This document shows positions 1 to 64,000 of a stretch of DNA of 64,000 nt, piece after piece. The stretch comes from an uncultured Opitutaceae bacterium (GTDB lineage Bacteria > Verrucomicrobiota > Verrucomicrobiia > Opitutales > Opitutaceae). A program made the position numbers and the translations under genes. The notes under the pieces are model-generated. The model saw only the letters and a list, made by a program, of their open reading frames with translations. It was not told the origin of the DNA and did no database searches. The DNA is taken from the NCBI GenBank assembly GCA_937902925.1, contig CALFNN010000104.1:124001-188000 (forward strand). The letters are read 5' to 3'. Within the stretch, counting starts at the first letter, position 1, and each line of letters starts with the position of its first letter.

Positions 1-748
1 ACACCAGCCGTTCCTCGCGCGAAACCGGCGCGAAGTCCGCGGCTGATGGGTCGGCGCCGAAAAACCAATAGCGCAGCCGATTGGTCGCGCGGCCGCCCAT
101 CAAAAGCAAAAAATTGAAGAGCGCGAATTCGAACATTACGAGCGGCGCGACCTTCAGCCACCCGTCGTTCGACACGGGCGGGTTGCCCGCCGCATACGAC
201 ACCACCGTCACCAGCGCGAAGAGTTCCACCGCCAGCGCGGAAAAAATGCCCGCATCGCGCAAGGTTGGGCGGCCGGCCAACGGTGACAGCAATGCGAGCA
301 GCGCAAAATTGGAAAACAACGACAGCACGGCCGATTGCGTGGGAATGTAGCCGACCGAAAACCCCTCCACCGCCCTTCCGCCGAAGCCGAGCCATGATTC
401 CCACGGTGGCACGCGACCGTTTAAATGGCAGAAAAGCACGTGCAACGCGGCCAACGCCGCAAGTGCCGAGAGGAGGGCCGCGATGCGACGCGCCACCGGC
501 CGGGTCGGAAAAAACAAATGCAGCCCGAACGCGACCCCCAGCGCCATCAACAGCCATTCGGTGGCCGGCGCCATGGGCACAATCTGGCCGAAACTGACCC
601 CCTGAGCAGCGAAGCCCCGCCACCGGAAAAAATCTCCCAGCGCAAGCGCCACGACGAGGCCTATCCCGCCGCGCTGCAGCCGGGCCCGCACACTACGGCG
701 CGACGCTGATCGCGCAGGCAAGGCAAGTGGGTCCGGGGACGGCATCAT
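1..748 (-). CDS. Membrane sensor protein, N-terminal part (runs off the left edge)
   Basis: Reading the complement from the ATG at 748 (or the adjacent ATG at 745) gives an uninterrupted frame to the window edge, about 249 codons. The translation has a basic N-terminus and then about six hydrophobic segments separated by short loops (for example around LVVALALGDFF, EWLLMALGVAFGLHLFF and VMFEFALFNFLLLMGG). It ends in a hydrophilic stretch, VSREERLV, that looks like the start of a cytoplasmic domain. This arrangement is typical of the membrane input module of a histidine kinase or diguanylate cyclase, but the output domain lies outside the window, so the role is inferred. A GGAGGG sequence about 13 bases upstream could be the ribosome binding site. 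Confidence 0.6.
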   Translation of the reverse strand, partial: MMPSPDPLALPARSASRRSVRARLQRGGIGLVVALALGDFFRWRGFAAQGVSFGQIVPMAPATEWLLMALGVAFGLHLFFPTRPVARRIAALLSALAALAALHVLFCHLNGRVPPWESWLGFGGRAVEGFSVGYIPTQSAVLSLFSNFALLALLSPLAGRPTLRDAGIFSALAVELFALVTVVSYAAGNPPVSNDGWLKVAPLVMFEFALFNFLLLMGGRATNRLRYWFFGADPSAADFAPVSREERLV

Positions 749-1047
749 GGCCAAAGCAAAACCCTCCGAGGGCAAGCGGCACTTAGGGGATGCTTAAAAA
801 GACTGGCGAGACTTAATCCATCACCTGTCGAGCCAACGGGGCACCGGGTGCGACCATTCCGTCGGGCCGAATTCGATGTTCCGCCGCTTCACTGTCCCAC
901 CATTCAGAAACAGCCTTGGGGGTCGTCGGTGAATTATAGACCATCACCAATGGCTGGCGCGATCCGGTCTGGTTCGCCTCAACCAGCAAGGCGGCCGCAG
1001 TGCGCGACGTTGACCGCACGGCGGGGACCGCCTTGGCTGTTCGCGCA
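749..1047. other. Intergenic region without a supported gene
   Basis: This stretch lies between the divergent sensor gene and the TPR gene and should hold both promoters. A minus-strand open frame of 68 codons (813-1019) has no recognisable domain or good ribosome binding site and is not called. The TPR frame is also open upstream to a GTG at 1000, so part of this region could be coding if that start is used. Confidence 0.4.
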
Positions 1048-1539
1048 ATGCGGTCGAAATGGCGGATCTCCCACGCGCAGGGTTACCTCGGCCTCGGCAT
1101 GGTCGCGGAGGCCGCCGCGGAACTCGACCAGATCGCCGAAGCCGAGCGCGACGCGCCGGAGGTGCTCGCACTCCGGCTCACCGTGCTGCAGGAGCGATGC
1201 GAGTGGCCGGCGTTGCGCGCCGTCGCAGCCGAGTTCGTGCGCCGCTCGCCGGCCGAGCCCGCCGGCTGGGTGACGTGGGCCTACGCCACCCGCCGCGCCG
1301 AATCGCTCGCCGCCGCGGAAAAAATCCTCCTCGAGGCCGAGCGGTTGCATCCCGCCGAGGCGACGATCCAGTTCAATCTCGGCTGTTACGCGTGCCAGCG
1401 GGGCGCCCTCGCCGAGGCGCGCCGCCGCGTGAACCGCGCGATCGCCCTCGACAAAAAATTCGCCGCGGCCGCCGCGACCGACCCCGACCTCGCACCGCTG
1501 CGTGCCGCCGGCCACGCGGACTGTCCGCCCAGCGCGTGA
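1048..1539 (+). CDS. Tetratricopeptide-repeat protein
   Basis: This is a 163-residue Ala/Leu/Glu-rich helical protein. It contains TPR-like helix pairs, such as GYLGLGMVAEAAAELDQI near the start and TIQFNLGCYACQRGALAEA towards the end. A closing segment (FAAAAATDPDLAPLRA) is typical of TPR end-of-group proteins. No signal peptide or membrane segment is visible, so a cytoplasmic protein-protein interaction role is likely; no partner can be named. The ATG at 1048 was chosen because the family-like sequence begins there. A GTG at 1000 in the same frame, with a weak AAGGCGG upstream, would add 16 residues. It lies 49 bases ahead of the ABC transporter ATPase and may be co-transcribed, but nothing ties it functionally to transport. 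Confidence 0.7.
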   Translation: MRSKWRISHAQGYLGLGMVAEAAAELDQIAEAERDAPEVLALRLTVLQERCEWPALRAVAAEFVRRSPAEPAGWVTWAYATRRAESLAAAEKILLEAERLHPAEATIQFNLGCYACQRGALAEARRRVNRAIALDKKFAAAAATDPDLAPLRAAGHADCPPSA

Positions 1540-1588
1540 TTTGACAGCCGGAATGCCGTCCGGCGCCATCACGCCTCCCTCCGCTCGA

Positions 1589-3094
1589 ATGTCCGCCGCC
1601 CCGCTCCTCGCCCTCCGCCACCTCGCCAAGTCGTTCGGCGGCGCCCGGGCGCTCCGCGGGGTCGATTTCGACCTGCACGCCGGCGAGGTCCATGCGCTGC
1701 TGGGCGAAAACGGCGCCGGCAAAAGCACCCTGATCAAGATCGTCACCGGCGCACACCAACCCGACGCCGGTTCGATCGCGATCGCCGGGGAGACCGTCGC
1801 GGACCTGACACCCGCCTCCGCCCGCAAACTCGGCATCGCCTGCATTTACCAGCAACCGGCGCTCTTTCCCGATCTCACGGTCGCCGAGAACATCGGCCTC
1901 CGCCTCGAGCCGGCGGCGGCGTTTCGCCGGGTGGCGTGGGCCGCCCGCCGGCGGCGCGCGCAGGAGCTGCTCACCCGGATCGGCGCGGCGGTTTCGCCCG
2001 AGGCCGAGGTGCGCTCGCTCTCGATGCCCGAGCAGCAACTCGTGGAAATCGCGTGCGCGCTCGGCGCCGGCGCGCGCATCGTCATCATGGACGAGCCGAC
2101 GGCGTCGCTCACCCAAAAGGAGCAGCACCTGCTCTTCGCCGTCGTGCACGAACTGCGGAACACCGGCGTCGGCGTGATCTACATTTCCCACCGGCTCGAG
2201 GAGATCTTCACGCTCGCGGATCGCGTGACCGTCTTGCGCGACGGCGAGAGCGTCGGGACGAGCCGGGTCGGCGACATCAACGAATCCGAGCTCATCCGCC
2301 TGATGGTGGGGCGCGAGATGACCCAGATTTACCCGCCCAGCGAATCGGCGCCGGGCGACACCGTGCTGGCGCTGCGCGAGGTCGGATGCCCCGGCGCCGG
2401 CGTGCAAGGCGTCACGTTCGAGGTGCACGCAGGTGAGGTCTTCGGGCTGGCCGGCCTGGTGGGCGCGGGGCGCACCGAACTCGCCCGGGTTCTCTTTGGG
2501 CTGACTCCCGCCACCGTGGGCGAAATCGCCCTCAACGGCCGGCGGGTGGCCGTGCGCTCGCCGCAGGAGGCGGTGGCGCTGGGCATCGCCTACGTGCCGG
2601 AGGACCGGCGCCGGCACGGCGTGGTGCTCGAGCTGCCGATCGCCCACAACATGACGATGGCAATTCACCGGCGGCTGTTCCCCGCCGCCTGGCTGCGCTT
2701 CGCCGCCGAGCGCGGGCTCGCGCTCGATTTCATCCGCAACCTGGCCGTGAAATGCGCCGGGCCCGCGGCGCCCGGCGGCAGCCTCTCGGGCGGGAACCAG
2801 CAAAAGGTTTCCCTCGCGCGCTGGCTCGCGACCAAGCCGCGGCTGCTCATCCTCGACGAACCGACCCAAGGCGTCGACGTCGGCGCGAAGAGCGAGATTC
2901 ACAAGATCATCCGCCGCCTCGCGAAGGACGGGCTCGCGGTGCTGCTCATCTCGAGCGATCTGCCCGAGGTGCTCGGCATGAGCGATCGCATCGGCGTGAT
3001 GCGGGGCGGCCGGCTCGTCGGCATCCTGCCGGGCGGCAGCGACGCCCCCACCGTCATGGCTGCCGCGCTCGGGCAGGAAAAGGGAGCCGCGTGA
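1589..3094 (+). CDS. Sugar ABC transporter ATP-binding protein (RbsA/RhaT/LsrA type, two nucleotide-binding domains)
   Basis: This 501-residue cytoplasmic ATPase powers sugar import for the two permeases encoded next to it. It has the duplicated architecture of the CUT2 family. The first domain carries Walker A GENGAGKST (residues 39-47), the degenerate signature LSMPEQQ and Walker B IVIMDEPTAS. The second has the usual degenerate Walker A (GLVGAGRTE), a good LSGGNQQ signature and Walker B LLILDEPTQGVDVG. The length is normal for the family. The ATG at 1589 was preferred over an upstream in-frame ATG at 1502 because it places the conserved N-terminus correctly and avoids overlap with the TPR gene. 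The stop overlaps the next start by four bases (GTGA), so the genes are translationally coupled. The substrate is discussed under the binding protein. Confidence 0.95.
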   Translation: MSAAPLLALRHLAKSFGGARALRGVDFDLHAGEVHALLGENGAGKSTLIKIVTGAHQPDAGSIAIAGETVADLTPASARKLGIACIYQQPALFPDLTVAENIGLRLEPAAAFRRVAWAARRRRAQELLTRIGAAVSPEAEVRSLSMPEQQLVEIACALGAGARIVIMDEPTASLTQKEQHLLFAVVHELRNTGVGVIYISHRLEEIFTLADRVTVLRDGESVGTSRVGDINESELIRLMVGREMTQIYPPSESAPGDTVLALREVGCPGAGVQGVTFEVHAGEVFGLAGLVGAGRTELARVLFGLTPATVGEIALNGRRVAVRSPQEAVALGIAYVPEDRRRHGVVLELPIAHNMTMAIHRRLFPAAWLRFAAERGLALDFIRNLAVKCAGPAAPGGSLSGGNQQKVSLARWLATKPRLLILDEPTQGVDVGAKSEIHKIIRRLAKDGLAVLLISSDLPEVLGMSDRIGVMRGGRLVGILPGGSDAPTVMAAALGQEKGAA

Positions 3095-4020
3095 ACCGCT
3101 ACTTCCGTGAACTCTCGGTGGCCGCGGCGCTCGCCGTCGTGCTCGCCGCCCTCGCGGTTTTCGCGCCGGCTTTTTATCAACCGCAACCGTTGCTCACCCT
3201 GATCACGGGGCAGGTCGCCCCGACCCTCGTGGTCGCCTGCGGGATGACCCTCGTCATCGTGTGCCGGGAGATCGATATCTCCGTCGGCTCGTCCTTCGCC
3301 ATCTGCGGCGTCTGCGGCGGCCTGCTGCTCAGCCATGGCGTTGCCGTCGCGGTCGCGCTGCCCGCCGCGATCGTGCTGGGCGCGATCATGGGGGCATTCA
3401 ACGGCGCGCTGATCGCCGGTCTCGGGCTGCCCTCCATCGTCGTGACCCTCGCCACCATGGTGACGTGGCGCGAGGCGCTGCGCTGGCTGCGCCAGGGCGT
3501 GTATGTGAACATCGGCGGCGCGCAATGGTTCGGCCTCGATCAGGCGGCCGGGCAATGGACCATGATCGTGGTCGCGCTGGCGATCCTGCTTCCGCTCGCC
3601 TGGGCGACGAAGCACCTCGCGGCCGGCCGCTTCGTCTACGCCGTGGGCACCGACGCGGAGGCGGCGCGGCTCGCGGGCATCCGGCCGCGGCTGGTGACGT
3701 TTCTCACCTTCGTCCTGATCGGGGCATTCACCGGTCTCGCGGCCATGATGGCCGCCGTGCAATCGCCCCAGGTGGACCCGACGGCCGGCACCGGCCTCGA
3801 GCTGCGGACGATCGCGGCGGTGGTCGTCGGCGGCGTGTCGATCTCGGGCGGGCGCGGAAACCTTTGGGGCGTGCTCGCGGGCCTGCTCCTGTTGTCGAGC
3901 ATCAACCCGGCGCTCACCTACCTCGGCGTCTCGGCCTATTGGGAAAAAGCGATCCAGGGCGCGATCATCCTCCTCGCCGTCGTGGCCGACGGGCTGCGGA
4001 GCAGAAAACAGAAGCACTGA
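3091..4020 (+). CDS. Sugar ABC transporter permease (RbsC/RhaP/LsrC type), first of two
   Basis: This 309-residue inner-membrane permease belongs to the BPD_transp_2 family. About eight to ten hydrophobic segments are visible, beginning with AAALAVVLAALAVFAPAF. The family signature REIDISVGS and the later VVVGGVSISGGRGN segment (the ATPase-coupling region in this family) are both present. The start is a GTG overlapping the ATPase stop codon by four bases; no ATG is suitably placed, and the hydrophobic N-terminus begins directly after it. It ends five bases before the second permease. With its partner it should form the heterodimeric channel for the sugar delivered by the binding protein. Confidence 0.93.
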   Translation: MNRYFRELSVAAALAVVLAALAVFAPAFYQPQPLLTLITGQVAPTLVVACGMTLVIVCREIDISVGSSFAICGVCGGLLLSHGVAVAVALPAAIVLGAIMGAFNGALIAGLGLPSIVVTLATMVTWREALRWLRQGVYVNIGGAQWFGLDQAAGQWTMIVVALAILLPLAWATKHLAAGRFVYAVGTDAEAARLAGIRPRLVTFLTFVLIGAFTGLAAMMAAVQSPQVDPTAGTGLELRTIAAVVVGGVSISGGRGNLWGVLAGLLLLSSINPALTYLGVSAYWEKAIQGAIILLAVVADGLRSRKQKH

Positions 4021-4024
4021 CCAC

Positions 4025-5074
4025 ATGCACCCGGACAAAAGCGGACTTAAAAAACTTCTCCTCCGTCACGAGGCGCTGCTGCTGGTCGTGCTCGTCGCGG
4101 AGTGGGTGTTTTTCTATTTCCGCGGCACCACCACGAATTTCAGCGGCCACACGGTCGGGTTCGGGACGGCGGGCGCACAGGTCGACATCCTGCGGCACTC
4201 CTGTGAAATCGGCCTGCTCGCCCTCGTGATGACGCCCGTCATCCTCACCGGCGGGATCGACCTGTCCGTCGGTTCGCTGATGGGACTCAGCGCGGTCGTC
4301 TTCGGCAAGCTGTGGCGCGACGCCGGGCTGGCCTACCCGGAGGCGATCGCGGCCACGCTCGCCCTCGGCGCGCTCGCCGGCGGGCTGAACGCCGCGCTCA
4401 TCACGTGGCTGCGCCTGCCGCCGCTGATCGTCACGCTCGGGACGTTCTCGCTGTATCGCGGGCTGGCGGAGGCGCTCACCCGCGGCGCGGACACCTTCAC
4501 GGGATTCCCGCCGGCGTTCCAGTCGCTGGGCCAGGGCGAATGGCTCGGCCTGCCCGCGCAACTCCTGGTGTTCGCCGGGGTGGCGATCGCGATCTGGCTG
4601 CTGGTGCATCGCACCACGTTCGGCCGGTCGTTTCGCACCATCGGTTATTCGCCCGAGGGTGCGCGCTATGCCGGCCTGCCCGTGGGCCGACGCGTCGCTC
4701 TCGTCTACATTCTCGCGGGGCTCGGGTCCGCGCTGGCGGGATTGATCTTCACCGCGCGGCTCAACCAGGCCGGGGCCAACGCCGGCACGGGCTACGAGCT
4801 CTTCGCCATTACCGCGGTCGTGCTGGGCGGCACGAGCATTTTCGGCGGCAGCGGCAGCGTGCATGGCACCTTGCTCGGCTGGGCGGCGGTGGCCGTCCTC
4901 AGCGACAGCCTCCCCTACGTCGACTGGCCGCGCGAGGTGGGCGGCATGCTGACCGGGCTGCTGCTGATCGTCGCGCTTTCGGCCAGCGTGCTCCCAAAAT
5001 TCTTGTCAGCGTGGCGCGCGCATCGTCACTCTGTCCGTTCCCCCAACCGTCAACCGACTCCGTCCTCCCCATGA
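4025..5074 (+). CDS. Sugar ABC transporter permease (RbsC/RhaQ/LsrD type), second of two
   Basis: This 349-residue inner-membrane protein is homologous to the preceding permease. It has the signature TGGIDLSVGS near residue 80, repeated hydrophobic helices and the AVVLGGTSIFGGSGS coupling segment near the C-terminus. It has a basic N-terminal tail (MHPDKSGLKKLLLRHE) and a Ser/Pro-rich C-terminal tail. The ATG at 4025 follows the previous stop closely. The stop overlaps the binding-protein start as ATGA. Two distinct permeases plus one ATPase is the arrangement of the rhamnose and autoinducer-2 transporters rather than of the ribose type, which uses one permease. Confidence 0.93.
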   Translation: MHPDKSGLKKLLLRHEALLLVVLVAEWVFFYFRGTTTNFSGHTVGFGTAGAQVDILRHSCEIGLLALVMTPVILTGGIDLSVGSLMGLSAVVFGKLWRDAGLAYPEAIAATLALGALAGGLNAALITWLRLPPLIVTLGTFSLYRGLAEALTRGADTFTGFPPAFQSLGQGEWLGLPAQLLVFAGVAIAIWLLVHRTTFGRSFRTIGYSPEGARYAGLPVGRRVALVYILAGLGSALAGLIFTARLNQAGANAGTGYELFAITAVVLGGTSIFGGSGSVHGTLLGWAAVAVLSDSLPYVDWPREVGGMLTGLLLIVALSASVLPKFLSAWRAHRHSVRSPNRQPTPSSP

Positions 5075-6066
5075 AGCGTCTTCTCGTTCTCTCCCTGGTC
5101 GCCACCGGCCTGCTGCTTTCCGGCTGCGGCAAAACCGAACCCGCCGCCGCCGCGGCGAGCGGGAAAAAGCTGACGATCGCCATGCTGCCCAAGTCCAAGG
5201 GCAACGCGTATTTTCTCTCCGCCGCCAAGGGCGCGCAGAAGGCCGCCGATGCGCTCGGCGACACGCTGCTGTTCGACGGCCCCACGCAGACCGACCCAGC
5301 CAAGCAGAATGAAATCGTCGAGGGCTGGATCAACAAGGGCGTGGACGTGATCGCAGTCGCCGCCGAGGACAAGGACGCCCTTTCCACCGCGCTGCGCAAG
5401 GCGCAGGGCAAGGGCATCAAGGTCGTCAGCTTCGACGCCGACGTCCTGCCCGACGCCCGCACGTTCTTCGTCAACCAGGCCACGCCACAGGGCATCGGCT
5501 ATGCGCTGATGGATGAAGCCGCGCGCCTCTGCGACAGCGAGGGCGAGTTTGCCATCATCACCGCCTCGCTCACCGCCGCCAACCAGAACGAGTGGAAGAA
5601 GAACATCGACGAGCGCCTGAAAACCTATCCGAAGATGACGCTCGTGGACTTCCGCCCGTGCGACGACGACAAGTCCAAGGCGCAGGCCGAGGCGACGACG
5701 CTGATGAGCGCGCACCCGAATCTGAAACTCATCATGGCCATCTGCTCCCCCGGCGTCCCCGGCGCGGCCGAGGCGGTCAAGCAGGCGGGCAAGACCGGCA
5801 AGGTGAAGGTCATCGGCCTCGGCCTGCCCAACGAAAACAAAGCCTACGTCCACGGGGGCGTGACCGACAGCGTCATCCTCTGGAACACCGAGGAGCTCGG
5901 TGCCCTCGCCATCCAGGCCGCCGACGCGCTCGCCCGCGGCACCCTCAAGCCCGGCGACAAGACGTTCAAGGCGGGCGACAAGACCTACGATATCGTGGGC
6001 GACAATATCATGCTGGGGAAGCCGTTCATCTTTAACAAAGACAACATCGACCAGTTCGACTTCTGA
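5071..6066 (+). CDS. Sugar-binding lipoprotein of the ABC transporter (RhaS/LsrB-like)
   Basis: This 331-residue periplasmic solute-binding protein is of the Peripla_BP_4 family. The N-terminus MKRLLVLSLVATGLLLSGC is a lipoprotein signal with lipobox LSGC, so it is probably membrane-anchored. The body starts with LTIAMLPKSKGNAYF and contains the family segments GPTQTDPAKQ, KGVDVIAVAAED, VVSFDAD and VIGLGLPNE. These resemble rhamnose-binding RhaS and AI-2-binding LsrB more than ribose-binding RbsB. The gene is coupled to the permease by an ATGA overlap. Nearby pectin enzymes (two GH105 genes directly downstream) favour rhamnose as substrate; this is inference. The gene order ATPase-permease-permease-binding protein is also that of lsrACDB, so an AI-2-like ligand cannot be excluded. 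Confidence 0.9.
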   Translation: MKRLLVLSLVATGLLLSGCGKTEPAAAAASGKKLTIAMLPKSKGNAYFLSAAKGAQKAADALGDTLLFDGPTQTDPAKQNEIVEGWINKGVDVIAVAAEDKDALSTALRKAQGKGIKVVSFDADVLPDARTFFVNQATPQGIGYALMDEAARLCDSEGEFAIITASLTAANQNEWKKNIDERLKTYPKMTLVDFRPCDDDKSKAQAEATTLMSAHPNLKLIMAICSPGVPGAAEAVKQAGKTGKVKVIGLGLPNENKAYVHGGVTDSVILWNTEELGALAIQAADALARGTLKPGDKTFKAGDKTYDIVGDNIMLGKPFIFNKDNIDQFDF

Positions 6067-6129
6067 GCCGGCGGTGGCGGCGCGCGACTTCTTGAAACTT
6101 CGGCGGCCCGCTGCCGTCCCATCGTTCGC

Positions 6130-6897
6130 ATGCAGTCGAAACCCACCCGGCTTGCCGTCCTGTCGCTCGTCCTTGCCAGCGTCGGCATGGCCGGCGAGCC
6201 CGAGCTGGAGGTGAACGTCAACGTCGCCTTCACCCCCGAGGGCCGGAAGATCGCTCCGCCCACGCACGACCAGCCGGCGTATTATTTCCCGGTTGTCGGC
6301 GGCTATCGCGAGGAGGGTGACCTCACCGTGGGCGAGAAGAAACCGGAGCCGAAACCGATCGTCCACCTGCTCGCCACGACCCTCGCCAAGCAGGGTTACT
6401 TCGTCGTCTCGCCGGAACATCCGCAGCCCTCGCTGCTGCTCGTGTTTTTCTGGGGTTACATCAATCCCCAGATCGACGACGTCGGCACCGATCCGTCCGC
6501 GCCGCAAAAGCTGTTCTACAACCAGAAGGACATGGTCGCCCTGCTCGGCGGCCAGACGCTCGGCAACCTCGACCTCAACTTCGAGCGCGAGGCCGTGATG
6601 CAAGGCGCCGAGGACAACCGCTACTTCGTGCTCGTGTCCGCCTACGACTTCGCCGCCGCGCGCCAGCACAAGAAGGTGCTGCTCTGGCAGGCGCGCATGA
6701 GCACGCCGTCGGGCGGCGTGACGCTCGACGAGGTGATCCCGGCGCTGATCAACGGCGGCGGGCCGTCCTTCGGGCGCGAAACCGCGCGGCCGCAATGGGT
6801 CGACCTGCCGATCGCGCCCCAGGGCAAGGTCGAGATCGGGACCCCGACGGTGGTGCCGGATGCGACGGCAAAGAAACCAGAGCCGGAGAAAAAATAG
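6130..6897 (+). CDS. Secreted protein of unknown function, paralogue A
   Basis: This 255-residue protein has a signal peptide (TRLAVLSLVLASVGMAGE). I do not recognise a named domain. It is clearly related to the product at 13315-14376. Both have an early ADGKK/PEGRK segment followed by PAYY(F/I), a central PSLLLVFFWG / PSLVLIYRWG segment, a VSA(Y/F)D segment followed by KVLLW and a late G-K-V-(E/K)-IGTPTVVPDAT tail. The repeated Trp/Gly/Pro-rich core and export signal suggest a folded periplasmic or surface protein. It lies 63 bases after the sugar-binding protein on the same strand and could be read through from the transporter operon, but a functional link is not shown. Confidence 0.75.
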   Translation: MQSKPTRLAVLSLVLASVGMAGEPELEVNVNVAFTPEGRKIAPPTHDQPAYYFPVVGGYREEGDLTVGEKKPEPKPIVHLLATTLAKQGYFVVSPEHPQPSLLLVFFWGYINPQIDDVGTDPSAPQKLFYNQKDMVALLGGQTLGNLDLNFEREAVMQGAEDNRYFVLVSAYDFAAARQHKKVLLWQARMSTPSGGVTLDEVIPALINGGGPSFGRETARPQWVDLPIAPQGKVEIGTPTVVPDATAKKPEPEKK

Positions 6898-7019
6898 CTT
6901 CGCTCGCGTGGTGTGATGTCCCGGGTGCAACGGGCGCGCCACAGCGTCCGGCCGCCTTCACCGCACCCTGTCCGGCGTCATAGTCCCTCGCGCCGCCGGC
7001 CTGACCGGCCCGCCGCGCC

Positions 7020-8147
7020 CTACTTCCCGCCCGCCAGCGCCGGAGCCCTGGCGAGTCGATAAATCTCGCTGCCCGCGAGCAGCAACGCGCCAACCCCGTA
7101 GGGCTCGGTGGCGTTCTCGTCGAATTTTTTCGGGTCGGCGCCGATCGGCTGCACGTGGATCAGACGGCCGTCGGGCTCCACGCATGTGCCGACCGCCGCC
7201 CACGCCTTCAGGGCGACGGGCAGCGTCGTCCCGCGATCGAGCAGCCCGTGGTTCACGCCCCACGTCAGCGCATAACAGAAAAATCCCGTGCCGCTCTCCT
7301 CCTTCGCCGGATAGTTCGCCGGATCGAGCAGGCTGGAGCGCCAGAAGCCGTCGTCCTGCTGCAACGCGACAATCCGCGCGGCCATCTCGCGAAACTGCCG
7401 CTCGAGGCGCGGGCGCGCCGGATGGTCCGCCGGCAGGTATTGCAGCACGCGCACGAGGCCGCCCATCACCCAGCCGTTGCCCCGGCTCCAGAAGATCTTT
7501 TTTCCGTTGGCCTCGCGTTTGTCGAAATAGGTGGCGTCGCGGAAATACAGGTGCTCGTCCCGGTCGTAGAGGAAATCCGACGTCTTCCACCAGTTCTCCA
7601 CGGCGAAATCCAGGTAGGCCTGTTTGCCGGTGGCCTTCCAGACCCGCAGCCATGCGGGCGGCCCCATGAAGAGCGCGTCGCACCACCACCAGTTGATGAC
7701 GCGCTGCGGGCTGTTGAACTCGCGCCCGACGGGCGTCGGATGCGCGAGGATGGCGTCGAATCGCTCGGTCGCCGGCGCGATCAGGGTCGCATCGTGATGG
7801 CGGAGGGAAAGCTCGGCATAGGTCTGGACCACGCAGTAATCGTCCGCGTGGTAAACACGGCTCCCGGGCTTCCATTGGTTCTCCGCGCCCATCTTCATCA
7901 TCGCCTCGTCGAACCGCGGACTCTCCGAGATCCCCGCGAGGGCCATGATACCGGTGTAGCCCGCCGCCTGGACCCAGCCGTCCTTCGGCCGGTTCGCCGC
8001 GGGATGCACGAGCTGCCAGTCGGCCACGCGCTCCATCACGGCGAGCACTTGCGTCGCGTCGGGCACCGGTGGCGCCGGTTCGGCAGCCGGCGCAGTGCAA
8101 TTCATGAAAATTAACCCGGAAAGCGGGAGGAGCAGTGGGAAACGCAT
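7020..8147 (-). CDS. GH105 unsaturated rhamnogalacturonyl/glucuronyl hydrolase
   Basis: This 375-residue exported glycoside hydrolase would remove the 4,5-unsaturated uronic acid left at the non-reducing end of pectin fragments by lyases. The fold is an alpha6/alpha6 barrel in this family. Visible motifs are HADDY (residues 100-104) and WWWCDALFM with Asp157, which align with the two active-site Asp positions of YteR-type enzymes, followed by WSRGNGW and DGFWRSSLLDP. The N-terminus (RFPLLLPLSGLIFMN) is a signal peptide. It is followed 83 bases upstream (in transcription order) by a second GH105 gene, and the pair is convergent with the gene at 6130. The exact uronyl-sugar preference cannot be read from sequence. 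Confidence 0.93.
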   Translation of the reverse strand: MRFPLLLPLSGLIFMNCTAPAAEPAPPVPDATQVLAVMERVADWQLVHPAANRPKDGWVQAAGYTGIMALAGISESPRFDEAMMKMGAENQWKPGSRVYHADDYCVVQTYAELSLRHHDATLIAPATERFDAILAHPTPVGREFNSPQRVINWWWCDALFMGPPAWLRVWKATGKQAYLDFAVENWWKTSDFLYDRDEHLYFRDATYFDKREANGKKIFWSRGNGWVMGGLVRVLQYLPADHPARPRLERQFREMAARIVALQQDDGFWRSSLLDPANYPAKEESGTGFFCYALTWGVNHGLLDRGTTLPVALKAWAAVGTCVEPDGRLIHVQPIGADPKKFDENATEPYGVGALLLAGSEIYRLARAPALAGGK

Positions 8148-8230
8148 GGGGAGTTGGCTTGATTCGCGTCGCCCGGCTCCGGCGTCCGATCTGGAACCGG
8201 GCCGCCGCAGCCTCGCGAAGGAGGGGACGA

Positions 8231-9364
8231 CTATTTGCTAACCAGCCGGTAAACCTCGCTGCCGGCCAGCAGAAAACACCCGAGGCCGTAGTCGGTGAAG
8301 TCGGGCTTGCTCTCGTAGGTCACGGGCTGGCCCTCGGAGGGCTGCTTGCCCGTGCCCTGCACGAAACCGAGAAAACCATCCGGGTGCAGGGCCTCGCCGG
8401 CCATCGCGTTCCACGCCTTCATGACGATCGGGCGGTAGGTGGCGGCCGGCAGGAGCCCGTGACGGACGCCCCAGGCCATGCCATAGGTGAAGAGCGCGGT
8501 GCCGGAAGTTTCCTTGCCGCCAAAATTCGCCGGGTCGTGCAGACTCGCATTCCAGAAACCGTCGGAGCGCTGCACGGCGGCGAGCGCCGCGGCCATGTCC
8601 TTCACCGTCTGCTCATACTCCGCCCGATGCGGCGCATCCGCGGGCAGGACGTCGAGCACGCGCACGAGCGCGGCGAACACCCAGCCGTTGCCGCGCGACC
8701 AGTAGCAACTCTGGCCGTTCGGCTCCTTGTAGGGCGGCACGAAGTCCTTGTCGCGCCACCAGAGGTGCTCGGTCGGGTTGTAGAGGCCGCTGCCGCCGTG
8801 CTTCGTTTTCGTGTAGGTGTAGATCGCGTGGGCCTTCTCGAAATACTTCGGGTCCTTCGTCAGCGCGCCGAGTTTTGCGAACGCCGGCATCGACATCTGG
8901 ATCGCGTCCACCCACGACCAATCGTCGACTTTTTCGCTGGCGACCATCGCGTCGATGCTGGCCTTGATGTCGTGCAGTCGCTCCGGTTTCGCTTCGACCT
9001 GGTAGAGGTCGAGGTAGGTCTGCCCGCAACACTGGTCGTCGGCATTGCGCGTGCGCGCGCCGCTGCGCAGCCCCCATTTGTGCGCCTCGCCCCATTTCAC
9101 CGCATAGTCGTAGTAACGCGGATCGCGATCGACGTCGTGGAGTGCCATCAGTCCCTCGTAGTAGACGGCGCGCGTCCAGATGTTGCTCGGCCGTTCGCGG
9201 TTCGTGACGATCGCTTTGCCCGGGTCCGGCCACTCCTGCATGAAGTGCGCGTTCGCCAGCCGCATCTTGGCGAGCACCGCCTCCGCCGGCGGAGCCTCCT
9301 GGGCGCCCATCGGGCAGGCGGCGGCAAGCAGGGCGACGGTCAATGCAGTCTGGTAGGGTTTCAT
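8231..9364 (-). CDS. GH105 family glycoside hydrolase, second copy
   Basis: This 377-residue exported enzyme is homologous to the neighbouring GH105 protein but clearly diverged. It carries NADDQCCGQ and WSWVDAIQM (the two active-site Asp positions), WSRGNGWV and DGFWNASLHDP. The ATG at 9364 begins a signal peptide (YQTALTVALLAAACPMGAQ). An upstream in-frame ATG at 9430 would put 22 non-signal residues in front and is not used. It is first in a two-gene minus-strand unit. The divergence between the two copies suggests different substrates, for example unsaturated rhamnogalacturonan versus another uronyl disaccharide; that is inference. Confidence 0.92.
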   Translation of the reverse strand: MKPYQTALTVALLAAACPMGAQEAPPAEAVLAKMRLANAHFMQEWPDPGKAIVTNRERPSNIWTRAVYYEGLMALHDVDRDPRYYDYAVKWGEAHKWGLRSGARTRNADDQCCGQTYLDLYQVEAKPERLHDIKASIDAMVASEKVDDWSWVDAIQMSMPAFAKLGALTKDPKYFEKAHAIYTYTKTKHGGSGLYNPTEHLWWRDKDFVPPYKEPNGQSCYWSRGNGWVFAALVRVLDVLPADAPHRAEYEQTVKDMAAALAAVQRSDGFWNASLHDPANFGGKETSGTALFTYGMAWGVRHGLLPAATYRPIVMKAWNAMAGEALHPDGFLGFVQGTGKQPSEGQPVTYESKPDFTDYGLGCFLLAGSEVYRLVSK

Positions 9365-9513
9365 CGGGCGAACAGGGGTGGGTGACGAAAACGACGACGA
9401 AGGCAGAGACCGCGACAGCGGGAAAGGCAACCACCGTCAGACGGTCCGACGCCTGCCAGTGGAATTTGGTTTTGCGACCCGGGGCGGAGCCGTCTCTGAT
9501 TCGTCCGCTCAAA

Positions 9514-10248
9514 ATGAAAACCCGCCCCTCTGCCCTCCGCCGCCTCGCCCTGCTGACTGTGTTCGCCGCCGCCGCGCTGCCGGTGATGCGCGCCAATACC
9601 GCCGTCGATCCGGTGCCGCGGGACGCGCGCTGGGTGCAGCGCCACGAGGGCTTCGTCAAGCTCGCCCGGCAGGGCGGCATCGACGTGCTGTTTCTCGGCG
9701 ACTCCATCACGGATTTCTGGGCGACGCGCGGCAAGGCCGTGTGGGACGCCAATTATGCGCCGATGCACGCGGCGAATTTCGGCATCAGCGCCGATCGCAC
9801 CCAGCACGTGCTGTGGCGCCTCGACCACGGCGAGGTCGACGGCATCTCGCCGAAGGCCGTCGTGCTGCTGATCGGCACCAACAACACCGGCGTCGAGACC
9901 AACGGCTCGCCGCGCAACACCACCGCGGAGGCGATCGAGGGCGTGACGCAGGTCGTCACGACGCTGCGGACCAAGCTGCCGCAGTCCAAGATTCTCCTCC
10001 TGGCCATCTTTCCCCGGGACGATCCGAAAGGCCCGCCGCCCGGCTCGAGCCAGATCAAGGACATCAATGCCGCCATCGCCAAACTGGACGACGGCAAATT
10101 CATTCGCTTCCTCGATATCGGCGACAAGTTCCTCATCGACGGTAAGCTCACAAAAGAGATCTTTCCGGATCTGCTGCACCCGAGCGCGAAGGGCTACCAG
10201 ATCTGGGCCGACGCCATCCGGGAGCCGCTGGCGGAAATGATGAAGTAA
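9514..10248 (+). CDS. Secreted SGNH/GDSL-family esterase
   Basis: This 244-residue exported hydrolase is of the PAF-acetylhydrolase-like SGNH group. The block I nucleophile is Ser64 in FLGDSITDFW, block II Gly is in NFGISADRT, block III is LIGTNNTG, and the closing DLLHPSAKGY supplies the catalytic Asp and His. A signal peptide follows the ATG at 9514 (ALRRLALLTVFAAAALPVMRA). That start was chosen over an upstream in-frame ATG (9343) that overlaps the promoter region of the divergent GH105 gene. In pectin-degrading neighbourhoods such proteins often remove acetyl groups from polysaccharides, but the substrate is not determined by the sequence. Confidence 0.9.
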   Translation: MKTRPSALRRLALLTVFAAAALPVMRANTAVDPVPRDARWVQRHEGFVKLARQGGIDVLFLGDSITDFWATRGKAVWDANYAPMHAANFGISADRTQHVLWRLDHGEVDGISPKAVVLLIGTNNTGVETNGSPRNTTAEAIEGVTQVVTTLRTKLPQSKILLLAIFPRDDPKGPPPGSSQIKDINAAIAKLDDGKFIRFLDIGDKFLIDGKLTKEIFPDLLHPSAKGYQIWADAIREPLAEMMK

Positions 10249-10468
10249 GAACGAGGTCTCGACTGCCTGGACTGGGGCGCGACAGCGCCGGTGGGGCCGC
10301 CCTCCGAGCGGGCCCGGGTTCATGATCGAGCTCCGCTTCGGCGGCCGAATCTCAGGGCGCCTCGGGGAGCCGCCCCTGCCCCGTCACCAAGGAATCGAGC
10401 CGGCCCTATCCGAGTTGCCTTGGCTGCCACTCTCGGCCGCGACGGACGCCGCTCCAGCGTGACCGTGC

Positions 10469-10499
10469 AAAAAAAAGCTGGAGCCCGCGGGCTCCAGCT
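10469..10499 (-). terminator. Rho-independent terminator of the Gly-rich protein gene
   Basis: A perfect 24-base palindrome (10476-10499, arms AGCTGGAGCCCG / CGGGCTCCAGCT) is followed on the minus strand by eight T residues (A-run 10469-10476 on the plus strand). It lies about 47 bases after the stop of the minus-strand gene at 10546. The rest of the 10249-10545 interval shows nothing else I can name. Confidence 0.85.
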
Positions 10500-10545
10500 G
10501 GGGAAAAGACAATTTGCTTCGGGGCCGATTCGTAGACCCGCCAGC

Positions 10546-11010
10546 TTACATCTTGGCGTCCGACTTCTTCGCGACCCACTCACGCGGCGTCGGCTCGGCA
10601 CCGCCGCGGCCCGGCGCCAGCATCGTGCCGGTGATTGCGTCGGCCGAGACCTTGCCGGTGTATTTGGTGGAGATCTTGCCGTTGCGGCCTTCGCGCTCGA
10701 CGGTGAACGAGACCTCGTCGCCATTGACGGTCGCGTTGGTGATCTCGGTCTTGACCGGCTCGCCACCCCCACGACCGGGGCTCGTGAGTGTGCCGGTGAG
10801 CTTGCCGTCCTTGAGGGCGAGGACGAGCGTGTTCACGGGTGGAGTGCCGCCGCCACCGCCACCGCCGCCACCGCCACCACCGCCACCGCCACCGCCGCGG
10901 CCAAAGCCACCAGCGAAGGTGTAGGTGCCAGATGGATCAGCCGCGAGTGCGGAGACCGCGAGGATCGAAACAGCGGCAAGAGCCGCGAGGGATAGACGTA
11001 GGTTTTTCAT
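10546..11010 (-). CDS. Small secreted protein with a poly-glycine tract, paralogue of 12704-13120
   Basis: This 154-residue exported protein starts with a signal peptide (LRLSLAALAAVSILAVSALA). After a short GTYTFAGGF segment comes an uninterrupted run of 17 Gly. Then follows a compact domain containing ALKDGKLTGTLTSPG, NATVNGDEVSFTV and KISTKYTGKVSADAITGTM. This LKDGKLTGTL / YTGK / ITGTM pattern is shared with the protein at 12704-13120, so the two are paralogues of a small beta-rich secreted family whose role I do not know. The gene is bounded by its own terminator and preceded by a Gfo/Idh/MocA gene on the same strand. The poly-Gly run is a microsatellite and may vary between strains. Confidence 0.8.
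   Translation of the reverse strand: MKNLRLSLAALAAVSILAVSALAADPSGTYTFAGGFGRGGGGGGGGGGGGGGGGGTPPVNTLVLALKDGKLTGTLTSPGRGGGEPVKTEITNATVNGDEVSFTVEREGRNGKISTKYTGKVSADAITGTMLAPGRGGAEPTPREWVAKKSDAKM
10846..10896 (-). repeat. Triplet microsatellite encoding 17 consecutive Gly
   Basis: Seventeen GGN codons in a row (GGC and GGT only, read on the minus strand) lie inside the coding sequence of the small secreted protein. The mixed GCC/ACC triplets on the plus strand form an imperfect trinucleotide repeat that is absent from the paralogue at 12704-13120, whose corresponding segment is the short GRGGGPG. Confidence 0.9.
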
Positions 11011-11091
11011 ATGTTGTTATTGGGGCAAAAGGCAGACGCAGGAGTTGGGTTTTGGTTGCTCGGGATATTTCGCCGTCGCAAGCCCATCCGG

Positions 11092-12483
11092 TCAAACCGA
11101 TCGGGTGGGCATCGGCAGGGGGGCATCCCGGGGAGGCATCGGCGCATAATCGGGCCGGGCGAGTCCGGGGACAAGTTCGGAGATTTTTACACTTCGACCG
11201 GTTTCGAAACAGCGGTTGGCGGCGATCCCGACCAGGATGGAACAGGCGCCGGCACGCTCGTCCGCGGCCCGCAGGTATTTGTCGGCGGGCAGCTCGGGCA
11301 GGAAAATATCCTCCAGCATCAGGCGGTCGCCCCCGCCGTGGTCGCCCTCCGCCGTCCACGGCACCACGTCGCGGGCCTCGCTGCGAAGGGGAATGACCCG
11401 CGTCGACACGCCGTCCGCCGCGATTCCACCCTGCACCGACTCGGTGCCGTTGACGTAGACGGACTCGACGATGGTGTGCTCCAGCCGGCCCTTCGTGCCG
11501 TTGAACGCCACCGTGTAGCCCTCCCAGGCGTTGAACGCATTGAGCGAGTAGCTGAGCGTGGCACCGTTGTCGTAGCCGACCATGACGTTCATCGTGTCCT
11601 CGATGTCGATGTCGGGCCGGAACACGCAGCGATCGCGAAAATAGCCGTCGTGCTTCTCGCAGTCGAGGTAGAGCGCCTTGAGCGAGGGACTGGCCGCCAA
11701 GTCCATGAAGAAACCGCACTGCCTGCTCTCCGGGCAGGTGTGGCAGCGATCGTGCGGACCCTGCAAGCCGAGGCGGTGCGCCATCTGCGGGGTGTAGAAC
11801 TCGCGCTTGCCCGTCGCCATCACCGTCACCGGCATCGCGCCGAGCCACCAATTGACGAGATCGAAGTGATGGGTCGATTTGTGGACCATCAGCCCGCCGG
11901 AATTCTTTTTGTGGCTGTGCCAGCGCCGGAAATAATCCGCGCCGTGATGGGTGTTGAGCAGCCAGTGAAAATCCACGGAGAGCACCTCGCCGATCTCGCC
12001 GCTCATCAAGATGTCCTTCACCTGCGAACGCGGCGGCGAATAGCGGTAGTTGAAGGTCACCCGGCAGCGGCGGCCGGTGCGGCGCTGCGCGTCGAGGATC
12101 TGCCGGCACTTGTCGGCGTCCGTCGTCATCGGCTTTTCGGTGATGACGTCGCAGCCCGCGTCCATCGCCCGCACGATGTAGTCGTGGTGTGCCGCGTCGG
12201 TCGTGGTCACGATGACGACGTCGGGCTTCGCCTCGGCGAGCATCCGGCCGAAATCCGCCGCCGGATAGCCGGGCGGCATCGGGGCGCCGTTTACCCGCGA
12301 GCGCTGCCGTGCGACCTCGAGGCGTCCGGGATTGGAGTCGCAGATGCCGACGAGTTGGGCCGACGCAGTGTGCGTTTTCTCGATGCCGTCCTGATAAAGT
12401 TCATGGCGGGAGCCGGTGCCAACAATGGCATAGCGGCGACGACCTGACGCAGGGGAGACTGAACGCGACGGGGAAGCGGGCAT
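11092..12483 (-). CDS. Gfo/Idh/MocA family oxidoreductase
   Basis: This 463-residue NAD(P)-dependent oxidoreductase has a Rossmann N-terminus, RYAIVGTGSRHELY (GTGSRH at residues 22-27). The family EKP motif follows at 116-118 (VITEKPMTTD), and a C-terminal alpha/beta substrate domain contains GGLMVHKSTHHFDLVNWW. No signal peptide is seen, so it is probably cytoplasmic and acts on a sugar, inositol or glycoside. An odd feature is a Cys cluster, CHTCPESRQC (Cys247, 250, 256), in a loop of the substrate domain, which could bind metal. The start at 12483 is the first ATG after the terminator at 12648 and gives a correct N-terminus. It precedes the Gly-rich protein gene by 81 bases. Confidence 0.88.
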   Translation of the reverse strand: MPASPSRSVSPASGRRRYAIVGTGSRHELYQDGIEKTHTASAQLVGICDSNPGRLEVARQRSRVNGAPMPPGYPAADFGRMLAEAKPDVVIVTTTDAAHHDYIVRAMDAGCDVITEKPMTTDADKCRQILDAQRRTGRRCRVTFNYRYSPPRSQVKDILMSGEIGEVLSVDFHWLLNTHHGADYFRRWHSHKKNSGGLMVHKSTHHFDLVNWWLGAMPVTVMATGKREFYTPQMAHRLGLQGPHDRCHTCPESRQCGFFMDLAASPSLKALYLDCEKHDGYFRDRCVFRPDIDIEDTMNVMVGYDNGATLSYSLNAFNAWEGYTVAFNGTKGRLEHTIVESVYVNGTESVQGGIAADGVSTRVIPLRSEARDVVPWTAEGDHGGGDRLMLEDIFLPELPADKYLRAADERAGACSILVGIAANRCFETGRSVKISELVPGLARPDYAPMPPRDAPLPMPTRSV

Positions 12484-12647
12484 TGAGCGGGATCGGTCGG
12501 TAACAGACGACGGAAAGTAGATTCGGACACGAGTCCGGCTCGCCCCGCAAGCATCCAATTGCGGCGTGACGCGAGGGCGGAAGCTGGAGCGTGCCCGCGG
12601 CCAGGCGCAACCGCCCGGGGTGCCGGACAGTTGGGCAACCGGACAAG

Positions 12648-12675
12648 AAAAGTCCCGCTCACGAGGAGCGGGACT
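12648..12675 (-). terminator. Rho-independent terminator after the small secreted protein gene
   Basis: A 10-bp perfect stem (12651-12660 with 12666-12675, loop ACGAG) is followed on the minus strand by a short T-run (A residues 12648-12651). It lies 28 bases past the stop of the gene at 12704. Confidence 0.8.
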
Positions 12676-12703
12676 CGCAAAAGCCGGACGGGATGGACGG
12701 CGG

Positions 12704-13120
12704 CTACTTGGCCCGCGTGGCAGTCCAGTCGGTCTTGGTCGGATCGCCTCCGTTGAACCCCGGGCGCTCGATCGAACCCTTGATGGTGTCGCCGTCGAGT
12801 TTGCCCGTATATTTGATGACAAACTTGTTGTCGCCAAATTGCAGTTCCGTCGAGAAGGCGATCGCACCGTCCTTGAACGACGCATCCGTGAGCGTGATGT
12901 CCGGAATCTGTCCACGGGGGCCCTCGTAACCCTTCAACGTGCCCGTCAGCTTGCCGTCCTTGAGGTCGAGCATGAGCGTGCGCTCAACGCCGGGACCACC
13001 GCCACGACCCGGCTGCGTGTATTTCCACGTGCCGGCGGGCGAGGCATCGGCAGCGAAGGCGACAGCCGACATGAAGCAAGCGGCAACGGTCGCCGCGAGG
13101 AATTTGGGATATAATTTCAT
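12704..13120 (-). CDS. Small secreted protein, paralogue of 10546-11010
   Basis: This 138-residue protein has a signal peptide (FLAATVAACFMSAVAFAADA). It shares the pattern GTWKYTQPGRGGGPG, LDLKDGKLTGTL, GAIAFSTEL, IKYTGKLDGDTIKG and a closing WTATRAK with the Gly-rich paralogue. The repeated DGKLTGTL and YTGK...IKG elements look like strands of a small beta barrel, but I recognise no named domain. The ATG at 13120 is used because it begins the signal peptide; the frame continues upstream without a plausible start. It has its own terminator and is divergent from the gene at 13315. Confidence 0.82.
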   Translation of the reverse strand: MKLYPKFLAATVAACFMSAVAFAADASPAGTWKYTQPGRGGGPGVERTLMLDLKDGKLTGTLKGYEGPRGQIPDITLTDASFKDGAIAFSTELQFGDNKFVIKYTGKLDGDTIKGSIERPGFNGGDPTKTDWTATRAK

Positions 13121-13314
13121 TGGTTGGTTTCGGGGGTTCGATAACTGGGTTCCCGGCGCTTGACGCAACCGGCGTCCTTTGGTGACGCCGTCTGCCGCCT
13201 GACGGGACGAACATGCAAGGCTGGCGGTGCCGCCCAGTTCAATCTTCTTTTCAGTTCAGGCGCGAAAGCGCACGAACCTGCATCCAAGTGCCAACGCCCG
13301 GCGTCAATCAAGCC

Positions 13315-14376
13315 GTGTCCCGATTTTCCCATCTTCCCTGGGTGCTCCTGTTCGCCGCCGCCGCGTTGTCCGCCGCGGAGCCCGCCGGCTCCGCGCCCGC
13401 GAAGGCTCCGGCGAAAAGCGAGTTCGTGTTCTCCCTCATCCCCAAATCCCTGCAGAAGAACCCGCACCTCAGCCTGAACGTCATCACCGAGCTGACCGCC
13501 GACGGGAAAAAGCTGGCGACCCCGACCGAGAAAAAACCGGCTTACTATATTTTCCAGATGGGCGGAAACCTGCAGCTCGGCGAGGCCGCGCCGGCGAACG
13601 AAAAGGACACGGCGCCGGCCGAGTTGGAACGGCTCATGAGGAAATCGCTCGCCGAGGGTCACTACCTGCCGGCCGACCCGCCAGCGCACCAGCCTTCCCT
13701 CGTGCTGATCTACCGCTGGGGCTCCTACAGCCTGGGTGACGACGAACCGGAACCCGACGATCCCTCGACCGCCGTCACACAACTGCACACCGACAAGGAT
13801 GCCGAGGCCCTGCTCCCGCAGGTTCTTGGCGACCTCGGCAAACAGAAGCAGCTCTACGAACGCGCCTCGCTGGTTGGCGGCATCAAGTTTGCGAACGAGT
13901 TGATGAAGGTGATCCAGGAGGAGAGCCAGCTCGCGACGCAGGAAAACGCGGCCGGCCGGGTTGCCGCGGTCGCGGGCAACACCGCGCCCGAGCTCAGCGC
14001 CGCGTTCAGCCCGTTCGCGCATTTCCGCGACCGCGACCTCGAAACGCTGCAGCTCGTCGAGGATTCCTTCAGCAGCTGCTATTTCGTCATCGTGTCCGCC
14101 TTCGACTACCAATCGGTCGCCACGAAGGAAAAGGTCCTGCTGTGGCGCACCAAGATGACCGTCAACTCGCTCGGCGTCGCGTTCGTCGACACGGCGCCCG
14201 CGCTCATCGCCAACGCCGGCGGCTATTTCGGCCGCGAAATGACGCAGGCGGTCACGACCAGCCAGCGCGTCGTGCAGGACGGCAAGGTGAAGATCGGCAC
14301 GCCGACGGTCGTGCCCGACGCCACCGGCGACTCCGCGCCGACCGAGCCGGCGCCCGCCGCACCCACGAAGCCGTAA
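13315..14376 (+). CDS. Secreted protein of unknown function, paralogue B
   Basis: This protein of about 353 residues is related to the product at 6130-6897. Shared segments are LTADGKKLATP then PAYYIF, PSLVLIYRWGSY, VSAFDYQS, KVLLWRTKM and the tail GKVKIGTPTVVPDAT. It is about 100 residues longer than paralogue A, mainly through an insertion (roughly residues 150-240) rich in Glu and Ala. The GTG at 13315 is chosen because it directly precedes the signal peptide (RFSHLPWVLLFAAAALSA); the only upstream ATG in frame (13213) would add 34 residues without homology. No function can be assigned. It ends 22 bases from the convergent mannonate-dehydratase-like gene. Confidence 0.75.
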   Translation: MSRFSHLPWVLLFAAAALSAAEPAGSAPAKAPAKSEFVFSLIPKSLQKNPHLSLNVITELTADGKKLATPTEKKPAYYIFQMGGNLQLGEAAPANEKDTAPAELERLMRKSLAEGHYLPADPPAHQPSLVLIYRWGSYSLGDDEPEPDDPSTAVTQLHTDKDAEALLPQVLGDLGKQKQLYERASLVGGIKFANELMKVIQEESQLATQENAAGRVAAVAGNTAPELSAAFSPFAHFRDRDLETLQLVEDSFSSCYFVIVSAFDYQSVATKEKVLLWRTKMTVNSLGVAFVDTAPALIANAGGYFGREMTQAVTTSQRVVQDGKVKIGTPTVVPDATGDSAPTEPAPAAPTKP

Positions 14377-14398
14377 GTTTCGCGTCCGCGCAACCGGC

Positions 14399-15502
14399 TC
14401 ACGCTTCCGCGCGCAGTTGTTGCAGCAGGGCCTGGATGTAGCCGAAGCAAAAGGCGAAGGCCTTTTGGCCGCCGGTGTCGCCCGCGATCTGCGGCACATG
14501 GTCCGGCATCACCATCCCGTCGAACCCGACCTCGCGATAGGTCCGCAGCGCCCGGGGCAGGTCCACGTCGCCGTCGTCGGGCAGCGTCTCGGTGAACTTG
14601 AGGTAACCGCCGCGGATGTTGCGAAAATGAACGTTGAAGATTTTCCCGCGGCTCCCGAAGTAGCGGATCACATCGTGGATTTCGTCGTTCGGCTTCGCGA
14701 GCATCTCGGACACCGTGCCCTGGCAGAAATTCAGCCCGTGATACGGGCTCGGGACCGTGGCCACGAAGCGTTTCAACCCGTCCACCGAACCGAGCACCGT
14801 ATGGACACCGCGCCAGCCTGTCTCCCGCGGCATCGCCGGATCCTGCGGGTGCAGCGCGATCCGCACCTTCGCCTCCTCCGCGACGGGCACGACGCGTTTC
14901 AGGAAATACTCGATGCGATCCCAATAAACCTCCTCGCTCACCGCGCCCGCCTCCGTCAGCGGCGGTTCCTGTTTCGTCGCGGCGTAGTCGAAGTGGCTCA
15001 GGCTCGCCCCGCCCCGCCCCGGCACCCGGCCGGTGCGGACGACGCCGATGAACGTGAGGTTGTATTTCACGAGCGGGATGCCGGCCCGGCCGCAATTGCG
15101 GATCATCTGGCGGATGTTCTCGATCGCCCGGTCGCGGGCCGGATCCTTCGCCAGCAGGATTTCGGGCAGCTCCGCCTTGGAAATCTCGTTCGAACTCATC
15201 GGCAGCGGCACCGCATCGAGCTGCACCCCGAACGACTCGACGTGCTGCCGCAGTCGCGTCAGCGCGTCGACCGACCACTCGTCCATGTTCGCCGAAAGGT
15301 GGCCGCTGCAAATATGGTTCACGCCAAACGCCGCCAGCGTGCGCAGGGTTGCCTCCGAGTGATCGTGCTGGTGCCCCACTTTCATCGATACCGGTCGCTT
15401 CGCCGCCGTCGTTCCGGCAGTCGCGGCGCCGGTGGCGCAACCCGACAGGCTCACAGCCGCTGCTCCCGTGGCAATATTGCCCAAAAATTCCCGGCGTTTC
15501 AT
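14399..15502 (-). CDS. Mannonate dehydratase-like (UxuA family) protein with an export signal
   Basis: This 367-residue TIM-barrel protein is of the UxuA family, which dehydrates D-mannonate to 2-keto-3-deoxygluconate in uronate breakdown. The four metal-ligand positions of the family are visible: His218 in IALHPQDP, Cys260 in LNFCQGT, His292 in NVHFRNIRG and Asp334 in VMPDHVP. Unusually, it starts with [17 protein letters not shown] followed by LSGC, a twin-arginine-type signal with a lipobox at residues 19-22. Known UxuA enzymes are cytoplasmic, so this copy may be exported or lipid-anchored. Activity on mannonate is therefore not certain; a related sugar-acid dehydratase or isomerase is possible. 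It is convergent with paralogue B. Confidence 0.82.
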
Positions 15503-15563
15503 GGGTGGGGTAAACCCGGCAGTGTGCCGCCGCCCGGCGCACCCGCGAGCAGAAATCCTCCCG

Positions 15564-16463
15564 TCACTCGTGGCTGCCGCGATAGCTCTTCTCTCCGGCG
15601 GTCACGGCGAAAGGCAGTTTGTTCTCCTTCGGCGGCAGCGGGCAGGTCGCGAACGGCGTGAAGGCGCAGGGTGGGTTCTGCGCGCGGTTGAAATCCAGCA
15701 CGACTTTCCCATCGACCGGCGGCTCGGCGTAGAGGAACCGCGCCGCCCCGTAGGTTTCCTTGCCGCTGGTCGCATCCGAGATCACGAAGAACAGCGGACC
15801 GCCCGGTTCGTCCTCGATCGGCAGCAGTTCGCACTTTTTCCCGTCGCGCTCGAACACCGCCTTGCCGGTCACCAGCGCGGGTGACACCTGGCCGAGGATG
15901 TTCGCAATCTGGATCTCGCGCGGCTGGTCGAACGGCGTCCACGCCGCCTCGATCCGCCAGGCCGGGTCGATCGGAAAATAATCGAGTCCGGCAAAATGCG
16001 TGCGCCGCTCCGCCTCGCTGTCCTTCACCCGCAAGGCCAGTTTCCCGCCGCGCTCGATCACGAAGAAACTCACCGTGCCGAACGAGACGACGGCCGGCTT
16101 GATCTCGGCGCCCGCATACAAGTCCGCCGCGAGCACCGACCGGCCGTTGACGCGCGCATCGGAGCCCGGCGTCAGGGCGATTTTCACGCGGCCGTCGCTC
16201 CCCAGCGTCACCGTGCCGAGGTGCGCGGGCCCCTTGGTCAGCACGATGGAATTGTCCGCCGCCGTGCCGGCCGGGTTGTCGCCCGTCTCGAGAAAATACA
16301 GGCCGACCAGCGTCAGCCACCCGTCGGGCGTCGTCAGTCGCTGCGCGCGTTCGGTGCGCCACCCTTCGATCTCTTTCGCGTAGTCGTCATCGGCTCCGAC
16401 CATGCGCGCCGGCGTGATCGCCCCGGCCAGCAGGCAGATTCCAAAAAAAGTCGGCCACCTCAT
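15564..16463 (-). CDS. DUF1684 domain protein, exported
   Basis: This 299-residue protein has a signal peptide ([19 protein letters not shown]) and a complete DUF1684 domain. The N-terminal signature is [20 protein letters not shown], a middle segment is [17 protein letters not shown], and the very conserved ending includes [29 protein letters not shown] and AGEKSY. The biochemical role of the family is not established. The ATG at 16463 was chosen because it begins the signal peptide; the frame is open upstream to 16511. It lies 61 bases after the mannonate-dehydratase-like start on the same strand and may share a transcript with it and with the small Cys protein upstream. Confidence 0.9.
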
Positions 16464-16521
16464 CCGCCCACAACCTGTCGCTTGCGCCCCGGAGTCAATC
16501 CGCGACTGCACGCTCCCCGCC

Positions 16522-16848
16522 TCAACCTTTCACGAGGTCGATGTGCGAGGCGGTGATGACCTTCTTGCCGTCCACCGTCGCGACCACGCCCGTGACCTTG
16601 ATCTGTTTGACGTCGGTGCAGACGTTGTCGTGAAACTTTTCGCTGACGTCGTTCGCCGCGAGGAAATAGGTTTCGTCCTTGCCGTCCTGCTTCACGACGA
16701 GGGCAGTCTGGCATTCCTTGGTGACGCCGAGCGAGCACTTGGCGCACTGGCCGGCCCCGACGAGGGTGACTTCCTTGTCCGCCGCCAGGGCGGCGGAGGT
16801 GGCAAACAAGGCGGTGGCGAAAACAGCGGCAAAGATTGAATTTTTCAT
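16522..16848 (-). CDS. Small exported Cys protein (DUF6370-like)
   Basis: This 108-residue protein has a clear signal peptide (NSIFAAVFATALFATSAALA). The mature part starts DKEVTLVGAGQCAKC and has four to five Cys (CAKC, ECQT, VCTD) and an OB-like ending KVTGVVATVDGKKVI. The pattern agrees with the small DUF6370 family of periplasmic proteins of unknown role. The CAKC pair may bind metal or form a disulfide. The ATG at 16848 is preferred over an upstream in-frame ATG at 16920, which would place a 24-residue basic segment ahead of the signal. It lies 58 bases before the DUF1684 start. Confidence 0.78.
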   Translation of the reverse strand: MKNSIFAAVFATALFATSAALAADKEVTLVGAGQCAKCSLGVTKECQTALVVKQDGKDETYFLAANDVSEKFHDNVCTDVKQIKVTGVVATVDGKKVITASHIDLVKG

Positions 16849-16942
16849 GGGAGGAATGACGGGGCGAGGAACGGGTATCCAGAGACGACCGGACCTTAGG
16901 CGCCCGCGCCAAAAACGCAAGCGACGCCCGCACCGCGGCGGC

Positions 16943-17953
16943 TTAGCGCACTCCGCCGCCGGCAGCGAGCAACCGGTCGAGCACCTCGGCGTTGCGCAGC
17001 GATTCCGCCAGACCGAGCAGCGGTGCGCGCCGCCCGGCGAGCGCCGCGGAAAAATCCTCGACCTCGAGGCGGTAACGATCGCTCAAGGCGACCGGGATCT
17101 CGCGCTTCTCCTCGCCAGTCGTCAGGGTGAGCGCCCCGGCGTGGTCCAAAAACGTGTCAGGCACTTCCAGGATTCCCTTCGTCCCGATGATTTCCGATCC
17201 GATGCGCTTGTGTGCCTCGAACCCGCAATGCAGTGCCGCGATCAATCCCCCCGGGTAGCGCAACAGCGCCGAGAAGCCCACGTCCACGCCGCTGGCGCGC
17301 ACCGCCTCGGCCGCGACCGATTCCGGCGCGGGCCCGGTGCCGGCCGGTCTTCGCGCCGCCTCGTCCACGACCAGGCCGATGAAGTTGATCGGATAACAGC
17401 CGACATCGTAGAGCGCGCCGCCGCCGAGCTCCGGCTTGAGCTTGATCGAGGCCGGATTGCTCAGGAAAAACCGAAACGTCGAATTGATCTGCCTCACCTC
17501 GCCGAGCACGCCGCTGCGCAGCACGTCGATCACCTGCCGCATGCGGTCCGTGTAGCGATACATGAACGCCTCCATCAGCATGACGCCGTGCGCCGTGGCC
17601 GCCGCCACCATCTCGCGGCACTCGGCGGCAGTGAGCGCCAGCGGCTTCTCGCAGAGCACCGGCTTGCCGTGCGCCGCCGCCCGGATCGCCCACTCGCGGT
17701 GCAGCGCGTTCGGCAGCGGGAGATAGATCGCGTCCACGTCCTTGTCGCACAGCAGCTCTTCGTAGTCGCGATAGGTCCGCGTCACGCCGGGAAACGCGGT
17801 GCGGACCTCGGCCAGTTTTGCATCCTCCCGCGACGCAATGGCGAAGAATTCCGCCCCCGCGGCACGCCGGATCGCGGGGATCAACTCGGTCCGCGCAATG
17901 CGGGCGTAGCCCAGAATGCCCCAGCGGATTTTCCTCGGTCCGTCGTTTGTCAT
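16943..17953 (-). CDS. Gfo/Idh/MocA family sugar dehydrogenase (last gene of the sugar-acid operon)
   Basis: This 336-residue NAD(P)-dependent oxidoreductase has an N-terminal Rossmann fold (IRWGILGYARIART), the family motif CEKPLALT with the catalytic-region Lys, and MLMEAFMYRYTDRM followed by the GALYDVGCYPINF segment with the conserved Asp-x-x-x-Tyr type motif. The overall pattern is close to xylose/glucose dehydrogenase-like members. There is no signal peptide. The ATG at 17953 overlaps the stop of the ADP-ribosylglycohydrolase gene as ATGA, so translation is coupled. As the last gene of the six-gene unit it may carry out the first oxidation of the imported sugar; the substrate is unknown. 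Confidence 0.9.
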   Translation of the reverse strand: MTNDGPRKIRWGILGYARIARTELIPAIRRAAGAEFFAIASREDAKLAEVRTAFPGVTRTYRDYEELLCDKDVDAIYLPLPNALHREWAIRAAAHGKPVLCEKPLALTAAECREMVAAATAHGVMLMEAFMYRYTDRMRQVIDVLRSGVLGEVRQINSTFRFFLSNPASIKLKPELGGGALYDVGCYPINFIGLVVDEAARRPAGTGPAPESVAAEAVRASGVDVGFSALLRYPGGLIAALHCGFEAHKRIGSEIIGTKGILEVPDTFLDHAGALTLTTGEEKREIPVALSDRYRLEVEDFSAALAGRRAPLLGLAESLRNAEVLDRLLAAGGGVR

Positions 17954-19113
17954 GATTCTTCCAGCGCTGCGAGTTCGCTGTCGGCGGTTCGCGATTTCTC
18001 CAGTTCGTTCAGGCACGCGCGGTGCAATCCCTCGGCTTCCTCGCGCATCGTCCGTTTCGAAACCGTGTAGGGATCGGTGAGCACCGCCTGTTCGACCGTC
18101 TTCACCCAGTCCGCCGGCACCGCTCCAATCCCGCGCAACGCCCCGGCGAAACAGCCCGCGGTGTAGGCCTTGCAGTCCGTGTCCCGGCCGAAGTTGACCG
18201 CGTAGAGGATCGCCTCGCGCGGCTGGCCGTCGGCGAGGATGAAGCACGCCAGTCCGCCCGAGAAAACCTCCATCGCATTCGAGATCGGCTGCCCCTGGAA
18301 ATAGTCGGTGTAGCGCTCGCGCATCTTCTTCCAGTCGCCCTTCGCTTCGCGCGCCCACGCCACCATCGTGTCCGGATCTTTCCGTCCTTCGCGCGGGATC
18401 TGCGCCAGTGCCGTCGCCACGATGGAATCGACCGTCGCCTGCGGTCGCAACGCCTCCGCCGTCGCGGCCGCGATTGCCGCGGCGACTTCGTTGCCCCAGT
18501 CCCACACCAGCGAGCTATGCACGATGCCGTCCTCGCCGAATTTGTCGTTCCGCCAGATCGGCCGGCCCTGCGCATCCTTGATCCGCGCGAGGTCGAGCGC
18601 ATCGCGGGCCGCGTTGTCAGGCCGGCAGGCGTTCACGATGCCGATCGGCACGATCATCTTCGACGTGCCCATGAAGCCCGGCCACTTCGCGTAGCGGCCG
18701 ACCTCCCACGGCGGCAGTCCGCCCTTGAGCAGGTTGTAGATGATCAAGTCCTGCGGGCCGACATGATAGCCGAATTTTTCCGGATCGATCCCCTCGATCC
18801 ATTCGCGCGCGAGGTCCTCGATCGCGATCCGCCCGCCTTTCTTGATGATCGCCGAGACGACCAGCTTGTAACGCTCCATCCCGTCCTCGGTCCAGCCGGG
18901 CTCGCGGTGATACGCCCGGTAAACCCAGTCCTCGCCGAAACGTTGCGGGCTGACCTGGTCTTTTTCGAAGCGGTCGCCGGGGAGAAACGTGTCCACGAAC
19001 CCGTGCTCCCGTTCGATCTTCTGCCACGTCCAGCCCTCGACCGGCTCGCCCATCGAGTTGCCGATCGCGGCGCAGGCTTCGCAACCGTAGATCTTGTCGA
19101 ACAATTTGCTCAT
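17950..19113 (-). CDS. ADP-ribosylglycohydrolase family protein within a sugar catabolic operon
   Basis: This 387-residue cytoplasmic protein has the ADP-ribosylglycohydrolase (DraG-like) fold signature. The N-terminal part is ACAAIGNSMGEPVEG (residues 14-27), the metal region is GWTEDGMER (73-81) in place of the usual TDDT, and the C-terminal GRDTDCKAYTAG (309-320) replaces GGDTDT; the Asp residues are kept. Members of the family hydrolyse N- or O-glycosidic bonds to ADP-ribose, but this one sits between a sodium symporter (one base gap) and a sugar dehydrogenase (ATGA overlap). A role as a glycoside-cleaving enzyme for the imported substrate is therefore a reasonable inference. The ATG at 19113 is the first after the symporter stop. 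Confidence 0.88.
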   Translation of the reverse strand: MSKLFDKIYGCEACAAIGNSMGEPVEGWTWQKIEREHGFVDTFLPGDRFEKDQVSPQRFGEDWVYRAYHREPGWTEDGMERYKLVVSAIIKKGGRIAIEDLAREWIEGIDPEKFGYHVGPQDLIIYNLLKGGLPPWEVGRYAKWPGFMGTSKMIVPIGIVNACRPDNAARDALDLARIKDAQGRPIWRNDKFGEDGIVHSSLVWDWGNEVAAAIAAATAEALRPQATVDSIVATALAQIPREGRKDPDTMVAWAREAKGDWKKMRERYTDYFQGQPISNAMEVFSGGLACFILADGQPREAILYAVNFGRDTDCKAYTAGCFAGALRGIGAVPADWVKTVEQAVLTDPYTVSKRTMREEAEGLHRACLNELEKSRTADSELAALEES

Positions 19114-19114
19114 C

Positions 19115-20776
19115 TCAGCACACGTGCAGCACGACTGCCACGATACCGGCCAGCGCCGCCGCGAGAAGCCCGGAAATCGCCGCCAGCGCACCGGCCGACA
19201 GCCGTTTCGCCGGCACGAAACTCACCAGCGCCGCCGCACTCATCTGCACCGCGAGGATGACGATCATATAGAATGTGAAACTGATCCCCTTCCGCCCGGT
19301 GAACACCTGCCAGTAGGACGTGAGCACGCCCAGCGCGAAGCCGTAGATCACCCCCCACACCACCGCGAAAGGCGTCACACCGAACCGCGCCAGCATCGCG
19401 CACAGCACGATGCCCAACTCGAGCGGGATGAAGAGCTGGATCGTCCGCGAGGTCACTTCGACGAAGTTGCCGGGCACCAGCCCGACGAGCAGGCTGAACC
19501 CAATCACGATCGCGCCGATCACCAGCGACAGGACGATCGCGAAGCGTTTCCGCTGCGCCTCCGTCGCCTCGCGCTCGCCGTGCCGTTCGACGAAATCGTT
19601 CATCACGACGACCGTGAACGCGTTCACCGCCGAACTCACCCCCGACATTCCCGCCGCGAGGATGGCCGCCGCCACGACACCGGAAAGCCCGACCGGCAGT
19701 TCGTGCGCGATGAAATACGGAAACAGCCGGTCCGCATACGAGGTGAGCGTCTGGCCCGGCGGCATCGCCTCGGGGAACCGCTGGTAAAACGCCATCAATG
19801 CGAGCCCGATCATCACGAGAAACGCCCAGATCACATTCGACCCGATGATGCGGATCAGCACCGAACGCCGCGCCTGTTTCACGTCGGCCGAGGCAAGATA
19901 GCGCTGCACCTGCGACTGGTCGACGCTGTGCGCCGTGTCGAGCATCATGCCGCGCAGGAGCGACCCGAACAGCGTCAGCCGGATCGTGACGTCCCAGCTG
20001 AACGCCGGCTGCGGCTGCCACTCCGGACTCCAGTGCGTCGGGAACCACCCGAACCCGTGAAAGCGCAGCGTCACGATCGCGAGTGCCGCGATGATGCCGA
20101 AAAACAAAATGAAGAACTGCAGCACCTCGGTCACCATCACGCCGCTCAGCCCGCCCATCGCCGTGTAGCAGATGACGATCAGGCCGGTGACGACCGTGAT
20201 CGCCGGAATCGCCCCCGGCCCGAACCCGAGCGTCACGCTCATCGCATCCGCCGCGAAGTGCATCAGCAGCCCCATCCACACGAGCCGGTAGAGCATGAAC
20301 ATGCAGGCGCCGAGCGTGCGGATGCCGGACCCGAGCCGTGTTTCGAGGAATTGATAGAGGCTGATCAACCGCTGTTTCAACAGCAGCGGAATCAGCCAGT
20401 AGCCGATGAGCGGAAACACCAGCGGCCCGCCGATCAATTGTCCCCAATAAATTCCCGGGCCGTAGCGGATCGTCTCGCCCGGACCCGACAGGTAGGAGAT
20501 CGTGCTGAACAGCGTCACGAACATCGAGATTCCGATCGTGAACGAACTGAATCGCCGCCCCCCGAGGAAATATTCCTTCGTCGTCTTGCCGCGCCCTTTC
20601 TTCGACTCGCGCCAGCCGATGCCCAGGATCGTCGCGATGTAGAGGGCGAGCACGCCCCAGTCGACCAGATCCATCTTTCCCGAGCGCGTGCCGCCTGTCT
20701 CCGCCGCCCGCGCCGCCGATCCGCCCGCCGCCACGAACCACAGGCCGGCGGCGAGCAACTTGGGGCGAAACGTCAT
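19115..20776 (-). CDS. Sodium/solute symporter (SSS family)
   Basis: This 553-residue inner-membrane transporter has about 13 to 14 hydrophobic segments. Recognisable family parts are DWGVLALYIATILGIGW, EYFLGGRRFSSF, ISMFVTLFSTISYLSGPGE and, in the middle, AAAILAAGMSGVSSAVNAFT, the conserved sodium-site region of SSS transporters. The 34 residues before Met35 look like a signal peptide (FRPKLLAAGLWFVAAGGSAARA), an extension often absent from other SSS proteins; a start at 20674 would give the usual length. It lies 38 bases after the reductase gene and one base before the ADP-ribosylglycohydrolase start. The substrate is presumably the sugar or sugar acid processed by the operon. Confidence 0.92.
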   Translation of the reverse strand: MTFRPKLLAAGLWFVAAGGSAARAAETGGTRSGKMDLVDWGVLALYIATILGIGWRESKKGRGKTTKEYFLGGRRFSSFTIGISMFVTLFSTISYLSGPGETIRYGPGIYWGQLIGGPLVFPLIGYWLIPLLLKQRLISLYQFLETRLGSGIRTLGACMFMLYRLVWMGLLMHFAADAMSVTLGFGPGAIPAITVVTGLIVICYTAMGGLSGVMVTEVLQFFILFFGIIAALAIVTLRFHGFGWFPTHWSPEWQPQPAFSWDVTIRLTLFGSLLRGMMLDTAHSVDQSQVQRYLASADVKQARRSVLIRIIGSNVIWAFLVMIGLALMAFYQRFPEAMPPGQTLTSYADRLFPYFIAHELPVGLSGVVAAAILAAGMSGVSSAVNAFTVVVMNDFVERHGEREATEAQRKRFAIVLSLVIGAIVIGFSLLVGLVPGNFVEVTSRTIQLFIPLELGIVLCAMLARFGVTPFAVVWGVIYGFALGVLTSYWQVFTGRKGISFTFYMIVILAVQMSAAALVSFVPAKRLSAGALAAISGLLAAALAGIVAVVLHVC

Positions 20777-20814
20777 GGGGTAAGTCGGGGTTGAAAGCTG
20801 CGCCTCGCCCGCCG

Positions 20815-21717
20815 CTACCCGCTAAATCGAAACTTGCCGCGCTCCTCGAGCGCCCGGCTCATCGCCTGCGTGCCGAGTTCGGCGCCGCCAGCCTCGGCCA
20901 CGGCGCGGAGGTATTTTTCCGCGAGCGCCGCGCCCTCCAGTGGCAGCGCCACCTCGTCCGCCGCGCGCTGCGCGATGCCGAGATCCTTCAGCATCAGCTT
21001 CACCGCAAATCCCGGCTTCAGGTCGCCCGCAAAAATCTTCGCACCGTAATTCTTCAACTGCTGCGACGCCGCCCCGCCGCCCCCGAGCACCTCGACCAGC
21101 TTCGCCGGATCGACGCCGAGCTTCTTCGCCAGCGCCGCCGCCTCGCACACGCCGAGCAGGTTGCACCCGACGGCGACCTGGTTGCAGGCCTTGCAGGCCT
21201 GCCCCATCCCGACGGGTCCGAGATGCGTGATCGATTTTCCGATCGCCTGGAAAAGCGGCAGGCCGCGCAGGAACACCGCCTCGTCGCCCCCGACCATGAT
21301 CGAAAGCGTCCCCTGCGCCGCACCCGCCTGCCCGCCGGAAACCGGCGCGTCGAGAAACTCGATCCCGCGCCCGCGCAGTTCCGCGGCGATCTGCTGCGCT
21401 TCCTGCGGCCCGATCGTCGAGTTGTCGATGACGACCGTGCCCCTGGCCAGATGCGCCGCCAGTCCGCCGGGTCCCAGCAGCACCTCGTGGACCGCCGGCC
21501 CGTCGCTCAGGTTCAGGAATATCGCCTCGCACCCGCTCCGCCCGAGCTCCTCGAGCGAGCCCGCCACGGCGGCGCCGCGCGCCGCGAGCCCCGCCGATTT
21601 CGCGGGCGTCCGGTTCCACACGGTCACGGCCAACCCCGCCTTCACCAGGTTGCCCGCGATTCCCGCCCCCATCGTGCCCAGCCCGATGTAGCCGACTTTC
21701 GTGATGGGCCCGCTCAT
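20815..21717 (-). CDS. 3-hydroxyisobutyrate dehydrogenase-like / tartronate semialdehyde reductase-like enzyme
   Basis: This 300-residue beta-hydroxyacid dehydrogenase has the Rossmann motif VGYIGLGTMG (residues 8-17), the substrate motif DAPVSGGQAGAAQGTL and the catalytic-Lys segment GMGQACKACNQ. The length is standard for the family. The enzyme would interconvert a 3-hydroxy acid and a semialdehyde, such as tartronate semialdehyde and glycerate, with NAD(P)H. Its start overlaps the stop of the Ldh-type gene by four bases. In the operon it fits the reduction of an aldehyde released by the RraA-like aldolase; that is inference. Confidence 0.9.
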   Translation of the reverse strand: MSGPITKVGYIGLGTMGAGIAGNLVKAGLAVTVWNRTPAKSAGLAARGAAVAGSLEELGRSGCEAIFLNLSDGPAVHEVLLGPGGLAAHLARGTVVIDNSTIGPQEAQQIAAELRGRGIEFLDAPVSGGQAGAAQGTLSIMVGGDEAVFLRGLPLFQAIGKSITHLGPVGMGQACKACNQVAVGCNLLGVCEAAALAKKLGVDPAKLVEVLGGGGAASQQLKNYGAKIFAGDLKPGFAVKLMLKDLGIAQRAADEVALPLEGAALAEKYLRAVAEAGGAELGTQAMSRALEERGKFRFSG

Positions 21718-22766
21718 GACGGAAACGCCACGCCGTATTCCCCGCCGAGTTTCGTGAGGTCTTCGATCACCGCCGGCCCGAGCGCGATGCCGCCGCGCAG
21801 GTTTTCCGCCTCGCGCCGGTGCTCGATTTCGCCGGGATAAAACACCTCGGTATGGCCGGGCGCCGGTGGGCACGCCTTCATTTCGCCGAGGATTGTCTCC
21901 ATCCGCCGCTCGAACTCCGGCAGCGGCATGATGCTCGCGATATTCCAGGCACCGAGGAAGAAACCGAGATTCTGCGGATGCTCGAAATCCTTCCAAAAGT
22001 TCCGCGTGTGCGCGCTCGTCAACGCCCCGCTCAGGCCGGCGACGAGGATGTCGATGATCAACGCGAGCCCGTAGCCCTTCGCGCCGCCAAACGGCAGCAT
22101 TGCGCCCTTCAGCGCGAGTTCCGGATCGGTCGTCGGATTGCCCTCGGGATCGACCGCCCAGTCGGACGGGATCGTCTTTTTCCCTTCCTTCGCGGCCAAA
22201 ATGATTTTCCCCTGCGCCACCGTGCTGGTCGCCATGTCGAGGACGAGCGGCCGGTATTTGCCCGACGGGATCGCGATCGACAGCGGATTCGCGCCGAGGA
22301 TCGGCTTCCGCCCGCCGGTCGGCACCATCGTCGCCCCGGCGTTGGACATCGCGAGACCGATCATGCCCTCGGCCGCGGCCATTTCGGTGAACGAGGCGGC
22401 GATGCCAAAATGGTTGCCGTTGTTGACGGTGGCGAAACACGCCCCGGTTTCCTTCGCGCGGCCGATGCAAAGCTCCATCACCTGCCGGCCGATCCACATG
22501 CCGTTGCCGTTGCCGCCGTCGATGGCGAGAAACGCCGGCGCCTCGCGCACGACGCGCGGCGCCACGCCCGGCTTCACGACGCCGCATTTTACGCGCGTCG
22601 CATATGTGCGCAATCGCATCAGCCCGTGCGAGTCGACGCCGCGCAGGTTCGCGAGCACGAGGTTGCCCGCGAGGCACGCCGCCTCCGCGGCACTCAGCCC
22701 GGCGCTCTGCAGGAGTCGCGTCGTGAAATCTTTCAGGGTCGCGGCGGAAAGTCTCGTCTGGCTCAT
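21714..22766 (-). CDS. Malate/L-lactate dehydrogenase family (Ldh_2) oxidoreductase
   Basis: This 350-residue cytoplasmic NAD(P)-dependent dehydrogenase is of the Ldh_2 family (malate, ureidoglycolate and 2,3-diketogulonate dehydrogenases). The diagnostic region is RGVDSHGLMRL with the catalytic His, followed by NNGNHFG, LGANPLSIAIPSG, VLDMATSTVAQGK and PFGGAKGYGLAL. Length and start are normal. It lies 18 bases after the RraA-like gene, and its stop overlaps the next start (ATGA). Enzymes of this family oxidise 2-hydroxy acids; here a sugar-acid intermediate is likely. Confidence 0.92.
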   Translation of the reverse strand: MSQTRLSAATLKDFTTRLLQSAGLSAAEAACLAGNLVLANLRGVDSHGLMRLRTYATRVKCGVVKPGVAPRVVREAPAFLAIDGGNGNGMWIGRQVMELCIGRAKETGACFATVNNGNHFGIAASFTEMAAAEGMIGLAMSNAGATMVPTGGRKPILGANPLSIAIPSGKYRPLVLDMATSTVAQGKIILAAKEGKKTIPSDWAVDPEGNPTTDPELALKGAMLPFGGAKGYGLALIIDILVAGLSGALTSAHTRNFWKDFEHPQNLGFFLGAWNIASIMPLPEFERRMETILGEMKACPPAPGHTEVFYPGEIEHRREAENLRGGIALGPAVIEDLTKLGGEYGVAFPS

Positions 22767-22784
22767 CGTTGGTGGCGGCGGCCG

Positions 22785-23441
22785 TTATTTGTCGTCGAGG
22801 CCGAGTTCCTTGAGCACCGGCCGCATGCCGAGCAGGTCGAGCGTCAGCTCGCCTTTTCTTAGCCGCGCCATGATCGCCTCCTCCTTGACGCGGATCTCGT
22901 GCACCTTCGCGATGGCCGCGTCGAGTTCCGCCGCCGGGACGATGACGACCCCATCCACGTCGCCGACGACGATGTCGCCCGGCGCCACGTGCACACCGGC
23001 GATCGTGATGGGCTCGTTGAGCGTGCCTTTCTGCTTCTTGGTCGTGCCCTTGATGCAGATGCCGCGGGAGAAGATCGGAAATTTCAGCCGCGTGATCGCA
23101 TCGATGTCCCGCACGGCTCCATCCGTGACAAGTCCGCGAATGCCGCGAACCTGCGACGCCACGGTGATGATCTCGCCCCAGATCCCCGCCTCGAGAAACC
23201 CGTCGACCGTCGCCACCAGCACGTCGCCCGGCTGCGCGATGCTCACCGCCTTGTGCAGCATCAGATTGTCGCCGGGTGAGGTGCGGACGGTGAGCGCGCG
23301 GCCCATGATCTTCGCGCCCGGCCAGGCGGGCTTCACGTCGTGGTTCAGCGCCCCGCGCTTGCCCAGCGCCTCGTGCAGGAGGGCCGCCTCGGCCACCGGC
23401 TCCAGTTTGGAAAGCAACACCGAGATCGATTCTTCAGGCAT
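22785..23441 (-). CDS. RraA-like aldolase (HMG/CHA aldolase family), first gene of the sugar-acid operon
   Basis: This 218-residue protein of the RraA/HMG-aldolase fold has the conserved metal and substrate motifs PGDVLVATVDG, GIRGLVTDGAVRDID (with Asp and Arg of the active site) and GDIVVGDVDGVVIVP. Such proteins either cleave 4-hydroxy-2-oxo acids to pyruvate plus an oxo acid or, in the case of true RraA, regulate RNase E. The catabolic neighbours favour an aldolase or decarboxylase. The ATG at 23441 follows a purine-rich stretch; a longer frame to 23558 would cross the palindrome at 23528. It begins a minus-strand unit of six genes. Confidence 0.9.
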   Translation of the reverse strand: MPEESISVLLSKLEPVAEAALLHEALGKRGALNHDVKPAWPGAKIMGRALTVRTSPGDNLMLHKAVSIAQPGDVLVATVDGFLEAGIWGEIITVASQVRGIRGLVTDGAVRDIDAITRLKFPIFSRGICIKGTTKKQKGTLNEPITIAGVHVAPGDIVVGDVDGVVIVPAAELDAAIAKVHEIRVKEEAIMARLRKGELTLDLLGMRPVLKELGLDDK

Positions 23442-23527
23442 AAAAGGGGGAATCAGGGGAAACGCCGCGGGGAAACTGCCCTTCCTCGCGCCGCCTGACA
23501 ATTTCTGTCCTGTGCGGAAGCGCAGTC

Positions 23528-23548
23528 CGTCCGTGACCGTAACGGACG
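23528..23548. promoter_or_regulatory. 21-bp palindrome, candidate operator of the sugar-acid operon
   Basis: Perfect 7-base arms CGTCCGT and ACGGACG flank a 7-base spacer, 87 bases upstream of the RraA-like start and in the 261-base gap between divergent genes. The size and symmetry fit the binding site of a dimeric sugar-acid regulator. No regulator gene is in the window and no clear -35/-10 pair could be placed. Confidence 0.4.
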
Positions 23549-23702
23549 ACGGTTGCATTTAAAGGTTGTTTTTTCGGGTCGCGCGCCGTCCCCCGGGCGA
23601 GGCGACTCCTCCGCTTTGTTCCCTGCCTTGACGTAAAAAGTCCCCCGCCCGCGGCCGCCTTCCATCGGGAACCGGGCGCCCAACCACGCCTCTAAATAGG
23701 GT

Positions 23703-24233
23703 ATGAACACGACCAACAGCCAGCATTCACCAAGCCTCCTCGTGGCGCTTTCCCTCGCGGCCTTGACCGCGGGCTGCGTCGGCACCGGCCCAAACACCCA
23801 GCAGGGCGCGGTCGGCGGCGCGGCCCTCGGCGCGGTGGCCGGCGCAATCATCGGCAACAACAGCGGCAGTCACAACGCCCTCGGCGGCGCCGTGATTGGC
23901 GGCGTGGCCGGCGGTCTCGCCGGCGGCGCCATCGGCAACGCCCTCGATCATCAGCGCGGCACGATCTATACCTCCGAGGCCCAGGCGACGACCGACTATG
24001 CCGTGGAGGCGCCGCCACCCCCGCCCGCCCCGCCGCGCGAAGTCGTCGTCCAGCGCGCGCGCCCGGAGCGCGATGTGATCTGGGTGGACGGCTACTGGAT
24101 CTACGAATCCCACGGCTACTCTTGGATTCCCGGCCATTGGGAGCGCCCGCCGGAGCGCCGCATGGCATTCGTTGCCCCGCACTGGCAGCATCGCGGCGGC
24201 ACGTATATTTACGTCCGCGGCTACTGGCACTGA
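23703..24233 (+). CDS. Glycine-zipper lipoprotein with Trp/Tyr repeat, paralogue of 49935-50447
   Basis: This 176-residue probable lipoprotein has signal SLLVALSLAALTAGC with a lipobox ending in Cys. It continues with VGTGPNTQQGAVGGAALGA and a glycine-zipper region (residues about 40-80) of small residues at four-residue spacing, predicted to pack in or against a membrane. A Pro-rich linker (PPPPPAPP) leads to a Trp/Tyr-rich ending with VDGYWIYE, SWIPGHWERPP, APHWQH and VRGYWH, a YXW-type repeat. Its paralogue near 50 kb has the same order of parts. It probably works in the envelope; the function is not known. Confidence 0.85.
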   Translation: MNTTNSQHSPSLLVALSLAALTAGCVGTGPNTQQGAVGGAALGAVAGAIIGNNSGSHNALGGAVIGGVAGGLAGGAIGNALDHQRGTIYTSEAQATTDYAVEAPPPPPAPPREVVVQRARPERDVIWVDGYWIYESHGYSWIPGHWERPPERRMAFVAPHWQHRGGTYIYVRGYWH

Positions 24234-24311
24234 CCCACCAGCGGATAAATTAAGGGAACCGCGACGATTTTTCGTGAGTCCCGGCATCGCATGGGGCACG
24301 GTCTTCATGCG

Positions 24312-24929
24312 ATGAAATTCTGGGCAGCTATCCTGGCAAGCGGGCTCATGGCGGTGGCCGCCTTTGCCGCGGGCGAGGCCGCCGGCGGCCGGTTCTCCCA
24401 GACGCTGGCGGTCGCCGAGCGCACCGAGGCCGGGCTCAACCGGCTTTCCTCCGACCAGATTGCGGTGATCGACGCCCTTGTCCGCCGTGATCTCGCCGCC
24501 CAGGCGCACCCGGCATCCGGCGACGATGCCCCGCCCTCGCGTTTCTCGCAGCGCCTGACTGTCGACGAACGCCGGGCGGCCGGCCTCGCGCTGCTCACCG
24601 ACGCCGAGCTCGCCAAACTGGACGCACTCGCCGCCCGCAATGCCGCCACCATCGCCGCCCGCAAGCTCCTTTCGCCGCCCGTGTTTATTTCACCGGGCGC
24701 GCGGCTGAATCCCGACGGCACGAAAACCGCGCCCGAGGTTCACGGCACGTTCTCCCTCAGCTATGGCTGGAGCAAGGGCGGCTACAGCGAAAAGACCGGC
24801 GCAATGAACCTCCGCTTCGAGGACCCGGCGCATAATTTCACCCTTGAGGTCGGCTATTCGGAATCGCACGGCAACATGCCGTTTCCCTACCGCACGGTCG
24901 CTCCCGACCTCCCGCCATTCGTGCCCTGA
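24312..24929 (+). CDS. Secreted protein with two N-terminal sequence repeats
   Basis: This 205-residue protein has a signal peptide (FWAAILASGLMAVAAFAAGE). Two copies of a roughly 34-residue unit follow. The first begins RFSQTLAVAERTEAGL and contains LSSDQIAVIDALVRRD; the second begins RFSQRLTVDERRAAGL and contains LTDAELAKLDALAARN. A C-terminal beta-rich part (HGTFSLSYGWSKGG, NFTLEVGYSES) resembles an outer-membrane or secreted strand segment. I know no named domain for it. The ATG at 24312 is used instead of the in-frame ATG at 24291 because it begins the signal peptide. It stands 78 bases after the glycine-zipper lipoprotein. Confidence 0.75.
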   Translation: MKFWAAILASGLMAVAAFAAGEAAGGRFSQTLAVAERTEAGLNRLSSDQIAVIDALVRRDLAAQAHPASGDDAPPSRFSQRLTVDERRAAGLALLTDAELAKLDALAARNAATIAARKLLSPPVFISPGARLNPDGTKTAPEVHGTFSLSYGWSKGGYSEKTGAMNLRFEDPAHNFTLEVGYSESHGNMPFPYRTVAPDLPPFVP

Positions 24930-24939
24930 CGCCCGCCGC

Positions 24940-25356
24940 TCAGTGCGGCAGCGCCACCGTCCGCGACCGGCTCATCAGCAACGCCACCGGCATTGTCCGC
25001 GGAAATCCGAACAAGTTGACGAGCAGCCGTTGCTTGCCGGCCTTTGAACGCTCGCACTCCGCCATCAATTGCACCGTCCCGGCTCCGCGGGTCACGTGAT
25101 GCTCGGTGACCGTCCGGAATTCCCCCGCCTCCCCCAGGGCGAGGTCGAGCCCGACCATCGCCTCCGGCCGTGTGGCCAGCCGGTAATCCACCGTGACCCG
25201 GAAAACGACGAAGTTGGGACTCCGCCCCTGGCCCACCTCCACGTTCGCGATCACCACGTGATCCGGCGGCCGGGCGAGGCGCGCGATCGAGCAGCCAGCC
25301 AGCACCCACGAGAGGAAAAAAGCGGCGACGACGGACAGGGGCAGGTGTTTGCTCAT
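24940..25356 (-). CDS. Small lipoprotein of unknown function
   Basis: This 138-residue lipoprotein has the signal HLPLSVVAAFFLSWVLAGC with lipobox LAGC. The mature part has beta-strand-like segments VVIANVEVGQGRSP, FVVFRVTVDYRLA and EFRTVTEHHVT. No domain is recognised. The ATG at 25356 begins the signal; a more upstream in-frame ATG at 25398 does not. It is convergent with the gene at 24312 (10-base gap) and divergent from the SEC-C protein gene. Confidence 0.7.
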   Translation of the reverse strand: MSKHLPLSVVAAFFLSWVLAGCSIARLARPPDHVVIANVEVGQGRSPNFVVFRVTVDYRLATRPEAMVGLDLALGEAGEFRTVTEHHVTRGAGTVQLMAECERSKAGKQRLLVNLFGFPRTMPVALLMSRSRTVALPH

Positions 25357-25466
25357 GATCGGACGCGTTTCCCAGCTAACCATCGCCGCCGCCGGCAAGG
25401 CGAGCCTGATGTCGGCACCCGCGCTTCGGCCTCGCGTTCCACCGGCGCCGCCGGCTACTTCGGGGC

Positions 25467-25988
<522 letters not shown>

Positions 25989-26007
25989 CGCCGGCGCGCC
26001 GGGCGCC

Positions 26008-26046
26008 GATCCGGCCCGGGGATTCCACCTCCGGCCGGGCCCGATC
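26008..26046. terminator. Hairpin without T-run between convergent genes
   Basis: Arms GATCCGGCCCGG (26008-26019) and CCGGGCCCGATC (26035-26046) pair over 12 bases with one mismatch, loop 15 bases. It lies between the YchJ gene and the convergent coiled-coil gene and has no T-run on either strand, so it may protect mRNA ends or assist Rho-dependent termination. Confidence 0.4.
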
Positions 26047-26099
26047 AGCCGACGGGAACGCGGGACGCCAATTCTCGCTCATCCGCGCCGCGCCGGATG

Positions 26100-26912
26100 T
26101 TATTGCGCCGTCACGGTCACGGGCTTGAAGCCCTCGCTTGCGATCACGACCTTGGCGCCCGGCGCCAAGTCATCCAGCTTGAACGTCCCGCCGGCTTCGA
26201 CCGTGGGCGACTGGGCTGGCGTGTTCCCCGAGTCGGTGACCTGGAGATTCAGTTTCAGCGAATCGGCACCCGTGTTCTTGATCTGCAGCGTGAATTTGCC
26301 GCTCCAGAAGGATTTGTTGAAATCCGTCGTCACCGGCAGCTCGCGCGTCGCTTCCGCCGGCGTCATCGCCTTGGCGCTTTCTTCCTTCGCTTTCGCGAGC
26401 TGGGCCTTGAGGTCGTCGACCTGGCCCCGGGCGCCGGCCAGTTCCTTGTTCAAACCGGACGACTTCTCGGTGGCTTGGGTGAGCTGGGCCTGCAGGTCGG
26501 TCGACTGTGCCTGCGCTTTTTCCTGCGCGGACTTCAGGTCCGCCTGGGCCTGGGTCAGTTGCGCCTGCAAACCGGACTCGCGCTCCCCGGCACTTTTCAC
26601 TTGCGCCTGCAAGTCAGCCTGCTGGGCCTTGCCCTGATCCACCATTCCACGGAGCTGCTTGACGCTGGTGTCCGACTTGGCGAGGTCGTCCTTCGTGGTG
26701 GCGGCCTCGGAATTGGCGCGGTCCAGCTGCGCCCGGAGATCGGCGGTGGCCGCCGACTGCTCGCGAAGCTTGAAGCCGAGGAACACCGCCGCCGCCGCGA
26801 GGACGAGGCTGATGACGCCAAGGCTGATGGAGGCGGTGCGACGTTTGATGCGCTGCTCCGGCATGTGATAGTGCAGGGCGTCGGGAGAATCGTGATGAAT
26901 TGCTTCAGACAT
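26100..26912 (-). CDS. Membrane-anchored coiled-coil protein
   Basis: This 270-residue protein has a cytoplasmic N-terminus (MSEAIHHDSPDALHYH) with a basic patch RIKRRTAS. One transmembrane helix follows (ISLGVISLVLAAAAVFLGF, about residues 30-48). A long Ala/Gln/Leu-rich coiled coil (about 50-190) has heptads such as LQAQLTQAQADLKSAQEK repeated. The C-terminal part is a small beta domain (KFTLQIKNTG, LKLNLQVTDSG, VVIASEGFKPVTV). It would span the periplasm from an inner-membrane anchor. The ATG at 26912 was preferred to an upstream ATG at 26975. No partner can be named. Confidence 0.82.
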   Translation of the reverse strand: MSEAIHHDSPDALHYHMPEQRIKRRTASISLGVISLVLAAAAVFLGFKLREQSAATADLRAQLDRANSEAATTKDDLAKSDTSVKQLRGMVDQGKAQQADLQAQVKSAGERESGLQAQLTQAQADLKSAQEKAQAQSTDLQAQLTQATEKSSGLNKELAGARGQVDDLKAQLAKAKEESAKAMTPAEATRELPVTTDFNKSFWSGKFTLQIKNTGADSLKLNLQVTDSGNTPAQSPTVEAGGTFKLDDLAPGAKVVIASEGFKPVTVTAQ

Positions 26913-27068
26913 GGTTAATGGAGGGTTTGGGCGCCGGTAGACCGCAGTCCCTTCAAAGAGTGCGCCATAAACCACCGATTGCCGCGCCGCGAGGGTGGGT
27001 TCTTGACCCCATCCCCACGGCCCCGAGTGGTGGAGCGAACAATATCCTGACGGAAGTTTCAGGAATTC

Positions 27069-27194
27069 TCAGCCGCGTCCGTGGCGTCGGTGGAAGCCAA
27101 CCGCTCCCACGAGCGCCCTGGCTCCGCCGATCACGGCGCCGGCCGAAGGTTCAGGGATGGCGCTTGCGACAATCGGGATGCCGTTGAACTCCGC
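27069..27194 (-). pseudogene. Orphan PEP-CTERM sorting tail, remnant of an exported protein
   Basis: The complement encodes AEFNGIPIVASAIPEPSAG followed by a hydrophobic segment (AVIGGARALVGAVGF) and a basic end HRRHGRG, then a stop. This is a complete PEP-CTERM signal (Pro-Glu-Pro at 27155-27147, hydrophobic stretch, Arg cluster) as used for exosortase-dependent sorting. The frame upstream is open only to about 27317, inside the end of the next gene, and encodes no passenger. It is therefore probably the decayed end of a lost gene. The rest of 26913-27301 holds nothing else I can support. Confidence 0.6.
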
Positions 27195-27301
27195 CTCATG
27201 TCCGCCGTGGCGGGTTCGGTTCAGCCCAACGCACAATCCGCGACACCACCGAGCGCCATGCATTGGTCGCAGCGCAAAGACGTCCCGGCACGGCGCCGCG
27301 T

Positions 27302-29545
27302 CTACTTTAGAATCTCATAGAGACTCGCGTGATCGTCGGTCCACAGCACGACGGGGGGCGGCTGCTTCGGCACGGCGTCGGCGGCGTCCTTGATCTCGTC
27401 GCTGGCGAGAAGCGCCTCGTTCTTCGACACGAGAATCCACGTCGAAGCATAGGCCCACCAGTCGAGCTCGTCGTCCGAGATGCTGACCGCCTTCAACCCG
27501 AACTCACCCGCGAGCGTGTCGACCACCGGCTCGAGGTCGAGGTAACGATTGGAGATGTGCACGGCGAGCACGCCATCGGGCTTCAATTCCCTCAGGTAGA
27601 TCGCAACCGCCTCCCGCGTCAGCAAGTGGACGGGGATCGCGTCGCTGCTGAACGCATCCAGCGCGAGCACGTCGAACTGCTGCGAATGGGCCGCCGCCAG
27701 TTCGCGCTCCATCGACAACCGCGCGTCGCCCATGATCACGTCGACCCTGGCCGGGCAGTTCTTGAGATAGGTGAACGGATCGTGGGCGAGACGCTGCACC
27801 GCGGAGTTGATCTCGTAGATCCGCAGGTAGTCCCCCGCCCTGCCGTAGGAGGCGAGTGTCCCGGTCCCGAGGCCGACCAAGCCGATCCGCCGCCCGCGAT
27901 CCGCCGGCAAGGCACGGATCGCCAGTCCGACCCCGCTATGCACGCCGTAATAGGTCGTCGCGAGGCCGGCCTTGTCGGCGTCGACGAATTGCAGGCCGTG
28001 CGTCGTCGCCCCGTGCATCAGCAACCGGTAGTGTTCCGAGGGCTCGTCGGGGAAATAGTCGAAGACCTTGAGCGCGCCGTAGAAATTCCGCGACGCGCGG
28101 ACGATCTTGGCATCGCGGTCCCCATGCGACTGCACCACGAAAATCGCCCCGATGCCGGCCACGGCGAGCATCACCAACCCGGCCATGCGCGGCTGCCATT
28201 CGCGCTCGACGGCCCACCGCCGGATATCCACCAGGCAGACGATCAATGCGGCGAGCGCAACGGCGATCAGCCCGGCATTCACGCCATAGAATGTGACGAA
28301 CTCGTCGAGCACGCCCTTGCTGTGCCGGCCCTGGGCGCGGATCAACGGCACGATCAGTGTTCCGATCATCGCCCCCGCCCCCATGCCGCGCGCCAGCGCC
28401 CGGCTGTGCTGGCGGATCGCCACCGCGGCCAGCGCGAGGGCGAGCAACCACAGGCCGATCTGCAGCTCGTGAAAATCGTCGAACACCGCCGGGGCCACGA
28501 CTGCCACGAGCACGCCGCCGAGCGCCCCGCCCGCGGCGATGAAGAGATAGAAGGCCGTCAGTTCGCCGACCGCCGGCTTGAGCCGGTAGAGCTCGCCGTG
28601 GCAGACCATGCACGCGACGAACAGCGCCGTGGAGTAACCCGCGACCTGGAGCCAGAGCGGCGCCGCCGTGCCGGTGTCGAGCAACTGGCAGACGAGCGCC
28701 ACGCCGGCAACAAAGAGCGCGGCGAAGAGCCCCGGCCGATACCAGCGCGCGTGGTCGAAGCACACGATGAACGTCAGCAGGTAGAGCGCGAGCGGCAGCA
28801 CCCACAGGAACGGGATGACCGCGACCTCCTGGCAGAGCTTGTTCGTCGTCGCCAGCAACAGCGCCGACGCGATCGCCGGCAGGCCCAGCCACAGCACCTT
28901 GTCGGACCATGGCGCCGGCGGCGCCGCGGACGTCGCGGCATCCGCCGCCGGTCCGGCGTCGCCAGTGTGCCGCCACCGCCGCACCGCGCAGTAGCCGCAG
29001 CATACCGCGAAGAACCCGAGGCCGCCCGACCACAGCGTCGCCTGGGCGTGCCGCGAGAATTTCACCTCGAAGAGCACCGGATAGCTCAACAACGCGAGCA
29101 GCGAGCCGATGTTCGAAAGCGCATAGAGCCGGTAGGGCGAGACGCCGGGATTCGCCCCGCTGAACCAGTGCTGCATCAGCGGCCCCGTTGCCGACAGCAC
29201 GAAATACGGCAGCCCGATGGTCACCGTCAGCAGGAGCAGGATGTGCCCGACCGGATTGCCGGCCACGTGGGCCTTCCAGCTCTCGGCGGGCACGATCGGC
29301 AGCAGCAGAAGCGCGGCCGCGAGCAGCAGCAGATGGAGGATCGCCTGGCCGCGCGGCTTCAGGCGCGTCGACGAAAAATGCGCGTAAGCGTAGCCGCCGA
29401 GCAACAGCACCTGGAAAAACAGCAGGCAGGTGGTCCACACGCCCGGAGTGCCGCCGAACCACGGCAGCAGGTATTTTCCAATCAGCGGCTGGACCTGAAA
29501 AAGCAGGAAGGCACCCGTGAAGATCGTGAACGCGTAGGGCAGCAT
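27302..29545 (-). CDS. Polytopic membrane protein fused to a spermidine-synthase-like domain
   Basis: This 747-residue protein begins with about 12 to 14 transmembrane helices (roughly residues 1-480), starting MLPYAFTIFTGAFLLFQVQP. A spermine/spermidine-synthase-like methyltransferase-fold domain follows, with IGLVGLGTGTLASYG (nucleotide-type Gly loop), YEINSAV, DVIMGDARLS, DVLALDAFSSDAIP and HISNRYLDLEP. This fusion is known in many bacteria; the product is not proven to be a polyamine and such proteins are often listed only as fused MFS/spermidine synthase. The start at 29545 is the first Met of the first membrane helix. It is divergent from the EF-G-like gene. Confidence 0.88.
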   Translation of the reverse strand: MLPYAFTIFTGAFLLFQVQPLIGKYLLPWFGGTPGVWTTCLLFFQVLLLGGYAYAHFSSTRLKPRGQAILHLLLLAAALLLLPIVPAESWKAHVAGNPVGHILLLLTVTIGLPYFVLSATGPLMQHWFSGANPGVSPYRLYALSNIGSLLALLSYPVLFEVKFSRHAQATLWSGGLGFFAVCCGYCAVRRWRHTGDAGPAADAATSAAPPAPWSDKVLWLGLPAIASALLLATTNKLCQEVAVIPFLWVLPLALYLLTFIVCFDHARWYRPGLFAALFVAGVALVCQLLDTGTAAPLWLQVAGYSTALFVACMVCHGELYRLKPAVGELTAFYLFIAAGGALGGVLVAVVAPAVFDDFHELQIGLWLLALALAAVAIRQHSRALARGMGAGAMIGTLIVPLIRAQGRHSKGVLDEFVTFYGVNAGLIAVALAALIVCLVDIRRWAVEREWQPRMAGLVMLAVAGIGAIFVVQSHGDRDAKIVRASRNFYGALKVFDYFPDEPSEHYRLLMHGATTHGLQFVDADKAGLATTYYGVHSGVGLAIRALPADRGRRIGLVGLGTGTLASYGRAGDYLRIYEINSAVQRLAHDPFTYLKNCPARVDVIMGDARLSMERELAAAHSQQFDVLALDAFSSDAIPVHLLTREAVAIYLRELKPDGVLAVHISNRYLDLEPVVDTLAGEFGLKAVSISDDELDWWAYASTWILVSKNEALLASDEIKDAADAVPKQPPPVVLWTDDHASLYEILK

Positions 29546-29811
29546 GGGAACGGCGGCGAGTCCGCCTCACCTCGCTAGGCGGGCGCACCGCCGAGGGCGA
29601 AACAAAACGTCCGCCGCCCCCGGCCACGCGTTCCCGCGCCTGGCGGGACGGGGAAAACGTCGCGGCGGAAAATGCTTTCCCCGGAGCCGATCCGGGACAA
29701 AATCCGAGTCTAATCTCGCAACCAACGCGGAGGCAGCCACGCCGCTCATCGGTTAGGATGTTCCCCTGATCGCCGCCCGACTCCCGCGGTCCCGCCCTAC
29801 CACTCCCGGTC

Positions 29812-31902
29812 ATGAAAGAATTTGCCTCCCCGGACCTGAGAAACTTTGCGATCCTCGGCCACGCGTCCGCCGGCAAGACCATCCTCTGCGAGGCGATGCT
29901 CGCCTGCGCCGGCCGGATCGGCCGCATGGGCGCCATCGCCGCCGGCACGACGGTCTCCGATTATCACCCGAGCGAGCACCAGCACCAGATTTCGGTCCAC
30001 GCCTCGCTGCTCAACCTCGAGTGGATGAACCGCAAGTTCAACCTGCTCGACTGCCCCGGCTACGCCGACTTCATCAGCGAAGGTCTCGGCGCGCTGCGGG
30101 TCGGCGACTTCGCCTTGGTCGTCATCAACGCCGCCCACGGCCTCGGTGTCGGCACCGACGCCGTCTGGGAATACGCCACGCAATTCGGCCTGCCCAAAAT
30201 GCTCGTCGTGAACGCGCTCGACAAGGCCAACGTCGATTTCGACGCCGTGGTCGGCGACGCCCGCACGCATTTCGGAAAAAATGTCTTTCCCCTCTCCGTT
30301 CCGCTCGACGCCGGCCCCGGCTTCAGCCGGGTGCTCGATGTGATGCGCAACGAGGTCGTCACCTACCAGCCGGGCGGCAACGGCGGCTACACCGAGGCGC
30401 CGCCGACCGGCGAACTCGCCACGCGCGTGCAGGATCTCCACCGCCAGCTCATCGAGTATGTCGCCGAGTCCGACGACTCGCTGATGGAGAAATTTTTCGA
30501 AAAAGGCATCCTCGCCGAGGAGGAGTTCCGCGCCGGGCTGCACCGGGCGATCCAGAACCAGGTCTTCGTGCCGCTCTTCGCCGTCTCGGCGGAGACGAAT
30601 GTCGGCGTCGCCCGGCTGATGGATTTCATCGCCAAGTATGGCTCCTCGCCAATGGACCGCGCGGAAGTCCCCGCGCGGGACGCCAGTGGGATCGCCGGCT
30701 CGGTGCCGCTTACGCAGCCCGAGCCGGCGGTGTATATATTCAAGACGATGAACGAGCCGGGCGTCGGCGAGCTCTCGCTCTTCCGGCTGTTTGCCGGATC
30801 CGTGCGCGCCGGCGACGAGTTGATCAACGGCACGCGGCAGACTGCCGAGCGCCTCGGCCAGCTCTTCGTCCTCAACGGCCACGACCGCACGCCGGTGCAG
30901 GTGCTGCACGCCGGCGACTTGGGCGCCGTGGTCAAACTGCGTTCCTCGCACACGGGCGACACGCTGTGCAGTCCGCGGCTGCCCATCATTCTGCCCAGGG
31001 TCGATTATCCCGCGCCCAACATCCACGGCGCGCTGCGCCTGCGCGCGAAGGGCGACGAGGACAAGCTCGCCGTCGGCCTCGCCACGCTGCACCAGGAGGA
31101 CCCGACGTTCCATTACCGCGTCGACGACGAGATTCACCAGACGATCGTCTCGGGCCAGGGCGAAATTCAACTGCAGGTGATCGTCGAGCGGTTGCTGCGA
31201 CGGTTCGGCGTCAGCGTCGAACTGGAGGAACCGCGGATTCCCTATCGCGAGACGATTCGGGCGAAGGGCGAATCCCGTTACCGGCACAAGAAACAGACCG
31301 GCGGCGCGGGCCAGTTCGCCGAGGTGTGGCTGCGGATCGAACCGGGCCCGCGCGACAGCGGTCTGGTCTTCAAGCAGTCGCTCGTCGGCACCAACGTCGA
31401 CCGCGTGTTCGTGCCGTCCGTCGAGAAAGGCGTCCGCACGGTCTGCACCGAGGGCATCCTCGCCGGCTATCGCGTGACCGACGTGAAGGCGGATTTCTAC
31501 GACGGCAAGATGCATCCGGTGGACTCGAAGGACATCGCGTTCCAGGTCGCCGGCTATCACGCGTTCAAGGAGGCGTTTCAGGCCGCGGTGCCCTGCCTGC
31601 TGGAACCGATCTACACGGTGAGCGTGACGGTGCCCGAGGAATATCTCGGCGCCGTGATGGGCGACCTTTCGTCGCGCCGCGGGCACATCCTCGGCGTCGA
31701 CATCGACGGCCACTTCCAAGTCGTCCGCGCCCAGGTGCCGCAGAAGGAACTCTACCACTACAGCACGATTGTCCGGTCGCTCACCAGCGGCCGCGGGCGG
31801 CACGCCGAGAATTTCAGCCACTACGCCGAGGTGCCGGCCGAGTTCGCCCAAAAACTCCTCGCCGAGGCGAAGGCCCGGCGCGAGACCGGCAACGGCAAGT
31901 GA
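29812..31902 (+). CDS. Elongation factor G-like GTPase
   Basis: This 696-residue translational GTPase is of the EF-G family and is full length. It has G1 GHASAGKT (16-23), switch I GTTVSDYHPSE, G3 DCPGYADF (80-87) where canonical EF-G has DTPGHVDF, and G4 NALD (134-137) where NKxD is usual. The central domain contains KFFEKGILAEEEF, and the C-terminal domains IV and V include KKQTGGAGQFAEVWL and GAVMGDLSSRRGHILG. These differences mark a secondary EF-G-like paralogue (FusA2 type) rather than the housekeeping factor of the str operon. The missing G4 Lys could alter guanine-nucleotide use. It is followed 35 bases later by a small gene, probably in the same unit. Confidence 0.9.
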   Translation: MKEFASPDLRNFAILGHASAGKTILCEAMLACAGRIGRMGAIAAGTTVSDYHPSEHQHQISVHASLLNLEWMNRKFNLLDCPGYADFISEGLGALRVGDFALVVINAAHGLGVGTDAVWEYATQFGLPKMLVVNALDKANVDFDAVVGDARTHFGKNVFPLSVPLDAGPGFSRVLDVMRNEVVTYQPGGNGGYTEAPPTGELATRVQDLHRQLIEYVAESDDSLMEKFFEKGILAEEEFRAGLHRAIQNQVFVPLFAVSAETNVGVARLMDFIAKYGSSPMDRAEVPARDASGIAGSVPLTQPEPAVYIFKTMNEPGVGELSLFRLFAGSVRAGDELINGTRQTAERLGQLFVLNGHDRTPVQVLHAGDLGAVVKLRSSHTGDTLCSPRLPIILPRVDYPAPNIHGALRLRAKGDEDKLAVGLATLHQEDPTFHYRVDDEIHQTIVSGQGEIQLQVIVERLLRRFGVSVELEEPRIPYRETIRAKGESRYRHKKQTGGAGQFAEVWLRIEPGPRDSGLVFKQSLVGTNVDRVFVPSVEKGVRTVCTEGILAGYRVTDVKADFYDGKMHPVDSKDIAFQVAGYHAFKEAFQAAVPCLLEPIYTVSVTVPEEYLGAVMGDLSSRRGHILGVDIDGHFQVVRAQVPQKELYHYSTIVRSLTSGRGRHAENFSHYAEVPAEFAQKLLAEAKARRETGNGK

Positions 31903-31937
31903 GCCTTCCGCCTTCCCAACCTGTTTCCCATCCCATC

Positions 31938-32162
31938 ATGACAACTTGGAAAATTGAAATTACCGAGCCGCACAGCGGCGAACTGGGCGAGGCGATCCTC
32001 CACGAGGATCACGGCTTCACCATGGAAGAATACACCTACGAGGCCGGCCACAAGATCGAGGTGGCCGTGCACGATATCCACGATCCGCACTGGCACATCT
32101 TCACCGACCTCGATTCAGGTCATCGCTTCAAGATCCCGCCGGAAAAATACCGGAAGGTTTGA
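31938..32162 (+). CDS. Small His-rich protein, unknown function
   Basis: This 74-residue acidic protein has no signal or membrane segment. It reads MTTWKIEITEPHSGELGEA at the start, then GFTMEEYTYEAGHKIEVAV and a cluster of His (VHDIHDPHWHIF and SGHRFKIP near the end). The mix of short beta-strand-like segments suggests a small folded domain that may bind metal. The gene is downstream of the EF-G-like gene on the same strand and is convergent with GH51. I do not recognise the family. Confidence 0.65.
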   Translation: MTTWKIEITEPHSGELGEAILHEDHGFTMEEYTYEAGHKIEVAVHDIHDPHWHIFTDLDSGHRFKIPPEKYRKV

Positions 32163-32216
32163 CGCGTCCGCGGGCGCGAAACGGCCAGCGCGGGCCGGGC
32201 CTCCGGAAGCGGCGGC

Positions 32217-34217
32217 TCAGCGTGGCGGCAGCTCGAGGACGGTGACCGAATACGGCGCGAGCTCGCGCGTGAAAGTGGAACCGAGCCCGGTGAGCGGCAT
32301 CGTCACCGGCACGACCTTGGCCGGCTCCGTGATCGAGTTGGTGTCGGTGGGACTGGTGGAGGTCAGCACGATCGCGGCCCCCTTCGACGCAATCGATGCT
32401 CCGCCCGAAAGCTCGACCTGCACCGTCTGCGGCGTGGCGACGGAGTTGACGAGCTTGAGGTAGATCGTGCCCTTCGCCGAGTCGCGGGTCGCGACGTAGT
32501 AAATCGCGGGCACCTGCTTCGGTGCCGGCGGCGCCTTGGCATTCCGGCCGGCGGGCGGTTGCCATTCGCGAGTGGGATTATTTTCGGCGCTGGCTGCGAG
32601 CACGACGTCGCCATGATGCGAACTGAACATCTGCTGCGCATAGTAGGACGGCGAGCCGTAGCTATGCAGCGCGTTATAGCCGATCAAATCGCTCGGCCAC
32701 TGCATGCCGCCCGGGTTCACGTTCACGAAGAACGGCGCATACGAATGCATCACGACGAGGTCGGAATTGCGCTCCATGCCGGTCATCCACGCGGCATCGC
32801 CGATCGCGGCGAGCAGATTCGGCGTGGGCGTGCCGATGCGCGTGGCCCATTCGCCCACGAAAATCTTCGGGCCGGCGCGATCGTAGCTGTCGTAGTGCGT
32901 GGCGTCCGCCTCGAACACCTCCGCCTGCCGCGGATAAAAATGCTCGTCCAGGACATCCATCGCGTGGCCCTTGACCTTGGTCGTGGCGATGATCTGGAGC
33001 CGGGGATACTTCGGTTTGATGGCGTCGTAGAACTGCGCGTAGCGCCCATCGTAGGTGCCGGGCCCGCGGCGGGTGTCGAAGAAGTCCTCGTTGCCGATCT
33101 CGACGTAGGTGAGCTTGAACGGCGCCGGATGGCCGTCCTTCGCCCGGCGGGCACCCCAGGTCGTGGACGTGTCGCCGGCGATGTATTCGATCTCCTCCAG
33201 CGCCTCCTGCACAAACGGCTCCAGCGCCGGCCCCGGCTGCGTCGGCACGCCGCCGAGCGTAAAGCCTGCGAAGACCCCGACCACCGGCTCCATGTTCAAA
33301 TCCTCGCACCACTCGAGAAACTCGAGCAGGCCCATGCCGTCGGACGACCGGTAGCGCCACGCGTCGTCGAGATGCCCGGGTCGCTCCGCGAGATCGCCCA
33401 GCGTCCGCTTCCAGTCGAAGCGCGTGGCAAGCGTGCGGCCCTGGAGATAGTTGCCGCCCGGAAACCGCAGGAACGACGGCTTCATGTCGGCGAGCAGTTG
33501 CATGATGTCGGGACGGTTGCCGTTGGGGCGGTTGTGCCACGTCGGCGGAAAGAGCGAGACGAGGTCGAGCCACACGGTGCCGGTGCTGCCGGCGGCGATG
33601 ACGAGCCGGGTGTCCGCGGTCTCGGAAATTTTCCCGGTCGTCAGCGTCGCGGTATATTTCTTCCACTGTTCGCCGAGCCCGGAAACCGGCGCGCTCGCGT
33701 AGACGGTCGCCCCGTCGCTGCTCTCGATACTGACGGTCAACGCCCCGGAGAAGCCGGTCGCCGCCTTCGCGTAGAACGAGGCGCGGTAGGTCGTCGCGGG
33801 TCTCACGGGGATGCCCCAGAATCCGTCGTTGGCCACGCCGACGCGCGAGCCGGCGGGCGCCGCGGTCACGTCGAGCCTGAGGCTTACGGGCAGCACTGAA
33901 TTAAGCGGTTGCCCGCGGTCGAGCGCGATCGCGCCCGTGCCGCCCTTGTCCTGCACCGTCGACCAATGCACCGGCTCCTCGGCCCCGTCCTGAAACGTGC
34001 GGTTGCGGACCAGTTCGGCATAAAGCCCGCCATCGTAGGAATAGTTGATCTCCTCGGTCATCAGTCCGTAGAGCGTCGGGCTGACCTGCGCCACGACCTT
34101 GGCCGCGTCGATGTGCAGGACGATGGGGCCGGAAGGCGCGGCCATCTGGGCGAAAGCGCCAGTCGTGAGGATCGAGGCGACCAAGAGAGCGAGGGGCACG
34201 AAGAAACGTTTGTTCAT
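32217..34217 (-). CDS. GH51 alpha-L-arabinofuranosidase, exported
   Basis: This 666-residue secreted enzyme would release terminal alpha-L-arabinofuranosyl residues from arabinan or arabinoxylan side chains. A signal peptide (NKRFFVPLALLVASILTTGAFAQ) is followed by a CBM4_9-like beta-sandwich (about residues 100-225) inserted near the N-terminus. The TIM barrel then contains RFPGGNYLQG, the acid/base Glu377 in YVEIGNED and the nucleophile Glu456 in FVGEWAT. A C-terminal beta domain ends the protein. Met at 34217 begins the signal; two further ATGs at 34223 and 34235 are in frame. Together with the GH43 genes it fits attack on pectic arabinan. Confidence 0.93.
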   Translation of the reverse strand: MNKRFFVPLALLVASILTTGAFAQMAAPSGPIVLHIDAAKVVAQVSPTLYGLMTEEINYSYDGGLYAELVRNRTFQDGAEEPVHWSTVQDKGGTGAIALDRGQPLNSVLPVSLRLDVTAAPAGSRVGVANDGFWGIPVRPATTYRASFYAKAATGFSGALTVSIESSDGATVYASAPVSGLGEQWKKYTATLTTGKISETADTRLVIAAGSTGTVWLDLVSLFPPTWHNRPNGNRPDIMQLLADMKPSFLRFPGGNYLQGRTLATRFDWKRTLGDLAERPGHLDDAWRYRSSDGMGLLEFLEWCEDLNMEPVVGVFAGFTLGGVPTQPGPALEPFVQEALEEIEYIAGDTSTTWGARRAKDGHPAPFKLTYVEIGNEDFFDTRRGPGTYDGRYAQFYDAIKPKYPRLQIIATTKVKGHAMDVLDEHFYPRQAEVFEADATHYDSYDRAGPKIFVGEWATRIGTPTPNLLAAIGDAAWMTGMERNSDLVVMHSYAPFFVNVNPGGMQWPSDLIGYNALHSYGSPSYYAQQMFSSHHGDVVLAASAENNPTREWQPPAGRNAKAPPAPKQVPAIYYVATRDSAKGTIYLKLVNSVATPQTVQVELSGGASIASKGAAIVLTSTSPTDTNSITEPAKVVPVTMPLTGLGSTFTRELAPYSVTVLELPPR

Positions 34218-34561
34218 GGGCATGCGGGGTGACACCTGCGATCGATTGAGCGTGAAAAACGACGGGGGTCAACCCAGCCACGATCCCTGCCGGCTTCGAA
34301 ACCCCGCCGGCGAATCTCGCTAAAAAATACGCGCCGGGCACTCTAAGAGTGCCCGGCGCGCTACACCAAGAACGCACCACCAGGAACCTACTACCGGAGG
34401 TGCGAACTAATTGTTTTCCGGCGACGATCCCAACTTGGCGCAGGTGCGCGCGGGTTTGAAGCAAACGCGGCTGACATTTCTGTCAGGGACGGACGCGGCG
34501 CGAACCGTCTCTTGCCTCACTCCGGTTGCGCCGGGACAACTTCCGCGCGCGGCGAAAAATA
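34218..34561. other. Intergenic region with terminator and possible small RNA
   Basis: Between the GH51 start and the GH43 stop no protein-coding gene is seen. The region holds a strong terminator (34322-34360) and an inverted repeat, CTGACA-TTTC-TGTCAG, at 34471-34486. The terminator lies about 200 bases past the GH43 stop, leaving a 200-base interval (34361-34561) that could be a long 3' end or an independent small RNA. Promoter elements could not be placed convincingly. Confidence 0.35.
34322..34360 (-). terminator. Strong rho-independent terminator
   Basis: A 15-bp perfect stem (34330-34344 with 34346-34360, arms beginning CGCGCCGGGCACTCT) is followed on the minus strand by TATTTTTTA (34322-34329). 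It would stop minus-strand transcription from the GH43 gene or from a small RNA in the gap. Confidence 0.85.
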
Positions 34562-36235
34562 TTATTTCCGGACGACGAAGCCGGAAAAATCCGCCGCCCG
34601 CGCAGCCGCCGCGCCATCGCGAACGGCGAACACGCCAAAGGTCGCGGCGGTCCACACGTTGCCCGAGCGATTGGGCAGCCGCGGATCGCGCGGCGACGGC
34701 GGCGCGCCCGCCTCCTTGTAGCGACCGACCCAGCCGATGTCCGGGTCCCCGCGCCGGTTGTCGCGGAGGTGATGACCGCTCGCGCCAAAATAAATGCTCC
34801 CGCCAATCTGCCGCCACGTTTTGCCGTCGGGGCCGTAGAAGAACGTCGCACTCTCTTCCCCGTCGACGACGATTTTCAAGTGCACGGTGGCGCCGTCCGG
34901 ATTCGGCACGGACCACAGGTCGGCGCGCTGGCCGAGATTGTATTTGCCGACCGCGATCGTCTTTTTCCCTTCCCGCACCGTCGAGGCCAGCCAGAAGTTC
35001 ATCAGCGGATCATGATACATGTGCAGCCCGGCGGCCTCGTTTCCCTCGCGCGCGTCGAACGTGAGCTGCGTCTCGAAACTGAATTTTTTATCGATGACGC
35101 GTTGCTGAAAAATCCCGGGCAGGGCGTCGAGTGACCCGAGGTCGCCCGGTTGCGTGCGCAGGCGCAGGTGCCCGGGATTCTCGGTCAGCGACCATGCCTT
35201 GCCGCTGAAATCGGGCGCGCAGGTGAAGAACCATTGCAGCCCGAGCGTCGAAGTGGCGAACGCGTCCGATTGCGCGAGTTGATAGTCGCACGCGGGCAGG
35301 TCGGGCGCGGTCGCGGTCGGCATCGGCACCTTGCCGCCCACGGGGCGCCACCAGCCATCCGCCGTCCACTCGATCGGCTCCAGGAGCATCTGGCGGCCGA
35401 GACTGTAGAACGCGGTCTCGTGCGCATGAAACGTGACAAACCATTCGCCCTTGGGCGTGTCGATCAGCGTGCCGTGCGCCGGACTCTCGAAGCGCGCGCC
35501 ACTGTCGGTCGCGAACAGGTTCGGGTTGTGCGGATCCTCCTCCCACGGTCCTGCGAGTGTCCGCGCGCGCAGCGTCGTGATCGTGCTCGGCTCGTGCGGC
35601 AGCGTGCCGCCGTCGGAGAACAAGAGATAATACCAACCACCATGCTTGAAGATGTCCGGCCCCTCGAAATACCGGTGCCCGGCGCGGCTGACCTGCACAA
35701 CCGGCCCCTTCACGCTCAAGCCGTCGGGCGCGAGCTCGTTGATCACAAATTTGTTCGTGATGAGATACAGCCGGCCATCGTCGTCGGCGAAAAAACCGGG
35801 ATCGATCCCGAGCACGCCGAGGCTCGCCACCGCGTAGGGGCCCTCGGGCCGGTCGGCGTGATAGGCGAAGATTTCGCCGTCGCGCGTCGGCGCGTAAATG
35901 AGGAATTGTTTCGTGTTCGGGTTGTAGCCCATCTCCACGCCCCAGATGCCGAAGCGCGTGTCGCCCGGCAGGAGTTTCGGATGCGTCGTGAAACCGTGCC
36001 CGATGTAGCGCCAGTGCAGCAGGTCCTTGCTCTCCGCGACCGGCAGGCCGGGCTGCCAGCCGAACGACGACCGCACGGTGTAGAACGTGTCGCCGACGCG
36101 AATCATGCCAGGGTCGCTCCAGTCGCCCCGCATGATGGGGTTCTCGAACTCCGCCGCCGGTAGTGCCGCGGGCAGCGCGAGCACGAGGCACGAGCCGAGG
36201 AGGAAACAGAGGACGCGGGCGCGGGGTGGAACCAT
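34562..36235 (-). CDS. GH43 family glycoside hydrolase with C-terminal beta-sandwich
   Basis: This 557-residue exported enzyme acts on arabinose or xylose linkages. The five-bladed propeller active-site residues are visible: Asp41 in RGDWSDPGMI, Asp145 in LGIDPGFFADDDGRLYL and Glu191 in RYFEGPDIFKHGG. A beta-sandwich region (roughly 350-530) with HMYHDPLMNFWLA follows, as in beta-xylosidase/arabinofuranosidase subfamilies. A signal peptide (VLCFLLGSCLVLALPAALPAA) starts at the ATG at 36235; 29 upstream in-frame codons are not used. The sequence is one of two GH43 genes within 4 kb. Confidence 0.93.
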   Translation of the reverse strand: MVPPRARVLCFLLGSCLVLALPAALPAAEFENPIMRGDWSDPGMIRVGDTFYTVRSSFGWQPGLPVAESKDLLHWRYIGHGFTTHPKLLPGDTRFGIWGVEMGYNPNTKQFLIYAPTRDGEIFAYHADRPEGPYAVASLGVLGIDPGFFADDDGRLYLITNKFVINELAPDGLSVKGPVVQVSRAGHRYFEGPDIFKHGGWYYLLFSDGGTLPHEPSTITTLRARTLAGPWEEDPHNPNLFATDSGARFESPAHGTLIDTPKGEWFVTFHAHETAFYSLGRQMLLEPIEWTADGWWRPVGGKVPMPTATAPDLPACDYQLAQSDAFATSTLGLQWFFTCAPDFSGKAWSLTENPGHLRLRTQPGDLGSLDALPGIFQQRVIDKKFSFETQLTFDAREGNEAAGLHMYHDPLMNFWLASTVREGKKTIAVGKYNLGQRADLWSVPNPDGATVHLKIVVDGEESATFFYGPDGKTWRQIGGSIYFGASGHHLRDNRRGDPDIGWVGRYKEAGAPPSPRDPRLPNRSGNVWTAATFGVFAVRDGAAAARAADFSGFVVRK

Positions 36236-36318
36236 GAAAAACTTATCGCCGGCCTCAACGAACGCGGCAAGGCGCGATCGCACAAAGCGAGGAGCGCGAC
36301 AACAGCCGCCGCGTGCCG

Positions 36319-37050
36319 TCACTGCTGGGGGTCGAAGGCGAAACTCGTGCTCGCCCGCGCGAGCACCGGCACGCCCTGGCGCCGGGGCGGCTCGAAGAAC
36401 CAGACCTTGAGCGCCGCAATGGCGAGACCCGCCAGTTGCGGGTCGGCGGGCTCGCGCGCCACCGGAAACCGCACGCGGCCCGTTTCGTCGATGTAGAAAT
36501 CGAGCGTCACGCGTCCGCCCACGCCACGACTGCGGAGTTCAGGCGGATACAGCGGCGGCACCTGCGTCAAGGCCTTCGGCTGCTCGTCGAGCTCGCGCGC
36601 GGGACAGGGTTCATAATCAAAGTGCGTGTCGTGACGGTCGAGTTGCTCGGTTTGCTTCACCACGGCCAGCACGCCGTTCGTCTGGAATATCACGGTGAGC
36701 GGCACCGCCGCCGCCACGGGCCGGCCGGCGATGCGGGCCGGTGTGAAGCGCCACGTGTTGACCGCCTTGAGCGTGGCGGCGGCAAATTCCTTCCGCGTGA
36801 ACGCGGTCACGAGGCAGTCCGTCAGCTCGCCCTTCGCGCTCACCTCGAGCATCAGCCTCACGTTGCCAGTGCCGACGCCCTGCCGCTGCAACGCGAGGGG
36901 GAATTGCGGTTTCTCCTTCTGGATGATCGTTACATCCGCTTCTTCGGCCTCGGCCGGCGCCGCCGCCGCAACCAACAGCGGCACCGTCGCGCCCAGGGCC
37001 AGCGCGAGCGTCAGCCATTTCCCTTTCGAGCGTCCGATCCTTTCCCTCAT
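36319..37050 (-). CDS. Protein with two tandem TonB C-terminal domains
   Basis: This 243-residue exported protein has signal KGKWLTLALALGATVPLLVAAAAP. The first TonB_C-like domain (about residues 45-130) contains FPLALQRQGVGTGNVRL, GELTDCLVTAFT and AVNTWRFTPARIAG. The second (about 165-243) contains YPPELRSRGVGGRVTLDFYID and ALKVWFFEPPRRQG. Energy-transducing TonB has an N-terminal membrane anchor and a Pro-rich linker; both are absent here. The protein is therefore unlikely to couple ExbB/ExbD energy and may be a periplasmic binding or scaffold protein. It lies between two GH43 genes on the same strand. Confidence 0.85.
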   Translation of the reverse strand: MRERIGRSKGKWLTLALALGATVPLLVAAAAPAEAEEADVTIIQKEKPQFPLALQRQGVGTGNVRLMLEVSAKGELTDCLVTAFTRKEFAAATLKAVNTWRFTPARIAGRPVAAAVPLTVIFQTNGVLAVVKQTEQLDRHDTHFDYEPCPARELDEQPKALTQVPPLYPPELRSRGVGGRVTLDFYIDETGRVRFPVAREPADPQLAGLAIAALKVWFFEPPRRQGVPVLARASTSFAFDPQQ

Positions 37051-37105
37051 TTGGATCGGCCATTCTCCCCCGAACTGCGACCGACGCAAGCCGGCGGCGC
37101 GGCGC

Positions 37106-38074
37106 TCACGGCGCCGCCGGCGCAACGCCCTCGGACGTCATCACGACGCGTTTGATCGTGCCGTCGGGATTGTAGTAAAGGTAGTCGATGCACACCGAGC
37201 GACGGAAACTGCCGCCCTGCGGCGTGCCGCCGTTGTGGTAGATGAAATAGGATCGGCCCTTGAAATCGATGATCGCCTGGTGATTCGTGTTACAGTTGCC
37301 CGCAAGTTCGTTGATGATGCCGCGATAGGTCCACGGTCCGGTGATTTTCGGCGCAGTCGCATACGCGGTCCTTTCCGGGAAACCGTAGGCATACGAGAGA
37401 TAGTAAAGGTCGCCGTGCTTGTGGATCCACGGCGCCTCCGTGAAGTGCGGCAGGTCGACGTTCACGATCGGCCCGTCGGTTTCGACCATGTTCGGTTTGA
37501 GTTTGATGTAACGGCACTTCGTATTGCCCCAGAAAAGATAGGCCTGGCCGTCGTCGTCGATGAACACCGTCGGATCGATGTCGTCCCACGAGATTTGTTT
37601 GCCCGCCGCGTCGAGCGCATCGGTCGTCAGGTCGCTCGTGATGAGCGCGGAACCGCGCGCATCCTTGAACGGACCGGTTGGCTGGTCCGCCACCGCGACG
37701 CCGATCGCAAAGCCATGGATCGTCGCGTGGCTGGTCGGGACATACCAGAAGAACTTGCCGTCGCGCGCGATCACCTGGCCCGCCCACGCATCGCCCTTCG
37801 ACCAGGAAAAATCCTTCACCCCGAGCGGCGAACCGCGCGGCGTCCAGTTCACCATGTCGGTCGAGGAAAAACACAGCCAGTCCTTCATCACGTAGCGGTT
37901 GGTCTTGTCGGGCGCCTCGTCGTGGCCGGTGTAGAGATAGACGGTGCCATCGTGGACCATCGCCGCGGGATCGGCCGTGAGCACGTCGGTGATGATGGGA
38001 TTCGAGGCCCGCAGCGCCGGAGCCGCGAGGATCAGACAGGTTGCGATGGGGCGGATCGGAATTCGGAGAGACAT
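37106..38074 (-). CDS. GH43 family glycoside hydrolase (arabinan/xylan type), exported
   Basis: This 322-residue single-domain GH43 enzyme has signal IRPIATCLILAAPALRASN. The active-site triad is visible as Asp35 in VLTADPAAMV, Asp167 in DDIDPTVFIDDDGQAYLFWG and Glu213 in HFTEAPWIHKH. The absence of a C-terminal beta-sandwich separates it from the other GH43 protein, so the two probably cut different substrates or linkages. The ATG at 38074 begins the signal peptide. It is the first of the minus-strand series 38074-34562 and its gap to the TonB-domain gene is 55 bases. Confidence 0.92.
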   Translation of the reverse strand: MSLRIPIRPIATCLILAAPALRASNPIITDVLTADPAAMVHDGTVYLYTGHDEAPDKTNRYVMKDWLCFSSTDMVNWTPRGSPLGVKDFSWSKGDAWAGQVIARDGKFFWYVPTSHATIHGFAIGVAVADQPTGPFKDARGSALITSDLTTDALDAAGKQISWDDIDPTVFIDDDGQAYLFWGNTKCRYIKLKPNMVETDGPIVNVDLPHFTEAPWIHKHGDLYYLSYAYGFPERTAYATAPKITGPWTYRGIINELAGNCNTNHQAIIDFKGRSYFIYHNGGTPQGGSFRRSVCIDYLYYNPDGTIKRVVMTSEGVAPAAP

Positions 38075-38214
38075 GGGGAAACGTGACGAGAACGTGCTCC
38101 GCAACCGTGGCGCGCCCACCGGGAATTGGCGATGCGAAAGCCTGAGCCGACCAATGCGGCGGCGGCTCGGTTCTTTTGATTGCCGCATCGCCCGGCGCCC
38201 GCAAACTCCCGCCC

Positions 38215-38712
38215 GTGACCGAGTCGCCCACCCCCGCCACTCCTCCCACGTCCACCGCCCGCGCGATCCTCCTGACCGGACTCGTCGCCGGCCTGTGCGA
38301 CGGCACCGCCGCAGTCGTGAACTACGCGGCTCACGGCGGCACCGAACCCGTCAAGATCGCCTACTATATTGCCAGCGCGCTCTTCGGCCGGGACACCGCG
38401 TATGCCGGTGGCTGGCCGATGGCGGTGTGCGGGATTCTGATGCACTTCGCCATCGCGATGTCGTGGACCGCGCTGTTCTACGTCGTCTATCCGCGAGTCC
38501 GGAAATACGCGGGCAACGTCGTCGTCACCGCCGTGGTCTATGGCGCGTTTGTCTGGGTGATGATGAATCTGGTCCTCGTGCCGCTCACGCGCACGCCGAA
38601 GGGTCCGTTCAATCCGGGCCGGGCCGCGATCGAGATGGGAATCCTGATGCTGTGCATCGGACTGCCGGTCTCGCTCATGGCGCGGCGCCACCACTCGCCC
38701 GCCAAGACCTAA
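38215..38712 (+). CDS. Small four-helix membrane protein, unknown function
   Basis: This 165-residue inner-membrane protein has a Thr/Pro-rich N-terminus and four hydrophobic helices: AILLTGLVAGLCDGTAAVV, the segment around GGWPMAVCGILMHFAIAMSW, VVTAVVYGAFVWVMMNLVLV and GILMLCIGLPVSLMA. The pattern of a GLCDG motif after the first helix and a VP-LT segment after the third is met in uncharacterised bacterial membrane proteins. The GTG at 38215 is taken as start; a TTG at 38176 in frame is possible. It is convergent with the next gene (14-base gap). Confidence 0.7.
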   Translation: MTESPTPATPPTSTARAILLTGLVAGLCDGTAAVVNYAAHGGTEPVKIAYYIASALFGRDTAYAGGWPMAVCGILMHFAIAMSWTALFYVVYPRVRKYAGNVVVTAVVYGAFVWVMMNLVLVPLTRTPKGPFNPGRAAIEMGILMLCIGLPVSLMARRHHSPAKT

Positions 38713-38726
38713 CCTGCGGCCCGCTT

Positions 38727-40550
38727 TCAGAGCGCCGAGGTCTGCGCAAACATCCGGTCCAGTTCGTCCTGATCCTCGCGCGTGCGGGCGAAAAACTTTT
38801 TTCGCAGCGGCCGCACCAGTCCAGCGATCTCGCGATCGTCGCTGGCCGCGGCATACTGCAGTGCAAACTCGCCAACCAGCGAAGGGATCTTCGGTGCCGC
38901 CGCGAGCTGCCGCAGCGCGACGACCAGGTCGCGCCGCTCGCCCGCAAGCGCCAGTAGCGCGATCCACTGCGCCGCCGGCGCGCTGTTCCGCTGGAGCGAA
39001 AGGTTCTCGCCCGCGTAGAGCTGGAGGCCCGCGTCCTTCGCCGCGCGCCCAGCCGCCGTGCCCAGGTTCACGAAAAAGGCATAGTGCAGGTCCGCATAGG
39101 CGAGGTGCCATGCCGGATCCTTCAACAGCGCCGCGATGACGTCGCGCCCGAGGTCCACCGGCAGCAACGCGGCGTCGAAGCCGAATTTCGCCTGCAACGG
39201 ATAGAACGCCGCGGGATCGCTCACCGCCGCAAAATAATCACGCACCGCCTCCGGCTCAATCAACCGGGAGTCCCCGTAAATCCGCATTTCCGGAACATGA
39301 AACTCGAGGTAACCGCCATCGCGCGAGCTGTTGAAAAGCGTGCCGTGAAATCCGCTGCCCTGCAGATACCGGACGAACCGAACCGGATAGGCGGCGGCCG
39401 ATTCGCCCACGCCGAAGCCCGACAGGCTGGAGAGCGATTCGTAGAAGCCTCCCTGCACCACCCAAAGCGACAGCGCCACGCAGCCGGCTGCCACGGTCGC
39501 ATAAAAAATCCGTGCCGAGCGCCGCACCGCCGGCAGCAGCGACAATATCGGGCCCATCACCGGCGCGCTGAAAAAGACCAGCAGCGGAAGATTGCGCAGC
39601 GCGGTCGCACCGAGATACAGCCCCGCTCCCGCGAGCAGCACGGCAAACAGATTCCGGCGCAAGCCACGCACGGCCGCCGTCACCATGCCCGCCGCGACCA
39701 GCACCCAGTCGAGCCAGAATAACTTCACCGTCCACAGCCGGAGGTGAACGCCAACCGGCGGATAGAGCTCCTGGATGCTCGTCCGCAATTCGCGCAGGGT
39801 CCTCGTGAAATCGTAGACGGCCGTCCATGGCCGCACGCCGAGCGGGGTCACGAGCGTCGCCGCAAGCGTCAGGCCAAACAGCAGCCAGAGGGCGCGCGAT
39901 CCGTCCCGGACGGAGGATCGCGACCCGGCGTCGGTTTCGAAAAACGACGCGACGAGCCGCGCCCCGACCAGCAGCGGACCGAGCACGAAGTAGCCGTGGA
40001 CATTGACCCACAGGATTTCGCTCGCGACAAACGCCGCGAGTCGCACCCGTCCCAACGGCTGGCGAAAATCCCACGAGCCCAGCCAGCCGATCTGCAGCGC
40101 GAGCAAGGCATACGACACGACTTCCGGCCGCGGCTCGAAACGCGGCTGGCACACGAGGATCGACAGCGCGCCCAGCAGCAGTCCCCACGGACCGGCCCGA
40201 AGCGCCCCCGTCGTTTTCAACCAGCACCAGAACGCAGCTCCCCAGCAGACCGCGAGGATTGCGCTCACGCCGTGGATTCCTGCGAGGGCAAACCCGCCGC
40301 GCACGATCAGTTGAAACAGCCAGTAGAGATTGACGAAGAGCGGCGGCGGCGCGAGCAGCCGATCCGGCGGTTGCGCGGTGTGCGTCTCGAGAATCCGGCC
40401 GCCGAGATACAAGTGATACCAGATGTCGGGCCCATACCACTCGTTGCACAGCAGCAGGAGAAGCAACGCCGCTGCCGCCGCCCAGCCGACCCGCCGGAAG
40501 ATTTCCTCGCCGGCGGGAAGCGAGTCGGGAGTTGAGGGGGCGGCGGGCAT
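38727..40550 (-). CDS. Polytopic membrane protein, GT-C-like architecture
   Basis: This 607-residue inner-membrane protein has 10 to 12 hydrophobic helices in the first two-thirds. An early loop motif, YGPDIWYHLYLGGRI, is a pattern seen in a group of uncharacterised membrane proteins related to GT-C glycosyltransferases. The C-terminal part is soluble and contains GTLFNSSRDGGYLEFHVPE and GDSRLIEPEAVRDYF. The enzymatic role, if any, is not determined. The ATG at 40550 is used; upstream codons encode a basic, non-conserved stretch. Divergent from the esterase gene across a 161-base gap that contains inverted repeats. Confidence 0.75.
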   Translation of the reverse strand: MPAAPSTPDSLPAGEEIFRRVGWAAAAALLLLLLCNEWYGPDIWYHLYLGGRILETHTAQPPDRLLAPPPLFVNLYWLFQLIVRGGFALAGIHGVSAILAVCWGAAFWCWLKTTGALRAGPWGLLLGALSILVCQPRFEPRPEVVSYALLALQIGWLGSWDFRQPLGRVRLAAFVASEILWVNVHGYFVLGPLLVGARLVASFFETDAGSRSSVRDGSRALWLLFGLTLAATLVTPLGVRPWTAVYDFTRTLRELRTSIQELYPPVGVHLRLWTVKLFWLDWVLVAAGMVTAAVRGLRRNLFAVLLAGAGLYLGATALRNLPLLVFFSAPVMGPILSLLPAVRRSARIFYATVAAGCVALSLWVVQGGFYESLSSLSGFGVGESAAAYPVRFVRYLQGSGFHGTLFNSSRDGGYLEFHVPEMRIYGDSRLIEPEAVRDYFAAVSDPAAFYPLQAKFGFDAALLPVDLGRDVIAALLKDPAWHLAYADLHYAFFVNLGTAAGRAAKDAGLQLYAGENLSLQRNSAPAAQWIALLALAGERRDLVVALRQLAAAPKIPSLVGEFALQYAAASDDREIAGLVRPLRKKFFARTREDQDELDRMFAQTSAL

Positions 40551-40617
40551 GAAGGCTCGGAGCGGACGCGGCAACAAATGACCGGGCGCGCTCCGCGATG
40601 GCAACGCCGCGTTTGAC

Positions 40618-40651
40618 GTCGCGGGGGAATCCCGCGACTTCGCCGGGCGAA
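40618..40651. promoter_or_regulatory. Two adjacent inverted repeats in a divergent promoter region
   Basis: The first repeat is GTCGCGGG (40618-40625) with CCCGCGAC (40631-40638), loop of five bases. Directly after it is TTCGCC-G-GGCGAA (40639-40651). Both lie between the divergent membrane-protein and esterase genes. They could be operators or a hairpin in the 5' leader; no match to a known site is claimed. Confidence 0.35.
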
Positions 40652-40711
40652 CATATTGATTTGCGCAGCGGTGCATTCCCGGTGACATCCAGCGTCGACC
40701 CCTCCCACCCC

Positions 40712-41566
40712 ATGACCCCACGCCGATTCCTCCTCCTGTTCGCGGCCACCGCCGTTACCCACGCCGCCGTCCAAACCGACATCGAATACGGCGTCGCCGC
40801 CGGCGAGAGCCTGCGGCTCGACGCCGCGGTGCCCGATGGCCCCGGGCCGTTTCCCGCGGTGATCCTCGTCCACGGCGGCGGCTGGAACGCCGGCGACAAG
40901 AGCGGCGGCCCGAAGAAAGGCTACATGGCGCCAATGCAGGAACCGCTCTCGCAGGGCGGCTTCGCGTGGTTCTCGATCAACTATCGGCTCGCGCCGAAAT
41001 TTCACTATCCCGCGCCGGTCGAGGACGTCGAAACCGCCATCCGCTGGGTGAAGGCGCATGCGGCTGAATATCATGTCGACCCGCGCCGCATCGCGCTCGC
41101 CGGCGAATCCGCCGGCGGCCACCTCGTGGCGCTCGTCGCGGTGCGCGCCAACGATTCGACGCGCGTCGCCGCCGTCGTGTCGTTCTACGGGATGTTCGAC
41201 ATGGTCGCCGAGACCAAGCACCGCGGAACGTTGAGCCCGAGTTTCGCCGGACTCCTTGGCCGCAACACGCTCGACGATCAGACGCTGACGATGCTGCACG
41301 ACATCTCGTCGATCAACTACGTGAAACCCGGGCTGCCGCCGTTCCTGCTGCTGCACGGCACGGCGGACGCGAGCGTCTCCTACCAGCAGTCGGTCGACAT
41401 GCTGGCCAGGCTCCGCGCCGCCGGCGTGCCGAGCGAGCTCATCACGATCAAGGGCGGCCCGCACGGCATGCTGCCCTGGCCGCCGCTCGCGCCGGATTTC
41501 AAGGACCGCGTCGTGGCGTGGTTGAAGGCGAACCTCCCGCCCGCCGCCCCGCCCATGCGCGAGTGA
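40712..41566 (+). CDS. Exported alpha/beta-hydrolase esterase (BD-FAE-like)
   Basis: This 284-residue secreted esterase is of the hormone-sensitive lipase/acetylxylan-esterase type. A signal peptide (RRFLLLFAATAVTHAAVQ) follows the ATG at 40712. The oxyanion-hole motif HGGGW appears in VILVHGGGWNAG. The nucleophile elbow is GESAGG, the Asp is in LLHGTADASVSY and the His in GGPHGML. Such enzymes remove acetyl or feruloyl groups from plant polysaccharides, a role consistent with the neighbouring glycosidases, though the substrate is not read from sequence. The frame is open upstream to 40598 but without a signal. Confidence 0.9.
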   Translation: MTPRRFLLLFAATAVTHAAVQTDIEYGVAAGESLRLDAAVPDGPGPFPAVILVHGGGWNAGDKSGGPKKGYMAPMQEPLSQGGFAWFSINYRLAPKFHYPAPVEDVETAIRWVKAHAAEYHVDPRRIALAGESAGGHLVALVAVRANDSTRVAAVVSFYGMFDMVAETKHRGTLSPSFAGLLGRNTLDDQTLTMLHDISSINYVKPGLPPFLLLHGTADASVSYQQSVDMLARLRAAGVPSELITIKGGPHGMLPWPPLAPDFKDRVVAWLKANLPPAAPPMRE

Positions 41567-41582
41567 GTTTTCCCGCGGGCAG

Positions 41583-42653
41583 TTATGCCCAGCCCGGCAG
41601 CAATCGCGTCACGATGCGATCGAGGCGCAACGCGAAGACCGCGTAGACGACGACCAGCGCAATCAGGCAGGCGTCGCCGAGATGGTTGTAGGTGTAAATG
41701 ATCTGGTGCTGGGTCCAGCCGAACTCGTCGTGGAGCCCGTTCATGTCGCCGCCGGCGTCCTCCTCGCCGTTGATCATCGAACCGTAGGGGATGCCCTCTT
41801 CACCCCGCTTCACCCGTTTCCAAAACGTGTAGGTTTCGAAAAAACTGGCCGCGCCGACGAACAGGAAAAAATAGCGGCACGCGCCCCATCGGAATTTTTC
41901 CGGAAACTGAAAATAGAACAGCCCGATCATCGCGGCCGACAGATAGAACTCCCCGCCCACGCCGGCGAAATCGATCGCCATGCTCGTGGTGTCCGGTCGC
42001 AACCGCCATGTCATTTCCGCCTGCAGCAGCGCGAGCAGCACGGCGAGGACCGTGGGCCAGATTTTCCGTTCGCGAAAGCCCGCGACCAGCATCAACCCGA
42101 AGAGAAAAAGCAGGCCGAAGTAGACGAAATTGGATTGCTCGGGGCTGATCGGCGTCCAGCCGAGGGGCAGCGGCAGCGCGCGCCGGCCCGACATCCAGCC
42201 GACCGTCGCGTGGCCGAATTCGTGGATCCACACGTGAAACCCGGTGAAGAAAAAACCTAGAACGCTTTTTTGCAGGAGAATCGCGAGGAACGCGACCGCG
42301 GGTGGCGCGAGGGCGTTGATGATCCGGCTGTCGAACGAGCGCGGATCCCAGCGACTCAGCTCCGGCTCGCCAAAATTCCGCTCCGCCTCCGCTTCGAGTC
42401 GCGCGAGCTCCACGGCGGCCTCCGCGTCCCCCGGCTGCGCCCCGGCGGCGGATGTCGAGGTTTGCTCGGCTGTGTCGAGGTAAGCCATGATCGCCTCGTG
42501 CGCCAGACGAAGCCGTTCGCGTTCTTCGTCGGGGGCTCCGCGACGGATGAGCGCATACGACTGCTGGACGAACGCCTTCTTCACGACCTCGCGTGGAGAA
42601 TCGGGCGCGATACCAAGTAACGTCCATTGCTCCTGGAGCGGGGTCTCATCCAT
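41583..42653 (-). CDS. Membrane protein with J-domain-like N-terminus and HExxH motif
   Basis: This 356-residue protein has a short soluble N-terminus that resembles a J-domain (LLGIAPDSPREVVKKAFVQ, residues about 12-30, and RLRLAHEAIMAYLD, 47-60) but lacks the HPD motif. A charged linker leads to several membrane helices. Between helices is FHVWIHEFGHATVGWMSG with HEFGH at 144-148, the zinc motif of membrane metallopeptidases such as M50. No classic second metal ligand (LDG or NPDG) was found, so protease activity is uncertain. It is convergent with the esterase gene (16-base gap). The ATG at 42653 is used because an upstream ATG would extend only non-conserved sequence. Confidence 0.78.
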   Translation of the reverse strand: MDETPLQEQWTLLGIAPDSPREVVKKAFVQQSYALIRRGAPDEERERLRLAHEAIMAYLDTAEQTSTSAAGAQPGDAEAAVELARLEAEAERNFGEPELSRWDPRSFDSRIINALAPPAVAFLAILLQKSVLGFFFTGFHVWIHEFGHATVGWMSGRRALPLPLGWTPISPEQSNFVYFGLLFLFGLMLVAGFRERKIWPTVLAVLLALLQAEMTWRLRPDTTSMAIDFAGVGGEFYLSAAMIGLFYFQFPEKFRWGACRYFFLFVGAASFFETYTFWKRVKRGEEGIPYGSMINGEEDAGGDMNGLHDEFGWTQHQIIYTYNHLGDACLIALVVVYAVFALRLDRIVTRLLPGWA

Positions 42654-42753
42654 GGAGCGGGAGCATGCCCGGCGCGGGTTTCCCGACAAGGCCGGAGCCG
42701 CCGCAAGGCGACGATGCGATTGACGTTTCCGCCGGCGGGAGAATCGTTGCCGA

Positions 42754-43605
42754 ATGCACGCCGACCGGCCGAGCGCGACCGCCTTCTATGTCGCGTTGCA
42801 CCGGGCCGCTCATCAACTGCGCGACACGCCGCTGGTCCTCGACGATCCTCTCGCGTTGCGCATCGTCGGGAAGAAAGCCGCCGACGCCGTGCGCAGCGGC
42901 GCGTGGAAGGAAAACGACCGGCTGACCCGGCGGTTTCGCATCTTTCTCGCGACGCGAAGCCGTTACGTCGCCGACGAACTTGCGACCGCCATCGCGGGCG
43001 GTGTCCGCCAATATGTCGTGCTCGGCGCGGGGCTCGACACCTCGGCCTACCGGCAGCCGCACGCGGCAGCCGGCCTCCGGATTTTCGAAGTCGATCATCC
43101 CGCCACGCAGGCGTGGAAACGCACCCGCCTCGCCGAAGCCGGCATCGCGATTCCGCCGGAGCTGACGTTTGCGCCGGTGGATTTCGAACGGCAATCCGTG
43201 ATGGACGGCCTGCGCGCGGCAGGATTCTCGACGAAGCAACCGGCTTTTTTTTCGTGGCTCGGCGTCGTGCCCTACCTCACGTGGGAGACGATTCAGCGAA
43301 CGCTCGCCAGCGTCGTCGCACTGCCGACGGGGACGACGGTCGTCTTCGACTATGTCGCGGACCCGGCGTCGCTGAACCTGTTCTGGCGCCTGATTGCCCG
43401 ATGGATGGCGCGCCGCTTGGCGCGCGCCGGCGAACCCTGGCGCTCCCATTTCATCCCCGCGCAACTGGCCGCCGATTTGCGGGCGATGGGATTTCGCGCG
43501 GCGACCGAGGTAAGCCCGGCCGCCTTGAATCAACGCTACTGCCGCGACCGCACCGATGGCCTGACGGTCGGCCCCATCGGTCACCTCATGCAGGCGACGG
43601 TGTAG
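42754..43605 (+). CDS. Class I SAM-dependent methyltransferase (TIGR00027/leucine carboxyl methyltransferase-like)
   Basis: This 283-residue cytoplasmic methyltransferase is of the PPM1/TIGR00027 group. It has the N-terminal DPLALRIVG and RSRYVADEL segments, the SAM-binding loop VVLGAGLDTSAYR, the acidic EVDHP motif, and SWLGVVPYLTW, which is conserved in the family. The methyl acceptor is unknown; members act on small molecules or protein carboxyl groups. Start and length are normal. It is divergent from the J-like/HExxH gene. Confidence 0.9.
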   Translation: MHADRPSATAFYVALHRAAHQLRDTPLVLDDPLALRIVGKKAADAVRSGAWKENDRLTRRFRIFLATRSRYVADELATAIAGGVRQYVVLGAGLDTSAYRQPHAAAGLRIFEVDHPATQAWKRTRLAEAGIAIPPELTFAPVDFERQSVMDGLRAAGFSTKQPAFFSWLGVVPYLTWETIQRTLASVVALPTGTTVVFDYVADPASLNLFWRLIARWMARRLARAGEPWRSHFIPAQLAADLRAMGFRAATEVSPAALNQRYCRDRTDGLTVGPIGHLMQATV

Positions 43606-43677
43606 CCGCCGCGAATCGGATTCGCAGCGCGTCGGGGTTGGTCTTGAGTCCACCCAAGTGCCCGCGATACTCCGCGA

Positions 43678-45150
43678 ATGGAACGCCGTGATTTCATCAA
43701 ACTGACGGCCGTGGGCGCTGGCGTGGCCCTGGCCTCATCGAAAGCACTCCGGGGCGAAGCCGCCCCTGTCCCCGCTCCCGCCGCCTCACCGGCACGCGCC
43801 ACCATCGGCCTGCCGATCAGCATCGAGCCCCTCGCCAAGCGCGACCTCGACGTGATCTTCGACGACATGCGGACGCGCGCGGGCGTGACGGCGTTGTTTC
43901 CCTTCGCCTACACGCACGAGCCGCACCGCAGCGGACCGCCGGTCGCCAATTTCCACGGCGGCAATTACGGCACGCCGCACATGCAGTATTACAAGGATAT
44001 CCCGCTCACGCTCGAGGACATGACCGGACCGGAGTTCGGCGGCGGCGACATCCTCGGCCGGGTCGTGACGACCGCGCGCAAGCACGGCATGGCGGTGTTT
44101 CCGTTTCTGCTCGAGGACAACGTGCGCCCCGCCACCGTGCCGCATTGGGAAACGCTCTACGAGGTCGACGCCCACGGCCGCCGCACCGATCGCCATCCCG
44201 GCGGCCCGTGCTACAACAATCCTTTTTACCAGCGCTTCGCCCAGGGGCTCTTCGAGGACTACGCCCGCTCCTACGAAATCGGCGGCATCATGTGGGGTTC
44301 CGAGCGTCAGAGCGGCGTGCTCAACGCCCTCGCGCTCTCCCAAAGCAGCGGCCAGGACCCGGGGCGGTGCACGTGCTTCTGCGAGTTCTGCCAGAAGAAG
44401 GGTCGCGACCGCGGGATCGACCCCGAGCGCGCACGCGCCGGCTTTGGCGAAATCGAAAAGCTGGTGAAGGCGGGTCGCGCGAAGCAGCGGCCGCGCGACG
44501 GTTACTTCACCGCCTTCTGGCGCATGCTGCTGAACTATCCCGAGCTGCTCGCGTGGGAAAAACTCTGGGTCGACAGCCGCCACGAATTCCAGGCGTCGCT
44601 CTACCGCCTGGTCAAATCGATCAATCCCAATCTGCAGATCGGCTGGCATGTCTGGCACAATCTTTCGTTCAGCCCGTTCCAGGCCGCGGAGGAAGACTAT
44701 GCCGCGATGGCGCCCTACTCCGATTTTCTGCGTCCGGCCGTCTACAACCGCGTCGCCGGCGGACGCTTCCTCGCGTTCGTCCGCGGCGCGCACAGCTCCG
44801 TGTTCGGCGACCTGTCCGAGCCGGAAATCCTCGGCATGCTCTCGCAAGAGATGGGTTACGGCAAAGACGAGGCGCCTTACGACAAACTCAACGCGGTCGG
44901 CCTCTCCGCCGATTACGTCGAGCGCGAAACGCGTCGCGCCGTCGATGGCGTGTCCGTGGGTGCGACGCAAATCTGGCCGGGCGTCGACATCGAGGGCAGC
45001 GCCGCCACACCGGAAACCGTCGGGCAGACGATCAAGGCGGCCTTCAGGGGCGGTGCGCGGGGGATCATTCTTTCGCGCAACTACGTCGACATAAAATCCG
45101 AGAACCTGTCCGGCGCCGGCGCCGCGCTCCGCGAGCTCAACCTGGTCTAG
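43678..45150 (+). CDS. Tat-exported putative TIM-barrel glycosidase with Cys cluster
   Basis: This 490-residue protein has a twin-arginine-type N-terminus, MERRDFIKLTAVGAGVALA. The body has features of a (beta/alpha)8 glycosidase-like protein: GVTALFPFAYTHEP, HGMAVFPFLLEDNVRP, IGGIMWGSERQS, NLQIGWHVWHNLS and GARGIILSRNY at the end. Within it is CTCFCEFCQKK (Cys231, 233, 235, 238), a compact cluster also seen in some uncharacterised glycosidase-like proteins, which could bind zinc or a cluster. No family could be fixed. Two acidic positions near SERQ and LLEDN are possible catalytic residues. It is convergent with the malectin-domain gene. Confidence 0.75.
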   Translation: MERRDFIKLTAVGAGVALASSKALRGEAAPVPAPAASPARATIGLPISIEPLAKRDLDVIFDDMRTRAGVTALFPFAYTHEPHRSGPPVANFHGGNYGTPHMQYYKDIPLTLEDMTGPEFGGGDILGRVVTTARKHGMAVFPFLLEDNVRPATVPHWETLYEVDAHGRRTDRHPGGPCYNNPFYQRFAQGLFEDYARSYEIGGIMWGSERQSGVLNALALSQSSGQDPGRCTCFCEFCQKKGRDRGIDPERARAGFGEIEKLVKAGRAKQRPRDGYFTAFWRMLLNYPELLAWEKLWVDSRHEFQASLYRLVKSINPNLQIGWHVWHNLSFSPFQAAEEDYAAMAPYSDFLRPAVYNRVAGGRFLAFVRGAHSSVFGDLSEPEILGMLSQEMGYGKDEAPYDKLNAVGLSADYVERETRRAVDGVSVGATQIWPGVDIEGSAATPETVGQTIKAAFRGGARGIILSRNYVDIKSENLSGAGAALRELNLV

Positions 45151-45196
45151 CCACCGGCGCGCCGGGGGCCGGCCAGTCGAATCCCGACCGGCGCCC

Positions 45197-45763
45197 TCAC
45201 GTCGCAGGGATGATCTCGATCGCGTTGATCTCCGGATTCTCGACCTGGCTGGTGAACGTGATGTCGAGCTGGCCATCCTTGATTTCGACAGGAACGGTCT
45301 CGATGTAGGCGCGACGCGGGCCGCCAGCCTTCACCCAGACATCGAAGTCCTTGAACTCGTGTCCCTCGACATTGAACGAAAACACCCGCTGCCCCGGTCC
45401 GTCGATGCCCTCGAAGGTTTCCGCGAAATGCAGTTTCACGACATAGCGGCCGCTGGGGACCTTCCAGGTGAATTTCGTCATGCTGTAACGCTCCGCGCGG
45501 TAGAGCGACGGCGTCTTGGTGTTGGCGATCTCCAAATCGGGCCGCTCGATCGTCTCGCCGTCCGCGAAGCCCTGATCGGCGAGCCACGCCGTGCCGCTCG
45601 CGTCGGTGTGCGGGGCGGTGACTCCCGCCTTGATGCGGATCGGCGCCGGCGCCAGCGGCGGCGCCGCAGCTGCGATCAGGGGCGCGCCCGCGGACAATAA
45701 TGCCACCAGCAACGGAACGAACGACCAATGAAAAGGGGCCTTGGCACGGAGGATGGAGTGCAT
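45197..45763 (-). CDS. Secreted malectin (CBM57-like) domain protein
   Basis: This 188-residue protein has signal FHWSFVPLLVALLSAGAPLIAAAA and one malectin-type carbohydrate-binding domain. It reads ASGTAWLADQGFADGE, then YSMTKFTWKVPSGRYVVKL, HFAETFEGIDGPGQRVFSF, GHEFKDFDVW and a last strand NPEINAIEIIP, the usual strand order of malectin/CBM57. Members bind glycans; in bacteria they are often attached to glycosidases, but here the domain stands alone. The start ATG at 45763 leads the signal. It is convergent with the TIM-barrel gene. Confidence 0.88.
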   Translation of the reverse strand: MHSILRAKAPFHWSFVPLLVALLSAGAPLIAAAAPPLAPAPIRIKAGVTAPHTDASGTAWLADQGFADGETIERPDLEIANTKTPSLYRAERYSMTKFTWKVPSGRYVVKLHFAETFEGIDGPGQRVFSFNVEGHEFKDFDVWVKAGGPRRAYIETVPVEIKDGQLDITFTSQVENPEINAIEIIPAT

Positions 45764-45849
45764 GGGTTTTATGGGGTTGAAGAGCCGCGCGGACTGAGCG
45801 GCTGGCGTGGGTTTTGGCGAGAGCGGACGGATGACGCCAACCCGCCGCC

Positions 45850-45876
45850 ATTCGAACTATAGGACAAATCTCGAAT
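45850..45876. promoter_or_regulatory. Inverted repeat upstream of the malectin gene
   Basis: Arms ATTCGA (45850-45855) and TCGAAT (45871-45876) are separated by 15 bases, so their centres are 21 bases apart (two helical turns), about 90 bases upstream of the malectin start. The remaining 45764-46035 interval has no gene. Confidence 0.35.
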
Positions 45877-46035
45877 TACTTACGCGGCGACATCGTGGCT
45901 TCCGGCGCGAACGCGTGCTCGCTTTGTCCACCGGGTGGAAACCGCCCGCCCCGTCGATCTGGATCGTTCGCGCGGCCCGAGAGACGAAACGGCGATACCG
46001 CGGACAGCGGAGGAGCGATCGGCCGCCGCTGCGGG

Positions 46036-47256
46036 TCATGGCCGCACGCCTTGCAACAGGAACTCCCGCTGCGCCCGGGACGGAACATTCAGTTGCAGCC
46101 ACTTTCTCGCGGCGCCGGGATCGGTCGCGAACCATTCGCGCGTCAACCTGGCCAGCATCTCGTCGCTGCGATCGGGCGACGGGAGCGACGTCAGCCAGTC
46201 CGCCGCGAGTCGCGGCGACCGTCGCAGCATTTCCTCGAACTGCCGGCGCAACGCGTCCTCGCGCGCAAGGCCCGGAGCCGGCGCTCCCGCACCACCGGCG
46301 CCCGCGACGGTGCCGCCCACCGCAACACGACGCGCGCCGCCTCCCGCCAGGCCGGCCGCCAGCGCCGGATTGCGCAGGCCCGCGCCACCCAATCCAGTCT
46401 CGATCCCCGCGACCGCCGCGGTGCGCGCCTCGCCCTCGGGAAAGCCGCGCGCCCACGACCAGGCGGCCTCCGGATCGCGCGCGACCCACGTCTGCCCGAT
46501 CGCACTGAAGAGCTGCCAGCGATCATGTCCCTCGGGGAGTGTTTCCGCCACCTCGACCGCACGCTCCGGCGCGGTCTGCGCGATTTCAAAACCCATGCTC
46601 GAGATCGCCAGCGCCCGCGTCTCGCCCGCCGGCAGCGCGCGCCCCCATGCCAGCGCAGTCGTCCGGTCGTGTCGCACCCACGCCGCCGCCGCCAAGGCCA
46701 GCAGGCTGTCCCGTTCCGGTGAAATCGGGACCGCGGTGAATCGCTCCAGCGCCGCGGTCGCGTCGCCCTGCACAAACTGCTCCGCAACCGCCCGGCGGAC
46801 GGCAAACCCCGCCGCCGGATCGGTCGCAGCCAGCGCCCACCGGACCGTGGCATCGGGATCGCGCGCCAGCATCGCCCGCACGACGACCTCCGCGGCGGCC
46901 GCCTGCGGATCGCCCTCCGGCATCGCCACCGCGAGGCGGCCCGCCCGCCATGGGTCGCGCGCCGCCGCCGACTCGGCCAGTTCGCGCGCCACCCCGACTC
47001 GCTCAGCAGCCGGCAACGCGCCCAGCGCGTCCGCCGCGCCGGCAAAATCGTCCTGTGCCACGCGCGCGCTCGCCGTCGCGAGCACCTCGCTCGCCGTGAC
47101 TTTGGGCTCCGCCGGCACCGGCGCGCCCGGCGCCACCTTGGGCATCCGCGGCGGCCCGATCGTCGCCACGCCGCCGGCGCAGCCACTCAAAGCGATCAGC
47201 GCGATCGGGCCAGCCGCCCGGCAAAACCGAAACGTTGGACTCGTAACGCAGCGCAT
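46036..47256 (-). CDS. Repeat lipoprotein, unknown function
   Basis: This 406-residue lipoprotein has the lipobox LSGC at the end of a hydrophobic signal. After a Pro-rich part come helical repeats of about 35 residues of the pattern A-x-x-DP-x-A-x-W-A, for example ARDPDATVRWALAATDP, VRHDRTTALAWGRALPAGE and ARDPEAAWSWARGFPEGEA. The repeats resemble short TPR-like or HEAT-like units common in Verrucomicrobia. A Gly-rich segment (about 315-345) interrupts the series. The ATG at 47256 is preferred because it begins the signal. The gene shares its upstream region with the divergent CE8-like gene. Confidence 0.75.
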   Translation of the reverse strand: MRCVTSPTFRFCRAAGPIALIALSGCAGGVATIGPPRMPKVAPGAPVPAEPKVTASEVLATASARVAQDDFAGAADALGALPAAERVGVARELAESAAARDPWRAGRLAVAMPEGDPQAAAAEVVVRAMLARDPDATVRWALAATDPAAGFAVRRAVAEQFVQGDATAALERFTAVPISPERDSLLALAAAAWVRHDRTTALAWGRALPAGETRALAISSMGFEIAQTAPERAVEVAETLPEGHDRWQLFSAIGQTWVARDPEAAWSWARGFPEGEARTAAVAGIETGLGGAGLRNPALAAGLAGGGARRVAVGGTVAGAGGAGAPAPGLAREDALRRQFEEMLRRSPRLAADWLTSLPSPDRSDEMLARLTREWFATDPGAARKWLQLNVPSRAQREFLLQGVRP

Positions 47257-47374
47257 CGGGTAATGAACGCGCCCTTCGCGCCGGCGCAACCCGGTTACCC
47301 GCATCGCCGCCAACCGGCGCACCGCCATCAGGTCGACGGATCCCGGTCGCGACGAGCCCGCACCTTTTTACCCG
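47257..47374. promoter_or_regulatory. Three TTACCCG motifs between divergent genes
   Basis: The heptamer occurs inverted at 47257-47263 (CGGGTAA) and direct at 47295-47301 and 47368-47374 (TTACCCG), within the 170-base gap between the lipoprotein gene and the CE8-like gene. Three copies of one heptamer in so short a stretch are unlikely by chance, so they may be binding sites of a common regulator. No regulator is identified. Confidence 0.45.
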
Positions 47375-47426
47375 ACGGCGCGTCTGAAATCTTACCAACT
47401 TCAACCCCAGAAGATAGGAACAAACG

Positions 47427-49889
47427 ATGAACACGCTCCAGCGGTCCCTGCTCGTTTCCCTGACAACCTGCGCTCTCCTCTCGACTCACGGCTCGCTCGT
47501 GCGGGCGCAGGACAGCGCGCCCTCCTCGGGCGAACCGGTCGTCGCCGCCATCGACCCGGCCGCGCTGACCTACGACTTTCTTGTCGACGGCCGGCTCGCG
47601 CAGGACGACCCCGCCAACAAAAAATTCAAGACGTTGCAGGCCGCCTACGCCGCGGCGCCCGCCGGCACGGCGGAGAGGCCGACCGTCATCGGCATCGCCC
47701 CGAACGTCTATCTGCTTCCGCCCGCCCCCGGCGCACCGGCCGGGCTCGTCATCAACAAAGACTATATCACGCTTCTCGGGCTCACGAACAACCGGCGCGC
47801 CGTCGTGCTGGCCGACAATCGCGGCAACCGCATGGGCGGCGGCGACGGCACGGGCGGGGGCGGCGGCAACGGCTACGTCGTCAACATCGACGCCACCGGG
47901 TTCACCGCGAAAAATCTCACGTTCCTGAACTACTGCAATGTCGACTACCAGTATCCGGGCGATCCCTCGAAGAACCTCGCGAAGCGCTCCGCGACGATCA
48001 CGCAAGCCGTGGCGCTGACGACCTCGGGCGACAAGCACGTCTACGAGAACGTCGCCTTCTGCAGCCGGCTCGACACGACGTTCATCCGCTGCACGCGGTC
48101 GTATTTCAAAAACGTCTTCATCGAGGGCACCGATGACTTCATCGGCGGCGGCCAGATCGGCGTCTGGGAGGACAGCGAAATCCTTTTCCCCACGGGCTCC
48201 GGCGTGTGCGCCGCGGGCGGAATCGCGTTCATCAACTGCAAATTTTCCGCCGCGCGGGGCATGCAGTTTTCAAAAAGCGCCGGCCGCGGTGTCGCCCTCA
48301 TCAACTGCACGATGCCGGCCTATTCGCCCGAGTCCCCCGTCGCGTGGGTGCGCGCCAAGGCGCCGCCGCACCCAAACGTGCTTTACTTCACTTATCACAC
48401 GAAAGACGCCAAAGGGAACAAGGCGGTCGTCGCCGACGGCTCGAGCGGCCCGGCGACGTTCACCTATTCGCGCGAGCTCTCCGATCAGGAGGCACTCGCG
48501 TTCAACCCTTGGAACATGCTGCGCGCCACGCCGAACGGCGTCGTCGACGACTGGGATCCCGCCAACGCGCGCGCAAAATACGAGGAGGCCGGCCAGGGCA
48601 GCCTGATCTTCCGCCTGGCGGTGACCAACGGTGCCGGTGGCGGGCCCGGAGCCGGCGGCCCGCGTGGCGGCGGCATACCGAATGTCCGGACGGGCGGCCC
48701 GGGCGCGACGATCGGCGTCACGATCATGCCGACCCGGGCTCCCGACCCGACGATCACATGGTCCACCGAATCGAAGTTGATTTCCCTGAGCCGGACCACC
48801 GGGCCGAGCATCGTCGTGACCGCGAACAACACCGGCCTGCCTGAATACGTGCCGATCGAGGCCACCGCGGCGAATGGTTCGTGCGTGACCGCGTGGGTCT
48901 ACGCCGAGCCGGCCTATGTGGCCCCGCCGATCCTTGCCCACGGCCCAACGCTGGCCGCGCCGTCCAACGGCGAAATCTCCGTCAACTACGACTACGATCT
49001 CGCCGGTCGCGAGGATCAGTCGGTGATCACTTGGTATGCGTGCGACGACGCCAGTGGCGCCAACGCCCGCGAGGTCGCCGTCAGCCGCGGCAACCAGCCG
49101 CTCCGGTCCTACGCACTCGGGATCGGCGACGTCGGCAAATTCATCAAGGTCTCCGTCCAACCGAAGCACAACGTCAGCGATCCCGGTCCAGCCGTCGCGA
49201 CGGTGGCCGCGAAACCGATCGCGGCCTCCGACGTGAACTCATCCACGGTTGCCCCAAATTTCCGCAATTTCGTCACGACCACCAACCCGACCTACGGCAA
49301 CGGCCGGTGGACGCTGCTCGGCACCTGGAGTTCCGCCAGCGGGGAGGAATTCGTCAACGGTTACGGAATCCGCGCCGGCTCGCAGGGCGCGCAACTCCTC
49401 TACCAGCGCGATGGCAAGGTCGGCGACATGCAGGTCGGGGTCACGATGACGCCGGAAAAGACCGAGGGCATGGCGTTCGGGAGTCCGGGCGGGCCGCAGG
49501 ACGGGGAGCGCGTCCAGAAATCGGACATCTTCATCAAATACGATCCGCGCACGAAGACCGGCTACTCGCTGCGGTTCTGGCGCACCACCGAATCCACGCG
49601 GAAATGCCGCTATCAACTCTACCGCATCGTCGACGGCGTGGGCTCGCCGCTCAACGAGCAGCGGGCATTCACCGGCGTCCTCAAACCCAGCGCCGAGTTC
49701 GTCTTGAAGGTCACCGGCAACCGCCTCACCGCCACCGCAAAGAACGACGTGGACGACGAGACGCTTTCACTCGAAGGCACGATCACACCGAACGACTTTG
49801 GTGGCGCGGGCGTCGATTGGTTCGGGACCGTCCCGCGGGGCAACAGCAACGTCTACAGCCGGTTTGAGATCTCCTATCCGCGCGGCTGA
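47427..49889 (+). CDS. Pectinesterase-like (CE8) secreted protein, diverged active site
   Basis: This 820-residue exported protein has signal QRSLLVSLTTCALLSTHGSLVRAQ. The first 370 residues form a right-handed beta-helix of the CE8 type. The segment FCSRLDTTFIRCTRSYFKN then FIEGTDDFIGGG (Asp near residue 235) matches the region with the two catalytic Asp of pectin methylesterases, but the oxyanion Gln of GxQDTL is replaced (RLDT) and I do not find the GRPW Arg motif. The remaining 450 residues contain beta-sandwich-like parts with Gly-rich linkers (GGGPGAGGPRGGG) and a C-terminal domain ending FGTVPRGNSNVYSRFEI. It may bind or modify pectin rather than be an ordinary demethylase. Confidence 0.82.
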   Translation: MNTLQRSLLVSLTTCALLSTHGSLVRAQDSAPSSGEPVVAAIDPAALTYDFLVDGRLAQDDPANKKFKTLQAAYAAAPAGTAERPTVIGIAPNVYLLPPAPGAPAGLVINKDYITLLGLTNNRRAVVLADNRGNRMGGGDGTGGGGGNGYVVNIDATGFTAKNLTFLNYCNVDYQYPGDPSKNLAKRSATITQAVALTTSGDKHVYENVAFCSRLDTTFIRCTRSYFKNVFIEGTDDFIGGGQIGVWEDSEILFPTGSGVCAAGGIAFINCKFSAARGMQFSKSAGRGVALINCTMPAYSPESPVAWVRAKAPPHPNVLYFTYHTKDAKGNKAVVADGSSGPATFTYSRELSDQEALAFNPWNMLRATPNGVVDDWDPANARAKYEEAGQGSLIFRLAVTNGAGGGPGAGGPRGGGIPNVRTGGPGATIGVTIMPTRAPDPTITWSTESKLISLSRTTGPSIVVTANNTGLPEYVPIEATAANGSCVTAWVYAEPAYVAPPILAHGPTLAAPSNGEISVNYDYDLAGREDQSVITWYACDDASGANAREVAVSRGNQPLRSYALGIGDVGKFIKVSVQPKHNVSDPGPAVATVAAKPIAASDVNSSTVAPNFRNFVTTTNPTYGNGRWTLLGTWSSASGEEFVNGYGIRAGSQGAQLLYQRDGKVGDMQVGVTMTPEKTEGMAFGSPGGPQDGERVQKSDIFIKYDPRTKTGYSLRFWRTTESTRKCRYQLYRIVDGVGSPLNEQRAFTGVLKPSAEFVLKVTGNRLTATAKNDVDDETLSLEGTITPNDFGGAGVDWFGTVPRGNSNVYSRFEISYPRG

Positions 49890-49916
49890 GTTGGCCGGCT
49901 CTTCCGGCCGGCCAAC
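49890..49916. terminator. Hairpin between convergent genes
   Basis: GTTGGCCGG (49890-49898) pairs with CCGGCCAAC (49908-49916), starting at the base after the CE8-like stop codon. There is no T-run on either strand. It probably serves both convergent genes as an end structure. Confidence 0.5.
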
Positions 49917-49934
49917 CGCGCGGCGATTGCCGGC

Positions 49935-50447
49935 TCAGTGCCAGTAGCCCGGCACATAAACGTAGCCGCGCGCCCGGTTTTCCCAGTGGGCGGCGACGTA
50001 GGAACTCGCGTCCGGCGGCGGGATTTCCCAATGGCCGGGAATCCACGAATAACGGGCGCCATCGAACGACCAGTAACCCGGAATCCAGAGCGCGTTGGAC
50101 GCCGGCTGCGGCGTCACGACATCGGCGTTGGGCGGCGGCGGCGGCTCCGCGGGAACCGCCACGGTGCGATACGTGCGGCGCGGCTCGGGATAATCGTAGA
50201 GCGTGCCGCGTTGGTTATCGACGCTGTTCCCCAAGGTGCCGCCCGCGATCGCGCCGACCGTGCCACCGAGGATCGCGCCGCCGAGCGTATCGCCGCCACG
50301 GCTGTTGTGGCCGATGATCGCGCCCGCGAGAGCGCCGAGCGCGCCGCCGTTGACGGCGCCCTGCTGCGTGTTCGGCCCGACGCCGACGCAGCCCGTCAGC
50401 AACGCGGATAACCCGAGCGTGGAGATGAGCAGTGTGGGTGTTTTCAT
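49935..50447 (-). CDS. Glycine-zipper lipoprotein with Trp/Tyr repeat, paralogue of 23703-24233
   Basis: This 170-residue probable lipoprotein has signal LLISTLGLSALLTGC and lipobox LTGC. It continues VGVGPNTQQGAVNGGALGA and the glycine zipper (about 38-78), then a Pro-rich linker (EPPPPPN) and the Trp/Tyr units LWIPGYWSF, SWIPGHWEIPPP, AAHWEN and VPGYWH. The order of parts and the ending agree closely with the paralogue at 23703, so the two arose by duplication. It is downstream of a small secreted protein gene on the same strand (40-base gap). Confidence 0.85.
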   Translation of the reverse strand: MKTPTLLISTLGLSALLTGCVGVGPNTQQGAVNGGALGALAGAIIGHNSRGGDTLGGAILGGTVGAIAGGTLGNSVDNQRGTLYDYPEPRRTYRTVAVPAEPPPPPNADVVTPQPASNALWIPGYWSFDGARYSWIPGHWEIPPPDASSYVAAHWENRARGYVYVPGYWH

Positions 50448-50487
50448 GGTAGGGTGCGGTTAGGATTGGTCGATCGGTCGGTGCGGG

Positions 50488-50991
50488 TCAGCGCCGGTGA
50501 TGGAAACCGCGCCCGAATCCGCCGTGAAACGATCCCCCGCGAAACCCAAAACCGAGGCTAAGCGAGACGGGAGGATACCAATAGCCCGGATAATAATAGT
50601 CGGGCCCGTAGGTGTCGTAGTAATAGACGCGCGGCGCCGGCTCATAGACCATGGCGGGCGCGGGCGTCGGCGACGCGATGGATTGCGTGGGCGTGTTCCC
50701 GGCGGTGGGAAGCAACTGATACGCGACCGTGTTCGTCTGGCCGCTGGCCAGCTTGTAGACGACCGTCACCTGGGTGGATGTCTGCTCGATGCGGTCGACC
50801 GTGAGCCCCTGGGCGGTCGCGACGTTGGTCAACTCGGTCGCGTTCGGGAGTCGCGGCGTGTAAATGATTTTGTTCGGCGCCGCGGCGACCGCGGGGGCCG
50901 GACTGGTTGCCGGTTGGGGCGCCTGGGCGCTTGCGCTGCCGGCGAGGCCGGCGACCGCGAGGACAAGGGTGGCGACGGATTTGGTTTTCAT
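50488..50991 (-). CDS. Small secreted Tyr/Gly-rich protein
   Basis: This 167-residue protein has signal SVATLVLAVAGLAGSASAQ. A middle part has NKIIYTPRLPNATEL and TVVYKLASGQTNTVAYQLL, short beta-strand-like segments. The last 50 residues are rich in Tyr, Gly, Phe and His (VYYYDTYGPDYYYPGYW, FGFRGGSFHGGFGRGFHHRR), probably disordered. No domain was recognised. The ATG at 50991 begins the signal; the frame is open upstream to 51096. It may be co-transcribed with the glycine-zipper lipoprotein behind it. Confidence 0.75.
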   Translation of the reverse strand: MKTKSVATLVLAVAGLAGSASAQAPQPATSPAPAVAAAPNKIIYTPRLPNATELTNVATAQGLTVDRIEQTSTQVTVVYKLASGQTNTVAYQLLPTAGNTPTQSIASPTPAPAMVYEPAPRVYYYDTYGPDYYYPGYWYPPVSLSLGFGFRGGSFHGGFGRGFHHRR

Positions 50992-51168
50992 GGTGATCAT
51001 TTTGACCGCGAGCAGGCGCGAAAAGTGCCATCGTTGTGGCGGTCGCTTCGTGCAAAATCCGGCATTCATTCCAGCAAAATCCCGGAACAAAATCAAAACG
51101 CGGCCCCGGCCTTTAGGCGCGGAAACTTTTCCGCGGGCGATGGCACGCGCCCGCTGGCTGACAACCCC

Positions 51169-52020
51169 TCAGTGCGCGGGCAACTTATTGTCCGCAACCT
51201 TTCCTTCCGGCGAGGCGGGATCCGCCATGCCGGGGAAAACGAAGGGCGTTTTCCCATCCCACTTGTCCACCAGCCGCTGAAAAAGCTGGGTGGAAACCGT
51301 GTTGCCGGTGAACGCGTCGATATGGGCGCGGAGCGCATCGGCTTCCGCCTTCGCCTGCAACAACGCGAGGTCCGACTTGAATTTCGCGTCCTTCCGTTGG
51401 TTGTCCCGCGCGGCCTCCGCCGGATCAACCGCGGCCACCGCGGCGACAAATTCGGCGGGCAGCGCGACGCTCTCGAGCCTGAGGTCGAGATTTTGCAGCC
51501 GGGGAGACACCTCCGCAAACGCCGTCTTGACGAGTGCCAGCGTCACGACCGTTTCCGGCATTTTCACCAAATCCTCGGCCGCGACTTTATGCACCGCGAG
51601 TTGCACGGACGACTTGAGGTGGGGGACGACAAAATCGTCGAAGGGGTCGCCGCCAAATTCCTGATAGATATTCACGAGCGTCTCGTAGGACAGGTCGGCC
51701 CTCCCGGGATTTTCGGACTTCTCCGGGATGCGATAGACGACCGTCATCCCGACATTCACCGCCTTGCGGTCGCTCGTATAACAGGGAACCGACAGTGCGT
51801 GAGAAGACCAGCGCACCGGCAGAACCGTGACCCGCGTAAACAGCGGCAGTTTCCAGTGCGTGCCCGGCAACTTCACCTGCGGGTCGATGGCGCCTCCCGA
51901 CACCTCGATGCCACGAAACCCCGGTTCGATCTGATAATAGGCGTGCGGCAGCACGACGACCAGCGCGACCGTGACGACCGAAAGCAGGACGACGGCCACG
52001 GCGAAAGTGGGGGCTTTCAT
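51169..52020 (-). CDS. SPFH/Band 7 domain membrane protein (prohibitin-like)
   Basis: This 283-residue protein has one N-terminal membrane helix (FAVAVVLLSVVTVALVVVL) and an SPFH domain with GFRGIEVSGGAIDPQ, VTVLPVRWSSHALSVPCYTSDRK, VNVGMTVVYRIPE and a later helical part (EAARDNQRKDAKFKSDLALL) with coiled-coil character. SPFH proteins form large oligomers at membranes and often hold proteases or scaffold microdomains. No protease partner is encoded nearby. The ATG at 52020 begins the helix; the frame is open to 52056. Confidence 0.88.
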   Translation of the reverse strand: MKAPTFAVAVVLLSVVTVALVVVLPHAYYQIEPGFRGIEVSGGAIDPQVKLPGTHWKLPLFTRVTVLPVRWSSHALSVPCYTSDRKAVNVGMTVVYRIPEKSENPGRADLSYETLVNIYQEFGGDPFDDFVVPHLKSSVQLAVHKVAAEDLVKMPETVVTLALVKTAFAEVSPRLQNLDLRLESVALPAEFVAAVAAVDPAEAARDNQRKDAKFKSDLALLQAKAEADALRAHIDAFTGNTVSTQLFQRLVDKWDGKTPFVFPGMADPASPEGKVADNKLPAH

Positions 52021-52152
52021 CGGGCCAAGAACACCGGCCGGGGAACTGCGGTGCAAGTGTGAAAGGTCCCCGACCGCCGCGGCACACGAACTCGATCACC
52101 CGCTAACTCCGCCAGATACTTGCAGCCCGTGCACCACTCGCCACGGCGCACT

Positions 52153-53367
52153 CTAAGCCGACTGGCCAATGGCCCGGAGCAACGCACCGAACCACGGCGT
52201 GCCGACGTCAAACGGCTTTCCTCCCTTGATCCGTGAAAACTCGATCGCACGCAGGACGCCGCCCTGATCCTCATCGTGGCCGATGACGCCGCTCTCGCGC
52301 CGCAGTGCGCACTCCACGGCCAGATCGGTGCAGCTCTTGATCAGCCGCAGGTCATCGGGATTCGCCGCTGCCGCCCGCGCGAAGTAACCGCTCTTTTGCA
52401 CGAGAACTTTTTCGGCACCCAGCATCTTCGCGAACTGGTCGCCGAACCATTTGCCGGGATTGATCGCATCGAGTTTGACGTGGCCGAACGCATCGCGCGG
52501 CACCTCCTGCCCCTTCGCCTGCAGCTCGGCGACGATCGCCGCCACGCCGGCGCCCTCGGAGATGAAGAGGTTCACGTTGTCGAGGCGGTCCATGACGGCC
52601 TTGAGCCGGGCGGCCTCCCTCGCGAGGTCGATCGCCATCTCCGGCACGAACACCGCGTGAACCTCGAGGTTGGCGCGACCGAGGCCGAGGCCGGGGACAA
52701 ATTCCTCGCGGTCCAGAAGCTGGCGGTAATCCCGTGCGGTCGCCGCCGTGAGCCAGCCGCAGTTGCGCCCCATCACCTCGTGGATGATGAGCATGCGCGG
52801 GTTGGCCCGGTGCTCGGCGACGACGTTGCGGAAATAGCGGGCGCCCTGCTCGGCCGCGGTCCACGCGCCGAGCGACTGCCGGATGGGGTAGACGTCGTTG
52901 TCGATCGTCTTGGGCAGGCCGATCACCGTCAGCCCGTAGCCATTCTTTGCGAGGAACGCCGCAAGTTCGGCCGCGGCCGTGTTGGTGTCGTCGCCGCCGA
53001 TGGTGTGGAGAATGTCGACCCGGTCCCGGACGAGCTGGTCGGCGGCCACCTTTTGCGGATCCTGGCCTTCCTTGACGAGACCGCGCTTCATGCAGTCCTT
53101 GACGTTCGTGAGCTTGACGCGGCTGTTGCCGATGGGGCTGCCGCCGTGACGATGAAGAATCGCCGCTGCCGCCCGCTCGGCCGGCCCGATCTTGTAGCTG
53201 TCGCCGAGGAGGAGGCCCTTGTAGCCACTACGGTAGGCGATCAGCTCGATGTCCGGCGCCAGCTCGGTGTAGCGCTCGGTCAGCCCGCCCACGGCGGAAC
53301 TGAGACAGGGGGCGAGGCCACCGGCGGTGAGGAAGGCGACTTTCTTCGGGCGAACGGGCGTGCTCAT
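52153..53367 (-). CDS. pfp: Pyrophosphate-dependent 6-phosphofructokinase
   Basis: This 404-residue cytoplasmic enzyme transfers phosphate to fructose 6-phosphate. The motif TIGGDDTNT (124-129 core) has the Asp typical of pyrophosphate users where ATP-dependent enzymes have GGDGS. PKTIDND (152-158) and [10 protein letters not shown] are also typical of PPi-PFK. An early segment is [17 protein letters not shown]. The ATG at 53367 was used; the longer frame (to 53613) would overlap the divergent aldo/keto reductase gene. Its use of PPi allows a reversible step in glycolysis and gluconeogenesis and is common in Opitutaceae. Confidence 0.92.
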
Positions 53368-53521
53368 GGTCGTTTGGGGACGAATTGTTTTGAGCCAGTC
53401 GCATGCCGTCCAGCGGGAACGCTGGGCGCGGGTTGGGAAAATATGCGCGGGATTTGCGGGCGCCCGGGCAAAAACGCGAAGGACGGTTGAACTCGCGCCG
53501 CAATCCGTCTCATTCCCTCCC

Positions 53522-54538
53522 ATGACACCGCACCCAAAACCTTCGCTGGCGCGGCGGCGCCTCGGCGCCCAAGGCCCGGAGGTCGCCGCGCTCGGGCTCG
53601 GCTGCATGGGCATGAGCGAGTTCTATGCCCCCGGCCAGATGGATGACCAGGCGTCCATCCGCGTCATCCACCACTACCTCGACGCCGGCGGAAACTTCCT
53701 CGACACGGCCGACATGTATGGCGTCGGCCGCAATGAGGAACTCGTCGGCCGCGCGCTCGCGGGGCGGCGCGACACCGTCGTGCTTGCGACGAAATTCGGC
53801 AACGTCCGCGGGCCGCAGGGTGAGTTTCTCGGCGTGCGCGGCGACCCGACCTACGTCCGCGAGTGCTGCGAAGCCAGCCTGCGCCGGCTCAAGGTCGACA
53901 CCATCGATCTCTACTATCAGCACCGCGTCGACCCCAAGATTCCGATCGAGGACACCGTGGGCGCGATGGCGGAGCTCGTGCGCGCCGGCAAGGTGCGACA
54001 TCTCGGCTTGTCCGAGGCCGCGCCGGCCACGATCCGCCGCGCCGCGAAAGTCCATCCGATCGCCGCGCTGCAGACCGAATACTCGCTCTGGAGCCGCGAG
54101 GTGGAGGCCGAGACCCTGCCGGCGGTGCGCGAGCTCGGCATTGGATTTGTCGCCTACAGTCCGCTCGGCCGCGGCTTTCTCACCGGGCGGTTCAAGACTC
54201 TCGACGACTTGCCCGCCGGCGATTACCGGCGGAACTCGCCGCGTTTTCAGGGTGAAAATTTCCAAAAGAACCTCGATCTGGTGGCGAAAATTACCGAGCT
54301 CGCCCGCCGCCAGGGCTGCACTCCCGGCCAGCTCGCGCTCGCCTGGGTGCTGGCGCGGGGCTCCGACATCGTGCCGATTCCCGGGACGAAACAGACCAGC
54401 TACCTCGCCGAGAATCTCGGCGCGGCGAACGTCGCGCTCACCGTCGCGGATCTGCGCGAAATTGACCTGGTGCTGCCCGCCGGTTCCGCTGCCGGCGATC
54501 GCTATCACGCGCCGGCGATGGCGGCGTTGAACCGCTAG
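53522..54538 (+). CDS. Aldo/keto reductase
   Basis: This 338-residue cytoplasmic NADPH-type oxidoreductase is of the aldo/keto reductase superfamily. The catalytic tetrad is visible: Asp and Tyr in [10 protein letters not shown], Lys in LATKFGN and His in LYYQHRVDP. The cofactor-binding end contains GRGFLTGRF and [15 protein letters not shown]. It belongs to the YajO/potassium-channel-beta-like branch, but the physiological substrate is unknown. The start at 53522 gives a normal N-terminus ([20 protein letters not shown]). It is divergent from the phosphofructokinase gene. Confidence 0.92.
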
Positions 54539-54671
54539 GGATTCTTTGCGGGAGTCGGCGTTGGTCTGGACTCCCCGCGGCAGGCGGATTTGGATCGGGA
54601 CGCTTCCGCTGCTCAACTCCACCGCATTCCGCGGCACCATTCGTGCGCGTATGCGTCAAGCCCCCTACCCC

Positions 54672-56927
54672 ATGAATCCAGCAACTTATCCTGCGTTCTT
54701 CCTTCGGCTGCGTCCGGGCAACCTGACTCGCGCGTTGCCCGTTTTGATTGCGGCCTCGCTCGGCACTTTCCTCCCGGCTCACGCCGACCCGCTCCACGCC
54801 GACCTCGGCGGTTACACGGGTCGTCCCGGACTCACTGCCGTCGTCGCGCAGGACGTGCTCACGATCACGTGGACCGGCGCGGCGAACACGGAGCTCCGCA
54901 CCCGCTACGTCATCGACCACGGCCAGCCCATCGTGCGCGAGCTCGCGTTGCGGCCGGCGGGCGGCGCGTGGGCGGTGCTCGGCGAAAATCTCACCCCCGA
55001 CTTCACCGTGCAGACGGGAAAACGGCGGATCGACTTCGCGGGGCTCGCCCCGCTGAAACTGCTCGGCGTCGACACCGCCTCGCGCGAGGTCATCGAGAAA
55101 CAGGGCTGGGTTTCGTTCTGGGACGCGCCGTTCGTCCTGCCTGGCGACGGCCGGCGGAACGTCGACATCCCGCGCAAATCCGACGAGATCCAGCGCGCTG
55201 CGGCGACGTATAACACGACGGCCTGCAGCGTGAAAACGGATGGCGCGCGGCTCGAGGTCAGTTTCCCGGGCCTCACCATGGGGATCTTCTCCGGCGGGCT
55301 GCGGTTCACCCACTATCGCGGGACGAACCTGCTGCGGCTCGAAGCCATCGCCACGACCGACAAGAATTTTGTCGCCTACAAATACGATGCCGGCCTCAAG
55401 GGCCTCTCGACCGCCCAATTGCCGCGGGTTCGCTGGATCGACACGGGGGGCAATCCGCAGCAATATCAGTTCGGCGGCGGGAAAAACGACGGACCCGTCA
55501 CCACGCGGGCGAAGAACCGCGTGCTGGTCGCGGAGGGCCCGTCGGGCTCCATCGCGGTCTTTCCGCCGCCGACTGTTTTCTTTGCGGCGCGCGAGGTCGA
55601 TACGAACCTCGGTTACGTCTGGTATCGCAAGGACTCGACCTCCGCCTACGGCATCGGCGTCAAGCAGGCCGATCACGAGGACGACCCGCGCTACCTGCAA
55701 AACTATGCGCTCTACAATGCCCCGCCCGGCACGCTCCAGCGCATGGCCACCTATTTCTACGTGAACCCCGGTGACGGCGCGGCCACCCGCGCGGCGGCGA
55801 TGGGTTTCACCCGCGGCGACCACTACCTGCCGATCCCGGGCTACAAGACCTTCGTGAACCATTTTCACCTGCAGTTCACGGACCGGCTCCGCGAGTCCGG
55901 CTCGCTCGACACCGGCACGCCCGACCTCGCCGCGATGAAGGCCCTCGGGATCAATATCGTCGGCCTGAGCGATTTTCACGCGGACAAGTTGCGGCTGACG
56001 GATTCCGGCGCCGGGCGGTTCACGGACCAGAAGGACTATTTCGAGGGCACGCGCCGCGCATCCGATGTCGACTTCCTCGTCGTGCCCTGGGAGGAACCGA
56101 ACCCCTACTTCGGCGGGCATGTGAACCTCATCAACCCGCGGCCGTTCTTCTGGTCGAAGACGCGCCGCGCCGGGCAGCCGCTGGTCGAGCAGGACGAAAA
56201 ATTCGGCAAGGTCTACCACGCGGGCAGCGCGGAGGACATGCAGCAGATCCTCGATACCGAGAATGCGTATTGGTATACCGCCCATCCGCGGACCAAGAGT
56301 TCGGCCGGTTATCCCGACGCCTACTGGAACAAGGCGTTCGCGAAGAGCGACCGCTACCTCGGCATCGCGTTCAAGCCCGGCATGGGCATGGACCTCTCGG
56401 AGGACCGGCTGGCCGACACGCGGGCGTTCGGTTCGCTCGACGAGATGAACAATCTTTTCGCCGGCACCGGGCTGCGCCCGAAGGTGCTGATCGGCGACGT
56501 CGACACCTACCAGAAATGGCCGCACGACGACCTGTTCCCCGGCTTCACGGTCAACTACATCAAGCTGGATCACGTGCCCGGCCCGGACGACGACTGGAGT
56601 TCGATCCTGAAAACGCTGCGCGCCGGGGATTTCTTTGTGACGACCGGCGAGATCCTCATCCGCAACTACGCGGTCCAGGGCACCGGCAACCACCGCACGA
56701 TCGTCGCGGACGTCGACTGGACGTTCCCGCCGGAATTCGTCGAGGTCGTCTGGGGCGACGGCGAGAAGATCGACCGGCAGATCATTCGCTCGACCGATTT
56801 CGGCGCGATGGGCACGCAGCACTTTGCGATTCCATTCGATGCGACCGGCAAGAAATGGGTGCGATTCGCGGCTTGGGACTCCGCCGTCAACGGCGCCTTC
56901 GTGCAACCGGTGTGGCTGACCAATTGA
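54672..56927 (+). CDS. Secreted protein with PHP-like metal-binding motifs, unknown function
   Basis: This 751-residue exported protein has signal LTRALPVLIAASLGTFLPAHA (residues about 19-39). The N-terminal 400 residues are beta-rich with segments such as VVAQDVLTITWTGAANTEL and TYFYVNPGDGAATRAAAMGFT. The C-terminal 300 residues contain NIVGLSDFHADKLRL and YTAHPRTKSSAGYPDAYW, patterns like those of PHP-type metallo-phosphoesterases, plus DVDFLVVPWEEPNPYFGGHVN. I cannot assign the enzyme to a family with certainty. The ATG at 54672 was chosen for the signal peptide; the frame is open upstream to 54546. Confidence 0.72.
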   Translation: MNPATYPAFFLRLRPGNLTRALPVLIAASLGTFLPAHADPLHADLGGYTGRPGLTAVVAQDVLTITWTGAANTELRTRYVIDHGQPIVRELALRPAGGAWAVLGENLTPDFTVQTGKRRIDFAGLAPLKLLGVDTASREVIEKQGWVSFWDAPFVLPGDGRRNVDIPRKSDEIQRAAATYNTTACSVKTDGARLEVSFPGLTMGIFSGGLRFTHYRGTNLLRLEAIATTDKNFVAYKYDAGLKGLSTAQLPRVRWIDTGGNPQQYQFGGGKNDGPVTTRAKNRVLVAEGPSGSIAVFPPPTVFFAAREVDTNLGYVWYRKDSTSAYGIGVKQADHEDDPRYLQNYALYNAPPGTLQRMATYFYVNPGDGAATRAAAMGFTRGDHYLPIPGYKTFVNHFHLQFTDRLRESGSLDTGTPDLAAMKALGINIVGLSDFHADKLRLTDSGAGRFTDQKDYFEGTRRASDVDFLVVPWEEPNPYFGGHVNLINPRPFFWSKTRRAGQPLVEQDEKFGKVYHAGSAEDMQQILDTENAYWYTAHPRTKSSAGYPDAYWNKAFAKSDRYLGIAFKPGMGMDLSEDRLADTRAFGSLDEMNNLFAGTGLRPKVLIGDVDTYQKWPHDDLFPGFTVNYIKLDHVPGPDDDWSSILKTLRAGDFFVTTGEILIRNYAVQGTGNHRTIVADVDWTFPPEFVEVVWGDGEKIDRQIIRSTDFGAMGTQHFAIPFDATGKKWVRFAAWDSAVNGAFVQPVWLTN

Positions 56928-56940
56928 CCGCGCGTCCGCT

Positions 56941-56974
56941 CTGACGGCGGATACAAACCGGTCTCCGCCGTCAG
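56941..56974. terminator. Hairpin overlapping the stop of the small membrane protein
   Basis: CTGACGGCGGA (56941-56951) pairs with TCCGCCGTCAG (56964-56974) over 11 bases with a 12-base loop, between convergent genes. The right arm overlaps the stop codon of the minus-strand gene (56971-56973). No T-run is present on either strand. Confidence 0.5.
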
Positions 56975-57183
56975 GAGGTGCCGCCGCGATCGCCGAGGAT
57001 CCGCGCGGGCAGGAACAGGAGCGTCTTCACCAACGCCAGCAGTGCGTTCATCACGGCGCCCACGATGCGGAAAGGGATCGAGAGCAGCCACAGGAACGGC
57101 CACGCGATCAAAACCAACAGCGCCAGCGGCCAGCACAACACGAGCAGGATGGCCCAGAGCAACAAGGTGAGCAGGACTTTCAT
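56971..57183 (-). CDS. Small membrane protein, unknown function
   Basis: This 70-residue, very hydrophobic protein has two long hydrophobic stretches, LLTLLLWAILLVLCWPLALL and FRIVGAVMNALLALVKTLLF, and a short basic/polar end (ARILGDRGGTS). An AAGGA sequence lies about ten bases upstream of the ATG at 57183. Its last codons form part of a hairpin with the convergent gene. The protein might insert in the membrane as a regulatory peptide, but no function can be given. Confidence 0.7.
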   Translation of the reverse strand: MKVLLTLLLWAILLVLCWPLALLVLIAWPFLWLLSIPFRIVGAVMNALLALVKTLLFLPARILGDRGGTS

Positions 57184-57472
57184 GTTAGTGTTCCTTTTCC
57201 GCTTCGCGCGAAGCTATCCGGAAAACCCGGCCGCGCGAGGGAAGTTACGTAAAATTTCTTAGCGCATGATTTGTCCTCGCGAGAAGCCGGCTTGGCGGCG
57301 GTCCGGCCATGCGCTCCGCCGCGAGGCAAGCGACGCGCGGCCTTTCGATCCGCCGCCGCTCGTGCCGTCGGGATAAGAGGGCTTCACCTTCGTATTTACC
57401 GCGGCTGGTATCCTCCGATCCGGATCGCATCTCGCTTACCAACGACCGGCATTTCGCTTTAGTCGTTCGGTC

Positions 57473-58018
57473 GTGAGAGACTGCCTCCGACCCCAAGACC
57501 TCCCCGAGGATCTGCAGCACTGGTTCCTGATGGATGCCCACCTCCGCCTGCTGGCGGAACGCTACGACCGGAGCATTCACGAACTCGAGGAGCAGCAGGA
57601 ATACCTGCGCGTCACCCGGCCGCCGTTTTTTCAAATGCAGAAGCGCCAGCTCTCCATCACCGAGGAGCACCGGCTCGAGGCGGAGGAACTCACGGCGCAA
57701 AAGGACGCCCACCGCGTCGCGGACGCCCGGCAGCAGGTCGAACACGTCATCGTCGTGAAACTTTCCCGGCTCATCCTCGCGTTCGACCCCGAGAGCGCGA
57801 TGCTCTCGGGCGAAATTCTGGAGAACGCCCGGAAGTTCGCCCGCGCCAACTGGCTTGACGAGGAGCAAAACGACCATGCCTTCCCCTATATCCTCGAGGA
57901 ACTGGCAAAAATATCGGCGCCGCCGCCGGAAGCTCCCGCCATCGCCGGCCTCTACGGTCAGGACGAACACCCGAAGGCCATCCCCGCCACCGATCCATGG
58001 GCGAACGCCGCCGGCTGA
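57473..58018 (+). CDS. Helical cytoplasmic protein, unknown function
   Basis: This protein of about 181 residues is rich in Glu, Leu, Gln and Arg, with no signal or membrane segment. Much of it looks helical or coiled coil (HLRLLAERYDRSIHELEEQQ and AEELTAQKDAHRVADARQQ). A C-terminal Pro/Ala-rich tail follows (ISAPPPEAPAIAGLYG). No domain was recognised. The GTG at 57473 is the first start; it lies in the right arm of an inverted repeat (ACGACCG 57442-57448 with CGGTCGT 57468-57474), which could fold over the initiation site. An ATG at 57530 would give 162 residues. The upstream gap 57184-57472 holds this repeat and no other clear feature. Confidence 0.65.
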   Translation: MRDCLRPQDLPEDLQHWFLMDAHLRLLAERYDRSIHELEEQQEYLRVTRPPFFQMQKRQLSITEEHRLEAEELTAQKDAHRVADARQQVEHVIVVKLSRLILAFDPESAMLSGEILENARKFARANWLDEEQNDHAFPYILEELAKISAPPPEAPAIAGLYGQDEHPKAIPATDPWANAAG

Positions 58019-58168
58019 AGTAATTCGCCCGGCGTGGTCGGCGGACAAAGCATGGCCGGTGGCCGGGTTCCGGGATGACTTGGATTGAAAGCGCCTGACC
58101 ATTCCGACTTCCTGCCGGTAACCCCCGGCGCCGCCGAGGCGCCATCCGCCGTTGGTCCCCTCACCTCC

Positions 58169-59503
58169 ATGATCTCCCCAAAATTCGTCCTCCTCCTCGT
58201 CGCTTTCTCCGCCGCCTCGCCCGCTTGGGCGCAACCCGCAGCTACCCCGCCGGCGAAAAATCCGCCGAAGTCATGGATCGATCCCGACACCGGCCATCGC
58301 GTTATCCGCGTCACGGACGAACCGGGCTCCGCCAGCCTCTACTTCAACGTCAACGGCTTCACGCCCGACGGGAAAGAGATGATCTACACCACCGCCGACA
58401 CGATCTCGGTGATCGAACTCGCCACGCTGACGACGCGGCCGGTCGTCCAGGAGCGCGTCCGGCTCGTCGAGGTCGGGCGGAAAACGCCGACGATCTATTA
58501 CCTCAAGAACGGCGCCGCCGCCGGCTCCTCCACCCTTTACGGGACGAACATCGATACCGGCGAGACGCGCAAGATCGCCGACCTGCCGCCTCGCGGGGGC
58601 ATCTCCGCCATCAATGCCGACGAGACGCTGGGCGCCGGCGCGCGCATCGTGAGCGAACAACAATCCGCCTATGGGCCGACCGGCCGCGCCGGAGCCCGCG
58701 GCACCAACGCGGGCAGTGCTCTCGAAACCCCGTCCAACAAATACACCATGATGGCCGCGCGCCTCGCCCAGCGGCTGCCGATGGAACTCTACACCGTCGA
58801 CCTCCGCACCGGTGTGACGAAGGTCATCCTGCAAAGCACGGACTGGCTCAACCACCTCCAGTTCTCACCCGCCGACCCGACGCGGCTGCTCTACTGTCAC
58901 GAGGGTCCGTGGGAAGTCGTGGACCGGATCTGGACGATCCGCACCGACGGCAGCGAGAACACGCTCGTGCACCGCCGCACGATGGGCATGGAGGCCACGG
59001 GCCACGAGTTCTGGAGCCATGACGGCCGGACGATCTACTACGACCTGCACCGGCCTTGGGGCACGGTCATCGACCTCGCCAGCTACAACGTCGGGACCGG
59101 CGAGCGCACCTGGTTCAACCTGCCGCTGAGCGAATGGTCGATCCATTACAACGCGACGCGGGACAACACGCTCTTCTGCGGCGACGGCTCCGACAATCCG
59201 CCCGCGTGGTGGGCCTCGGCGGTGAACAAATGGATTTTTCTTTTCCGGCCGGAGCGGATCAACGACGCCACCGCCGACGAACGCATTTACGGCCCCGGCG
59301 CCCGCGCCCTGACGCCACCGGAAAAGGACCTCGTCCACCCGGGCGTCCTCCACGCGGAGCGGCTCGTCAACCTGGCGAAGCACGATTACCGCCTCGAACC
59401 CAACCCGATCTTCAGCCCGGACAACAAGCTGATTTTCTTCCGTTCGAACATGCTCGGCCCCACCTACGTCTTCGCCGTGGAGGTCGCGAAAGCCGCGCCC
59501 TGA
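58169..59503 (+). CDS. ogl: Oligogalacturonate lyase (PL22), exported
   Basis: This 444-residue seven-bladed propeller enzyme would cleave unsaturated oligogalacturonides by beta-elimination to unsaturated monomers. The signature start WIDPDTGHRVIRVTDEPG and SASLYFNVNGFTPDGKEM are characteristic of PL22, as are GHEFWSHDGRTIYYD (metal-site His region) and the closing NPIFSPDNKLIFFRSNM. A signal peptide is present (KFVLLLVAFSAASPAWAQ), so it acts outside the cytoplasm, unlike the cytoplasmic Erwinia enzyme. The ATG at 58169 is chosen over an upstream in-frame ATG (58085). It is the only polysaccharide-lyase-type gene of pectin breakdown seen here. Confidence 0.93.
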   Translation: MISPKFVLLLVAFSAASPAWAQPAATPPAKNPPKSWIDPDTGHRVIRVTDEPGSASLYFNVNGFTPDGKEMIYTTADTISVIELATLTTRPVVQERVRLVEVGRKTPTIYYLKNGAAAGSSTLYGTNIDTGETRKIADLPPRGGISAINADETLGAGARIVSEQQSAYGPTGRAGARGTNAGSALETPSNKYTMMAARLAQRLPMELYTVDLRTGVTKVILQSTDWLNHLQFSPADPTRLLYCHEGPWEVVDRIWTIRTDGSENTLVHRRTMGMEATGHEFWSHDGRTIYYDLHRPWGTVIDLASYNVGTGERTWFNLPLSEWSIHYNATRDNTLFCGDGSDNPPAWWASAVNKWIFLFRPERINDATADERIYGPGARALTPPEKDLVHPGVLHAERLVNLAKHDYRLEPNPIFSPDNKLIFFRSNMLGPTYVFAVEVAKAAP

Positions 59504-59622
59504 ACGCGCGCGCCGGACGTGACGCAAGTGGGGCTTCATCGGCCGCCTCGCGGCAGTTCGCCCTCCGTTGCTTGCGTGGTTAAGAGCGCCGATGCGTTCT
59601 GCGCTCCTATTTTTTCTAACCG

Positions 59623-60849
59623 TCAATTATCCGCACGGGGTGCGATGCTGACCGTGGTCACGAGGCCCCATGAAACGGGTGGTGGCCGGCCGCCAGTCGC
59701 TGGTGGCGCGTTCCACAGGCATTCGCGCGCAGTCAATCTTTGCTCCGTGACATCGTAGGCCACCACTTGGAACGCCAGTTTGGTTTCATCCTTGCCCGAT
59801 AGTTTTCCCTTCATCGGCGAATCGGAGCGGAAGACGTGCAACGCCAGATCCCCGTCGGGGCCGCGCCACGTGTAGAACTCGGTCCAGTTGCTGTGCCCGT
59901 GGAAATACCCGACGATGTTGCGGTGCGCCTTGAGGAAAACCGCCAGCGCCCGCTGCTCGATGGTGGTTTCACCCGCCGGCTTTTTCCCGTCATCGGCGAT
60001 GGCACCGTCAGCATAAATATCGCCGACGAGGTTTTCGAATTTGTCCGTTCCGTTGATATCATGGGCGCCGCGGGGATTGGTCAGGTGCCGGGCTTCGATC
60101 GCGGGCGGATCGTGACAGAAGAGAAACACCGGCGTGGTGGCGGACACCTGCTGCAAGTCGCGTTCGAGCCATGCGCGGGCGGCACGGTCCGGCCAGATCG
60201 TGAGGAAAACGCAATGGGCCCCGCCAAAGTCCCGCGCGTAGTTTATCTTGTCGGCCGCATACGAGTAAGTCGCCGGAGTGCGCGGCACGACCGGGTTCAG
60301 CATCCGGTTGTAGAGCTGGGTCAGCGCGGTGGCGTCACGCTCCGGCACGAGGCGGGTCGGCGCGCCGATGGCGTTGGAGATATCGTGATTCCCCGGGACC
60401 AAAAGCAGCGGCGTGGGCCGGCCGCCGGCGTCGCGAAGGTTGAGTCCGTCGATGAAGCACGTTTCGAACTGCCCCCACGAAGTCGCGGCGCTCTGGATGT
60501 GGATCGGGTAAAGTTCCTGACGGTTCGTGAGGTCGCCCGTGATCGCCACGAAATCGACCGGCCCGATCATGCGACCGGCGCGAACGCCACCATCGGCGGG
60601 GAACGCAACGGCTGGCAGCGCATTGATGCCCTGCACCATCGCCGCGTTGACGACCCGTGCGTCGACATAGCTTGCCCCGCGGAATGTGCTCCGCGAAATG
60701 CCGAAGTGCACGTCCGATGTGAAGACAAACGTGACGGATTCGGCCCGGGCTCCGCCCGCGCGAAACAGCGCCACAGCCAGCACCGCGACGGCCAGCGAAA
60801 TCGTTTTGAGCCGAAGCCCGGGACGGTGTCGGATTGGCGTCGAAGGCAT
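59623..60849 (-). CDS. Exported calcineurin-like metallophosphoesterase
   Basis: This 408-residue secreted protein has signal LKTISLAVAVLAVALFRAGGARA. The metallophosphoesterase motifs are in order: FTSDVHFG (D-x-H), DFVAITGDLTNR (G-D), LLVPGNHDIS (GNHD), FLFCHDPPA and GYFHGHSNW (GH-x-N/H). The domain is complete, so phosphoesterase activity is plausible with an unknown substrate. The ATG at 60849 is the nearest start to the signal; ATG 60873 is also in frame. The convergent interval to the PL22 gene (59504-59622) is short and holds nothing clear. Confidence 0.88.
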   Translation of the reverse strand: MPSTPIRHRPGLRLKTISLAVAVLAVALFRAGGARAESVTFVFTSDVHFGISRSTFRGASYVDARVVNAAMVQGINALPAVAFPADGGVRAGRMIGPVDFVAITGDLTNRQELYPIHIQSAATSWGQFETCFIDGLNLRDAGGRPTPLLLVPGNHDISNAIGAPTRLVPERDATALTQLYNRMLNPVVPRTPATYSYAADKINYARDFGGAHCVFLTIWPDRAARAWLERDLQQVSATTPVFLFCHDPPAIEARHLTNPRGAHDINGTDKFENLVGDIYADGAIADDGKKPAGETTIEQRALAVFLKAHRNIVGYFHGHSNWTEFYTWRGPDGDLALHVFRSDSPMKGKLSGKDETKLAFQVVAYDVTEQRLTARECLWNAPPATGGRPPPVSWGLVTTVSIAPRADN

Positions 60850-61039
60850 TCGAGCCGGGATGCTCGGCCGCACAATCGCCGAGACGAGCGAATTTCATGT
60901 GACAAATGCGCGACGAACCGACCTGTCGGACATTGAACCGCCATGCGTCGTCCATCTTCACCGATCAATGCGGGGCGGCCTCGCCTTGGCCTCCCCGGCT
61001 CGTCCTCCCGGGAGTCAGCCAACCCGCGCCGGGCACCGC

Positions 61040-62386
61040 TCATCCCGTCGCCGCCGACTTCAGCCGCTGGCGCACGAAGGCGACATGACTGCGGAGGTCG
61101 TAGAACTGGTTCGCGAAAGACGCCGGCACTTTCAGCGCGCTCACGTCCGCCTCGATCGCGTCGAGGCGCCGGAGCAGTTCCGCCACGCGGTCGGGCGCCA
61201 ACGGCATTGCCGTGTCGTGCTCGAGGCGCAACAGCGGTCGATAGCTGCGATAGATCCGGAGCTGCACGCTCCAGCGGTAGACGACCGGCAGCAGGCGGAC
61301 GGCCGGAATCAGCACGAGGATGATGGGCACGATCGCGACCAGCAGCCGGTTGAGCAGATTCGCGAGCCAGAACGAGTTCACCAGCTTGTAGGTGATCCCC
61401 TTGCCCGATTTGTAGAACCGCAGCGCGTCCTCGCTGAGCGGAAACTCGTGCTCGAGCGGCGCGGGAAACTCGCCGCGCTTCGCCAGCAGGCCGGACTTGC
61501 CGTGCACCTTTTGCGCGGCCTCGACCACGACGTCCGAGATCGCCGAGTTCAGCCCCGCGCGGGCGATGAGTTCCACCCCGGGTCCCAGCAGCGTGATATC
61601 CTGCGCCGGCAGGTTCTGGCCAAAATCGATCGCCCCTTGCGGGATGACGATCTTGTTGAGGTAGGACAACCGGCGCACGTAGGCGTCGGCTTGCGTGAAA
61701 TTGTAGATTTGCACGCCCGGGGCGCGCAGCAACGCGCGCAGGGTCTGGGTTGGCGCCGAATCGCCCATCAGGAAGATGGCATCGAGTTTCCCGGCGAGGA
61801 AATCCTTGCCCGCGTCGCCGGAGTCCTGCTCCACGAGCGTCGTCGGCACACCGCTGATGCCGTTGAGGTCCAGCAGCGCGCGGGCGAGCGCCTGCACGCC
61901 GCTGCCGGTTGCGCCGATGCCGATTCGCTGGCCGGCAAGCTCCGCGAGTCGCGTGATGCGCGTCACGCCGCGGTAAAAGATCCACAACGGCTGGTTGGCG
62001 ACGGTGCCGAGCGAGACGAGGCCAGCCGGGGCGTTGTCGCCCACGAGCCCGCCCTGCACGAACCCGAGCTCGACTCCGGATCCCGGCGCCTGCAATCGCT
62101 TCAAGTTGTCGAGCGATCCATCCGATGGCACGATCCTCAGGGTGACGCCGTGCGTCGCGAGTTCGCGCTGATAGGCCTCGGCGTGCCGTTGAAACGAACT
62201 CCCGGGCGGCCCGCTCGTGATCGTGATCGAACGCGGCGGCGCCGAGAGGAAGATCCAGAGCATCGCCGCGGCGGCCAGGAAGGCGAAGAACAGCGCCACC
62301 ACGGTCGCCAGCAGCGGGCTGAAGCCAAACGTCTCGATCAGGGCGGTGACGATTTTAGACCGGCGGGAACGGCGCGAAGGTTGCAT
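61040..62386 (-). CDS. TAXI-type solute-binding protein fused to membrane helices
   Basis: This 448-residue protein has an N-terminal membrane helix (LLATVVALFFAFLAAAAMLW). A TAXI-family periplasmic binding domain follows (about 50-330), with ITITSGPPGSSFQRHAEAYQ, LGTVANQPLWIFYRG, LAGQRIGIGATGSGVQALA and ALLDLNGISG. After it, about residues 355-400, comes a further hydrophobic region (LLNRLLVAIVPIILVLIPAVR) and a C-terminal helical tail. Binding proteins of TRAP transporters are normally free or lipid-anchored, so a permanent membrane fusion is unusual. No TRAP permease gene is near. The ATG at 62386 is chosen because it precedes the helix. Confidence 0.85.
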   Translation of the reverse strand: MQPSRRSRRSKIVTALIETFGFSPLLATVVALFFAFLAAAAMLWIFLSAPPRSITITSGPPGSSFQRHAEAYQRELATHGVTLRIVPSDGSLDNLKRLQAPGSGVELGFVQGGLVGDNAPAGLVSLGTVANQPLWIFYRGVTRITRLAELAGQRIGIGATGSGVQALARALLDLNGISGVPTTLVEQDSGDAGKDFLAGKLDAIFLMGDSAPTQTLRALLRAPGVQIYNFTQADAYVRRLSYLNKIVIPQGAIDFGQNLPAQDITLLGPGVELIARAGLNSAISDVVVEAAQKVHGKSGLLAKRGEFPAPLEHEFPLSEDALRFYKSGKGITYKLVNSFWLANLLNRLLVAIVPIILVLIPAVRLLPVVYRWSVQLRIYRSYRPLLRLEHDTAMPLAPDRVAELLRRLDAIEADVSALKVPASFANQFYDLRSHVAFVRQRLKSAATG

Positions 62387-62581
62387 GGGGTTGAGGGAAC
62401 CACGACTTGATGCCAATAAACACGATTTTGTGAGACCGCCGAGGAAGGAATTGGAACCACTGATTCTCGCCGACCCCGCTCGAAGCCCGAGGGCGCTCCC
62501 GGACGATCCGGGACCGGGCTGGTGACTCCGGCCATAATTTTGTCCGAGGCACGCCCCGGCCATCTATGCGGCCTGCCGCCC

Positions 62582-63454
62582 TCAGTGCGTCATCGCGTAA
62601 AAGATGATGTTTATCGCCAGCGGATAGGCGATCTTCTCGGAATAGTTTTTGAAGTAGTCGTGGTTCTCGCCCTCGCGCTCCCAGCCGTCGCTATCGTCGG
62701 AGTTAAGCAGCCCGATCACCATGATGCGGCCCTTGTCGTCGAAGATCACGCGATGGTGAATCACGGTGCCGGGGATTTTCATGCCGACGTGGATGTTGGG
62801 CACCTGCGCTTTTTGCCGGATCTCGAAGATACACCGGTAGAGCGGATGTTCGATCGGCAGCTCCTCGAAATGCGATCCGGGCAGGATCTCCCGGAACATC
62901 TGGTCGACGTGCGCCTCCGCCTCGTCGCCCCAGTAATCCGTCATCAGCATGAATCCGCCATTCCGCAGGTAATTGCGCAACGCCACAACCTCCTCCGGCG
63001 TCAGGGTCAGCGCCCCGGGCGCCGCGGCGAAAAGAAACGGATAGTTGGCGAGGTCGGGGTCGGTCGCACGGATGAGCCGGCAGTTGGGGTCGACCTTGAG
63101 CGACGTCATCTGCTGCAGCCGGTAGGAGAGATTGAGGTCCGCGTCGGGGAGATCGGTCGTCCACCCGCCGCGGAACCCCCGCCCGCGGATCAGCGGGCGC
63201 GGCGCCGTGTCGTAGCGCAGCCGCGCAAACGTGAAAACGTCCGCCTGGAACGCCGCCGGGTTCGTCCATTCCGGCGTGCCGGTGCTGCGGGTCGGGATTT
63301 CGCGGGCGGTCTTCGTGCCCTCCGGCACGTAAATCCGGCCGCCGCCACGGAAGCCACCGGTGTCCCATTGCGCCAGCATCGTCCCTCCGACAATCAGGCC
63401 CGCCAGCAGCAAGGCCGCCGACCGGAGGGAGAGACGCGGACGGGAAGCGCTCAT
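62582..63454 (-). CDS. DUF4159 domain protein, exported
   Basis: This 290-residue protein has signal SLRSAALLLAGLIVGGTMLAQ and a DUF4159 domain. The recognisable parts are FTFARLRYDTA, GGWTTDLPDADLNLSYRLQQ, PFLFAAAPGALTLT, LRNYLRNGGFMLMTDYWGD and IEHPLYRCIFEI. The fold of the family is glutamine-amidotransferase-like, but the function is unknown. The ATG at 63454 begins the signal peptide; an earlier ATG at 63529 is in frame but lies in a promoter-like region. The gap to the TAXI gene is 195 bases with nothing clear. Confidence 0.88.
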   Translation of the reverse strand: MSASRPRLSLRSAALLLAGLIVGGTMLAQWDTGGFRGGGRIYVPEGTKTAREIPTRSTGTPEWTNPAAFQADVFTFARLRYDTAPRPLIRGRGFRGGWTTDLPDADLNLSYRLQQMTSLKVDPNCRLIRATDPDLANYPFLFAAAPGALTLTPEEVVALRNYLRNGGFMLMTDYWGDEAEAHVDQMFREILPGSHFEELPIEHPLYRCIFEIRQKAQVPNIHVGMKIPGTVIHHRVIFDDKGRIMVIGLLNSDDSDGWEREGENHDYFKNYSEKIAYPLAINIIFYAMTH

Positions 63455-63536
63455 GACGTCTCGCTTGATTGCCTGAGCAATCCGACCGACGCAAGGCGCC
63501 GGTGGCCGCTGGCTGGCATGCTCCTGCACCAGCCTC

Positions 63537-63552
63537 TACCGGAATTCCGGTA
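63537..63552. promoter_or_regulatory. 16-base perfect palindrome upstream of the last gene
   Basis: TACCGGAATTCCGGTA is fully symmetric and lies 84 bases upstream of the start at 63636 and 83 bases from the divergent DUF4159 start. It could be an operator. A TGGCAT-N5-TGC element at 63514 resembles a sigma-54 site but is one base short of normal spacing. Confidence 0.4.
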
Positions 63553-63635
63553 TTTCTTGAGCTTCGAATGGGCGGACACGACCGTCGTGCTCAAGCGGCC
63601 TCCAATCCTGTCGATCATTCTGCCAACCCATCGCC

Positions 63636-64000
63636 ATGTTGTCTTCCCATTTCCTCCGCCTGCCGTCCGGCCTGTTCCTCGCCTTGCTGTTCACCGGCGT
63701 TGCGACGACGCGCGGTCAGACCGTGGTCAACGGCAATTTCGAGTCGCCGACCGTTGGAAGCTTCCAATACAACCCGCCGATCACCGGAGCAAACGCGTGG
63801 AGCTTTCTCGGCGAGAGCGGCATCAGTGCAGCGAGCGGTCCGTTCGCCGCGCCGGGCACCTCCAGTCAGATCGCGTTTCTGCAGTCGTTCTCCAGCGGGG
63901 CCAGTTTTTCGCAGTCGATCGACTTCAGTGCCGCCGGCACTTATCGTCTTACCTACGATGAGGGCACGCGCATCGGCTACCCGGGCCTGTCCTACACCGT
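63636..64000 (+). CDS. Secreted protein with a jelly-roll-like N-terminus, probable PEP-CTERM type (partial)
   Basis: The frame is open from the ATG at 63636 to the window edge, 121 codons. A signal peptide (LPSGLFLALLFTGVATTRGQ) is followed by TVVNGNFESPTVGSFQYNPP, ANAWSFLGESGISAASGPF, IAFLQSFSSGASFSQSIDF and SAAGTYRLTYDEGTR. This NGNFESP/WSF/FSQSIDF pattern is typical of secreted proteins that end with a PEP-CTERM sorting tail, but the C-terminus lies outside the window. The sugar-binding-like jelly-roll fold is inferred. Confidence 0.75.
   Translation, partial: MLSSHFLRLPSGLFLALLFTGVATTRGQTVVNGNFESPTVGSFQYNPPITGANAWSFLGESGISAASGPFAAPGTSSQIAFLQSFSSGASFSQSIDFSAAGTYRLTYDEGTRIGYPGLSYT

Follow-up and report, generated by a model that had tools for sequence, protein, structure and literature searches.

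A six-gene locus of an Opitutaceae bacterium combining an RraA-like aldolase, dehydrogenases, a sodium symporter and an ADP-ribosylglycohydrolase-like protein

The locus described here lies in a window of 64,000 nucleotides from the genome of an uncultured Opitutaceae bacterium and comprises six minus-strand genes (Table 1). In transcription order, the genes are separated by gaps of 18 bp (RraA to Ldh_2), 38 bp (HIBADH to SSS) and 1 bp (SSS to ARH) or joined by 4-bp ATGA overlaps (Ldh_2/HIBADH and ARH/Gfo), which bears out the close packing described in an earlier note; from this spacing, we infer a single transcript for all six genes. A divergent gene (23703-24233) is located upstream of RraA. 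The weak hairpin behind the last gene carries no statistical weight because the scan returned 7 terminator-like sites versus 5.5 (sd 2.9) in shuffled sequences, and a scan for sigma-70-like promoters found 0 versus 0.4 expected. The G+C content of the six genes ranges from 0.646 to 0.703, versus 0.663 for the window.

Table 1. Features of the six-gene locus (positions refer to the window).
Feature	Position	Strand	Remarks
RraA	22785-23441	-	1st in transcription order; alternative longer start at 23558
Ldh_2	21714-22766	-	2nd in transcription order
HIBADH	20815-21717	-	3rd in transcription order
SSS symporter	19115-20776	-	4th in transcription order; 553 aa
ARH (ADP-ribosylglycohydrolase-like)	17950-19113	-	5th in transcription order
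Gfo/Idh/MocA	16943-17953	-	6th and last in transcription order
Terminator-like hairpin	16921-16936	-	directly 3' of the last stop codon; weak

All six family names proposed in the earlier note were recovered with Pfam scores above the curated cut-offs, which together with the spacing supports one operon-like unit made of catabolic families. The query copies P0003 and P0005 carried one additional leading residue apiece. Ldh_2 (PF02615, 393.1 bits) is predicted to be an NAD(P)-dependent 2-hydroxyacid dehydrogenase, with type 2 malate/lactate dehydrogenase of Thermus and L-sulfolactate dehydrogenase as the nearest solved structures. HIBADH (NAD_binding_2, PF03446, 168.9 bits; NAD_binding_11, PF14833, 106.6 bits) appears to be a beta-hydroxyacid dehydrogenase resembling tartronate semialdehyde reductase. 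Its nearest solved structure is 3w6u, titled 6-phosphogluconate dehydrogenase NAD-binding protein, followed by the tartronate semialdehyde reductase 1yb4, and it shares 41% identity with GlxR. The DAPVSGG stretch and the GQxCK lysine, which have a catalytic role, align with 1yb4; the wider HIBADH family has them as well. The SSS protein (SSF, PF00474, 92.4 bits versus a cut-off of 22.8) is a predicted importer of the sodium:solute symporter family, scoring below the cut-off of TIGR00813 (145.5 versus 184), and Gfo/Idh/MocA (PF01408, GFO_IDH_MocA, 85.9 bits, and PF22725) is a predicted NAD(P)-dependent sugar dehydrogenase. None of the three oxidoreductases HIBADH, Ldh_2 and Gfo reached an NCBIfam equivalog cut-off: Ldh_2 scored 244.4 with L-sulfolactate dehydrogenase (NF040650, cut-off 500), and the best families were tartronate semialdehyde reductase for HIBADH (TIGR01505, 249.6 versus 340.75) and D-xylose 1-dehydrogenase Gfo6 for Gfo (NF041392, 118 versus 350).

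RraA (RraA-like, PF03737, 151.7 bits) is a putative class II pyruvate-type aldolase similar to HMG/CHA aldolase. It passes the cut-off of NF006731 (HMG/CHA aldolase / oxaloacetate decarboxylase; 201 versus 179 bits), matches the HMG/CHA aldolase structure 3NOJ with an E value of 6.3e-38, and falls below the LigK/PcmE equivalog TIGR02798 (186.6 versus 304.5). Among the residues named in the description of that enzyme (R40, N71, H75, G101, R123, D124, G144, T145, K147, R195 and E199; PMC5065237), 9 of 11 are identical, including R123, D124 and E199, and R40 and R195 are replaced by K and I. The catalytic/metal pair of the window RraA is R111-D112.

The ARH protein scored 109.9 bits with ADP_ribosyl_GH (PF03747, cut-off 26.2). 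The fold of its predicted model (pLDDT 93.2) matches MJ1187 (Z 34.6), ARH3 (up to 33.8) and DraG (33.6), with an overall range of Z 31.5-34.6 over 289-304 residues at an rmsd of 2.5-3.1. The fold search also matched two kinds of non-enzyme complex members of the ARH family, from the FtsHi motor and the mitoribosome; methyl-coenzyme M reductase (Z 3.6-6.2) and other weak matches were disregarded as fold relatives. The default annotation of ARH-fold proteins is that of protein de-ADP-ribosylating enzymes. According to PMC8141533, the metal ligands of ARH3 are T76, D77, D78, D314, D316 and T317. In the residue register derived from the MJ1187 and DraG alignments, the window ARH has T75, E76, D77, D311, D313 and C314 at these positions, so that four of six are identical and the ARH3-type ligand set of an ADP-ribosyl-acceptor hydrolase is incomplete, with D77 and T317 replaced by E76 and C314. 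Both replacements are at least 90% conserved in an alignment of 48 subfamily members, where they form part of the motifs T75-E76-D77-G78...R81 and G309-R310-D311-T312-D313-C314. This subfamily is a poorly studied branch of the family that often adjoins sugar genes, and for that reason the protein may be a sugar-releasing enzyme. In our reading, it is a probable glycosidase. A probable metabolic role of the ARH, in line with the earlier suggestion that it might act on a glycoside rather than on ADP-ribose, gains support from the sugar genes in its neighbourhood and from the altered active-site motif.

The neighbourhoods of ARH relatives were surveyed in 83 loci (84 before removal of L178, which is on the same contig as L060). 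The gene counts are based on tblastn matches (E 1e-5) of the window's own proteins to these loci, which span 3 to 21 kb, a procedure that misses diverged family members and genes beyond the ends of short contigs. Gfo was present in 11 loci, RraA and HIBADH in 2 each, Ldh_2 in 1 and SSS in 0; the few occurrences of Gfo, HIBADH, RraA and Ldh_2 may be due to chance. ARH occurred without RraA, HIBADH, Ldh_2 or SSS in 80 of the 83 loci, the exceptions being L011, L036 and L043. Since the core genes are so rare, the link between ARH and the core depends mainly on one distant locus, L036 of Caldilineae, the single case in which ARH occurs with RraA, HIBADH and Ldh_2 together. This locus holds two RraA genes and an HpaI aldolase, and its HIBADH passes the cut-off for tartronate semialdehyde reductase (TIGR01505, 370.8 versus 340.75).

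For a tally by family, 82 loci were selected, of which 76 remained after 6 had been dropped because a crude gene caller missed the ARH. Among the 220 same-strand neighbours, the 128 that lay within two genes and measured 130-900 aa were scanned, yielding ABC permeases (16), other ARH proteins (14), RpiB (6), FAD oxidoreductases (5), solute-binding proteins (5), PCC (5), GH116 (3), sulfatases (3), nucleoside hydrolases (2) and enolase-type proteins (2). An RpiB-type isomerase was close to ARH (match within 1.5 kb, 300 bases tolerance) in 9 of 83 loci, versus about 0.1 expected from the density in the own genome (2 in 5,998,283 bases), a comparison that yields no p-value because the loci are interrelated. 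The motif VEHDD or VEHDN was found at 14 of 17 ARH loci with RpiB; 3 of the 9 RpiBs close to ARH have instead the canonical HND form. In the 77 non-ARH loci, RpiB was found in L137, L159 and L167 (the latter two represent one place), and VEHDD also occurs in the RpiBs adjoining HIBADH-RraA (L167) and inside an RraA/Ldh_2 cluster (L137). A Microvirga plasmid with a less closely related ARH (27.7%) also carries HIBADH, genes of a sugar ABC system and a galactonate dehydratase. A literature search found no paper on an association of RpiB with ADP-ribosylglycohydrolase.

The RraA-Ldh_2 and RraA-HIBADH pairs recur. Of 175 plasmid records matching Ldh_2, ten, for the most part top-ranked, were examined. 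In four of them (Aminobacter, Paracoccus, Azospirillum and Mesobacillus), RraA directly precedes Ldh_2, in cassettes that also carry Fe-ADH, ALDH and a transporter (TRAP; ABC in Mesobacillus) and, in two of the four, glycerate kinase or D-glycerate dehydrogenase. In a fifth, an Alkalihalophilus plasmid, TRAP, Ldh_2, Fe-ADH, ALDH, RraA and D-glycerate dehydrogenase are consecutive. No RraA relative was found near Ldh_2 in the other five; the proportion of 5/10 with RraA overestimates the frequency of the association because the records were mostly top-ranked and two were already known to show RraA. In two plasmid RraA records, the surroundings contained neither an Ldh_2 nor a HIBADH relative. 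HIBADH adjoins RraA in Mesobacillus and in both inspected Acidobacteriota genomes with the closest ARH relatives (G497, 60-64%; G499, 61%), where the closest ARHs do not adjoin core genes on the contigs seen (about 4 kb in G497). Ldh_2 is absent from G497 at E 1e-30 or better and lies on a separate contig in G499, with no RraA within the 7.6 kb covered. RraA, HIBADH and Ldh_2 occur together in two further loci, L036 with ARH and L137. Across 8 searched genomes with ARH, Ldh_2 was found in 4 (E 1e-30) and RraA in 5 (E 1e-20).

Within the order (132 genomes), 4 genomes contain RraA at E 1e-25 or better and 18 contain Ldh_2 at 1e-40 or better; the own genome is counted each time. In 3 to 4 kb loci around the matches, the two were adjacent only in the own genome and, in divergent form, in G472, where they adjoin a gene that reads by eye as NRPS. 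SSS, RraA, Gfo and DHDPS are present in G193 without Ldh_2 or HIBADH; Gfo lies at most 1.5 kb from Ldh_2 in G427 and G485 (one genus of the same order), and RraA of G423 (48%) adjoins a PrpF-family gene. ARH is rare near home, as its best match in 37 other relatives had an E value of 2e-7 and only 2 of 387 genomes of the phylum, own included, reached 1e-20 or better; in the phylum of G497, 2 of 396 genomes, G497 included, reached 1e-50 or better. Horizontal gain of ARH is possible. Pectin-type genes are located elsewhere in the window.

The earlier note had proposed one pathway for all six genes and a neighbourhood search for the same set. The single pathway gains partial support: the pieces do recur, namely RraA with Ldh_2, RraA with HIBADH, all three together and, once, these three with ARH; the complete set had no second occurrence in the 83 ARH loci. 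Separate occurrence of the genes in relatives, which the note had named as evidence against a pathway, is largely what was found for ARH, given the counts above, and not for the RraA/Ldh_2/HIBADH core. The statement that no known pathway fits remains true of the six genes taken together, a set which was found nowhere else and on which literature searches found no paper.

In our best reading, the locus would be an operon for the catabolism of a sugar or sugar acid that leads to pyruvate and glycerate, the substrate and order of steps being presumptive. We see about an even chance that it serves an imported sugar derivative (glycoside or sugar acid) from which ARH frees an aldose. SSS would import the derivative by sodium coupling, the ARH-fold protein might hydrolyse the glycosidic bond via a two-metal site, and Gfo, acting presumably as a dehydrogenase, would oxidize the sugar. 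Ldh_2 would then convert a 2-hydroxy acid to the 2-keto acid, RraA would carry out a retro-aldol cleavage of a 2-keto-4-hydroxy acid, releasing an aldehyde together with pyruvate or hydroxypyruvate, and HIBADH would turn a tartronate semialdehyde- or hydroxypyruvate-like product into glycerate by reduction, the directions of the dehydrogenases being the presumed ones. No kinase, lactonase or dehydratase is present among the six genes, so the chemistry would be incomplete without genes elsewhere; the own genome has 7 enolase-type matches, all on other contigs. This reading is favoured by the packing, the recurring RraA pairs, the L036 locus, the proximity of Gfo and Ldh_2 in G427 and G485, the conserved HMG/CHA aldolase residues, the lack of a LigB match, the neighbours of ARH with RpiB among them, the Microvirga plasmid and the pectin-type genes. 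Besides the missing enzymes, it is weakened by the rarity of the core genes at ARH loci, the separate position of ARH in G497 and G499, the plasmid Ldh_2 records lacking RraA, the equivalog scores below cut-off, the replaced R40 and R195, and the other subfamily of the plasmid RraAs. A wider and decidedly more tentative proposal is that the TEDGxER/GRDTDC subfamily consists of unrecognised metal-dependent sugar-releasing glycosidases, which across several phyla have an RpiB-like partner (often VEHDD/VEHDN) and feed a modular pathway of RpiB-like isomerase or Gfo, Ldh_2, RraA and HIBADH, with the window operon as its oxidative version.

Equally doubtful, yet worth weighing, is that two units have been packed together, a sugar-acid (2-hydroxyacid) pathway of RraA, Ldh_2, HIBADH and SSS that needs no glycosidase and a later, unrelated addition of ARH and Gfo. 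The recurrence of the RraA pairs with no ARH near, the 80 ARH loci without these partners and the rank of Gfo as the commonest of the five partners at ARH loci (11/83) all fit such a history, whereas the 1-bp and 4-bp junctions of SSS-ARH-Gfo suggest translational coupling, ARH is joined with the core at L036, and the common RpiB type connects both sets of loci. That ARH acts on a protein or small molecule, removing ADP-ribose or a related group, and has a regulatory role instead of supplying the pathway, would agree with the fold of ARH3 and DraG and the four identical metal-ligand positions; the conserved E76 and C314 and the frequent sugar transport and isomerisation genes beside ARH make it improbable. 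Still less credible is a true HMG/CHA aldolase in an operon for the breakdown of aromatic compounds (4,5-cleavage of gallate or protocatechuate): the NF006731 score and the PrpF-family neighbour in G423 point that way, but the LigK equivalog was missed, the operon partners are of sugar type, and the own genome (G000, 95.07% complete) has no match to the LigB ring-cleavage dioxygenase (PF02900).

If the ARH subfamily is metabolic, current annotations would be misleading in Bacillota, Chloroflexota, Planctomycetota, Acidobacteriota and Verrucomicrobiota, all represented among the ARH loci, and a sugar-catabolic route would exist that is directly testable. The RraA/Ldh_2 and RraA/HIBADH pairs point to a testable aldolase role for RraA-like proteins, which are sometimes named RNase regulators.

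The known arrangements most similar to the locus are the plasmid cassettes of RraA, Ldh_2, Fe-ADH, ALDH and transporter, in which RraA directly precedes Ldh_2 in 4 of 5, as in the window, with identities of 35-41% (RraA) and 41-44% (Ldh_2) and a transporter in both. Unlike the window, they show neither ARH nor Gfo relatives at E 1e-6 across the stretches of 13 kb, have TRAP or ABC in place of SSS and the additional Fe-ADH and ALDH, and encode, where scanned (n=2), an RraA of the subfamily NF004850 instead of NF006731; literature searches found no function for the cassette. The combination of an aldolase with a tartronate semialdehyde reductase is also reminiscent of the lower steps in galactarate/glucarate breakdown, where the 2-keto-acid aldolase GarL is followed by the tartronate semialdehyde reductase GarR. 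The window pairs the same kinds of enzyme, but its aldolase belongs to another family, Ldh_2, Gfo and ARH are extra, and no sugar-acid dehydratase is among the six genes, with enolase-superfamily matches on other contigs only. The HMG/CHA aldolase of P. putida F1 (3NOJ) belongs to the same sequence family as the window RraA and shares with it R123/D124 and seven further residues named in its description (PMC5065237); the window differs in the changes of R40 to K and R195 to I and in a host genome without LigB match. FlDet, from the oxidative DEHU pathway, is likewise a member of the RraA family, and its substrate is a 2-keto-3-deoxy sugar acid derived from uronate; according to PMC8563752, it is a dehydratase/decarboxylase with 20% identity to HMG/CHA aldolase, whereas the window RraA is HMG/CHA-like. 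The yegTUV operon of Escherichia coli (PMC10819704) combines genes of putative function for a transporter, an ARH-family protein and a sugar enzyme, as does the window locus, with a kinase where the window has dehydrogenases and an aldolase.

The six genes RraA, Ldh_2, HIBADH, SSS, ARH (ADP-ribosylglycohydrolase family) and Gfo (Gfo/Idh/MocA) form a real operon-like unit. The intergenic gaps, recomputed as 18, -4, 38, 1 and -4 bases, bear out the tight packing and the location on the minus strand described in the earlier note, and Pfam profiles backed all six of its family assignments. None of Ldh_2, HIBADH, SSS, ARH and Gfo reached an NCBIfam equivalog cut-off. The gene upstream of RraA is divergently oriented; a hairpin lies directly 3' of the last stop codon, and the regional frequency of such sites is no higher than in shuffles.

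Features of the window and of loci in other genomes (L- and G-handles denote loci and genomes, respectively)
Source	Coordinates	Feature	Remark
Window	1502-5074	ABC transporter (ATPase, two BPD_transp_2 permeases)	carbohydrate-degradation neighbourhood, with 7020-9430
Window	7020-9430	two GH88 genes	as 1502-5074
Window	14399-15502	UxuA/xylose-isomerase-like TIM barrel protein	downstream of operon; N-terminus of exported type by eye
Window	16943-23441	six-gene operon	minus strand
Window	23703-24233; 49935-50447	pair of similar small glycine-rich lipoprotein-like genes	
L127 (G423), same order as window	8369-10028	RraA (48% identity) adjoining PrpF-family gene	may serve a different acid pathway
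L128 (G193), another genome of the window's order	5702-12844	clustered SSS, RraA, Gfo/Idh/MocA, DHDPS	
L012, L019, L034, L054, L058, L060, L061, L089, L094		RpiB/LacAB-type isomerase close to ARH-fold gene	several phyla

RraA is most likely a working class II pyruvate-type aldolase because, in an alignment with the HMG/CHA aldolase of P. putida (3NOJ), it retains N71, H75, G101, R123, D124, G144, T145, K147 and E199; R40 is replaced by K and R195 by I. The aromatic pathway of the HMG/CHA aldolase is unlikely, since LigB had no match in the window's genome. The best NCBIfam model for HIBADH was tartronate semialdehyde reductase, with a score under the curated cut-off, which the counterpart in L036 (Caldilineae) exceeds. 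In the comparison with solved structures, 3w6u (titled 6-phosphogluconate dehydrogenase, NAD-binding protein) came first and the tartronate semialdehyde reductase 1yb4 second, and several of the best plasmid matches are annotated as 2-hydroxy-3-oxopropionate reductase. Ldh_2 is nearest to malate/lactate and sulfolactate dehydrogenases, and Gfo to the D-xylose dehydrogenase model and to structures of an uncharacterised oxidoreductase and a sugar 3-ketoreductase; both are without equivalog. The Latescibacteria genome G498 (locus L017) has 15 Ldh_2 matches at E 1e-30 or better.

RraA directly precedes Ldh_2 on Aminobacter, Paracoccus, Azospirillum and Mesobacillus plasmids; on an Alkalihalophilus plasmid it follows Ldh_2 by about 3 kb. 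Companions in these five cassettes are Fe-ADH, ALDH and a transporter of the TRAP or ABC type. A glycerate enzyme is present in three: Azospirillum has glycerate kinase, whereas Mesobacillus and Alkalihalophilus have D-glycerate dehydrogenase. The RraA-Ldh_2-FeADH-ALDH-TRAP cassette is identical in gene order and gene lengths in Aminobacter and Paracoccus (L134/L135), which suggests recent exchange. The Mesobacillus stretch holds a second RraA, directly followed by a HIBADH-family gene, and RpiB. The Acidobacteriota genomes G497 and G499 hold the closest ARHs, and their best RraA relatives (51% and 49%) are each preceded by a HIBADH-family gene. In G499 an RpiB of the VEHDD type points away divergently from the two genes, which are followed by a gene resembling by eye an iron-containing alcohol dehydrogenase. 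Within about 10 kb, L036 combines ARH, HIBADH, Ldh_2 and two RraA with HpaI aldolase and aldehyde:ferredoxin oxidoreductase, and Gfo lies less than 1.5 kb from an Ldh_2 relative in two genomes of one genus in the window's order.

The predicted ARH model (pLDDT 93.2, pTM 0.92) adopts the fold of its family, with Z scores of 34.6 to MJ1187, up to 33.8 to ARH3 and 33.6 to DraG. Positions including G22, E26, N307, G309, R310, D311 and D313 are invariant in an alignment of 48 members, in which T75, E76, D77, G78, R81, T312 and C314 show at least 90% conservation. According to PMC8141533, the ARH3 metal ligands are T76, D77, D78, D314, D316 and T317, and the two metals grip the ribose by its 2''- and 3''-hydroxyls. 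In the register taken from the MJ1187 and DraG alignments, the window ARH shares four of these ligands and differs at two (D77 to E, T317 to C), so a site that binds a sugar diol through two metals is likely retained in altered form.

The window's genome has a single ARH. Relatives of this type are rare in genomes close to it but widespread elsewhere. In a scan of genome contigs, 84 of 127 pattern matches were relatives, of which 80 were kept, with record names from Paenibacillus and other Bacillota, Chloroflexi, Planctomycetes, Acidobacteria, Armatimonadetes and others; the closest belong to Acidobacteriota (60-64%) and Latescibacteria (51%). The families seen most often among 128 scanned neighbours were sugar ABC permeases, other ARH copies, RpiB-type isomerases, FAD oxidoreductases, solute-binding proteins and PCC-domain proteins; GH116, sulfatases, nucleoside hydrolases and enolase-type dehydratases each occurred a few times. 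RpiB was present at 17 of 83 ARH loci and close (within 1.5 kb) at nine; at 14 of the 17 an RpiB carries [CS]VEHD[DN] (VEHDD/VEHDN), and the others have the HND/HNN form. This ARH/RpiB association across phyla is the more interesting by-product. In L060/L178, the N-termini of adjoining ARH and RpiB both resemble twin-arginine signal peptides by eye. G497 (Bryobacterales; L016, L176, L177) has four ARH matches of the window type, two in tandem and one truncated by a contig end; three may act outside the cytoplasm because they start, by eye, with a signal-peptide-like segment.

In the simplest pathway that can be proposed, SSS would import the substrate, ARH would free a sugar from it, Gfo and Ldh_2 would carry out oxidations, RraA would perform a retro-aldol cleavage, and HIBADH would reduce the three-carbon product to glycerate. 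The glycerate enzymes in three plasmid cassettes fit such an end product. Only the families, the retained aldolase residues and the fact that modules recur are established; we infer the substrate, the order of steps and the ARH reaction. Two observations hint, no more, at a plant cell-wall source. The window carries pectin-type genes, with two GH88 at 7-9 kb, an arabinofuranosidase plus a GH43 at 32-36 kb and an oligogalacturonate lyase at 58 kb, and in L018 an oligogalacturonate lyase stands at about 1.7 kb from the ARH. The sugar or sugar-acid operon proposed in the earlier note is partly supported by the recurring RraA/Ldh_2 and RraA/HIBADH modules, but ARH seldom accompanies the core genes: at the 83 ARH loci, Gfo was found 11 times, RraA and HIBADH twice each, Ldh_2 once and an SSS relative never. 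Two units mixed within one transcript would explain the data almost as well, and a single pathway is also counted against by G497, which is without a strong Ldh_2, and by G499, whose Ldh_2 sits on a different contig.

As anticipated, no known pathway fitting the complete six-gene set was found. Compared with the operon, the L128 assortment is related but different. An aldolase paired with a tartronate semialdehyde reductase is reminiscent of the GarL-GarR step of galactarate/glucarate breakdown, and the operon adds a new variant to sugar-acid catabolic clusters.
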